From contig NC_087077.1 of the NCBI RefSeq assembly GCF_026151205.1, positions 1,736,001-1,800,000 on the forward strand: a DNA stretch of 64,000 nucleotides, in the 5' to 3' direction. This document shows, in pieces, positions 1-64,000 of this stretch. Below the pieces are notes generated by a model. That model saw only the letters and a list, made by a program, of their open reading frames with translations. It was not told the DNA's origin and did no database searches. Position numbers and translations under genes: made by a program. Position 1 is the first letter of the stretch. Each line of letters opens with the position of its first letter. Source of the DNA: Bolinopsis microptera. Taxonomy: Eukaryota; Ctenophora; Tentaculata; Lobata; Bolinopsidae.

Positions 1-244
1 TTGTTCTGTAACATAACCATTTTCATGAACAGACCCTCCAGTATATTCACTCAACAAACTTTGTTCCTCATCCTTTTCTAGTACTTGTAGTTTCAGGCTG
101 ATAATGACGTTCCCTGACATGTTCAATAAAATACTCCTCAGAGAAAAGTTGTTCACCACATGCTGGACATAGAAAACCTCCAGTTTTGCTTCTCAAATAT
201 TCTTCTTCGGTCTTTATTTCGCTTTTAATGTGAGGACATGACAT
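1..244 (-). pseudogene. 5' end of a zinc-finger paralogue (copy A), frameshifted
   Basis: This is the first part of a member of the tandem zinc-finger family, with its ATG at 242-244 on the minus strand. About the first 50 codons match the intact paralogue at 4022-5026, including the first degenerate finger (C-x2-C, H-x4-H). One extra base near 90-93 shifts the frame, and a TGA at 68-70 closes it after 58 codons. The rest of the gene lies left of the window, so I cannot tell whether a compensating change exists. A sequencing error is possible, but the other copies also carry lesions. Confidence 0.8.
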
Positions 245-867
245 CTGAAGAGTATTCTGGTTAAATTAATAAAATATTTCAAGAGGAAGTTAAAATCAGT
301 AGTAATGTTATCATGAATCAGGAGTGCCATGCATTCATTATAAATTTGGCACTATACAGTGTTTAACAGTATAAGTTTTTGATGGATGCATTTTGTCAGA
401 AATGGAAGATATAAGTCAACATACATTATAATTAAGCTAAGAAAACAATTGCATTCCAGAAACTAAATTTATTAACATGGACATGAGAAATAATGCATAA
501 TCAAGGTCACATAATTAATGTTTCTGTAAACTATTTCGTATATAAATTATCATCAATTATAGATATTGTTACGTCATATCTATTATCTATATATATCCTA
601 TTAGGCTACAAAATTGCGTCTAAGATGATATTAAAGTTTTTGAGTTTAACTTATTCGGCGAGTAATTCTCAAATTCATATGTATCTAAATACGGAAAAGG
701 ATAGATTTAAATTGTAGAATCTAGATATTCATCATTTTTAAACAATACCTCAGATGATTAGATAAAATAAATCATTTTAACACTTGAAACGACATCATAA
801 AAGTTATACTATTAAGTGCACATAATGAAAAAAAGTAAAAACCCCAGAATAAAGATTCTAATGATTC
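245..867. repeat. Zinc-finger array spacer 1
   Basis: This non-coding spacer is AT-rich and clearly homologous to the spacers at 2640, 5027, 8812, 10705, 13879 and 25843. Shared blocks include the sequence just upstream of each ATG, an ATTTATTAACATGGACATG-like block near 466 and a TGACACGACATCATAAAAG-like block near 783. It was therefore duplicated together with the genes. The short open frame at 493-717 is spacer sequence with no recognisable protein. Confidence 0.75.
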
Positions 868-2639
868 TAACTAGCATGCATTTTCTGGTGGCAAAGTAAA
901 TTCGACATTTTAGCTGCTGCATATAAACAATCTGGATTTTTAAATAGTTTCTCTGCTGGGTGAATCCTCATAATATGTACTTTGAGGTCAAATTTATTAG
1001 CTGTTGCAAAAAATTAAACAAACAATCTAAACATTAAAATGGTTTCTCTCCAGAGTGAGTCTTCATAATATGTCCATTGAGTGATGATTGATAAGCTGTT
1101 TCAAACAAACATTCTGGACATTTAAATGGTTTATCTCCCGAGTGAGTCTTTAAATGTACTTTGAGGTTTGATTTCTGAGCTGTTTCAAACAAACAATCTG
1201 AGCATTTAAATGGTTTTTCTTCGGAATGAGTCTTTAGATGATCTTTGAGGTGTGATTTATAAGCAGTTGCATATGAACAATCTGGACATTTAAATGGTTT
1301 CTCTCCCGAGTGAGTAATCATATGTGCTTTGAGGTGTGATTTCCGACCTGTTGCATACAAACAATCTGGACATTTAAATGGTTTATCTCCGGAGTGAGTC
1401 TTCGTATGCATTATAAGATCTGATTTCCGAGCTGTAGCAAACAAACAATCTGGACATTTAAATGGTTTCTCTCCTGAGTGAGTCTTCAAATGTTCTTTGA
1501 GGTTTGATTTCAGAACGGTTGCATGTGAACAATCTGGACATTTAAATGGTTTCTCTCCCGAGTGAGTCTTTGAATGTACTTTGAGATATGACTTATTAGC
1601 TGTTGCAAACAAACATTCTGGACATTTAAATGGTTTTTCTTCGGAATGAGTCTTCAAATGAGCTTTGAGTGATGATTGATAAGCTGTTGCAAACAAACAT
1701 TCTGGACATTTAAATGGTTTCTCTCCAGAATGAGTCTTTAGATGTTCTTTAAGGTGTGAATTATTATCTGTTGCATATGAACAATCTGGACATTTAAATG
1801 GTTTCTCTCCCAAATGAGTAATCATATGTACTTTGAGGTTTGATTTCCGAGCTGCAGCATACGAACAATCTTGACATTTAAATGGTTTATCTCCTGAGTG
1901 AGTCTTTGAATGATTCAGAAGATTATATTTCCGAGCTGTTGCATACGAACAATCTGTACATTTAAATGGTTTATCTCCCAAGTGAGTCTTCGTATGCATT
2001 TCAATATCTGATTTCCGAGCGGTTTCATACGAACAATCTGGACATTTCAATGATTTCTCTCCGGAGTTAATTGGTACATTATATTGAAGAGTAGCACGGA
2101 TCTTTTCTTGAGGATTGCTATTTTCCAGAGGAATGCAAGGAGTGTCCGATCTATTCCTAATTCCAGATCCTATACCACTATTATTATAACTATCATTTTG
2201 AAATTCTGTCACATTTTGGTCTTTTTCGTTTGCCAGAGCTTTCTACATGAAGTCTGATATGTTTAATGAAAGTATCCTCCTCCAGAAACTTTTCCCCACA
2301 AACTGAGCAGAGAAAGCCTCCAGACATGCCATTAATTTCACTCTGCTCCGTTTTTACTCCTGATTTAAGAACATCGTATTTATTTTCGACACAATAACCA
2401 TCTTGTTCTGTAACATTTTCATGAACAGACCCTCCAGTAAATTCACTCAACAAACTTCGTTCCACATCCTTTTCTGGTACTTGTAGGTCAGGCTGATAAT
2501 GACGTTCCCTGACATGTTCGATAAAATACTTCTCAGAGAAAAGTTGTTCACCACATGCTGGACATAGAAAACCTCCAGTTTTACTTCTCAAATCCTCTTC
2601 TTCGGTCTTTATTTCGCTTTTAATGTGAGGACATGACAT
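868..2639 (-). pseudogene. C2H2 zinc-finger gene (copy B), 12 fingers plus 2 degenerate, frameshifted
   Basis: The N-terminal part (ATG at 2637-2639) holds the family's two degenerate fingers and a KRKRPK basic patch. It ends at 2193 because an extra base near 2205 shifts the frame relative to intact paralogues. The next frame (2212-1034) carries 12 C2H2 fingers of the form C-x2-C-x12-H-x3/4-H with THSGEKPF linkers. A one-base change turns the following Lys codon into TAA at 1034-1036. Sequence from 1033 to 868 is a decayed remnant of the last fingers and the family C-terminus. It was probably a nuclear DNA-binding protein; as it stands it is broken in at least two places. Confidence 0.85.
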
Positions 2640-3289
2640 CTGAAGAGTATTCTGGTTAAATTAATAAAATAATTCAAGAGGAAGTTAAATCAGTGGTATT
2701 GTTATCATGAATCAGGAATGCTGTGCATCTATTATGAATTTGGCACTATACTGTGTTATACAGGATAAGTGTTTGATGGATGCATTTAGTCAGAAATTGG
2801 AGATTTAAGTCAACATAGATTATAAATAAACAAAGAAGACAATTGCATTCCAAAAAGTATATTTATTAACATGGACATGAGAAATGATGTATAATCAAGG
2901 AGTTGTCAAGGTAATATACCTTAAGAACGACAAATTTAGTCTACCATAAATGTAGTCAAACCTTTGACTAAAATTGTTTTAAACCAAATTTCATGAGACT
3001 AAATTTTCGGTGACATATTCTAAAGGAGACCAAAATATCAGTAGAGCATATAAAAACATTACATTTTTAATTGATCCATCCCAATAAATGCTCAGTTTGA
3101 ACGGGCACGGCTGAAGGTTCATATCGACATAAACTACGTCGTACCGACAGGAATACTAAAGTCGAAAAAGGGTGAAAAAGAAACTGAATAATATACTGAA
3201 GAACTTAGTGATACAGTACAGAGTCACAAACTCTGGATCTAATGTTATTGAAATTATAAATATAGATATTCATCGTTTTGAAAAACAAC
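2640..3289. repeat. Zinc-finger array spacer 2 (first part)
   Basis: The first 260 bases match the other array spacers. From about 2900 the sequence departs from them and I recognise nothing coding. It ends where the two dispersed repeats at 3290 and 3603 begin. Confidence 0.5.
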
Positions 3290-3602
3290 TAAAAAGCCCG
3301 TGGTAACAGAGATGACGCTAGTAGTATTCTTTGAAAGAAAGTTTTAATCGCATCAAAAAATATCCATCTCAACTGAAGATACAGCCGATTTAAATATAAA
3401 ACACTTTAAACACAACGTAATTACCACAAAACCGATCAAAATGACGTTAAAACAATCTTTGCACGTGCATGTGTGCATTAAAACACCATTGCTATGGAAC
3501 CTTTTGGTTGTTACCTAAATTCCTATTTTTCATCTAATTTGCACGTGGGCGGTCGTACAAACATTGTACAAACAAAAAGAATTCTCTGAATTATAATATA
3601 GA
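3290..3602. repeat. Dispersed ~305-bp repeat, first of a tandem pair
   Basis: This is one unit of a repeat that recurs at 3603-3898 and, diverged, at 50925-51228. Conserved parts are an AACCCGCGGTCACAGGGAG-like start, an ACCGAAGATACAGCC block, a TTTGCACGTGGGCGGTCG block and an end resembling GAATTATAATATAGA. There is no coding capacity. It is likely a small non-autonomous transposable element of unknown class. Confidence 0.65.
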
Positions 3603-3898
3603 CTAGAAAACCCGCGGTCACAGGGAGGAACCTAATAGTATTGTTTGGAAGTCAGTTTTAATCGTGTCAAAAAGTATTCATCCCCACCGAAGATACAGCC
3701 AAATAAAATGTTGCTCGTACTAAACACAGCGTAATATCAACAAAACCGATTAAAATGACGTTAAAACAATCATTGCACGTGCACGTGCGTGTAACAATCC
3801 TCGTTACTATGCTATGGTTACTACGCAACTTCCTATTTCTCGTCTGATTTGCACGTGGGGGTCGTACATACAAAAACAATTCTCTGAATTATAATAGA
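3603..3898. repeat. Dispersed ~305-bp repeat, second of a tandem pair
   Basis: This directly follows and resembles 3290-3602, sharing the same start, internal blocks and AATTATAATA-type end. The pair interrupts the zinc-finger spacer, which resumes at about 3899 with the TTCAGATGATCAG block found in the other spacers. The 70-codon open frame across it on the minus strand is not a gene. Confidence 0.65.
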
Positions 3899-4021
3899 GA
3901 TACTTCAGATGATCAGGTAAAATGAATCATTTTAACACTTGACACGACATCATAAAAGTAATATTATTCAGTGCACATAATGAAAAAAATAGAATAACCC
4001 AGAATAAAGATTCTAATGATT

Positions 4022-5026
4022 CTAACTAGCATGCATTTTCTGGTGGCGTAAAAAATTCGACTTATAAGCAGTTGCATATGAACAATCTGGACACTTAAAT
4101 GGTTTCTCTCCCGAATGAGTAATCATATGTGCTTTGAGATATAATTTCCGAGCTGCTGCATACGAACAATCTGGACATTTAAATGGTTTCTCTCCAGAGT
4201 GAGTCTTCGTATGCACTATAAGATCTGATTTCCGAGCTGCTGCATATGAACAATCTTGACATTTAAATGGTTTATCTCCAGAGTGAGTCTTCGTATGCAA
4301 TATAAGATCTGATTTTCGAGCTGCTGCATATGAACAATCTGGACATTTAAATGGTTTATCTCCCGAGTGAGTAATCATATGTGCTTTGAGGTTTGATTTA
4401 TTAGCTGTAGCAAACAAACAATCTGGGCATTTAAATGGTTTCTCTCCAGAGTGAGTTGTTACGTTAAGAATATTACGGATCTTTTCTTGGGGATCAAAAT
4501 TTTCCAGAGGGATGCAAGGACTGTTCGATCTATTCCTGATTCCATATCGTAGACTACAAATATTATTAACACTATCATTTTGAAATTCATCACATTTTGG
4601 TCTTTTTCGTTTTCCAGAGTTTTCTACATGATCTCTGATATGTTTCATGAAAGTATCCTCCTCCAGAAACTTTTCCCCACAAGCTGAACAGAAAAAGCCT
4701 CCAGACACTCCATTAATTTCACTCTGCTCCGTTTTTACTTCTAATTTAAGAACATCGTATTTATTTTCGACACAACAACCATCTTGTTCTGTAACATAAC
4801 CATTTTCATGAACAGACCCTCCAGTACATTCACTCAACAAACTTTGTTCCTCATCCTTTTCTAGTACTTGTAAGTCAGGCTGATAATGACGTTCCCTGAC
4901 ATGTTCAATAAAATACTTCTCATAGAAAAGTTGTTCACCACATGCTGGACATAGAAAACCTCCACTTTTGCTTCTCAAATCCTCTTCTTCGGTCTTTATT
5001 TCGCTTTTAATGTGAGGACATGACAT
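4022..5026 (-). CDS. C2H2 zinc-finger protein (copy C), 334 aa, intact
   Basis: This is an open single-exon coding region with two degenerate N-terminal fingers (C26/C29/H42/H47 and C113/C116/H129/H133). A basic KRKRPK patch near 139-144 is a likely nuclear signal. Five classical C2H2 fingers follow from about residue 197, joined by THSGEKPF/THSGDKPF linkers. The family C-terminus HQKMHAS comes just before TAG. IKSE and IKTE near the N-terminus and VKTE at 97-100 match the SUMO consensus. The start is the first ATG and directly follows CTTCAG, a possible splice acceptor. The product is inferred to be a sequence-specific nuclear DNA-binding protein; the target is unknown. It has the fewest fingers of the three open copies. 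Confidence 0.85.
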   Translation of the reverse strand: MSCPHIKSEIKTEEEDLRSKSGGFLCPACGEQLFYEKYFIEHVRERHYQPDLQVLEKDEEQSLLSECTGGSVHENGYVTEQDGCCVENKYDVLKLEVKTEQSEINGVSGGFFCSACGEKFLEEDTFMKHIRDHVENSGKRKRPKCDEFQNDSVNNICSLRYGIRNRSNSPCIPLENFDPQEKIRNILNVTTHSGEKPFKCPDCLFATANKSNLKAHMITHSGDKPFKCPDCSYAAARKSDLILHTKTHSGDKPFKCQDCSYAAARKSDLIVHTKTHSGEKPFKCPDCSYAAARKLYLKAHMITHSGEKPFKCPDCSYATAYKSNFLRHQKMHAS

Positions 5027-5642
5027 CTGAAGAGTATTCTGGTTAGATTAATAAAATAATTCAAGAGGAAGTTAAAATCAGCAGTAATGTTATCATGAAT
5101 CAGGAGTTCTGTGCATCTATTATAAATTTGGCACTATGCAGTGTTTTACAGGATAGGTTTTTGATGGATGCATTAAGTCAGAAATGGGGGATGTAAGTCA
5201 ACATACATTATAAATAAGCAAAGAAGACAATTGCATTCCAGAAAGTATACTTATCAACATGGACATGAGAAATAATGTATAATCAAGGTCATTATATAAT
5301 TAATGTATCTGTAAACATTTTTGTATATAAATTATCGTCAATTATAGATATTGATACATATCTATATATAATACTATTAGGCTACATAATTGTGTCTAAG
5401 ATGATATGAAAGTTTTTGACTTAATTTTGTTCGGCAAATTATTCTTAAATTCAAATATCTAAATATGGAAAAAGGATAGATTTAAATTGTAGAATCTAGA
5501 TATTCATCATTTTTTAAAACAACATTTCAGATGATCAGATAAAATAAATCATTTGAACACTTGACAAGACATCATCAAATTAAAAATATTAAGTGCACAT
5601 ATTGAAAAAAGAGAATAACCCGGAATAAAGATTCTAATGATT
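5027..5642. repeat. Zinc-finger array spacer 3
   Basis: This spacer is homologous along its length to the one at 245-867, from the block upstream of the ATG to the AATAAAGATTCTAATGATTC block next to the following gene's stop codon. It is non-coding. Confidence 0.7.
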
Positions 5643-6029
5643 CTAACTAGCATGCATTTTCTGGTGGCGTAAAAAATTCGACTTATAAGCTGCTGCATAT
5701 GAACAATCTGGACATTTAAATGGTTTATCTCCAGAGTGAGTCTTCGTATGCACTATAAGATCTGATTTCCGAGCTGTAGCAAACAAACAATCTGGACACT
5801 TAAATGGTTTCTCTCCCGAGTGAGTAATCATATTAAGACGCAATGAAACTACCGGACTGCGATGTATGGGGACTTGCCACCCCATGGCAACATTAAAATA
5901 TATATAAAATAATAAAATAAAAAATAAAATAAAATATAATATAAAATATAACATTAAAATAACATATATATATATATACATTTTAGACATTCAGTGAAAC
6001 AGTAAAACACGAAATTTACATACATATAC

Positions 6030-6077
6030 ATCCATAGACACAGTGTTTCGTCCTATTAGGACTCATCAGTATGGCTC
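6030..6077 (-). ncRNA. Hammerhead ribozyme 1 (outer stem I truncated)
   Basis: The core CTGATGA, stem II and GAAA are present, but the stem I distal strand differs from the other five copies because this unit abuts unique sequence. The inner stem I pairing CCATA/TATGG is kept, so cleavage may still be possible. Confidence 0.75.
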
Positions 6078-6296
6078 AAATCATCAAGGTTGGTTTTGCC
6101 GATGGCGGGTATCGATCCAGCAACCTTGCGATTACTGGCTCTACGCCGCGCCACTGGGCCACCAAGGCCTTAATAATAAGGGAATTACATAGGTACCAGA
6201 GTGCTCTACAAACTCATTACAAGTTAGGAGCTTTGCATTTAAGCTGAGCGGTAGATCTATTCATTCCCTAGAGTGCTCAAGCTTAGTAAACTAGGC

Positions 6297-6354
6297 GAGC
6301 ATATTTATCCATAGACACAGTGTTTCGTCCTATTAGGACTCATCAGTATGGCTC
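6297..6354 (-). ncRNA. Hammerhead ribozyme 2
   Basis: On the minus strand the order is stem I 5' strand (GAG, CCATA), CTGATGA, a stem II of 4-5 base pairs (GTCCT/AGGAC), and GAAA. Then come a minimal three-base-pair stem III with a CTG loop, the GTC cleavage triplet, and the stem I 3' strand (TATGG, a nine-base bulge, CTC). All conserved core positions of the natural type I hammerhead are present. Cleavage is predicted after the complement of the third base following CCATA on the plus strand, giving 278-nt monomers. Confidence 0.9.
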
Positions 6355-6380
6355 AAATCACCAGGGTTGGTTTTGCTGAT

Positions 6381-6448
6381 GGCGGGTATCGATCCAGCAA
6401 CCTTGCGATTACTGGCTCGAACGCCGCGCCACTGAGCTACCAAGGCCC
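6381..6448 (-). repeat. tRNA-like segment of the retrozyme unit
   Basis: On the minus strand it begins GGGCCTTGG, followed by TAGCTCAGTGG, which fits the RNA polymerase III A box. It ends with GGATCGATACC, a near match to the B-box consensus GGTTCGANNCC, about 40 bases downstream. The segment recurs in every 278-bp unit; other units have TGGCCCAGTGG as A box. It looks like an internal polymerase III promoter of the SINE kind rather than a functional tRNA, because no convincing anticodon stem is seen. Confidence 0.7.
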
Positions 6449-6574
6449 TAATGATGAGGGAATTACATAGGTACCAGAGTGCTCTACAAACTCATTACGA
6501 GTTAGGAGCTTTGCATTTAAGCTGAGCGGTAGATCTATTCATTCCCTAGAGTGCTCAAGCTTAGTAAACTAGGC

Positions 6575-6632
6575 GAGCATATTTATCCATAGACACAGTG
6601 TTTCGTCCTATTAGGACTCATCAGTATGGCTC
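6575..6632 (-). ncRNA. Hammerhead ribozyme 3
   Basis: Identical in layout to the copy at 6297-6354, exactly 278 bases on. Core, stems I to III and GTC triplet are all kept. Confidence 0.9.
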
Positions 6633-6852
6633 AAATCACCAGGGTTGGTTTTGCTGATGGCGGGTATCGATCCAGCAACCTTACGATTACTGGCTCGAAC
6701 GCCGCGCCACTGAGCTACCAAGGCCCTAATGATGAGGGAATTACATAGGTACCAGAGTGCTCTACAAACTCATTACGAGTTAGGAGCTTTGCATTTAAGC
6801 TGAGCGGTAGATCTATTCATTCCCTAGAGTGCTCAAGCTTAGTAAACTAGGC

Positions 6853-6910
6853 GAGCATATTTATCCATAGACACAGTGTTTCGTCCTATTAGGACTCATC
6901 AGTATGGCTC
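6853..6910 (-). ncRNA. Hammerhead ribozyme 4
   Basis: Same motif one 278-base period further, with all core residues kept. Confidence 0.9.
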
Positions 6911-7130
6911 AAATCATCAAGGTTGGTTTTGCCGATGGCGGGTATCGATCCAGCAACCTTGCGATTACTGGCTCTACGCCGCGCCACTGGGCCACCAAGG
7001 CCCTTAATAATGAGGGAATTACATAGGTACCAGAGTGCTCTACAAACTCATTACAAGTTAGGAGCTTTGCATTTAAGCTGAGCGGTAGATCTATTCATTC
7101 CCTAGAGTGCTCAAGCTTAGTAAACTAGGC

Positions 7131-7188
7131 GAGCATATTTATCCATAGACACAGTGTTTCGTCCTATTAGGACTCATCAGTATGGCTC
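7131..7188 (-). ncRNA. Hammerhead ribozyme 5
   Basis: Same motif one 278-base period further, with all core residues kept. Confidence 0.9.
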
Positions 7189-7408
7189 AAATCATCAAGG
7201 TTGGTTTTGCCGATGGCGGGTATCGATCCAGCAACCTTGCGATTACTGGCTCTACGCCGCGCCACTGGGCCACCAAGGCCCTTAATAATGAGGGAATTAC
7301 ATAGGTACCAGAGTGCTCTACAAACTCATTACAAGTTAGGAGCTTTGCATTTAAGCTGAGCGGTAGATCTATTCATTCCCTAGAGTGCTCAAGCTTAGTA
7401 AACTAGGC

Positions 7409-7466
7409 GAGCATATTTATCCATAGACACAGTGTTTCGTCCTATTAGGACTCATCAGTATGGCTC
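7409..7466 (-). ncRNA. Hammerhead ribozyme 6
   Basis: Last copy of the motif, with complete core and stems. Beyond it only part of a unit remains, ending inside the tRNA-like segment at about 7538. Confidence 0.9.
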
Positions 7467-8811
7467 AAATCATCAAGGTTGGTTTTGCCGATGGCGGGTA
7501 TCGATCCAGCAACCTTGCGATTACTGGCTCTACGCATATGTATATGTATTATATATACATATACATATATATATGTGCTTTGAGGTATGACTTATTAGCT
7601 GTTGCATATGAACAATCTGTACATTTAAATGGTTTCTCTCCAGAGTGAGTCTTTAGATGTGCTTTGAGTGAAGATTGATAAGCTGTTGCAAACAAACATT
7701 CTGGACATTTAAATGGTTTCTCTCCAGAATGAGTCTTTAGATGTTCTTTGAGGTGTGATTTCAGAGCTGCTGCATACAAACAATCTGGACATTTAAATGG
7801 TTTCTCTTCAGAGTGAGTCTTTAGATGATCTTTGAGGTGTGATTTATAAGCAGTTGCATATGAACAATCTGGACATTTAAATGGTGTTTCTCCCGTGTGA
7901 GTAATTATATGTACTTTGAGGCTTGATTTCCGAGCTGCTGCATACGAACAATCTGAACATTTAAATGGTTTCTCTCCAGAATGAGTCTTTAGATGTTCTT
8001 TGAGGTGTGATTTCCGAGCTGCTGCATATGAACAATCTGGACATTTAAATGATTTTTCTCCGGAGTGAATACTCATATGTACTTTGAGGTATGACTTATT
8101 AGCTGTTGCAAACAAGCAATCTGGACATTTAAACGGTTTATCTCCGGAGTGAATACTCATATGTGCTTTGAGGTATGATTTCCGAGATGTTACATGTGAA
8201 CAATCTGGACATTTAAATGATTTCTCTCCGGAGTGAATTGTAACGTCATATTAAAATGTAGCACGAATCTTTTCTTGAGGATGGCAATTTTCCATAGGAA
8301 TGCAAGGACTGTCCGATCTATTCCTAATTCTAGATCCTAGACCACTATTATTATCACTATCATTTTGAAATTCATCACATTTTAGTCTTTTTCGTTTGCC
8401 AGAGCTTTCTACATGATCTTTTATATGTTTAATGAAACTATCCTCCTCTAGAATCTTTTCCCCACAAACTGAGCAGAGAAAGCCTCCAGACACTCCATTC
8501 ATTTCACTATGCTCCGTTTTTACTTCTGATTTAAGAACATCACATTTATTTTGAACACAACAACCATCTTGTTCTGTTACATAACCATTTTCATGAACAG
8601 AACCTCCAGTAAATTCACTCAACAAACTTTGTTCCTCATCCTTTTCTAGTACTTGCAAGTCAGGCTGATAATGACGTTCCCTGACATGTTCAATAAAATA
8701 CTTCTCATAGAAAAGTTGTTCACCACATGCTGGACATAAAAATCCTCCAGTTTTGCTTCTTAAATGCTCTTCTTCGGTCTTTATTTCGCTTTTAATGTGA
8801 GGACATGACAT

Positions 8812-9357
8812 CTGAAGAGTATTCTGGTTAAATTAATAAAATAATTCGAGAGGAAGTTAAAATCAGCAGTAATGTTGTCATGAATCAGGAGTGCCATGCA
8901 TTCATTATAAATTTGGCACTATGCAGTGTTTAACAGTATAACTTTTTGATGGATGCATTTTGTCAGAAATGGAAGATTTAAGTCAACATACATTATTTTA
9001 AGTAAGCAAAGATGACAATTGTAAACTATTTCGTATATAAATTATCGTCAATTATATATATTGTTACATATCTATTATCTATATATCCTATTAGGCTAAA
9101 AAATTATATCTAAGATGATATGAAAGTTTTTGACTTTATTTTATTCGCCAAGATATTCCCAAGTTCAAATATCTAAATGTGGGAAAAGGATAGATTTAAA
9201 TTGTAGAATCTAGATATTCATCATTTTTTAAATCAACCCTTTAGATGATCAGATAAAATAAATCATTTCGACACTTGACACGACATCATAAAAGTTAAAG
9301 TATTAAGTGCACACAATGAAAAAAAGAGAATAACCCGGAATAAAGATACTAATGATT
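8812..9357. repeat. Zinc-finger array spacer 4
   Basis: Homologous to the other spacers, with a deletion of the ATTTATTAACATGGACATG block near 9015. Non-coding. Confidence 0.7.
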
Positions 9358-10704
9358 CTAACAAGCATGCATTTTCTGGTGGCGCAATAAACACGACTTA
9401 TAAGCTGTTGCATATGAACAATCTGGACATTTAAAAGGTTTCTCTTCTGAGTGAGTCGTCATATGCATTTTGAGGTTTGACTTCCGAACTGTTGCATATG
9501 AACAATCTGGACATTTAAATGGTTTCTCTTCTGAGTGAGTCTTCATATGTAAACTGAGGTGTGATTTTTGAACTGCTGCATACGAACAATCTGGACAGTT
9601 AAATGGTTTCTCTCCCGAGTGAGTCATTAAATGTACTTTGAGGTATGACTTATAAGCTGTTGCATATGAACAATCTGGACATTTATATGGTTTCTCTCCC
9701 GTGTGAGTAATCATATGTATTTTGAAAATTGACTTCCGACCTGTTGCATATGAACAATCTGGACATTTATATGGTTTCTCTTCTGAGTGAGTCGTCATAT
9801 GTATTTTGAGGTTTGACTTCCGACCTGTTGCATATGAACAATCTGGACATTTAAATGGTTTCTCTCCCGTGTGAGTAATTATATGTAATTTAAGGTTTGA
9901 TTCCCGAGCTGCTGCATACAAACAATCTGGGCATTTAAATAAGTTTTCTTCGGAATGAGTCTTTATTATATGATCTTTGAGGTGTGATTTATAAGCAGTT
10001 GCAAACAAACAATCTGTACATTTAAATGGTTTATCTCCCGAGTGAGTCATCATATGTACTCTGAGGTTTGATTTCTGAGATGTAGCATACAAACAATCTG
10101 GACATTTAAATGATTTCTCTCCGGAGTGAATTGTTACGTTATATTGAAGAGTAGCACGGATCTTTTCTTGAGGATTGCTATTTTCCAGAGGAATGCAAGC
10201 ACTGTCCGATCTATTCCTGATTGCAGTTCTTAAACCACTATTATTATCAGTATCATTTTGAAATTCATCGCATTCTGATCTTTTTCGTTTGTCAGAGTTT
10301 TCTACATGATCTTTTATATGTTTAATGAAACTATCCTCCTCTAGAATCTTTTCCCCACAAACTGAGCAGAGAAAGCCTCCAGACACTCCATTAATTTCAC
10401 TATGCTCCGTTTTTACTTCTGATTTAAGAACATCGTATTTATTTTCGACACAACAACCATCTTGTTCTGTAACATAACCATTTTCATGAACAGACCCTCC
10501 AGTAAATTCACTCAACAAACTTTGTTCCTCATCCTTTTCTAGTACTTGTAAGTCAGGCTGATAATGACGTTCCCTGACATGTTCAATAAAATACTTCTCA
10601 TAGAAAAGTTGTTCACCACATGCTGGACATAGAAAACCTCCAGTTTTGATTCTCAAATCCTCTTCTTCGGTCTTTATTTCGCTTTTAATGTGAGGACATG
10701 ACAT
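9358..10704 (-). CDS. C2H2 zinc-finger protein (copy E), 448 aa, intact
   Basis: This is the longest open member of the array. It has two degenerate N-terminal fingers, a basic KRKRSE patch and a Ser/Asn-rich linker. Nine classical C2H2 fingers follow (C-x2-C-x12-H-x3/4-H), most joined by THSGEKPF or THSEEKPF, ending in HQKMHAC. The aromatic residue usually seen four positions after the second Cys is mostly replaced by Thr or Ala. Position +2 of each helix is nearly always Ser while -1, +3 and +6 vary, so DNA specificity probably differs from its paralogues. The SUMO-type IKSE, IKTE and VKTE sites are kept. The ATG directly follows CTTCAG, as in all copies. The biological target is not known. 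Confidence 0.88.
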   Translation of the reverse strand: MSCPHIKSEIKTEEEDLRIKTGGFLCPACGEQLFYEKYFIEHVRERHYQPDLQVLEKDEEQSLLSEFTGGSVHENGYVTEQDGCCVENKYDVLKSEVKTEHSEINGVSGGFLCSVCGEKILEEDSFIKHIKDHVENSDKRKRSECDEFQNDTDNNSGLRTAIRNRSDSACIPLENSNPQEKIRATLQYNVTIHSGEKSFKCPDCLYATSQKSNLRVHMMTHSGDKPFKCTDCLFATAYKSHLKDHIIKTHSEENLFKCPDCLYAAARESNLKLHIITHTGEKPFKCPDCSYATGRKSNLKIHMTTHSEEKPYKCPDCSYATGRKSIFKIHMITHTGEKPYKCPDCSYATAYKSYLKVHLMTHSGEKPFNCPDCSYAAVQKSHLSLHMKTHSEEKPFKCPDCSYATVRKSNLKMHMTTHSEEKPFKCPDCSYATAYKSCLLRHQKMHAC

Positions 10705-11186
10705 CTGAAGAGTATTCTGGTTAAATTAATAAAATAATTCAAGAGGAAGTTAAAATCAGTAGTATTGTTATCATGAATCAGGAGTTCTGTGCATCTGTTT
10801 TGAATTTAGCGCTATATATAATAGTGTTTTACAGGATAAGTTTTTGATGCATGCATTTTGTCAGAAATGGAAGATATAAGTCAACATACATTATAATTAA
10901 GCTAAGAAAACAATTGCATTCCAGAAACTAAATTTATTAACATGGACATGAGAAATAATGTATAATTAAGGTCACATAATTAATGTTTCTGTAAACTATT
11001 TCGAATATAAATTATCATCAATTATAGATATTGTTACGTCATATCTATTATCTATATATCCTATTAGGCTACAAAATTGCGTCTAAGATGATATGAAAGT
11101 TTTTGAGTTTAACTTATTCGGCGAGTAATTCTCAAATTCATATATATCTAAATACGGAAAAGGATAGATTTAAATTGTAGAGTCTA
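10705..11186. repeat. Zinc-finger array spacer 5 (left part)
   Basis: Homologous to the spacer at 245-867 and interrupted at a TA (11185-11186) by the transposon that follows. The spacer resumes at 12471. Confidence 0.7.
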
Positions 11187-12470
11187 CGGGTATTTGCCTC
11201 ACAGAATGGCCAAAAAAAGGAAGGTCTCTCAAAATCACAAAACACACTTTATTCCAGTTTTTATCTCATAAGAAGCTAAGTTAACACTCATATTTTTCTT
11301 CCCGGGGGTTGATTTAATCTCATAACCATTTTTTCTTTGAGAAAAATTGGCCGGAAAATCTTCCTCCAAAAAAACATGCCTCACAGAATGGCCAAATCTG
11401 AATTTCTATAATTTTTTGATGGAGATACTTTTTAAATTTCTATCACCACACGTTGTTAGAAAACCTATTAAGGAATGGGGTAATAACCTAAAACTCACGA
11501 AAAAACTGAGCTGTGAAAAATTATTTCACAAAAAAGAAAAATTGCCTGACAAAATGGCCAAAAAAAAAAGAAAACGAGAAAATTTTATTTTTCTAAAACC
11601 TTTGGCTCTTGTTTCAGGCATGCTGCTGGTATTAATATGCCTTGTTAACACCCCCATATAGGTGAAATTTCTTAGAACTGAATAAAAAGGGCATAATTTT
11701 CCACACCAAAAATGGCCATTTTGTGTGGCGTTGTTCATATTCCCTGATTTCATGATTTATAACCTTCATTCGGCTGTAAAAACACTCCATCTGGGGTGTT
11801 TTGTATGATAAATAGCTTGTGAATACTTTAGACTTATTGTTTCATTGAATAAAAGGAGTTTTAAATTTTGGCCATTTTGTGAGGCATATTTTGGCCATTT
11901 TGTGAGGCATATTTTGGCCATTTTGTGAGGCGTTTAGCCATTTTAGCATTTTGTTTCTTCCTATATTGAACAATGTTCGTTTTGTTTGATGAATACTATT
12001 CTTTAAACATCTTCTGTCATACTGGTGCCAGAAGTTCTCACCAAAATGCAAACTTAGTTCAAAAATTTGAAAACAAATTTTGTGAGGCATATTTTGGCCA
12101 TTTTGTGAGGCGTGTAGCCATTTTAGCATTTTTTTCTTCCTATATTGAACAATGTTCGTTTTGTTTGATGAATACTATTCTTTGGACATCTTCTGTCATA
12201 CTGGTGCCAGAAGTTCTCACCAAAATGTAAACTTAGTTCAAAAATTTGAAAACAAATTTTTCAGTGCTCAAAATTTCTACATAAACAGTCATATTTATGC
12301 CAGAAAATGTGGTCCTAGTTAATGATTTCACCACAGGAAGTGTTGCCAGAAGACTTTTGTTTCATATGGTATCCACAAAACCTACCAGTCTCATATAAAA
12401 AATTAGTTACAAAAACATTTACAAATTTGGCCATTCTGTGAGGCTAGCCATTCTGTGAGGCATTTACCCG
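11187..12470. mobile_element. Non-autonomous TA-flanked DNA transposon, 1284 bp
   Basis: The ends are inverted repeats, CGGGTATTTGCCTCACAGAA on the left and the complement of a CGGGTAAATGCCTCACAGAA-type sequence on the right. They are flanked by TA on both sides; the uninterrupted spacer has a single TA there. The motif GCCTCACAGAATGGCC and its GCCTCACAAAATGGCC variant occur about ten times. They read inward in the left half (11196, 11379, 11543) and inverted in the right half (11707, 11868-11935, 12090, 12430-12462). A 180-bp direct duplication covers about 11938-12259. No transposase is present. TA duplication suggests a Tc1/mariner-type or other TA-targeting superfamily. Confidence 0.85.
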
Positions 12471-12615
12471 TAGATATTCATCATTTTTAAACAACACTTC
12501 AGATGATCAGATAATATGAATCATTTTAACACTTGAAACGACATCATAAAAGTTATACTATTTAATGCACATAATAAAAAAAATAGAATAACCCAGAATA
12601 AAGATTCTAATGATT
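12471..12615. repeat. Zinc-finger array spacer 5 (right part)
   Basis: Resumes the spacer homology after the transposon, down to the AATAAAGATTCTAATGATTC block adjoining the next stop codon. Confidence 0.7.
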
Positions 12616-13878
12616 CTAACAAGCATGCATTTTCTGGTGGCGTAGTAAATTCGACTTTTTAGCTGTTGCATATGAACAATCTGGACATTTAGATAGTTTC
12701 TCTTCTGAGTGAGTATTCATATGTAATTTGAGGTCTGATTTATAAGCTGTTGCATATGAACAATCTGGACATTTAAATGGTTTCTCTCCGGAGTGAATAA
12801 TCATATGTGCTTTGAGATATGATTTCCGAGCTGCTGTATACAAACAATCTGGACATTTAAATGGTTTCTCTCCAGAGTGAGTCTTTAGATGATAATTGAG
12901 ATGTGATTTCAGACCAGTTGTGTATGAACAATCTGGACATTTATATGGTTTCTCTTCTGAGTGAGTCGTCATATGCATTTTGAGGTTTGACTTCCGAACT
13001 GTTGCATATGAACAATCTGGACATTTAAATGGTTTCTCTCCTGAGTGAGTCTTCATATGTACTTTGAAGTCTGATTTCCGAGCTGCTGCATACAAACAAT
13101 CTGGGCATTTAAATAAGTTTTCTTCGGAATGAGTCTTTATTATATGATCTTTGAGGTGTGATTTATAAGCAGTTGCAAACAAACAATCTGTACATTTAAA
13201 TGGTTTATCTCCCGAGTGAGTCATCATATGCACTTTGAGGTTTGATTTCCGAGATGTAGCATACAAACAATCTGGACATTTAAATGATTTCTCTCCAGAG
13301 TGAATTGTTACGTTATATTGAAGAGTAGCACGGATCTTTTCTTGAGGATTGCTATTTTCCATAGGAATGCAAGCACTGTCCGATCTATTCCTGATTACAG
13401 TTCTTAAACCACTGTTATTATCAGTATTATTTTGAAATTCATCACATTCTGATCTTTTTCGTTTGTCAGAGTTTTCTACATGATCTTTTATATGTTTCAT
13501 GAAACTATCCTCCTCCAGAAACTTTTCCCCACAAACTGAGCAGAAAAAGCCTCCAGACACTCCATTAATTTCACTCTGCTCCGTTTTTACTTCTGATTTA
13601 AGAACATCATATTTATTTTCGACACAACAACCATCTTGTTCTGTAACATTACCCTTTTCATGAACAGACCCTCCAGTAAATTCACTCAACAAACTTTGTT
13701 CCTCATCCTTTTCTGGTACTTGTAGGTCAGGCTGATAATGACGTTCCCTGACATGTTCGATAAAATACTTCTCAGAGAAAAGTTGTTCACCACATGCTGG
13801 ACATAGAAAACCTCCAGTTTTGATTCTCAAATCCTCTTCTTTGGTCTTTATTTCGCTTTTAATGTGAGGACATGACAT
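12616..13878 (-). CDS. C2H2 zinc-finger protein (copy F), 420 aa, intact
   Basis: This open frame has the family layout. The two degenerate N-terminal fingers are each introduced by GGF(L/F)C, followed by a KRKRSE basic patch. Eight classical C2H2 fingers follow, ending HQKMHAC before TAG. The first three fingers are nearly identical to those of copy E, while later fingers differ in order and in contact residues, as expected from finger shuffling by unequal exchange. IKSE, IKTK (IKTE in the other copies) and VKTE lie at the N-terminus, so one SUMO-type site is altered here. It is inferred to be a nuclear DNA-binding protein. Its upstream flank resembles those of the other copies, so similar regulation is likely. 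Confidence 0.88.
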   Translation of the reverse strand: MSCPHIKSEIKTKEEDLRIKTGGFLCPACGEQLFSEKYFIEHVRERHYQPDLQVPEKDEEQSLLSEFTGGSVHEKGNVTEQDGCCVENKYDVLKSEVKTEQSEINGVSGGFFCSVCGEKFLEEDSFMKHIKDHVENSDKRKRSECDEFQNNTDNNSGLRTVIRNRSDSACIPMENSNPQEKIRATLQYNVTIHSGEKSFKCPDCLYATSRKSNLKVHMMTHSGDKPFKCTDCLFATAYKSHLKDHIIKTHSEENLFKCPDCLYAAARKSDFKVHMKTHSGEKPFKCPDCSYATVRKSNLKMHMTTHSEEKPYKCPDCSYTTGLKSHLNYHLKTHSGEKPFKCPDCLYTAARKSYLKAHMIIHSGEKPFKCPDCSYATAYKSDLKLHMNTHSEEKLSKCPDCSYATAKKSNLLRHQKMHAC

Positions 13879-14420
13879 CTGAAGAGTATTCTGGTTAGAT
13901 TAATAAAATAATTCAAGAGGAGGTTAAAATCAGCAGTAATGTTATCTTGAATCAGGAGTGCTGTGCATCTACTATAAATTTGGCACTATACAGTGTTTTA
14001 CGGGATAAGTTTATGATGGATGCATTTAGTCATAAATGGGAGATGTAAGTCAAAATACATTATAAATAAGCAAAAAAGACAATTGCATTCCAGAAACTAT
14101 ATTTATTAACATGGACATGAGAAATAATGTATAATCAAGGTCAAATAATTAATGTTTCTGTAAACTATTTCGTATATAAATTATCGTCAATTATAGATAT
14201 TGTTACGTCATAACTATTATATATATATACATCCTATTGGGCTACAAAATTGCGTCTAAGATGATATGAAAGTTTTTGAGTTTAACTTAATCGTCAAGTA
14301 ATTCCCAAATTCATATATCTAAACGCGGATAAGGATAGATTTAAATTGCAGAATCTATATATTCATCATTTTTAAAAAAACATTTCAGATGATCAGATAA
14401 AATTAAACATTTTAACACTT
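13879..14420. repeat. Zinc-finger array spacer 6 (left part)
   Basis: Homologous to the other spacers until about 14420, where a LINE has inserted. The spacer continues at about 19103 with TTGACACGACGTC. Confidence 0.7.
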
Positions 14421-14687
14421 AATAATAATAATAAAATTTGGTAGCTTAAACACAAACTCTAAGCCCAGTGGATAAACCACAAAACTTATGCTCTATTGTG
14501 TGAAACAAAGATACTAGATCAAGATAACTATAAAGGAGTGTATGCATAGGACATAAAAAGTTTTGGAACGAAGATGACATGCTTATGAAGCGAGCTAACA
14601 GTCTAATTGCTAATCAGTTCAAAAAGATCATGACATTAGGTTGCATCCTAAACAGTTTAAGCAAATAACATAAAGTTATATTGTCAA

Positions 14688-16547
14688 TTAATCGCTCAAG
14701 CCATAACTTTTCTTAAACAGGTGAGTATTTAATAATGTTTTGAACAGATCAACATCAGAACAAGTCTTAATTTCAATAGGTAGTTGGTTCCAGATTTTCG
14801 GAGCAACAGTCTGAAACGCTCTTGGGTGCGATCTTGTAGATCCGACAGCCTGTAGGTGTAAGGAGGAAGTTCTTCTGCTACTCGAACTAACAAATGTTAC
14901 TAGATCACACAGATATGCAGGAGCAACACCATTGACTGCTTTGAAAATCAGTAAACATAACTTAAACTCAATCCTTTCCTTCACCTTGAGCCAATGAAGG
15001 GATTTGAGCTTCTCCTCGACTGAGTCTCTCTTCTTTAATCCAAAAACCAGACGGCATGCTCGGTTCTGAATGTTCTGCAGCTGCGTAATTGAGGCTTGAT
15101 TACAACCATAGTAAAGCGCATTGCAGTAGTCAAGCGATGAGATTACAATTGCTTGAGTCAGTGTTCCCATCTGTTTGGTTGTGAGGAATGTTTTCATCTT
15201 AGCAAGGTCTCTTAGTTTCAGAAAACACGATGTTTTAAGTTGCTTGATTTGCTCACCAAAGTTTAGTTGAGAGTCGAGACAAAATCCGAGGTTCTTTGCA
15301 ACAGGTGACAGCCTGACACACGTCTCAGAGTTAACAAACACGCCCCCTATAGACAGCTGCTGGAGAACAAGCGGTGTCCCAAAAACAATAATCTCAGTTT
15401 TTCCTGCATTGAGCTGTAGATAATGTTTTTTCATCCAGTCATTAATTTCTTGGAAACATTTGGGAACATCGTTGATAAGGACGGTGGGCTCCTCGTTTGG
15501 CTTGAAACTTTTATACAGCTGATGATCGACGGCGTAACCCTGGATGGAGAAGTTCAAATCATGTGCTGCTGAGTACAAAGAGCGAATGTAGATGTTGAAC
15601 AGGACCGGACCCAGCACAGAGCCCTGTGGGACTCCAAACTTTATCACTATCTCATAAGATTCCTCATTTCCAACTTTAATCGTTTGACATCTACCTGTGA
15701 GGAAGCTGCTGAACCATTTCCAAGCTGTCCCTGTTATTCCCAACTCATTTCTGAGGATGTTCAGTAGTTTGCAGTGGTCAACTGTATCAAAAGCTGCGCT
15801 GAGATCTAGGAGAAGAACAACAGTTGCCTTGCTTTCTGTAGATGCAATGAGCAGATCGTTAACAACTCTCACAAGCAGAGTCTCGGTGCTGTGTTTTGAT
15901 TTGTATCCAGACTGCTGTGGGATGTTCAGGTTGTTGTTTTCTAGATGTTCATTTAGACGCCTGAGCACTACTCTTTCTATCAACTTGCCTACAAAACTAA
16001 GGTTAGATATTGGTCTGTAATTCTTGAGATTATCACTATCTAATCCCTGGCCCTTGATCAGGGGTGTGATATGAGCTAGTTTAGCGCCATCAATACTGCC
16101 AGAAGATAATGAAGCATTTACTATGTCAACTAAGACAGGTAGTAGAACCTCAAGGTTTTCTTTAAAGATGTTTGCAGGTAGAGGGTCAATTGAAGAAGAC
16201 TTGATCTCAGATGCCTTGATTATCTCCTCTAGTTCTTCTAGAGTAGTTGGAGAGAACTCAGCTAGTTTTTCTCCGCAGTAAGAGGGCGTTTGATCGTCAG
16301 ACTCCACATGATCAAAGTTATTACGTATTGCCTTTATTTTCTCCTGGAAATATACGTTAAAGTTTTCGACTGTGTCCTTGAGAGACTCCGACGAAGGCAA
16401 CACAATGCTTTTATCCCGATCAAGAAAGGTGTCCACAAATCTAAAAAGACTCCTAAGAAGATAGGAATGCTTTATGAATTCGACTTTTGAAAAACTCATG
16501 TTTCTTCCTGTCTGAGAGTTCTGTGCACTGCTCTCTGATTGATTCAT
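14688..16547 (-). pseudogene. LINE reverse transcriptase, catalytic Asp lost
   Basis: This is the reverse transcriptase part of the LINE ORF2. Fingers and palm motifs are clear: NYRPISNLSFVGKLIE, motif A DLSAAFDTVDH and motif B GVPQGSVLGPVLF. Motif C reads YAVD where active enzymes have YADD, so the first catalytic aspartate is Val. The C-terminal CR1/L2-type region (LDYCNALYYG, RRTSSLHLQ, NQLPIEIKT) is complete to the stop at 14688. The frame is offset from the endonuclease frame, which shows a frameshift near 16470-16490. Confidence 0.85.
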
Positions 16548-17544
16548 AGTGTGTCTTGTCAGTTAAAGATCCGGAGATTTTCCACTTTGTCTCGGCTTTT
16601 CTTCTTTGGCTTCTAAGTGCTTTATATTCACCATCGAACCAAGGGGCAGACTTACGTTCTTTGATTTCCTTTGTGAGGAGAGGAGCATGGTTATTCAGCA
16701 CAGTTAGGCACTTAGAGTTGTATAGGCTGATGCGGCTTTCAAATGACGGCATTTCAGCTTGTGATAGACCCTCAGGATCCATTACAGTAACCAATTCCTC
16801 AGCAAGATTATCCGCAAAACAATTTTTGTCAATTTCTTTGACATTTCTGAATGTGATAACTTTTTTCTTGTTGAGATTGCTTGCAACTGTTTTTGTGAGA
16901 CTAAAAGTAACCGGGAAATGGTCACAGTTTGGGAACATTTCCGAGGTGTTCGAGTCTACTGTGACACTCTTTGGATTGACTATCTGATGGGAGGAGATTA
17001 CAACATCCAGAATATGTCCTTTGTTGTGAGTTGGATCTCTCACGTATTGATGCAGTCCATAGCTGGCCAATACTTCAGTCAGTTTGGCCGTGTTTCTTGA
17101 TTTATGTTCATCCAAATGAATATTAAGATCACCACAGATTAAAAACTTCTTGTATTTCATGAATATGTTCCCAATAAACTCATCCAAATCTTCAAAAAAT
17201 ACATCAGTCAATGACCCTGGTCGGTAAACACAAGCACAGAGGACAGTATCACCCGATGAGTCCCGAAATTTGCCTAAAACTGCTTCAAACGTATCTCCAC
17301 ACTTATCAAACACAGGAGTAAGGTTCAAATCACTTGAATTGTAAATAATTCCAACTCCTCCGCCTCTGCATTTAGCGGAGTCTTTCCTGATGTAGTGAAT
17401 CAAGTTATAGCCGTAAGACTTGATGGTAGCAGTAACATCATTCTTCATGCTGGTGAGCCAAGTCTCAGTGACAAAAAGGACAGAGATTCTTTGGTCGATT
17501 ATAGATTCCATGATTGGTTGAATCTTATTATTGAGAGAAGTCAC
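16453..17544 (-). pseudogene. LINE AP-type endonuclease
   Basis: This region encodes the target-nicking APE endonuclease domain. Visible motifs are TETW (metal-binding Glu), RGGGVGI, VYRPGS, the GDLNIH active-site block, HILDVVI and the final CDHFPV with its catalytic Asp and His. The C-terminal part is the linker into the reverse transcriptase, reached only after a frameshift. The endonuclease catalytic residues themselves look intact. Confidence 0.85.
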
Positions 17545-18610
17545 ATTCCAGCAACAGCCAAGAATCTCTGTCGGAGAGGATTTCAGACCACTGCTTACAA
17601 GTTTTTTGAACTGTAGTAATTGATAGTTTTGCGGAGATGCTGCTGTTCAGCAACATAAGCTGGACATGTCCTATCAAATGCCGTGTGTGTGTCTCTTTCA
17701 TCCCGATACTTGCCCTTAGAGCAGTTAATGCAGCATGGGATAAGACTATTAGTTTTCTTTTCTGGACAATCTTCTGACGTATGATTCTTGGAACAATAAC
17801 CACAAATAGCTTTTTCTGATTCACACTCCGACCTGTAGTGTCCAAACCTTGGCATTTGTTGCATCGTTTTACATGAAATTGATCATAAACTTTGCAACTA
17901 AACGAACTGATGTATAGCCGATCTCCCTGTTGTTCTATGATTTTCCTAATATTGTTACTAACTCGTATAGTAGCTTGATGCTTGCTGCTGTTTTTGATCT
18001 GAGGTTTAACTTTTAGTACGGAAAATGTTTCACCCTGGGATTTTATTGCCTTAATGTTGGGGTGAGCTTGAAGGAGCAGGTCTTCTAGATCTTCTTCAGA
18101 ATAATTATCAGCAAGGTTAGCAACAGAGATTGTGGGCAAACGTTCTGGTGGCTGGTGCGTTTTTATTTCTGGAAGTTGCTGGGATACCTTCTTGACAAGA
18201 TTTTCCCTGTCAGCCGTTGTCGGACACACAACCACAATTTCCCCTTTCTTGTTGACATACCGTTTGTCAGCATGAATGGCGTTGTCTTTGATGATTTTGT
18301 CAACATCTTTGCGATCTTGAGCTTGATTTTCTGGTGTTTTGCTGGACATGATTAATACAGAGCGATATGAAGGGGCAACTGGTGCTGGAGATGAAGGAGA
18401 AGAAATTTCAGTTATGTCTGGAGATGTTTTCATATTCACAACTTTCATAAGTAAACCCTTCATGTCCTCCATAGATTGGGTCAGATTATCTACTCGCCTG
18501 TCAATCAGGTCGACTTTACTTTCGGCACTGACTGCGGAGTTTCTGTTCAGAGTGTGTCTTGCAGACATTACACACAAACGTAAAAGTCCCAAATCTGGAA
18601 CTGTTAACAC
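17528..18610 (-). pseudogene. LINE ORF1: coiled coil, RRM-like region and CCHC knuckles, frameshifted
   Basis: After a helical stretch with heptad character (VDLIDRRVDNLTQSMEDM) comes a region resembling an RNA-recognition fold (ISVANLADNYSEEDLEDLLL). Zinc knuckles follow (CNKCQ, then CGYCSKNHTSEDC and CCINC). One base is missing near 17850, so the later knuckles are read in the frame of 17595-17864. Such ORF1 proteins coat LINE RNA. This call covers both frames. Confidence 0.75.
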
Positions 18611-18992
18611 CCTTGGTTGCGTTTCTGTCGGAATATGCTTTAAAGAAAGTGCGAGGACAGATTACATCAGTGTTAATCCTATCTTTATCAGCATCTCGAC
18701 AAACAGCATGAAATGACGATTTACACAAAAAGCAGGTAAGAGCAGTGTCATTAGCTTGAGCATCATTACAGGTGTTACAAGTGCCGTCTTTGATGTAGGC
18801 AAACTGGTATTGAAGAGTGTTACCTTGTCGCTGTTGAGTACTTTCAGAGGATGTGGATGAGTTCAGGAAAGGTGTGAAACGTTGCGGGGATAACATATCT
18901 TCGCTAACATTCCCGTCAGTCTTTGGCGTAACATCCTGTAACGAGATTGAGGACCTGTTACCCTCATCATCAAAACCATCTTCTCCGATCAT
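18516..18992 (-). pseudogene. LINE ORF1 N-terminal part with PHD finger
   Basis: A Cys/His pattern of the PHD type is visible: CNTCNDAQ, CFLCKSSFHAVC and CNVC. A PHD finger followed by gag-like knuckles is known from some CR1-group LINEs. The frame ends at 18516 out of phase with the coiled-coil region, a further frameshift. Confidence 0.75.
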
Positions 18993-19189
18993 TGCGCACT
19001 TCTTTTACAAAGTGAAACGGTGCAAATCAGCAGAGTCAGTAGAGAATCAAAATTGAGTTCGGGGTCCTCAAATTATTTGTTATATAGTAGTGTTGAAAGT
19101 ATTTGACACGACGTCAAAAAAGTAATACTTTTCAATGCACAAAATGAAAAAAATAGAATATAACTCAGAATAAGGATTCTAGAATGATT

Positions 19190-20474
19190 CTTACTAGCAT
19201 GCATTTTCTGGTGGCGTAACAAATTCGACTTTTTAACTGCTGCGTACGTTCAATCTCCTGAGTGAGTCTTTATATGTAATTTGAGATATGATTTATTAGC
19301 TGTTGCAAACAAACAATCTGGACATTTAAATGGTTTCTCTCCCGAGTGAGTAATCATATCTGATTTAAGATGTGATTTCCGAGCTGCTGCATACAAACAA
19401 TCTGGGCATTTAAATGGTTTTTCTTCGGAATGAGTCTTTAGATGATCCAGAAGAGTATATTTCCGAGCAGCTGCGTATGAACAATCTGGACATTTAAATG
19501 GTTTCTCTCCTGAGTGAGTACTCATATGTGATTTAAGATGTGATTTCCGAGCTGCTGCATATAAACAATCTGGACATTTAAATGGTTTCTCTCTTAGAGG
19601 TGTGACTTATTAGCTGTTGCATACAAACAATCTGTACATTTAAATGGTTTATCTCCTGAGTGAGTCTTCATATGTGCTTTGAGATATGATTTATTAGCTG
19701 TTGCAAACAAACAATCTGGACATGTAAATGGTTTCTCTCCTGAGTGAGTCTTCATATGTGCTTTGAGGTTTGAATTATTAGCTGTTGCAAACAAACAATC
19801 TGGACATGTAAATGGTTTCTCTCCTGAGTGAGTCTTCATATGTGCTTTGAGATATGATTTATTAGCTGTGGCAAACAAACAATCTGGACATTTATATGGT
19901 TTCTCTCCCGAGTGAGTCTTTAAATGATCCAGAAGAGTATATTTCCGAGCAGCTGCGTATGAACAATCTGGACATTTAAATGGTTTCTCTCCTGAGTGAG
20001 TACTCATATCTTCATATGTGATTTAAGATGTGATTTCCGAGCTGCTGCATATAAACAATCTGGACATTTAAATGCTTTCTCTCCAGAGTGAGTCTTTAGA
20101 TGATCTTTGAGGTGTGAATTATTAAAAATTGACTTTATTTATTTATTTATTTATTTATTTATTAGCTGATGCATATGAACAATCTGGACATTTAAATGGT
20201 TTATTTCCCGAGTGAGTCTTTAAATGATCCAGAAGAGTATATTTCCGAGCAGCTGCGTATGAACAATCTGGACATTTAAATGGTTTCTCTCCTGAGTGAG
20301 TACTCATATGTGATTTAAGATGTGATTTCCGAGCTGCTGCATATAAACAATCTGGACATTTAAATGGTTTCTCTCCAGAGTGAGTCTTTAGATGATCTTT
20401 GAGGTGTGAATTATTAGCTGATGCATATGAACAATCTGGACATTGAAATAGTTTCTCTCCCGAGTGAGTAATCA
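19190..20474 (-). pseudogene. Zinc-finger gene (copy G), 3' finger array, broken
   Basis: Three short open stretches (19250-19525, 19594-20007, 20155-20475) encode C2H2 fingers of the family in different frames, with the family C-terminal sequence decayed near 19200. Finger blocks are recently duplicated: the 19430-19580 and 19930-20080 segments are almost identical. A 36-bp LINE tail (20125-20160) and small indels near 19250, 19590 and 20010 break the frame. The gene's 5' half lies at 24986-25842, separated by 4.5 kb of inserted retroelements. Confidence 0.85.
20125..20160 (+). mobile_element. 36-bp LINE 3' tail insertion
   Basis: The inserted piece reads AAAATTGACT followed by (TTAT)n and is flanked by ATTA on both sides (20121-20124, 20161-20164). 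The same tail ends the minus-strand LINE at 26418-29718, where it reads TAAAAATTGACTTTATTT. This appears to be an insertion truncated almost to nothing at its 5' end. Confidence 0.7.
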
Positions 20475-21139
20475 CTCAGTAACCAATCAGCTGAGAAACT
20501 GCTTCTTGAGGATAAAGAATTGGATGTCACAGTACTACCTGCAACTGAATGATTCTAAAACACAACTCATAGTCTTTGGACCTAGTAAAGTGCTCAGTGA
20601 GATAGAACTTCATGGCGTTGATATAGCTCATAACACTTTGGTAATGTTTGTGCCTACTATTAAGAACCTTGGATTAGTAATGGACAATCAGCTGGTATTT
20701 GATAAACAGATCGTAAATCTCAAGAAGAAATGTTTTCATACGTTACGTAATATCAGAAAAATCAGATTTCTACTGAGTCCCAAACAGATTAAGATCATCG
20801 TTAACAGTCTAGTAGTGTCATGTCTAGATTACTGTAACGGTCTGTACTTTGGTATCGGCGAGAAGCTGCTGCATCAGCTCCAGTTACTTCAGAATGCTGC
20901 TGCAAAAGCTGTCACTGGTAAATATAAACATGACCATCTTGATGATGACCTGATAAAGCTTCACTGGTTAGATGTAAAGAAAAGGATTGTCTTCAAAATC
21001 TTATTACTATCTCACAAGTCACTGTTAGGATTGGCACCAATTTATCTGCAGGACATGTTCAAGTATGCTCATCATGGTCACTCATTGAAGCTTATTGTTC
21101 CTTCTTGTAATTCAAAGTTTGGTGAGCGTAGCTTCTCTG
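20475..21139 (+). pseudogene. CR1/L2-like reverse transcriptase C-terminal fragment
   Basis: The frame begins in the thumb region (IKNWMSQYYLQLNDSKTQLI) without palm motifs, so the element was truncated at its 5' end on insertion. LDYCNGLYFGI and the downstream C-terminal region are typical of this LINE group. It is interrupted at 21139 by an RTE-like LINE, and the same protein resumes at 22562 with SVVAPKIYNRLPVTI and stops at 22695. Confidence 0.85.
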
Positions 21140-22551
21140 GATGAAATCGTGCTGTCCTTCTGCAACAAAGCCCTGACAGATGGTATTGCGCCAGATCAGT
21201 GGAGGATAAGCAACATCATCCCCGTCCCCAAAAAGGGAGACTGGAAACTGGAGGGGGATATCTTTGACTTCACTTGTAGCTAAAACTCTTAATAGAATGG
21301 TGCTTAATAGGATCCAGCCGGCCATAGAGGGGGTACTTAGGGACACTCAGAATGGTTTTCGGGAAGGACGGTCCACTACTAGTCATATCTTGGCACTCAG
21401 AAGGATTCTAGAGGGGGCTAGACAGAGAAATTTACCGGCAGCTATGGTGTTTGTTGATTTTAAGAAGGCCTTTGATTCACTTCACAGGGGAATTTTGATG
21501 CAAATACTAAAGGCCTATGGAATACCGGACAGTATTGTAGATATCATTAATCTTCTCTATGTGAACACGAAGGGCAAAGTTATAACACCAGATGGGGATA
21601 CCGAGCTATTTGATATCCTGGCAGGAGTTCTCCAAGGGGATACATTAGCACCATACTTGTTCATTATAGCCCTTGACTATTGCATGAGACAAGCCTTAAG
21701 CAAGCACCCTGAAATAGGATTTACCATTAAGCCTTATCGGAGTAGGAGAGTCAAGGCGGAGAAGATATCAGACACTGGTTTTGCAGATGACATTGCTCTG
21801 ATAGCAAAAACTGTAAAGGAGGCAGAGATGCTGATGCTAGAGGTAGAAAGAGTTGCTGCTACAGTGGGACTTAGAATGAATGAAGGGAAAACCAAATTCA
21901 TTACTCAGAACATCGAGAACCCTGATACCATCAAGTCCCTGGGTAACAACACAATAGAGCACGTGGAAGACTTTACCTATCTTGGTTCTAGAATCAGAGA
22001 CAGTGAGAGTGATATCAGGGTTAGGAAAGGAAGAGCATGGGGAGCATGCCACACTCTCAAAAAACTTTGGAAATCTAACCTTAGAAAGTCTATCAAGACC
22101 ACAGTGTTCACAGCACTAGTCGAGTCGGTGCTTCTATACGGTTCCGAGACTTGGACTATGACGAAAAGGCTAGAGAAGATGGTCAATGGTTGCTATACAC
22201 GAATGTTAAGAATGGCCCTTAACATCAATCAATATCGAGACCATGTCAGCAACCACAGCCTGTACGGTGATCTCCCTAAAGTCAGCTCCAAGATAACCCA
22301 ACGAAGGCTTAGACTTGCAGGTCATGCTCACCGACATCCGGAGCTGACTCTGAACAAACTGATCCTCTGGAAGCCGAGTCATGGGCATACTAACAGGGGG
22401 CGACCTTACTTAACACTACTAGATAACCTAAAAGCAGATACTGGGCTGAAATCAGTAGATGAGATAGCTAGACTGATGGAGGACAGAAAGCTGTGGAGAA
22501 CTGTTGTCAATGGATCTCGGGAATACTACCCGCCTTAAGTCAAGTAAGTCA
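21140..22551 (+). mobile_element. RTE-like LINE, 5'-truncated, with 10-bp target duplication
   Basis: AGCTTCTCTG flanks the insertion at 21130-21139 and 22552-22561, inside the CR1/L2 fragment. The reverse transcriptase frame (21264-22538) has motif A FVDFKKAFDS, motif B GVLQGDTLAPYLF and motif C GFADDIAL, then a C-terminal region with YGSETWTMTKR. A 10-base deletion near 21242, relative to the copy at 35175-36981, shifts the frame upstream of 21264. The 3' end is an AAGTC-type pentamer tail after the TAA. It is truncated at the reverse transcriptase N-terminus, so it lacks an endonuclease. Confidence 0.85.
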
Positions 22552-22561
22552 AGCTTCTCTG

Positions 22562-22695
22562 TAGTGGCTCCAAAGATCTACAATCGTCTGCCTGTTACCA
22601 TCACCTCTGCTCAATCTCTGGAATGTTTTAAAGCTTTTCTAAAAACTTACCTTTTCAAAATGTCTCCAGATGAACTTGAAAAACTTTATCGATAA
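22562..22695 (+). pseudogene. Continuation of the interrupted CR1/L2 reverse transcriptase
   Basis: This encodes the last part of the LINE protein (FSVVAPKIYNRLPVTI through LFKMSPDEL) and ends with TAA just after LYR. It joins in sense to the fragment ending at 21139 once the RTE-like insertion and one copy of its target duplication are removed. Confidence 0.8.
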
Positions 22696-23258
22696 CTATT
22701 GTGGTCATTTTTGGAATTCGATATTTGCATAATATATTTATGTACCATTTTCGGGCTTTAGTATTGACGATATATTTTCAAGCATATGTTATTTTTTAGC
22801 TCAGTATTCATGATATTTTCTGGGATGACTAGTTCAAACACTGCTGAGTATAAGATTTATCTTAAAAGCGGTGTTATTTTTGTTGGGGACCGGCCCGAAG
22901 TACCAGCCAATGTTTACTCAAAAAATAATATATATAATAAGTGTTATCAATTCAAACTCAAAACTCACACAAGATTAGGTCTCATTAAAACGATTAATAT
23001 GTATATCATGGAGCTTGTCGAACAAAAACATAGCTGAGCACATATAAAGTTGCCTTTAGTTAAAATTATCATATTAATGCGCTTTTTATGGAGTTGTAGA
23101 GTGGAAACAGGCGCATAGCTAGGGCTAGCTAGCTATTCCAAAATTTTTAAAATTTAACGACTGTTATCAGTCGCATAGCGTCATGCCGTTTTTGCTGGCG
23201 AATTGATGGCAGTGTAACTGAGATGGTATGCAGTGAGATTGATTCTGTGATGGCGTGC

Positions 23259-24820
23259 TTATGAGACAGAGTTATTATTAGCATTGCGGTTGATGTTGCG
23301 CTCTGATTTCCTTAGTCCCGTTATATTGTATAACATAAAGTTGGGCCATTCGTCTGCAATGCCCTCGTTTTGTTGATCAATGAGCATGTTTTTTATGCAC
23401 CTTTTGTAGATGTTAAGGTTGAATAGACTTGGCAAGGAAGTTGCTGCGACACTATATCTGTTTATTGCTAGTAGTGGACCTTTGTAGAATACTGAATTAT
23501 TGTAAGGGTATTTACCGTATTCATCTGACCATGTAGTTGTAAGACTCGAATCCGGATCGGCGACGTTAAATATTGGTGCACTGTTAGGTATTGTTTTCTT
23601 TATAGAGGGAGGCACTAAACTTGGGAAGTTTTTCAGCTTATGTATAAAAACTAATGCGTTCTTTACGATGATACTATGAACTGTCAATATTTTGTGTACA
23701 TAGAAACCAGACTTGGTACTTGCTGGTGGTATACCATCTTTGTACCAGTAATTAACAAAACCTGGTAGTATTGCTCTAAGACCCATTTTTTGTTTTACAA
23801 ATAGTGTTTCTATGTGGGATTTGTCAGCAAAACCCCAGACGAGGGAGCAGTAATTAAGGTGAGACTGCACAAAGCTGTGATATATTTGTAAACGTGTTTC
23901 CAGAGGCAAATATTTTTTAAGTTTGTACATGACTCCAATGTATCTGGCCATTTTCATTTTCATGGCAGAAATATGTTGCGACCAGTTCAGTTTGTTATCT
24001 ATTATAACTCCTAAGAAACGGGCTTCTGTTTTTCTTTCGATTGTGACACCAGAAATTACTACATCGCGATAAATGAGGTTTCTTTGCCGAGAAAAGATCA
24101 TATAATTCGTTTTTTTAAGATTTAGAGCTAATCCGTTGTTATCTACCCATTTAACTAAGACATCGCTAAGAATTTTGAGCTTATCATAAACCTCGTTTAT
24201 ATTTTCTCCTGTTAGGAAAATGTTTGCATCATCTGCGTACATGATGAAATTAGCTATTTCTGATATTTGAGGAAGATCGTTTATGTAGATTATAAAAAGG
24301 AGAGGTCCCAAAATTGAGCCTTGGGGTACACCGTAAATAATGGGGTTGGCTGAGGATTCAGAGGATCCAATTGATACAAACTGGTTTCTGTTCATAAGAT
24401 ATGATTTAAACCAGTTTAAAGCTAGACCTCTTATGCCATAGTGCTCGAGCTTATTCAGGAGTATGGAGTGATCCACAAGGTCAAAGGCTTTGCTAAAGTC
24501 AATCAAAAGGAGCAAAGTAACTTGCTTTTTGGACATTGAATTGAGGATTCTGTCTTTAGCATTAAGAAGGGCATGTTCACAAGACCTACCTGGGCGGAAG
24601 CCGTATTGATTTTCACAAAGTATATTGTAGGTATCCAAAAAATTTATGACTCGATTGTGCATAAGCTTATCGTAGACTTTTGAGAAAGTGGCAAGTAGAG
24701 ATATCGGTCTGTAATTTTTGATGTCAGTTTTAGATCCACCTTTATGTACAGGAACTACTTTTGCCGTTTTCAAGGCCTGGGGAAAGACCCCTTGTTCGAA
24801 CGAGCTGTTAACAACGTGGT
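23259..24820 (-). pseudogene. LINE reverse transcriptase (CR1/jockey-like), 5'-truncated
   Basis: An open reading frame of 504 aa from its first Met, with the same frame running upstream to about 24820. Motifs are NYRPISLLATFSKVYDK, motif A LIDFSKAFDLVDH, motif B GVPQGSILGPLLF and motif C MYADDANIF, all intact. The C-terminal region includes LNYCSLVWG. The endonuclease and ORF1 are missing, as expected for truncation during insertion. The 3' UTR probably extends to about 23050. Confidence 0.8.
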
Positions 24821-24985
24821 TGTTGTGATTTTGTATAATGTTGAAATTATTATTATTTGAAAAATAGTGAAATTGTGTAGTTTTGTGTGGTGATTTTTGC
24901 TATTTAGTTGTTTGTGAAGTTTTCGAAAATACTGTTGCACTGAACTTTAAAATTATTAAATTTCAATTTATTATTATTATTATCA

Positions 24986-25842
24986 TATGTGCTTTGAGAT
25001 GTGATTTCCGAGCTGCTGCATATGAACAATCTGGACATTTAAATGGTTTCTCTCCAGAGTGAGTCTTCAAATGTTTTTTGAGGTATGATTTCAGAGTGGT
25101 TGCATATGAACAATCTGGACATTTAAATGATTTCTCTCCGGAGTGAATAGTTACGCTATATTGAAGAGTAGCACAGTGTTGTAGCGTGAGCGTAGAAATA
25201 AAACAAGTTGTTAACACGTAATCATAGAGGCTAGGGAAGAACAAATCGTTAATAACAAATTATGATAGCAATCAATGTTCAATATATATAACACACAGAT
25301 CTTTTCTTGAGGATGGCAATTTTCCATAGGAATACCAGGACTGTCCGATCTATTCCTTATTCTAGATCCTAGACCATTATTATTATCAGTATCGTTTTGA
25401 AATTCATCACATTTTCGTCTTTTTCGTTTGCCAGAGCTTTCTACATGAAGTCTGATATGTTTCATGGAAGTATCCTCCTCCAGAAACTTTTCCCCACAAA
25501 CTGAGCAGAGAAAGCCTCCAGACACTCCATTAATTTCACTCTGCTCCGTTTTTACTTCTGATTTAAGAACATCATATTTATTTTCGAGACAACAACCATC
25601 TTGTTCTGTAACATAACCATTTTCATAAACAGACCCTCCAGTAAATTCACCCAACAAACTTTGTTCATCATCCTTTTCTGGTGTTGTAGGTCAGGCTGAT
25701 AATGACGTTCCCTGACATGTTCGATAAAATACTTCTCAGAGAAAAGTTGTTCACCACATGCTGGACATAAAAAGCCTCCAGTTTTGCTTCTCAAATCCTC
25801 TTCTTCGGTCTTTACTGCGCTTTTAATGTGAGGACATGACAT
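24986..25842 (-). pseudogene. Zinc-finger gene (copy G), 5' half, frameshifted and carrying a solo LTR
   Basis: The ATG at 25840-25842 opens the family N-terminus; the first SUMO-like motif reads AVKTEE instead of EIKTEE. A deletion near 25683 shifts the frame after the first degenerate finger. The second degenerate finger and the KRKRRK patch follow in the frame of 25211-25657. A 117-bp solo LTR at 25177-25293 then interrupts the linker. Two classical fingers remain (24986-25140) before the retroelement block. This is the 5' partner of 19190-20474. Confidence 0.85.
25177..25293. mobile_element. Solo LTR, 117 bp, with 5-bp target duplication
   Basis: The segment begins TGTTGTAGCG and ends TATATAACA, so it has the TG...CA ends of an LTR. 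It is flanked by CACAG at 25172-25176 and 25294-25298. Paralogues have a single CACGG there. A 5-bp duplication with TG/CA ends is typical of Gypsy and BEL/Pao elements. No internal region remains, as expected after LTR-LTR recombination. The strand is uncertain. Confidence 0.75.
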
Positions 25843-26130
25843 CTGAAGATTTTTCTGGTTAGATTAATAAAATAATTCAAGAGGAAGTTAAAATCAGTAG
25901 TAATGTTGTCATGAATCAGGAGTGCCGTGCATATATTATGAATTTGGCACTATGCAGTGTTTCACAGGATAAGTTTTTGATGGATGCATTTAGTCAGAAG
26001 TGGGAGATTTAAGTCAACATACATTATAAATAAGTAAAGAAGACAATTGCATTCTAGAAACAATACTTATTAACAATTAACATGGGCTTGAGAAATAATG
26101 TGTAATCAAGGTCATATAATTAATGTTAGT
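25843..26130. repeat. Zinc-finger array spacer 7 (left part)
   Basis: Homologous to the upstream spacer of the other copies. It breaks off near 26127 and continues at about 29719 with TGTTTCTGTAAACTATATCG, so about 3.6 kb was inserted between. Confidence 0.65.
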
Positions 26131-26417
26131 AAAACAAAGTATTTTTAGTAAAACAAAGTATTTTATTTATTAGCAGTACAATCAATTCATATGATATAAT
26201 TATAAGAATATAATAGTATGTCACACCTATTTAACTGTTACGTTCGAGTAGTCGTGCCATGGCTAAATTTAACTAGGACCAGTGGTGTCGATTAACATTT
26301 AAAAGGTGATTCTAAGTGACACAAATGGAAAATTTTAAGAAAAGACGGATCAAAACACAGATCCAAGGACAAGGAGACCCAACTGCAGGACCATACATGC
26401 TATTGGCTTGTGCATAA
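26131..26417. other. Unassigned insertion sequence
   Basis: This starts with two copies of GTAAAACAAAGTATTTT and contains no open frame of note. It lies between spacer 7 and the tail of the LINE at 26418. It may be part of another retroelement; I see no diagnostic feature. Confidence 0.3.
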
Positions 26418-29400
26418 ATAAATAAATAAATAAATAAAGTCAATTTTTACAGCACAGCAATATATATCTAAATATCAGATCCTCTGTAATCATAATGTAT
26501 AAAAAAAGGAGCTTTTCTCTGTGCTGAAGGATGAATCAAGGCAGATCATGGTTCTGTTAGCAGGCCACCCTAGTTATGGACAATACATATATATAAAATA
26601 ATTAAATTATAATTTTAAAATGTGTCAAGATTGAACTAAAACATAACTCAGGGTAAAATAGACGTATTCCCTTCGTCAAATTAACTATTTACAATACTAA
26701 ACTTAAACGAACTCCGGGTAAAATAAACGTAATCCCTTTGTCAAACTTGCTATTTACAATAAGTTAATAAATTAATACGGTTGAAAATTATTTCATATTC
26801 AATAACAATGTAGCATCAATATAATTGATACAAATGAGGAGCATACATAGCAGTGAGAATTGCACATAACAGGAGGACTGGAGGTATGGAGCAATAATGA
26901 TTGACAGTGCACCTTTCCACTGATGTTCCTAATTTCCTGTAATAGCTTAATAGGCATGGAAATACTTTGATTGCAGGGGATAGATTGGATTCACTTTAAA
27001 TGTACTGAGATAACTTAACCGAAATAACATAACTGCCTAGATACATTGGCTAGTGTTGGGTGGGATCATGAATTTATCGTAAGAGTTATCCCCTTGGTAA
27101 TTCTCATCAGTTAGCACCATATTCATAAGAGTTTCTTTGTATAACTTAGAAAATTTCTTAACGTCGTCACACTCTCTAAGGGACTTTGGTAATATGTTCC
27201 AGGCCTTAGTTCCTAGATAGTTAAACTCCTTGTGAGATCTTGATTTAGGAGTATAAAGATTGCAGTTTTCTGCCTCACGTGATCCACCAGAAATATACGA
27301 GAATTTCCCGATAAAATGCTTTGGACATGTTTCATTGATTATACGGTACATATATGAGCTAAGATGAACCTGTCGTCTCAAATGGAGAGGAAGCCATCCC
27401 ATATTTTTGTATACATTAACCGACCTCTCTCTGATGTTTACATCTAGGGCTATTTTAGCAACCTTTTTGTACATGATATCTAACTCTCCTAGTCGTTTTT
27501 TATATGTTCTTGACCAGATGGTGTCTAAGTAGTCAAAATGTGGCAACATAAGTGCATTAGCAAACATCTTCCTGAACTTAAGAGGGAGAAGTTTTTTTGA
27601 TCTATACATAGCACCAATTCTTTTGGATATCTTTTTCTTAATGTTATCAATATGTTCATTAAATGTCAATCTGCTGTCAACTATAAGTCCAAGGTACTTA
27701 TGGGATTTAGTTTCACAGATTACCAAAGTAAGGTCATCACAAATTTCAACAAGGATGGCATCAAGGTTAGGCTTAGAGTCAAGGATCATTAGTTTTGTTT
27801 TTTCATTATTCAGGGATAGTTTATTAGCCTGAAGCCATCTGATAACTAAATTCAACTCTTGTTTGATGTTACCATAGTTTCCTCTAGATATATTGTCAAA
27901 ATATAATGCACCGTCATCAGCAAATAGATAAGGTTTAGAAAATAGGCATGCATTAGGCAGGTCATTGATAAAAATGCTGGATAGAATTGGTCCTAATATA
28001 CTTCCTTGAGGCACTCCAGAGTTCAATGAATGTAAACTGCTTATCCTACTCCCAACTCTAGTTTGCTGTAATCTATCTGTGAGGAAGCTCCTAAACCAGC
28101 TCAATGCAGTATCTTTTATTCCATAATGCTTCAGCTTTTGAATGAGAATATCATGGTTAACAGTATCAAATGCCTTTCTGATGTCCAGGAAGATAATTGC
28201 AGGATGCTTGGCACTGTTCTTAGCAGTAAATATACGATCAAACAGATCTAACATGAGATAAGTTGTAGAGTGATCTTTACGGAAACCATATTGATGCTCT
28301 GAAAGTATTCCCTTTTCATCAAGATATTGAGTCAGTTGGGAGTTCACACAAAATTCGATGCACTTTCCAAGAATCGGTAAAATTGAGATTGGTCGATAAT
28401 TACTAGGATTCTCAGTATCACCATCCTTATGGATTGGGGTGACTTTTGCAACCTTGCAGCTGTTTGGCATGATGCCACTGGATAAACTCAAATTTACAAG
28501 ATGTGTTAATGGAGCAATAAATGCAGGTAAAATTTGTCTAAACACTCTCAATGGTATATGATCATTAGTGGATTTGCTACAAGGGATACTTGCCACATAG
28601 TCTAAGATATTGGACTCAGTTATTTCAGTAAAGCTATTCAAGCTGGTCTCGTTGTCAATCTGCTCATTTTGTAGATAAGATAGAAATTCATTTTCATTTT
28701 CCAGCTGCACTTCTGCTTGGATCTTTGGACCTATTTCAGCAAAATATTTATTGTCGGTTTCAGCATCAAGATTGTTATTGATATTGTTAGCTTTAACAGG
28801 CAGATTTGATGCTGTCTTTATCGTTTTCCATACACCCTTTAGATCATTCATGGCACACTTGGCTTTCAGTTCTGTTGCTAAGTTAGTCTTCCTATTAATT
28901 CTAGACAAATAGGTTGAATAGTTTCTCTGCCGTTTATATGCCATCCATAATGAGTCACATTTATTACAGTGTATAAGACCATTTGGATGTATACGTCTGT
29001 TCTTGTTGTGTGTTAAAAATTTACGGTAAAGTTTCCCTTTCAATTTCTTACTTTCTAAAAATTCTGGAGATGGCTTATGGATGTAATCACTATGGCACTT
29101 AATTTGTTTAATTGGACAGAAGTGATCATAGTAGTGATCAATATGTTCGTTTAAACCATCAACTGCATCATTCAGACTAGTTGAATCTATTATTGGTCTA
29201 TAATCACAAGTTTCCAAAAATTCTTTAAGAGCAGTAACATTCATTTTGCTGTGATCTCTTATTAGTAACTTCTTGAATTTTGAGGCCTTATGCACATTGA
29301 AATCGACAATGAACTTTACGACCTGATGATCTCCTATACAATCATCAAGGACTTTGCAGTCAAGAAACTTGGAGTAAGTGTTTGTTATGACAACATCGAT

Positions 29401-29718
29401 TGTGGTCTTTGTGATTCTGTTTCCTAGTTTAGCAATGCGGGTAATATCCTGAACTACCTGTACCATTCCAAACATTTTCATTGTAATGTCTAATTTCTTA
29501 TAGTTCATACTGCTGATGTTGTTTTGGTCTACATTTACATCACCCAGCCAAATAACATTATTACTTCCTATACTCATCATGCAGTCTGTCATATAATCTA
29601 AAAATTTGTCAAGAGGACTAACCAAAAGGTTCCAGTTGTCCAGGAAACTGTACGTAGCTGGTCAACTAGTTTTGAATTCAGACTAGGCTTGATGAGTTCT
29701 GGGGTTTCTAGACGTAAG
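26418..29718 (-). mobile_element. CR1/jockey-like LINE, 5'-truncated, with (TTTA)n tail
   Basis: A minus-strand LINE of 3.3 kb whose 3' end is the (TTTA)n tract at 26418-26441, preceded by TAAAAATTGACT. It starts inside the endonuclease domain at about 29718, next to the resumed zinc-finger spacer. The 3' UTR (26442-27036) has no other feature. Confidence 0.8.
27037..29625 (-). CDS. LINE endonuclease (partial) and reverse transcriptase, 862 aa open frame
   Basis: This is the longest open frame in the window. Residues 1-120 are the second half of an AP endonuclease (WLGDVNVD, TTIDVVIT, IGDHQVVKF). The reverse transcriptase follows: NYRPISILPILGKCIEF, motif A FLDIRKAFDTVNH, motif B GVPQGSILGP, and motif C LFADDGALY, with both aspartates present. 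The N-terminal part of the endonuclease appears only in another frame at 29630-29715, so the element cannot be fully active although the polymerase looks intact. The real start is not preserved; the listed Met is just the first in frame. Confidence 0.8.
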   Translation of the reverse strand: MVSPLDKFLDYMTDCMMSIGSNNVIWLGDVNVDQNNISSMNYKKLDITMKMFGMVQVVQDITRIAKLGNRITKTTIDVVITNTYSKFLDCKVLDDCIGDHQVVKFIVDFNVHKASKFKKLLIRDHSKMNVTALKEFLETCDYRPIIDSTSLNDAVDGLNEHIDHYYDHFCPIKQIKCHSDYIHKPSPEFLESKKLKGKLYRKFLTHNKNRRIHPNGLIHCNKCDSLWMAYKRQRNYSTYLSRINRKTNLATELKAKCAMNDLKGVWKTIKTASNLPVKANNINNNLDAETDNKYFAEIGPKIQAEVQLENENEFLSYLQNEQIDNETSLNSFTEITESNILDYVASIPCSKSTNDHIPLRVFRQILPAFIAPLTHLVNLSLSSGIMPNSCKVAKVTPIHKDGDTENPSNYRPISILPILGKCIEFCVNSQLTQYLDEKGILSEHQYGFRKDHSTTYLMLDLFDRIFTAKNSAKHPAIIFLDIRKAFDTVNHDILIQKLKHYGIKDTALSWFRSFLTDRLQQTRVGSRISSLHSLNSGVPQGSILGPILSSIFINDLPNACLFSKPYLFADDGALYFDNISRGNYGNIKQELNLVIRWLQANKLSLNNEKTKLMILDSKPNLDAILVEICDDLTLVICETKSHKYLGLIVDSRLTFNEHIDNIKKKISKRIGAMYRSKKLLPLKFRKMFANALMLPHFDYLDTIWSRTYKKRLGELDIMYKKVAKIALDVNIRERSVNVYKNMGWLPLHLRRQVHLSSYMYRIINETCPKHFIGKFSYISGGSREAENCNLYTPKSRSHKEFNYLGTKAWNILPKSLRECDDVKKFSKLYKETLMNMVLTDENYQGDNSYDKFMIPPNTSQCI

Positions 29719-30080
29719 ATCTGTTTCTGTAAACTATATCGTATATAAATTACATATCGTCGATATTATACTTATAGATATTGTTACATATCTATTATCT
29801 ATATAATATTTTATTAGGCTACAAAATTGTAGCCTTCATTTGTAGAAGATATGAAAGTTTTTGACCTAATTTTATTCGGCAAGTAATTCCCAAATTCAAA
29901 TATCTAAATACGGAAAATAAAAAGTATATTTAAATTTTACAATCTAGATATTAATCGTTTTTTTAAACAACACTTTGATCAGATAAAATTGATCATTTTT
30001 ATACTTGACACGACATCATAAAAGTGATACTATTAAGTGCACATAATAAATTTAGGGACGAAGCCTCATATCTTCTCAGT
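29719..30080. repeat. Last remnant of the zinc-finger array spacer
   Basis: Homology to the array spacers (TGTTTCTGTAAACTAT to TGACACGACATCATAAAAG) ends near 30047. No zinc-finger gene follows, so this marks the right-hand edge of the array. Confidence 0.65.
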
Positions 30081-31497
30081 AATAATAATAATAAGTAGGA
30101 ATTTATACATCGCTTTATAGCCATAAAGAACTCAAAACCCAAAGATTCAGTTCAAACCATCTAAAGCGACTCATGAGTAACATGTACATAAGAACTTATT
30201 TTTATGAAGTATGGATTTTATGAGAAAGGTAATACATGATACTTATACAAATACGTTTTCAAAGAGATGAGTTTTTAGTTTCTTTTTAAATAAGACGATA
30301 TCGGTTAGTGTTCTCAATTGATAAGGAAGCTTATTCCAAACAGAGGGTCCGCAGTAGCTGAAACTTCTCTCGGTTTTACTATAGTTTGAAATAGGAGGAA
30401 CATTTAGGAGGAAATAGTCTTCTTCAGTTCTTAGTACACGTACAGGTTGACTTTTGATGTCAATACATTTGATGATATACTCCGGCGCTATGTTGTTAAC
30501 GCATTTGAACACGGTTAGAGCAATCTTATACTCTATTCGTTGTCGTATTGGAAGAAAATGGGCTTTTTTCAGGAATGGAGTGACACTGTCCCATTTTTTG
30601 ATAGCTTTCCAACCAAACAAGAATCGAACACAGGAATTTTGTACCTTCTGGAGTTTCTTTATTAGAAGATCAGGTAAACCGTATAAGAGTCCATTGCAGT
30701 AGTCTAGTTTTGAAAAGATCAAGCAGTGAATGAGCTGTCTTTTTAGATCATAGTTAAGCTTTGAGCCTATAACTCGAAGGTTTCTCAGATGGATGTTGCA
30801 GCAACTGATAATTGAATTTATTTGGTCTTCAAATGTTAGGAATTGATCAAATAGGACACCTAAACTTTTCACTGTGCGGGATGCCTCCACAGGGTCAGCT
30901 GCATTGTCAAGTTGTATTGAATCGACTGGACATGAAGAGTAACTGTTCTTGGTCTGTACTACAAGAGCTTCTGTTTTGTTTTGGTTCAGTTTGAGTTTAT
31001 TTTGGGTCATCCAGGTCTTAATATCTTCAAAACAATTTGTTATTCTCTCTTCGATTGTTGAGAGATCTCGAAATAGTGGGTTAAACTCAATGTACAGTTG
31101 AGTGTCATCTGCGTACATGTGGATGTTAAATCCATGTCTCTTTGCGATCTGATTGAGCTCCTTTGTGTAAAGTATAAACAGAATTGGACCTAGAATTGAA
31201 CCTTGCGGGACTCCAATTCTAAGGAAGCATCTCTTTGATCTTGATTTATCAATAGTTACTGTGAAGGATCTGTTATTAAGGTATGATGTAAACCATTCGA
31301 GAACAGTACCTTCAAAACCAAAGTCCTTTTTTAGTTTTTTTAGGAGCAAGTGATGATTTACAGTATCAAAAGCAGCACTGAGGTCCAAAAGGAGGAGGAT
31401 AACCTTACTTTTCATGTCACTGATACAAAGAAGATCATTGTAGATGGTAAGGGTCGCAGTTTCGCAGCTATGATTTGACCTATAACCACAGTATTGG
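30081..31497 (-). mobile_element. L2-like LINE, 5'-truncated, with (TTA)n tail
   Basis: The tail on the minus strand is (TTA)n at 30081-30096. The reverse transcriptase frame runs from about 31497 (YRSNHSCETA) through motif A LLDLSAAFDTVNH, motif B GVPQGSILGPILF and motif C MYADDTQLY to its stop at 30243. Palm residues are intact, but the protein lacks everything before motif A's upstream region, so it cannot act on its own. Confidence 0.8.
30243..31415 (-). pseudogene. L2-like reverse transcriptase fragment, 390 aa
   Basis: Visible parts are motif A with DLSAAFDTVNH near residue 12, GVPQGSILGP near 70, YADD near 101, and the CR1/L2 C-terminus (LDYCNGLLYGL, AHFLPIRQRIEYK, WNKLPYQLR). A frame discontinuity lies just upstream of the first Met (31412-31497), where the same protein continues in another frame. 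It is a truncated retroelement product, not a host gene. Confidence 0.8.
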
Positions 31498-32845
31498 TAA
31501 CTATGTATGTTTCAGTTAAACAAAAAAATTCAGTTAAACAAAAATTCAATTTTATGCCATTTATTACAGAGTAAACAAGTTTACAATAAATCAATTTTAT
31601 ATTTAAAGGAATCCTAATTCAATGCGTAGTATAGTTGTCACTCTTTAAATATATTAGATGTAGGTTGACAGGGCAAAGGAGTGTTTGTGCTGTTTGCTAT
31701 TGCTCACACCAAACGGCAACCTAGTAAATGTTTTGTACGGACACCGGTCTCCATCACGATACAAAATTAGGATTGTAGAATTTTTGTCAAAATCTTTATT
31801 TTTCACTTTAATTTAAGTTATATTAATATAATAAATTCAAATCTTATGATATTGTTATTATCTTAACAGTTACTATTGTAGCTAAAGATTTTAAATTTGT
31901 ATTCCTTGTATTCCTTGTATTCCTTGTATAACTTTTAGTGCAGTGGAGGGAGCGGTGTGGTGCATTAATAGAGTGACAGCCTACTGATTTAGAGTTGTTT
32001 TTAAGTGAGCATAATGGGTATATTTTTGGACCTAAAGGCTTTACTACGACAACTTTAAAATTGGTTCTTTTAATCATTTATTAAATATCACTTAAAAAAT
32101 ATATAAATCTGGAATCTGTTCACACTGTGAACCAGTCCTATAAAAAAACCCTCTTCAATTAAATATTAAAAACGTCTCAATAATGGAAATAGTCATACAA
32201 TTAAGAAATTTACCAAATTCTTAATATCAACCTTTAGAGAAAAATACCTACCTAAGTCAATGTCTACCTGTAATACACTAATTATTAGGTTAAATACATA
32301 GGTGGTGGAGTCAGCACACATTTACCAAAATCAAAATTTTTTAATAGGAGGAACCTGTGGGCCGAGAACACTGGATTAAATTTGTTGAAGGGGATTGTTT
32401 TCAAATGACAGCTGCATTATGTCATAATCGCTTGAAGTCCATGCTGAATCATTATAAGCATGTTGCAGCTTTAGAAGTGTCTTTTTCAGGCGACTTTTAG
32501 CAAGGCTAATCTTGTAGGAGTAGTCAAAAAGCTTAAGTTTAGGGGCAATTGTGCTCCAATTGTGTTTCCAGTCTGGAAGGTCTGGGAATTCCAAACTCGG
32601 CAATCCTTAACTGCTCTAGAGATTCAAAATTTATCCAAATCTGCAGTGAACTTGTAAATAATGATGACCTCAAACAAAGATCTGTATTTCTACAGGGCCC
32701 ACCCACGCTTATCTGGGGAGTCTTGTCCCTATATTAGACGGCCAATGCTCTATCCATTGGTATGTATTAATCTAATCTAATCTACGCGGCCTTACCCAGG
32801 CCTGTTATAAATGGGGAGTCCCTCTTAGAACGACCAGTGCTAGAC
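31498..32845. other. Unassigned repeat-rich stretch
   Basis: No credible gene was seen. It contains a TTGTATTCC tandem run at about 31899-31930, resembling a CR1-type 3' tail, and an AATCT run at 32766-32783, another likely retroelement tail. A 75-codon minus-strand frame (32376-32603) has no recognisable relatives. GGGGAGTC-type sequence is repeated at 32716 and 32813. Confidence 0.4.
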
Positions 32846-33787
32846 CAGTGGCGTAACGCTGTGCGGGGGGGCGCCGTCTTAGGGGGGCGCAAAATCGTCG
32901 TTTGAATGTTGGACAATTTCGAAAACTTAACTTAAGTACTAGGAAAACTGCGCTATTTGCTCTAGATACAGTTTTGATACTTTCAACACTACTATATAAC
33001 AAATAATTTGAGGATGTACCATGGAAGTCTAGAGTACCCGCAACAAGAAATGCAGCTGTAAACGACTTGGTAACGGGGTGCATGTGAGCTCTGGGGGCCA
33101 GTGGCATCAGAAGACTGGCTATCAGCCTTGAAAATAAGATGAGTTCTTTAGATTCATGTCACATCTGCACTGCATCTCCATCACAATGACACAAACACTC
33201 TCTCCTTCACTACCCTACCCTACCCTAGCCTAGCCCTACCCCTCCCTCCTTTTACCTGTTGCGGGTACTCTGGACTGCATGGACATCCTTGAATAGAGGT
33301 ATTTTATATAGTAGTGTTGTGGTATTATACTGTGTACATGTATATATATTCTATCCTATATATCAATATATTCTATATCTATATATAATACTGTATCTTT
33401 TATATACAAACTTTTCCTTACCCCCGCCTCCCCTTCCTCTATAAATTGTACTCAAATCCCACACCCAACCTGCTATTGACTTACTAAATAACCTCTATAT
33501 CTCTACATTGGGCCATAGCAGTCCACCCCGCTCCCTTCCCCTCCCTCCCCTATTCCACCAAGCACCAACATCTCTCCAAATCACATCACAAACTTTCATG
33601 TAATTAGACCTTGTGTTCCTTTTTTATCTTATTTTGAAAATGATTTTGTTTAACTTTACCTCTCTACCTGATATCACTCACCCCTGTCAAAACTGTGTTA
33701 CTCTCATTATCTTATTTTCAGGCTGTTGGTTGGTTTGATGGTGCCCTGGCCCCCATCTCATTATGTGCTCCCTACCATCTATTCTTC

Positions 33788-36700
33788 ATGCAAGACAGAA
33801 CTCTTACTGAAGATAATTCTCGATCAACGAGATCGAGAAATAACTCCTCTCCCCTGGATGGAAATGTTATTGACTTTACGAAACCTATCACCATCACGAC
33901 GCCCGGATGCTATGTGCTTAGCAATCCTGACTCTGGTTGTAGAATCAGTCTCTTTCAGGATGTGTTTGCAAGCCAACTGTGTGACCAATTTTCCTCTGAA
34001 ATCGAAAATACTGGCACCCTTAAACAGTACAACACAATCCACAGGCAGTCTCAGGCGCCACTTGCACTTCCAAGACTCTCGTCATGGTTTGGACCCGTAG
34101 ACTATGCGTTCTCAGGAATCGTAATGAAAGCTAATTCTGTCTCCCAATGTCCTCGCCTTATTGCAGCATATCAGAACATGGCCGAAAACCTCTTCACACC
34201 CAACAACATTGATTGCTTTTTGATCAACCAGTACTGCTTTTTGATCAACCAGTATAGAACTGGACGTGATTCCTGTGGTGAGCACAGTGACAACGAGCCA
34301 GAGGTCGACCTCTCAAAACCTGTCGTTACTCTGTCACTTGGCCAACAGCGCCGCATGCTCATCAGAGAGGCTAAGAACCCTGGAAATGCCATCACAGTCA
34401 AACTCGACCAGGGTTCAGTTCTTGTAATGCATGGTACTGATTTCCAAAAGAAGTATACGCATCAAATACCCAAAGATAATGTGATCACTAATTCACGTAC
34501 CTCTGTGACCTACAGGACCTGCAGCTCCACTTTCCTAAGAAACCGAAGTGCCTTATCTACACCCCTGAAAGATATATCTATCACTCCTATACTTGCCCCC
34601 AAGACCCCTGGAGTCTCAGGCTCACCATCGCTACCTCTGCACAACAGACGTAGATCCTCCTTGTCTCTGTCTAGCTTCTCACAAGTTGACACCAGCTCAG
34701 TTGGGTCTCCAGTGGCCAGTAGTTCTCCTTCCATAACCAGCAGCAAAACATCAGTCTCTGATAGTGATACATTGCCTCTCAGCATAGATGCCATGCTTGA
34801 AGCCATTGATCTAATGAAAGACAAAACCGTGAAAAGCGAACTTTCTCGCCATGGCAGCACAAACTCTGGAACCCCTCTGGATTGTAAGAAAAGACTGAAG
34901 AAAGTTGCGAAAGCATGTCACAAACGCCTGAGCACGCTTCTTGCTGAGCCTCCAGTAGTCTCAGCTGAGCCCGAATGCATTACCCATTCCCTCCAAACTT
35001 TGGAAAACTCTGTTATTGATCTACAATCCAAAATAAGTCTACAACATAGCACCCTCCAAACACTTGTCTTATGTTCTGACAGTAATTCCAATCAAAAAGT
35101 TAGTGCCAGCCCCCCTAACCTGTCTAATGAACTCAACACTATGGACAAGAGACTTGAAAAGTTAGAGGATATAACTTGACTTACTTGACTTGACTTAAGG
35201 CGGGTAGTATTCCCGAGATCCATTGACAAAAGTTCTCCACAGCTTTCTGTCCTCCATCAGTCTAGCTATCTCATCTACTGATTTCAGCCCAGTATCTGCT
35301 TTTAGGTTATCTAGTAGTGTTAGGTAAGGTCGCCCCCTGTTAGTATGCCCATGACTCGGCTTCCAGAGAATCAGTTTGTTCAGTGTCAGCTCCGGATGTC
35401 GGTGAGCATGACCTGCAAGTCTGAGCCTTCGTTGGGTTATCTTGGAGCTGACTTTAGGAAGATCACCGTACAGACTGTGGTTGCTGACATGGTCTCGATA
35501 TTGATTGATGTTAAGGGCCATTCTTAACATTCGTGTATAGCAACCATCAACCATCTTCTCCAGCCTTTTCGTCATAGTCCAAGTCTCAGAACCGTATAGA
35601 AGCACCGACTCGACTAGTGCTGTGAACACTCTGGTCTTGATAGACTTTCTAAGGTTGGATTTCCAAAGTTTTTTGAGAGTGTGGCATGCTCCCCATGCTC
35701 TTCCTTTTCTAACCCTGATATCACTCTCACTGTCTCTGATTCTAGAACCAAGATAGGTAAAGTCTTCCACGTGCTCTATTGTGTTGTTACCCAGGGACTT
35801 GATGGTATCAGGGTTCTCGATGTTCTGAGTAATGAATTTGGTTTTCCCTTCATTCATTTTAAGTCCCACTGTAGCAGCAACTCTTTCTACCTCTAGCATC
35901 AGCATCTCTGCCTCCTTTACAGTATCTGCTATCAGAGCAATGTCATCTGCAAAACCAGTGTCTGTTATCTTCTCCGCCTTGACTCTCCTACTCCGATAAG
36001 GCTTAATGGTAAATCCTATTTCAGGATACTTGCTTAAGGCTTGTCTCATGCAATAGTCAAGGGCTATAATGAACAAGTATGGTGCTAATGTATCCCCTTG
36101 AAGAACTCCTGCCAGGATATCAAATAGCTCGGTATCCCCATCTGGTGTTATAACTTTGCCCTTCGTGTTGACATAGAGAAGATTAATGATATCTACAATA
36201 CTGTCCGGTATTCCATAGGCCTTTAGTATTTGCATCAAAATTCCCCGGTGAAGTGAATCAAAGGCCTTCTTAAAATCAACAAACACCATAGCTACCGGTA
36301 AATTTCTCTGTCTAGCCCCCTCTAGAATCCTTCTGAGTGCCAAGATGTGACTAGTAGTGGACCGTCCTTCCCGAAAACCATTCTGAGTGTCCCTAAGTAC
36401 CCCCTCTATAGCCGGCTGGATCCTATTAAGCACCATTCTATTGAGAGTCTTAGCTACGAGAGAAGTCAAAGATATCCCCCTCCAGTTTCCAGGGTTGGTC
36501 AAGTCTCCCTTTTTGGGAACCGGGATGATGTTACTTATCCTCCACTGATCTGGCGCAATACCATCTGTCAGGGCTTTGTTGCAGAAGGACAGCACGATTT
36601 CATCCAGGTCGCATCTTTTGAGGACTTCAGGTGGTATGCCGTCATCACCTGGTGCTTTACCTTCTTTTATCCTGTGTTTAGCAGCTTTAAGCTCATCCAC

Positions 36701-37544
36701 AGTAAAAGGTTCTGTACTGATGTTGAGTCCTTCAAATTGAGTCTCGATCCTAGGATGCTCGTTTTCCACATCCGGTATACTCCCTAACAGATTCGTGAAA
36801 TGCCCAAGCCAATTTTTCTTCCTTTCTTCGGCTCCGTTGCCCCTTATTTGAGTTGCCCCCTTGGCCTTCCTGCCAGTTATCTCATTTATGACATTCCAAC
36901 TTTCTTTGTTTTTGCATCTGTCTGCAGCCATTTCGACCCTTCTAACCTTGGCAACTAGATCTTCTTCAAAGATCTTCTTCAAGGATATAATGAGCAGCAT
37001 AAACGAAAAACAACATGAAACTGCCACCTCCCTTAAAGCCTTCGAAGCAGATGTCACTGCAATTAAGAACAAAGTAGATGACTCTAAGGCCTGCCTACAG
37101 TCTCTCCAGCTTAATGACCGCACCAACCCATCAAGAAAAAAGCCATCGCCTCATCCTCAAAACCAGAACCACCCAACCCACAGCCCTAGTAGACAAACGC
37201 GAAAACCAAAAAAGGTTCTACTCCTACATGACTCCCAGATGAACAACTTTCTACCTGAGTCATTTTCCTCTGGGTTCAAGGTGGAAAAAATGAAAGTAGG
37301 CTCTTATACTGACATGATAAAAGACCACTGTATGAGAGATGTCATTAAACAGCCAGAGGTCGACTGTTACATTCTCCAGCTTGGAGTCAACGACTACAGA
37401 TACAGAACCTGCTCTGTTAATAAAGCGATTGAGGATGCAAAATCAGTCATCGATAAACTCCTCTCGAGCTCCAGCGCAAAGGTTGTCATCTCCCTACCCA
37501 CCCCAACCCCTGGATTAATCAGTGAACTTACCAACCAAGGCTAG
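33788..37544 (+). pseudogene. LINE ORF1: AlkB-like dioxygenase, coiled coil and SGNH hydrolase, split by an RTE insertion
   Basis: Start chosen at the Met at 33788, just before the conserved part; an upstream Met at 33695 is in frame. The AlkB domain (33940-34530) has NQYRTGRDS, the HSDNE metal motif, LSLGQQRRM, a third metal His in YTHQIPK, and R-x5-R (RTSVTYR) for 2-oxoglutarate. This closely resembles ALKBH2/3-type demethylases. A low-complexity Ser-rich linker and a coiled coil follow. The frame is cut at 35174 and resumes at 36991 once the RTE-like element and its AGGATATAA duplication are discounted. The last part is an SGNH/GDSL-like hydrolase (LLHDSQ, then LQLGVND), ending early at 37542-37544. 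About 646 codons overall before insertion. A 7-codon tandem duplication lies at 34215-34256. Confidence 0.8.
35175..36981 (-). mobile_element. RTE-like LINE inside ORF1, with 9-bp target duplication
   Basis: AGGATATAA flanks it at 35166-35174 and 36982-36990. On the minus strand it runs from the linker before the reverse transcriptase (ESWNVINEITGRK) through motif A FVDFKKAFDS, GVLQGDTLAPY and GFADDIAL to the YYPP end and an AAGTC-type tail. The open frame (to 35195) is uninterrupted, and its first 40 or so codons up to the junction come from host sequence. It is a close relative of 21140-22551 and lacks the 10-base deletion of that copy. The endonuclease is missing through 5' truncation. Confidence 0.87.
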
Positions 37545-37894
37545 CAAACCCGCTTGGTAGTAAGCACTGTAACAGTATCCTCAGACGAGAATACTTTAAG
37601 CAACGCAACAAGCATAGCAATTTTGTAAACAGTAAGAAAGTAGCTTTCCTTAAGAAGTTAAATGAAGCTATAGAAGAAGGTCACATACTCGACTGGAAAA
37701 AATTTAAACGGCTTAAACAAGAACATGACACTAGCCCCTTACTTGACAAATTTGATTTAGCTAGCTTCCATGACTTCTTTGCATCCCTTTATAAAAAACC
37801 AGACCAGGAGCCAGATCTCACTCACCACAATCACAAACATTACCCTGAACCACCAGATCTGGATATCCTAAATAAGCTCATGTCAGAATCTTAA
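37545..37894 (+). pseudogene. Linker region of the LINE, with nonsense codon
   Basis: In the frame of the downstream reverse transcriptase this encodes a basic, helical stretch (KKLNEAIEEGHILDWKKFKR) and FASLYKK, typical of the region just before a LINE reverse transcriptase. A TAA at 37892-37894 separates it from the frame at 37895. No AP endonuclease motif was seen between the SGNH domain and here. Confidence 0.6.
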
Positions 37895-39907
37895 GTGACC
37901 TCTGCCATCAAAAATCTCAAAAAAGGTAAAAGTTGCTCAAACGACTTGATATCCAACGAGATGCTTCAGAGCGTAACTCCGCTTTGTCTCAAAGCCATCC
38001 TCAAAAACTTCAACCACTCACTGGTCTCTGGTTACTATCCATGGCACACCAGCATCATTACTCCTATTTACAAGTCTGGCAACCCTTTCAGCCCGGACAA
38101 CTACAGAGCAATAGCTGTTGGTAGCTGTATGGGTAAACTATTTTCTAGCATCTTACTTGAGCGTCTCCTGCACTTCAAAAAGCTCTACTGCCCTGACCCA
38201 AAAGAACAACTAGGGTTCTCGAAGGGTGCTCAAACAAATGACCACGTTTTTACCCTTAAGACAGTCATTGACAAATATACCAAGGTTAAAAAAGCTCGCC
38301 TCTATGCATGCTTTGTTGATCTAAGAAAGGCCTTTGACACTGTATGTAGGGACCTCCTTCTGCACAAAATCACATGCCTTGGAATAACTGGAAACTTCTT
38401 CAATTGCCTAAGTGATATGTATAGAAACTCAATAGCTCATATAAAAATCTCCAAACTCTTGTCCCCTAATATTGACATTGGAAAAGGAACAGAGCAGGGA
38501 CACCCCCTATCACCGGACCTTTTTAAAATCTATATCAACGACTTGTCATCTCTCCTGAAATCTGTTGGTGATTATCCTATTCTAGCTGACGTCCTAATAT
38601 CACATCTGCTCTGGGCTGACGATCTTGTCCTACTTGCCCTAAGTCCCAAGGCCTTGCAAGACAATATAAACATCCTATTCGACTTCTGTAACTCTAACAT
38701 GGGCCTTGAAGTAAACATTAAAAAAACCAAGATTCTCATATTCTGCCCTCCTAAAAGAAAACAATCCTATGAAACATTCATTTTGGGAGGCCAGCCCATC
38801 CAACACACCGAAAAATACTGCTATCTTGGCATTATATTCCACAGAAATGGATCTTTTACAGCAGCAAATACTGAACTGAGGGCCAAGGCTCTCCGTGCTC
38901 TCTATGGCCTCAAAGGCAATATCGTCAAAGATGCCCTCTCTCACCGTTCCCTAAACATTCTATTTGACTCTCTAATAAAACCGATACTGCTCTATGGCTG
39001 CCAAATCTTATGTCCTCACTCAAAAACCATGAGATACCTCTCCAAAACAGATAGCAAAGCCAACCCCCAGCATACTCTCAGGTACATCTCACAAGACCAC
39101 TATGAAAGATTCCACCTTAAGTTTATCAAGTGGTCCTTGTCTGTCCATTCAAAAGCATCAAATATAGGCTGCTGGGGCGAAAGTGGGCGCCACCCCCTCT
39201 TCTTTGAAGCCTGCAAACTTGCAATAGATTTCTATAGTCGTCTTGAAAGCACTGAAAATGAACTTCTCTCCGCTGCATTTCACGAGCAGATTATGCTGGG
39301 CCTTCCTTGGTACACCAACATCTCTAATCTTCTCACCAAATATAACTTCCCCCACTCATCCTCTTCAAAATCCAAGCTCTCTACCCAAATCAGTCACAAC
39401 ATGAGGGAAGAATTTGTGGATACCTGGAAATCTGCCAAGGCATCCTCACCTAAATTAGAATTCTACAATCAAATTAAACATGATTTTGAACCAGAAACAT
39501 ACTTAGGAGTGGTTAAGATCCCCGATGCTCGGAAAAGCTTAACAAGGTTTCGTATTAGCTGCCACAATCTTTACATTGAGAGGGGCCGCTACGAAACCCC
39601 CCTAGTACCAAGAGAACATCGATGGTGCACTTTTTGCTTTTTCAGCAAGGGGCTTAAGCCTATTGAGGACGAAATTCATGTTCTAACTGACTGTTTACTC
39701 TACTCCTCAGTTAGAGAAAAATTTAACTTCCATCCCAAAAATATTACTGACCTAGCCGGTTTGCTATCCGATAAAACACTAGACCCTACAAAATTTACTG
39801 CCACAGCAAGAGCAATCCATTCAATTCTCTCTGTGAACGAAAATTTTACAGCCTACTATAAGAGCCCAGATTTCCACTCAAATACTGGCCAATGCATAAT
39901 GCTATAG
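37895..39907 (+). CDS. LINE reverse transcriptase, 670 aa open frame
   Basis: The frame opens just after a TAA; the first Met replaces a GTG-type position, so the true start lay further upstream. Motifs: NYRAIAVGSCMGKLFS, motif A CFVDLRKAFDTV, motif B GTEQGHPLSPDLF and motif C LLWADDLVLLA, with both aspartates kept. A C-terminal zinc-binding motif (WCTFC, then EIHVLTDC) is seen near residues 590-615. It ends at TAG 39905-39907. Motif B with GTEQGHPLSP differs from the GVPQGS form of the CR1/L2 copies here, so this is a distinct LINE lineage. The polymerase itself looks intact. Confidence 0.8.
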   Translation: MTSAIKNLKKGKSCSNDLISNEMLQSVTPLCLKAILKNFNHSLVSGYYPWHTSIITPIYKSGNPFSPDNYRAIAVGSCMGKLFSSILLERLLHFKKLYCPDPKEQLGFSKGAQTNDHVFTLKTVIDKYTKVKKARLYACFVDLRKAFDTVCRDLLLHKITCLGITGNFFNCLSDMYRNSIAHIKISKLLSPNIDIGKGTEQGHPLSPDLFKIYINDLSSLLKSVGDYPILADVLISHLLWADDLVLLALSPKALQDNINILFDFCNSNMGLEVNIKKTKILIFCPPKRKQSYETFILGGQPIQHTEKYCYLGIIFHRNGSFTAANTELRAKALRALYGLKGNIVKDALSHRSLNILFDSLIKPILLYGCQILCPHSKTMRYLSKTDSKANPQHTLRYISQDHYERFHLKFIKWSLSVHSKASNIGCWGESGRHPLFFEACKLAIDFYSRLESTENELLSAAFHEQIMLGLPWYTNISNLLTKYNFPHSSSSKSKLSTQISHNMREEFVDTWKSAKASSPKLEFYNQIKHDFEPETYLGVVKIPDARKSLTRFRISCHNLYIERGRYETPLVPREHRWCTFCFFSKGLKPIEDEIHVLTDCLLYSSVREKFNFHPKNITDLAGLLSDKTLDPTKFTATARAIHSILSVNENFTAYYKSPDFHSNTGQCIML

Positions 39908-40844
39908 GACCTCAAAAATAGTATTATAAAACATTTCTATTTTATCCCTACACATTTGTAAATAACTAGAATTGTGTAACCTTAAATTATTTCAGAATTA
40001 TAACTATTGTGAATTCAATAAAATAATTATCACTTTTGTATCCTTGTATCCTTGTATCCTTGTATCCTACACACTTTTTTAGAGATTTTACTGGCGTATT
40101 TTCTAAAATCACCTAATTTGTTCAATTTTAGGGAGGGGCACCAAAAGCGCCAACAGGGGGGCGCTTTTTTCGGCGGGGGGGGCCAACAGGCAACGTTACG
40201 CCAATGTGCTAGACACTGTACTGTTTACTACTGACTGAATGGAAATCTACTGAACTCTTTGGATTGGTAGAACCTGTCTGGTTACATGAACAATGGAGCT
40301 AGTTTCTAGATTAACTCACATGATATTATTGCCGACTTAGGCTGCTTGGATGCATCAAATCTCAACTATTTTTTGGTGTGTTACTTTGTTTTGGGCTTTA
40401 CTTGTAAGCTTTATTGAATGTATCCATAAAATTGCAATTCCATTGATATTTATAACTTGAGAAAATTTTTCTACCAAAAACGTTTTCGATCGGGAATCAA
40501 ATTATTTTGGGGAATATCTTGATATAACGACGTTGTCGTAATGACACAAGTGACTAGGATCAACCACCTTATTTGATAGTTTTAAAAAATAAAGTATTTA
40601 TATTTTTAACTTAGGGTGTTAATCTTTTTAAGGATTTTATTTTTCTATTTCAGATCTATCGTGCTATTTGTTACTAAAAAGCTCATTGTAGCCTATAATA
40701 ATTAGATTTTCATCATCATGATGTATTTAACTCAAAGTAAAGTCAAAGTAAAGCAAAATTTATGACTGATGACATCATCACACATGTCCACAAAATACAT
40801 CGCACTATGTGAATAATTTGAAAACTGGCCACGGGCTTGATTCA

Positions 40845-40960
40845 CGATGTCAATCCTTCGCAGCTCGGTGAGGCACTGCAGTGGTGCATCTCGCCGATCT
40901 ACCGCAAACAATTATTTGCGCGACCCAGTAGTGCATCGCGCTACAAGCCAAGGGCCTGAA
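40845..40960 (-). repeat. Dispersed repeat ending GGATTGACATCGTGAATCAA
   Basis: On the minus strand it reads GTAGCGCGATGCACTACTGG, then CGGTAGATCGGCGAGATGCA, CACCGAGCTGCGAAGG and the ending above. The same sequence lies on the plus strand at 48747-48868, and its ending recurs near 47095-47123. It is too short to code. It may be a SINE- or MITE-like element. Confidence 0.6.
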
Positions 40961-41215
40961 TATTATTATTATCAATCAATTACAATCAATTACAATTACT
41001 ATGTGGATAATTGCACGTAAAGCGAGCACTTTGGCCGGCCGGCACGTTCAAAAGGGGTTTCAGCGTGTGTTAAGGCACATCAAAAAGTATTAATAATCAA
41101 AATGTATAAATATCTAAACTTTTTATTCAAATTTATATTTATTGCTTATTTATCAACATTTTTCAAAATCATCCATTAAAAACAATCCTTACAAATCAAA
41201 TCAGTGGTCAAAATT

Positions 41216-41400
41216 GAAATTGGAGGACTTCACCGCTTCGACGCGCCGCGCAAACAAGCATCATTACTTCGCTAGTTTCTCTGCTTTTACCCGCTCCTAC
41301 TTGTAACGCGATGCACTATTGGGCCGCGGGCGCATCCAATAATGCTTCTCGCAACCACAGATCGGCGAGATCACCCCAGCGAACGCCGCGGGCTTCATAC
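41216..41400 (+). repeat. Dispersed GC-rich repeat (GGAGGACTTC family)
   Basis: Begins TGGAGGACTTCACCGCTTCG and includes GACGCGCCGCGCAAAC. Related copies lie at 48431-48518 (same strand) and 48070-48110 (opposite strand). It merges with GTAACGCGATGCACTATTGG, a piece of the repeat at 40845-40960. Confidence 0.55.
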
Positions 41401-42260
41401 GTCGCACAAAATGATTGAATTTCACTTTTAAAATCTCCTCAAGCTTCATGTTAAGTCAAATTACGTATGTTTAGTTTTAAAGTAATCTTGTTCTTTAGAT
41501 AATTGTCTCAATAATCGAATATCGAAGAGTTCAATTCAATCCAAGGAAAATTGTTCAAACTATGAGTGATCATGAATAAAAAATGGATAATTTACACGTA
41601 AAATTTGCCTCAAAATTTGTTTTGAAAAATAACCATAACTCTGGCTATGATTTAAATTTTGAAAATTTAAAATGCTAGTGCCGCGCACAAAAATGTTCCG
41701 CGCATTTAAAACGTGTCGATAATGCGCCCAAACCAATGTCGCGTTGGATAATAGTGAATAAGCTGGTTGAATTCACAATTTTCATTTTTTGTTACAGTTT
41801 GTTGCTTTGTGTGGCAGCCATATTGGTTTTGTGCGTGCGCAACTATTGCGCGCTATCTACATATCTTACCGTTAAATGTACGTTTACAGATTTAATCGAG
41901 ATCTTTGCGAGGCTTTCATAATTATGTAATATGTATGATATAGCTTGATATGCTGTTACTTCAAATTGCTGTAATTTCTATTTATATTGACTTAAGTCGA
42001 GTACAAAATGAAATTATTTGCTCTCTAATTTTAAGGATGACGACCTGCAACTGAAATTGAGTGATATTCGACTATTTCAATTTAGATTCGCTAGTCAACA
42101 AAATGGTTGCTCACTCCGAAATAACGACTTTCAAGTAATGGTATGTACCCTATTTTTTACAACAAGGCTCCCAGCATTATAGTAAAACATAGACAATAGA
42201 CAATATTTTAATATAAACTATAATTAATTTTTGACCGGGAACATTCAGCAGTTAACTTTG

Positions 42261-45200
42261 TCGTATTTTAAAACAAGTTACTCGGGCCCCGTTCGTAGAG
42301 AAGATAGATTTGCTGTGTTTTAAAACAAGTTACTCGTGCCCAGTTCGCAGAGAAGATAGATTTGCTGTATTTTAAAACAAGTTACCCGTGCCCAGTTCGC
42401 AGAGAAGATAGATTTGCTGTATTTTAAAACAAGTTACTCGTGCCCAGTTTGCAGAGATTATAGATTTGCTGTATTTCAAAACAAGTAACTCGGGCCCAGT
42501 TCGCAGAGAATATAGATTTGCTGTATTTCAAAACAAGTAACTCGGGCCCAGTTCGCAGAGAAGATAGATTTGCTGTATTTTAAAACAAGTAACTCGGGCC
42601 CAGTTCGTAGAGAAGATAGATTTGCTGTATTTTAAAACAAGTAACTCGGGCCCAGTTCGCAGAGAAGATAGATTTGCTGTATTTTAAAACAAGTAACCAG
42701 TTTGCAGAGAAGATAGATTTGCTGTATTTTAAAACAAGTAACTCGTGCCCAGTTTGCAGAGAAGATAGATTTGCTGTATTTTAAAACAAGTAACTCGTGC
42801 CCAGTTTGCAGAGAAGATAGATTTGCTGTATTTTAAAACAAGTAACTCGTGCCCAGTTTGCAGAGAAGATAGATTTGCTGTATTTTAAAACAAGTGACTC
42901 GTGCCCAGTTCGCAGAGAAGATAGATTTGCTGTATTTTAAAACAAGTGACTCGTGCCCAGTTCGCAGAGAAGATAGATTTGCTGTATTTTAAAACAAGTA
43001 AACAGTTTGCAGAGAAGATAGATTTGCTGTATTTTAAAACAAGTAACTCGGGCCCAGTTTGCAGAGGAGATAGATTTGCTGTATTTTAAAACAAGTAACT
43101 CGTGCCCAGTTCGCAGAGAATATAGATTTGCTGTATTTTAAAACAAGTAACTCGTGCCCAGTTCGTAGAGAAGATAGATTTGCTGTATTTTAAAACAAGT
43201 AACTCGGGCCCAGTTCGCAGAGAAGATAGATTTGCTGTATTTTAAAACAAGTAACCAGTTTGCAGAGAAGATAGATTTGCTGTATTTTAAAACAAGTAAC
43301 TCGTGCCCAGTTTGCAGAGAAGATAGATTTGCTGTATTTTAAAACAAGTAACTCGTGCCCAGTTTGCAGAGAAGATAGATTTGCTGTATTTTAAAACAAG
43401 TAACTCGTGCCCAGTTTGCAGAGAAGATAGATTTGCTGTATTTTAAAACAAGTGACTCGTGCCCAGTTCGCAGAGAAGATAGATTTGCTGTATTTTAAAA
43501 CAAGTAAACAGTTTGCAGAGAAGATAGATTTGCTGTATTTTAAAACAAGTAACTCGTGCCCAGTTTGCAGAGAAGATAGATTTGCTGTATTTTAAAACAA
43601 GTAACTCGTGCCCAGTTTGCAGAGAAGATAGATTTGCTGTATTTTAAAACAAGTAACTCGTGCCCAGTTTGCAGAGAAGATAGATTTGCTGTATTTTAAA
43701 ACAAGTAACTCGTGCCCAGTTTGCAGAGAAGATAGATTTGCTGTATTTTAAAACAAGTAACTCGGGCCCAGTTCGTAGAGAAGATGGATTTGCTGTATTT
43801 TAAAACAAGTAACCAGTTTGCAGAGAAGATAGATTTGCTGTATTTTAAAACAAGTAACTCGTGCCCAGTTCGTAGAGAAGATAGATTTGCTGTATTTCAA
43901 AACAAGTAACTCGGGCCCAGTTCGCAGAGAAGATAGATTTGCTGTATCTTAAAACAAGTAAACAGTTTGCAGAGAAGATAGATTTGCTGTATTTTAAAAC
44001 AAGTAACTCGTGCCCAGTTTGCAGAGAAGATAGATTTGCTGTATTTTAAAACAAGTAACTCGTGCCCAGTTTGCAGAGAAGATAGATTTGCTGTATTTTA
44101 AAACAAGTAACTCGTGCCCAGTTTGCAGAGAAGATAGATTTGCTGTATTTTAAAACAAGTAACTCGTGCCCAGTTTGCAGAGAAGATAGATTTGCTGTAT
44201 TTTAAAACAAGTAACTCGTGCCCAGTTTGCAGAGAAGATAGATTTGCTGTATTTTAAAACAAGTAACTCGTGCCCAGTTTGCAGAGAAGATAGATTTGCT
44301 GTATTTTAAAACAAGTAACTCGTGCCCAGTTTGCAGAGAAGATAGATTTGCTGTATTTTAAAACAAGTAACTCGTGCCCAGTTTGCAGAGAAGATAGATT
44401 TGCTGTATTTTAAAACAAGTAAACAGTTTGCAGAGAAGATAGATTTGCTGTATTTTAAAACAAGTAACTCGTGCCCAGTTCGCAGAGAATATAGATTTGC
44501 TGTATTTCAAAACAAGTAACTCGTGCCCAGTTTGCAGAGAAGATAGATTTGCTGTATTTTAAAACAAGTAACTCGTGCCCAGTTTGCAGAGAAGATAGAT
44601 TTGCTGTATTTTAAAACAAGTTACCCGTGCCCAGTTCGCAGAGAAGATAGATTTGCTGTATTTTAAAACAAGTTACCCGTGCCCAGTTCGCAGAGAAGAT
44701 AGATATGCTGTATTTTAAAACAAGTGACTCGTGCCCAGTTCGCAGAGAAGATAGATTTGCTGTATTTTAAAACAAGTAACTCGTGCCCAGTTTGCAGAGA
44801 AGATAGATTTGCTGTATCTTAAAACAAGTAACTCGTGCCCAGTTCGCAGAGAATATAGATTTGCTGTATTTCAAAACAAGTAACTCGGGCCCAGTTCGCA
44901 GAGAAGATAGATTTGCTGTATTTTAAAACAAGTAAACAGTTTGCAGAGAAGATAGATTTGCTGTATTTTAAAACAAGTAACTCGTGCCCAGTTTGCAGAG
45001 GAGATAGATTTGCTGTATTTTAAAACAAGTGACTCGTGCCCAGTTTGCAGAGAAGATAGATTTGCTGTATTTTAAAACAATTAACTCGTGCCCAGTTCGC
45101 AGAGAATATAGATTTGCTGTATTTCAAAACAAGTAACTCGTGCCCAGTTTGCAGAGAAGATAGATTTGCTGTATTTTAAAACAAGTAACTCGTGCCCAGT

Positions 45201-45845
45201 TTGCAGAGAAGATAGATTTGCTGTATTTTAAAACAAGTTACCCGTGCCCAGTTCGCAGAGAAGATAGATTTGCTGTATTTTAAAACAAGTTACCCGTGCC
45301 CAGTTCGCAGAGAAGATAGATATGCTGTATTTTAAAACAAGTGACTCGTGCCCAGTTCGCAGAGAAGATAGATTTGCTGTATTTTAAAACAAGTAACTCG
45401 TGCCCAGTTTGCAGAGAAGATAGATTTGCTGTATCTTAAAACAAGTAACTCGTGCCCAGTTCGCAGAGAATATAGATTTGCTGTATTTCAAAACAAGTAA
45501 CTCGGGCCCAGTTCGCAGAGAAGATAGATTTGCTGTATTTTAAAACAAGTAAACAGTTTGCAGAGAAGATAGATTTGCTGTATTTTAAAACAAGTAACTC
45601 GTGCCCAGTTTGCAGAGGAGATAGATTTGCTGTATTTTAAAACAAGTAACTCGTGCCCAGTTTGCAGAGAAGATAGATTTGCTGTATTTTAAAACAAGTA
45701 ACTCGTGCCCAGTTCGCAGAGAATATAGATTTGCTGTATTTCAAAACAAGTTACTCGTGCCCACTCCGAGAAGATAGATTTGCTGTATTTTAAAACAAGT
45801 TACTCGTGCCCAGTTCGTAGAGAAATCAGAAAATAGATTTACTGT
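42261..45845. repeat. Satellite of 52-bp units, about 68 copies
   Basis: The unit contains GCAGAGAAGATAGATTTGCT followed by GTATTTTAAAACAAGTAACT and CGTGCCCAGTTT. Interspersed shorter units of about 44 bp lack the CTCGTGCC part. Variants (TTCG/TTTG, AAGATAG/AATATAG, GTGCC/GGGCC) are arranged in blocks, and about 617 bp centred on a GATATGCTG variant is repeated (44702 and 45319), so there is higher-order structure. It has no open frame because 52 is not a multiple of three. Confidence 0.92.
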
Positions 45846-47190
45846 AGTTGTCAGTTTACGGACAAATAAAGTCGAAAAGCATTAATCAAAATACGTTTTT
45901 GGCTGTCCCAAAATTTCGGATTCTTTTTCTGGAGTTTGGAATTGGCGGGAATTTTAAAACTCTCGTTGTGGTACGTACCAAACCAATATTTTCAGCGCAG
46001 AGTTTTAGCGCGCGCCGAGAGCACACGCGTATTTTTGCATTGAAGTCGCGCGTTATTTGCACGTGCACTTCTACAGATTAAAATTAGGAGAGGGCCCTTA
46101 CTGCTTACATTACTAAGTTGTTATGTAGTAATATTGTGAATTTGTCCGAAACTGGAAACAAATCTTGTAAAATTTTACGAATAGAAGTTATATAATAGTA
46201 TTACTTGACTGTAAAAATTTACTGAGTTTCACTTCCATATTTCAGGATCCGACCGCTGATATTAAAATTGAAGAGTTAGATTTCATTGGAACATGGAATT
46301 ACTGTAATGGAAAATAAAACAGGTCTTGCTGAGGATGAAGAAATGTTATGTGGGGAGAAAATGGGCTACTGGAAGTGGACCTTCTTAAACAAAGACGACT
46401 TTCACAAAATAAAATGTTTAAAAGATCACGGTCGCGGCATCGAACCCTGGACGCTTCCCCTGCCACGGTCAGACACTCGAGATTAGTACTAGTAGTGTGC
46501 GCTACTCGAGCTGTTGATATATGAGTTCTTCGGTGTTATTTATATAATTGTAATATGTAATGACTGACAGTGCGAGATATCTTTTTTGTTTCTATTTGAT
46601 GTGTTTAGTGTTTGTGTTGCATTCTAATATAAACCGCGTATTAGTTTCGTGTCAGTTTTAAATTTGATAAGTTTATCTTTAAACTGTATTTATTAGCAGT
46701 AATAGTTACATTTTGGTATTATACCTATATTTATTTTTGTAATACTGTTGTATAATGCTGTTTCTTCCTCATTGTAGCTTACATATAGGATAGCATACTT
46801 TGCTCTGATCTTTAATCACAGTTGACAATACTTGATTAGAGTTAATGATTGTACGCGTTTGAAATCTTGATTTGATATCATTATAACCTTTACTAATGTT
46901 CAGATGAATGAATTTGATGTTTTATTTTTCCACGGCACTATTGAAAATCCTTTAAGGGATAGAATCGGCACTGTCAAATATCTTTAAAAGGTTCGTAAAC
47001 GGAATTACAGTCGATCTCCTGACAAATTTATGTCGAAAATTTGTTTTAACACGCGCAGCAATATGAAGCCCGCGGCTTTCGCCGGGGTGGAGATGCGAAG
47101 GACTGACATCGTGAATCAACCACTCCTACTAAATCGCTCGCCCAAATTTTAAGAAAATTATTGTGAAAAGGCTTGTATGTTTACAACTGC

Positions 47191-47352
47191 AGGACGCGCG
47201 CTGAGTTGGACTCGTCGACGGTCCAATATATGGAACAATTTTTTTACGAGTATCACCCGTTAGGAAAAGGCCCTTTAGGCGTGAAATTAATTTAACGGGT
47301 GATACTCGTAAAATATCTGTTCCATCGACGAGACCAACTCGGCGCGCGTCCT
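47191..47352. repeat. Short foldback element (hairpin)
   Basis: Left arm from AGGACGCGCGCTGAGTTGG through ACGAGTATCACCCGTTA and right arm from TAACGGGTGATACTCGT to CCAACTCGGCGCGCGTCCT are imperfect inverted repeats with a short centre (about 47265-47295). It could be a small MITE; no clear target duplication. Confidence 0.65.
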
Positions 47353-47397
47353 AGTAGGTTAAAAACCAACAAGAAATTGATCTGAATCGTTGACCAT

Positions 47398-47690
47398 TGT
47401 TAATGATTTGGCCCGGCGCGCGCTACTTCATAGCAATTGCCATATGGCCATTTCGAGAAGAAAGCGGCGCGCGCTACTTCGAAGAAATTTAGACAAGTAA
47501 CATCCGTCAATCTGAATCGGTGTATTTTTGGGCGAATTAGTAAAAGCCGTTTTGACCATTGTTAATGGTCTGGCTGGCCCGGCGCGCGCTACTTCGTAGC
47601 ACTTGTCATCTTTCGAGAAGTGGCATGCAACGTATGTCAAGAAGAAAGCGGCGAGCGCTACTTCGAAGAAATTTAAACGAGTAACATCTC
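47398..47690 (+). repeat. Direct duplication with CGGCGCGCGCTACTTCG motif
   Basis: Two copies of about 140-165 bp start with GACCATTGTTAATG and GGCCCGGCGCGCGCTACTTC, then GAAGAAATTTA and AGTAACATC. A third partial copy lies at 48301-48358. Non-coding. Confidence 0.6.
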
Positions 47691-47971
47691 TTTGGCTCTG
47701 CTTCGCAGAGCAACGATCTAAAAAGGTTTACATCGTCAATCAACACCTAACAAAAAATGTTAATGCCTTAATATTGAATGACATATGCTATAGTGACGTA
47801 ACATTTACTGGGCCGCGCTCAGCCTGTCATTCCGCCTAATCTCTATTCGTTTACCAACATTAAAGCCTGGGGTCCTCAGGTAAGATAGTGGAGGTAACTT
47901 AGTTATCAGAGTCTAATATCAAAGTAAGTACCAAGTTACCGTTACCTAGTAACCAAGTTACCGAAAGTTTT

Positions 47972-48056
47972 GCTTCCGCACTGCTAGGACAGTTCACTGC
48001 ACTACTAGGATATTTCACTGCACTGCTAGGATAGTTCACTGCACTGCTAGGATGCG
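47972..48056 (+). repeat. Short tandem repeat, ~23-bp unit
   Basis: About four copies of a TTCACTGCACTGCTAGGATA-like unit. Confidence 0.7.
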
Positions 48057-48430
48057 AAGCAAGAATGCTAGTTTGCGCGGCGCGTCGAAGCGGCGAAGTC
48101 CTCCAAGTCCATTATTAATAATAATGAACTAATAACCCGGCACACTAATAACCCGGCACGCTACTTTTGTTTTTGTAGCACTTGAATTTCGAGACTAAAA
48201 ATTAGCGACATTATTACATTGCTGATGATCAGTTGTAAAGTATTTTATGAATCAATTTGTTTTGCGTGCAATAATAATGATTGTCTGCATGATATATGTG
48301 ATTGACCATTGTTAATGATCTGGCCCGGCGCGCGTTCCTTCGTAGCACTTGCCATCGGTAAAAATATGTGATAGAACCATCAAAAACTGAATAAACTTAA
48401 ACTCATTTGTATTAGTAATAATAACTTTTG

Positions 48431-48518
48431 GAGGACTTCGCAGCTTCGACGCGCCGCGCAAACTAGCATTATTGCTTCGCAGAGCAACGATCTCGATGGA
48501 TTGACATCGTCAATCAAT
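48431..48518 (+). repeat. Dispersed GC-rich repeat, second copy
   Basis: Starts GGAGGACTTCGCAGCTTCGA and runs through CTTCGCAGAGCAACGATCTC to GATTGACATCGTCAATCAAT. It is related to 41216-41400 and, in part, to 47695-47755. Confidence 0.6.
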
Positions 48519-48746
48519 AATAACTTTTACAATTTACAATTTACCATGATTCTGCCGCGCGCCTTTTTATATTTGTTTTGATGTGCTTACAATGTAACAT
48601 GTAAAATATAACACTGCAGCCTGACTGCCTGAGCAAATTATGTAGTATAATGTTAGTTTGCAATTGAGCAAATCTAGTACATAGTACCAGTGGTTATCAT
48701 TATATTAGATTTAGCGCTTGGTGTTTATTAAATTATTTTAGACTTT

Positions 48747-48868
48747 GTAGCGCGATGCACTACTGGGTCGCGCGCGCATCAAATAATGCTTCTCGCAACC
48801 ACTTCGGTAGATCGGCGAGATGCACCACTGTGCCTCACCGAGCTGCGAAGGATTGACATCGTGAATCA
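48747..48868 (+). repeat. Dispersed repeat ending GGATTGACATCGTGAATCAA, second copy
   Basis: Inverted relative to 40845-40960 and nearly identical over the last 70 bases. Confidence 0.65.
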
Positions 48869-49473
48869 ATTTTAGACTTAAATATAACATTTTAAATTTC
48901 ATGGCACATCAATCTCTATACCAATATCTATATTGTGCGCGATGCTCTTTTTGAGCTTTTGTCAGGAAACTGCAAGCAAATTAACGCGTGATATTTGTAA
49001 AATATTTGTTATTAACTTGGAACTGACAACGAGCAATAGACTTTGGGGTGATTTGGAAGCAGCATTAAAAATGCATCGATTCAAGTTACATCGATTTAAG
49101 TTGGTTTCAATCAATAGGAGCTCTTTTATAAAAATCATGAAATTCGAGTGCAGAGTTTAACCTGCTCGTGAATTTTATTTTACCGGTTCCATATCACACT
49201 CGTCAACTGCAATCTCGCCCATGATACGGCTACTCTAATTCAAGACATCGTTTAGACTAGATACGAAAGTAAAAGCTTAGTTCACATTTACAATTAGAAT
49301 TAGAATTAGAATCAAATTTACACAGCTATATAATAAAAATAGTAAATAATTTAGAGATGCTTCGATCTGCTGTGCAGGACATTCAAATCAGTCGAAAACT
49401 TGTTTAAATGAGAACTGTTGTTAGAACGTCCACCTCTCTGACAGACAGTCTGAGTTCAGAAACGGAGGAGGGG

Positions 49474-49751
49474 CAGTGGCATAACGAAGGGCCCCGCCAA
49501 CCCCGCCAAGGTGAACGTTTTTAGGGGCGCCAAATCATCGTTGTTTGAATGTTGGACAATTTTGAAACACTTAACTACAGTACCAGCAAAACTGCGTGTT
49601 TTGCTCTAGAAAAACACTTAGTGATTTAACTGGCGTATCCTCTAAAATGATCTAATTTGTTCACATTTAGGGAGGGGCGCCAAAAGGGGAGGGCGCTCCA
49701 ACAGGGGGTGCTTTTTTAGCGGGTATGCCAACAGGCAACGTTACGCCACTG
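49474..49751. mobile_element. hAT-type MITE, 278 bp, intact
   Basis: Ends are CAGTGGCATAACG and CGTTACGCCACTG, inverted repeats, flanked by the 8-bp duplication AGGAGGGG (49466-49473, 49752-49759). The interior matches the split MITE at 32846-40206. It does not code for a transposase. Confidence 0.9.
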
Positions 49752-49774
49752 AGGAGGGGGCCACATCATACCTA

Positions 49775-49915
49775 AGGCTAAGATGGGCGCCAAATCATTA
49801 TTTTAATGTGGGAAATATTGAAATACTCAACCTATTTATGTACTGGGAAAATTGCATGTTTGGCTCCATATATTATTTAGAAATTTTACTGGCAAATCTT
49901 CACTCTGTGTAAGGA
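49775..49915. repeat. Degenerate relative of the hAT MITE
   Basis: GGGCGCCAAATCATTATTTTAATGTG to TTTTACTGGCAAAT follows the MITE interior with many changes. Ends are lost. Confidence 0.5.
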
Positions 49916-50457
49916 AAACAAAATCTCGTAGTTTTTCCAAGTGTGAATGTGACAAAATAATAAATAGATAACTATATCCCAATTGATTTCATATCATCAC
50001 ACATACTTAACGAAAAAGGTAAAATTATTAAACGAACTACTCCAAAGATACAATTGCATATTATGTAATCAATCGTAAGCTACAAAATCTCAAAAGATCA
50101 CCAATCTACCAATATATTTTAAATATTGTTTTAGTACTTTTTAGATAATATAATATTATCCTTTATTTACAATCGAATAATATAATAACAATCATAATCT
50201 CCCTTGTTGATAAATTTTAAAAGAAAAATAAAAATCTAATTTCAATGTCTTGTTAAATTACACCACACGCAACCTAAGCCATGCCTTTTACAAAATAATT
50301 ATAAACTAATGGTTACGGTTTACTCAAAAATAAAATGCTATAATAACTCCATGTTCTTGATGATAATCTTAAGGTATGCTCAGGATGATTAAACTGTGAA
50401 AGATTCTATGTTTTTAATCAGAGGAGAATATCCGGAACTTAAATTTATCTTCCCAAG

Positions 50458-62723
<12,266 letters not shown>

Positions 62724-64000
62724 GTGGGATACAACTTACAATGTTTTTAGAAAATTAACTTGTTTTGTATTGAAGGACCGAGCCGATCGCGATGCTGAGC
62801 ATTTCTCTAGAAAAATCCGAAAGAGTAAAATCGAAAATGAAAAAAAAGACAATGCTATTCTAGGTCGCACAATAAGCAAGGTCATACGGGAGGGGCCTAC
62901 TAGTTTTAATGAAAAATGTTCGAATAAAACCAAGAAATAAGTATATTGACAAAAACCTAAAAACGTGTTCAACTAAATCTGCTAAAATTGATCTCATTAA
63001 TTTTTAAAGTGTAAAATTCATTATAAGTCCAACTTTAATGCAAAGCAGCAAAAACTTGAAACTTTAAAAGATAGACCCCTGGGTTCTTTGCTCCAAATCA
63101 ATCCTCAGTACTCAGTAGTTAATACAATGTCTGCAAGTCTTCCGACAGCGCTCCCCTATAGGATTGAGTCTGTCATTGCACTCTCCCCTCGCCTTCCCCA
63201 TCTCACATTTCATACTAGGATCATCATCACAGCAATCCGCACAAGTCTTCTCACAGTTTGCCGCAAAAGGGCCGATTGTAGTACACTTGCCTTGTTTCCG
63301 CCCTTCTTCACATTCTTCATCTGGGTGAAGGTTGATGCACTTTTGGTGTTCCTCGTGGTGACCAAGCTCTTCCATACACCCTGTCCTCCTCCAGAAGAGT
63401 AGCAGGGTGGTGAGGGTTAGCAGCACTCTTCTGGGTACCATTCTGTGGAATGTTTAGAGTTTAATGGAATGTGGACAATGGTTTTTGTGTAATTAGCTAG
63501 TTCTTTCAATTATTGCAGTCAGTTTATTGGGACTGGCAGTTCAATTTGAATGATTTAATCTCTTGGAGAGTTTCACTTGTAGACTGATCACGTGCCAGTG
63601 TGATTATATTGCTATTATATATAATATATTGGGTACCGTTTAAGAACATCGTTGACCTTTAAAAGGCATGAAATTGTTCGAGCTTAACTAGGAAAATCTC
63701 ACTGGACTCTTAGGGAAATGTAGCTTAGTGACAACTTCCTAAGAAACTGAATGTCAAATACCAAAAAATCTTTGAAATATTTGAATATTTCACCATATCA
63801 TTGAGTTCAAGACTGCACGTTACTGTTGTTGTGCCGATTTATGCAATACAGTATATTGAAATATATCTAGATAAAAACGGCCATATTGAAGGAATTAATG
63901 CACAATAATCAATATTATGTAAGTACTAAGTATACAAGGGAATACTCGATGAAGTTCAAAAAATGTGCTTCAAAAATGCTTATATTGAACAAAACGGATT
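62724..64000 (+). other. SEC14L1 intron 8 (continues beyond window)
   Basis: Begins with the GTGGGA donor after exon 8. Apart from the antisense ShKT gene, it is AT-rich and featureless to the window end. Confidence 0.7.
63112..63441 (-). CDS. Small secreted protein with two ShKT domains, 109 aa
   Basis: Encoded antisense in SEC14L1 intron 8. The N-terminus (VLLTLTTLLLFW after two Arg) is a likely signal peptide. Two six-cysteine ShKT domains follow: about residues 35-69 (C-x8-C-x8-C-x9-C-x3-C-x2-C) and about 71-106 with similar spacing and the CRKTCRHC ending. ShKT domains were named from a sea-anemone potassium-channel toxin but are common in non-toxic secreted enzymes and extracellular proteins. 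With no other domain, function cannot be told from sequence. The ATG lies one base after CCACAG, a possible splice acceptor, so an upstream non-coding exon may exist. The stop is TGA at 63112-63114. Confidence 0.75.
   Translation of the reverse strand: MVPRRVLLTLTTLLLFWRRTGCMEELGHHEEHQKCINLHPDEECEEGRKQGKCTTIGPFAANCEKTCADCCDDDPSMKCEMGKARGECNDRLNPIGERCRKTCRHCINY

Follow-up and report, generated by a model that had tools for sequence, protein, structure and literature searches.

An AlkB-type dioxygenase domain joined to an SGNH hydrolase in the ORF1 protein of a ctenophore LINE

In this study, we analysed a window of 64,000 nucleotides from Bolinopsis microptera (contig NC_087077.1, positions 1,736,001 to 1,800,000) and found a decayed LINE whose esterase-type ORF1 protein contains a dioxygenase domain of the ALKBH2/3 type. 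The AlkB domain, a coiled coil and an SGNH domain occur in the same order, with conserved active sites, in many copies from at least two ctenophore genera, and the element has an ORF2 with an endonuclease and a reverse transcriptase. We infer the catalysis of the AlkB domain, its substrate and its place in the cycle from sequence. Our proposal, to which we give an even chance, is that the domain clears methyl groups that block reverse transcriptase from the element's own RNA.

The ORF1 fusion at the locus

The first piece of ORF1 lies at 33788 to 35173 on the plus strand and encodes the N-terminus, the AlkB domain, a Ser/Pro-rich linker and the start of the coiled coil (tblastn). Residues 1-491 of the related protein P0001 align to 33695-35173 at 90% (tblastn). 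The AlkB-type 2OG-Fe(II) dioxygenase domain occupies 33974 to 34516 (plus strand; protein residues 111-291). Its match to Pfam PF13532 (E 2.5e-21) had 77.2 bits, where the cut-off is 31.2, so the match is not due to chance, and its best PDB sequence match was human ALKBH3 (E 2.2e-12). Both matches agree with the preliminary description, which had recognised HSDNE, a further His and RTSVTYR as the arrangement of AlkB enzymes. HSDNE (HxD) is located at 34283, the distal His at 34460 within KKYTHQIP (34448), and RTSVTYR (RxSxTxR) at 34496. A 20-nt tandem repeat in the AlkB piece (34214-34254) was absent from relatives.

The second piece of ORF1, at about 36982 to 37538 on the plus strand (tblastn), encodes the end of the coiled coil and the initial part of the SGNH domain, and aligns to residues 329-515 of P0005 at 99% (tblastn). 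It contains the SGNH motifs HDSQ (37227) and GVND (37383). At 37538, the match to ORF1 stops at P0005 residue 515 and the match to ORF2 starts at P0150 residue 251. Since ORF1 passes into ORF2 at this position, the SGNH Asp-x-x-His block is missing. The junction (37538 to 37539; tblastn) marks a deletion in which the C-terminus of ORF1 and the endonuclease part of ORF2 were lost. The SGNH piece of the locus alone was below the Pfam cut-off (E 0.16), and its identity rests on the intact relatives and on their predicted fold. AlkB, coiled coil and SGNH had been described as lying in one frame. This holds for the frame, which joins both pieces after 1816 bases are discounted, but the SGNH domain of the locus is incomplete.

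ORF1 is split by an antisense non-LTR element at 35175 to 36981 (minus strand), in which an RVT_1 match was found at about 35744-36520 (Pfam, E 1.5e-32). An exact 9-bp duplication, AGGATATAA, flanks the element at 35166-35174 and 36982-36990, so this insert is later than the LINE. An insertion in ORF1 had already been reported as an RTE element. The insertion was confirmed; the clade, for which Pfam gives RVT_1 only, is presumed from sequence motifs.

The remainder of ORF2 extends from 37538 to 39904 on the plus strand (tblastn) and consists of the linker, the reverse transcriptase and the C-terminal part. It corresponds to residues 251-1038 of P0150 at 97% (tblastn), with the reverse transcriptase at about 38078-38836 (RVT_1, E 8.5e-27) and an in-frame stop at 37892. 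The 3' tail of the LINE (40036 to 40067, plus strand) has four TTGTATCC units, an 8-bp repeat that we take to be at most suggestive of the CR1 clade. By its sequence, the copy in the window is dead. It was inserted into a hAT-like element (32838 to 40214), which has 8-bp duplications, TGCTAGAC, at 32838 and 40207 and inverted ends, CAGTGGCGTAACG (32846) and CGTTACGCCAATG (40194), that differ by one base. The superfamily name is our assumption, based on the length of the duplication (8 bp) and on the sequence of the ends. We also looked for a target-site duplication made by the LINE, as a common stretch of 8-20 bases between 33120-33240 and 40055-40140, with the 5' end of the LINE not located, and found none.

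Other features were observed in the window. The region 1018-25146 is a cluster of zinc-finger genes that are separated by remains of LINEs; it has many 84-bp tandem repeats, and three ORFs for C2H2 zinc-finger proteins lie on the minus strand at 1034-2242, 9358-10725 and 12616-13899. Five further reverse-transcriptase ORFs were seen, four on the minus strand (14691-16562, 23262-24899, 27040-29661 and 30246-31511) and one on the plus strand (21210-22535). A satellite array at 42263-45824 has about 70 copies of a 52-bp unit, with some spacings of 45 bp and a higher-order period of 305 bp. At 6023-7535 and 58334-59731, we found a tandem array of 278 bp (97% matches) as well as several short tandem arrays of 10-30 bp.

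Intact relatives and ancestry of the AlkB domain

A protein search with the ORF1 of the locus gave 30 matches, which comprised 29 proteins designated as family A and P0030. Those of family A with a host name were all from ctenophores (Bolinopsis microptera, 3; Mnemiopsis leidyi, 2). The Bolinopsis proteins P0003 and P0005 matched the locus at 96% and 93%, respectively, and the matches covered about three quarters of the query. A LINE ORF1 that joins an AlkB-type dioxygenase to an SGNH domain had been proposed from the window copy alone, and it was recovered here in intact form: all AlkB and SGNH motifs were present in one protein in 23 of the 29, and AlkB came first in each of the 23. These proteins had 603-781 aa (19 of them 717-781 aa), and the other six matches were pieces of 295-549 aa.

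The iron and 2-oxoglutarate residues of AlkB (HxD, distal His and two Arg) were unchanged in all 27 family A relatives that cover them, and the active site was kept between relatives down to about 40% identity. PF13532 matched every member of alignment A1, which contains 20 of the 29 proteins, at E 0.01 or better. The SGNH catalytic blocks were also conserved (Ser 25/25, Gly 25/26, Asn 26/26, Asp 26/26 and His 26/26). With a limit of E 0.01, two GDSL models matched 8/20 and 6/20 relatives, the lowest E being 3.3e-5, and an SGNH fold was found in the predicted structure of a family A ORF1. In the predicted model, the coiled-coil region forms a long helix (residues 474-529). Mean identity within family A was 62% in AlkB and 60% in SGNH, and 14-42% elsewhere past the N-terminus; judged by identity, AlkB is conserved as strongly as SGNH.

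RVT_1 was found in all six ORF2 relatives scanned, and an endonuclease scored above the Pfam cut-off in four of them. The endonuclease match of P0151 was below the cut-off, and the Mnemiopsis gene model P0168 had no endonuclease match. With an endonuclease and a reverse transcriptase predicted in ORF2, the element is classed as an APE-type non-LTR retrotransposon. ORF2 is downstream of ORF1 in the window and in the Mnemiopsis gene order, in which ORF1 (ACHWQZ_G008545) and ORF2 (ACHWQZ_G008544) have consecutive numbers and equal-sized contigs. The contigs of P0020 (ORF1) and P0162 (ORF2) are both 6189 in size, which fits one element. When the 29 plus at least 120 ORF1 proteins were compared with 120 of the 860 ORF2 matches, family A gave two pairs on equal-sized contigs versus a shifted mean of 0.24, and in one of these pairs the gene numbers were consecutive. 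As its coiled coil and SGNH domain stand ahead of an endonuclease-reverse transcriptase ORF, ORF1 is of the esterase type (Type IV). The AlkB-coiled coil-SGNH fusion belongs to the retrotransposon. Five ORF2 relatives (P0200, P0222, P0229, P0234 and P0250) were filed as bacterial MAGs (Moritella, Saccharospirillaceae); they probably stem from animal DNA that these assemblies contain.

A second, divergent set of at least 120 proteins (P0030-P0149) has the layout (PHD)-coiled coil-AlkB-SGNH. It is larger and more diverse than family A, and its clusters hold up to 71 member sequences. The AlkB residues were kept in most of the matches that cover them (His 115/117, Asp 112/117, distal His 119/119, Arg 114/119); these counts take in all 120 proteins and rely on profiles made from the rows of A1 and A2. 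Alignment A2 consists of 32 of the 120 rows, chosen after the motif table had been viewed, and its near-invariance is therefore not independent. A PHD-like motif was found by regular expression in 39/120 proteins, and in 36/58 of those with 600 aa or more. Of the A2 proteins, 9/32 had a match to the Pfam PHD model PF00628 and 3/32 to PF16866. Searches of viral contigs with the A1 and A2 profiles, and with the ORF2 alignment A3, gave no relatives. Two Bacteroidales loci in genome contigs matched A2 at residues 514-616 only (27%), and were set aside as bacterial SGNH proteins. The equal-sized-contig comparison was worthless as a sign of linkage for this set, since its two pairs, one of which cannot fit its contig, stood against a shifted mean of 1.47.

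The AlkB domain was nearest to human ALKBH3 by sequence profile and by predicted fold, with a structural-alignment identity of about 28% to ALKBH3 and 21% to ALKBH2. The family A profile scored 98.9 bits with ALKBH3, 54.4 with ALKBH2 and 62.4 with the best second-set protein. The second-set profile scored 71.7 with the best family A protein, 60.5 with ALKBH2 and 56.8 with ALKBH3. Between the two sets, hhalign gave 1e-19 and 24% identity for the AlkB parts, and E 1.2e-8 and 17% for the SGNH parts, which are remote. An AlkB tree of 70 rows (23 from family A, 45 of the 92 second-set rows passing the motif filter, and two human reference stretches) joined ALKBH2 with ALKBH3 and placed family A next to this pair; its long branches call for caution. 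It is possible, and we suggest it tentatively, that LINEs assembled an AlkB-SGNH ORF1 more than once and that the ORF1 particle acts as a chaperone for template repair, freeing the element's own RNA of methyl lesions that block reverse transcriptase. If so, retrotransposition of such LINEs would have its own RNA-repair step.

Possible role of the AlkB domain

Enzymes of the ALKBH3 type clear single strands of m1A and m3C, two modifications that interfere with common reverse transcriptases. In one PDB match, 8jnr, the complex contains 3mC DNA. Packaging of element RNA is the role ascribed to ORF1 proteins in the available part of PMC3905857. Since the putative demethylase sits in an RNA-coating protein and m1A and m3C hinder reverse transcriptases, template repair is the best explanation for the AlkB domain. 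ORF1p of intact copies would form multimers on element RNA through its coiled coil. The AlkB domain would then take methyl groups that stall reverse transcriptase off this RNA before or during target-primed reverse transcription, and might also act on nascent single-stranded cDNA. By analogy with ALKBH3, to which identity is about 28%, 1-methyladenine and 3-methylcytosine are the most likely substrates. The SGNH domain would act on membranes or lipids, as other ORF1 proteins with an esterase have been proposed to do.

A related effect is described in the accessible text of PMC12140624 for OTTR, which uses an R2 reverse transcriptase. cDNA synthesis was impeded by m1A, and AlkB treatment cleared m1A and m3C and raised the capture of most 3' tRNA halves. 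Capture of intact tRNA was only modestly altered by the treatment, which suggests that blockage by m1A is partial.

The AlkB domain could instead erase marks written by the host, such as m6A, on element or host RNAs, so that these escape readers, decay or sequestration. We consider this camouflage unlikely, yet worth weighing. The authors of PMC9289625 propose it, in the portion available, for an orchid Gypsy AlkB protein that demethylates m6A in vitro; however, they call that protein ALKBH5-like, whereas the LINE domain is nearest to ALKBH3 and ALKBH2. Moreover, L1 in human cells is favoured by m6A and suppressed by ALKBH5, as far as the accessible part of PMC7873242 describes.

Less probable again is a DNA target, in which the domain would either repair DNA (alkylated cDNA, or the target site) or strip DNA methyl marks near the integration site. 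ALKBH3 and ALKBH2 do act on DNA, the PDB entries matched are DNA complexes, and many second-set proteins have a PHD-like finger, which is a chromatin-reading fold. The packaging of RNA by ORF1p speaks against this reading, as does the count of PHD-like motifs in family A (0/29 by regular expression). It is quite improbable that the AlkB fold is a module for binding single strands only, with its chemistry a relic. SGNH-like proteins elsewhere have lost catalysis and kept binding (PMC3905857, in the text available), but binding alone needs none of the AlkB ligand residues, which were kept in 27/27 family A proteins and in nearly all of the second set. Finally, a chance or host-exon fusion confined to the window copy has next to no chance of being correct: an insertion and a deletion did rearrange that copy, yet the AlkB region, which the preliminary description allowed might be a host exon absent from other copies, is fused in many records from at least two genera, in one order (23/23), and the six remaining relatives are pieces.

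Comparison with known systems

Human ALKBH3 and ALKBH2 have the same fold and HxD...H...R ligands as the LINE domain and are its best sequence and structure matches, but they are stand-alone host repair enzymes. Enzymatic domains have been gained by other retroelements: DNA methyltransferases have reportedly been found in retrotransposons (PMC5890265), and viral helicases are said to occur in insect LINEs (PMC5563155). These are other enzymes in other positions. Among the papers listed by our literature searches, with preprints, Repbase and most subscription papers outside their scope, none with an AlkB domain in a LINE was found. The same searches gave no described element with the AlkB-SGNH pairing, in agreement with the preliminary description.

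The esterases of ORF1 proteins are already known (PMC3905857 and PMC4120745, each in the part available). In these texts, the zebrafish ZfL2-1 Type IV ORF1 protein (PDB 4c1b) likewise has a coiled coil and a C-terminal SGNH domain, and no AlkB domain is described in them for such proteins. The SGNH likeness to 4c1b was weak (E 0.11 with the second set), and none was found for family A among the matches listed. AlkB domains also occur in RNA viruses, which are selfish RNA-copying elements of a type other than LINEs and were compared here by structural match. The authors cited in the accessible part of PMC9289625 propose RNA repair for them.

Of the two proteins that LINEs encode, ORF1p is the less well understood. 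A conserved demethylase within it would imply that retrotransposition is limited by methylation of bases in RNA or cDNA, and the AlkB-ORF1 LINE is an element in which this limit could be tested directly. AlkB capture, reported in RNA viruses and one plant LTR lineage, would thereby extend to an animal LINE lineage. The nearest published case is that of the Phalaenopsis Ty3/Gypsy elements, which are also retrotransposons with an AlkB-type PF13532 (2-ODD) domain. In the available text of PMC9289625, these are LTR elements with a separate, ALKBH5-like AlkB ORF whose product is active on m6A in vitro. In contrast, the element described here is an animal LINE, known from sequence, in which an ALKBH3-like AlkB domain lies inside ORF1 together with a coiled coil and an SGNH domain.
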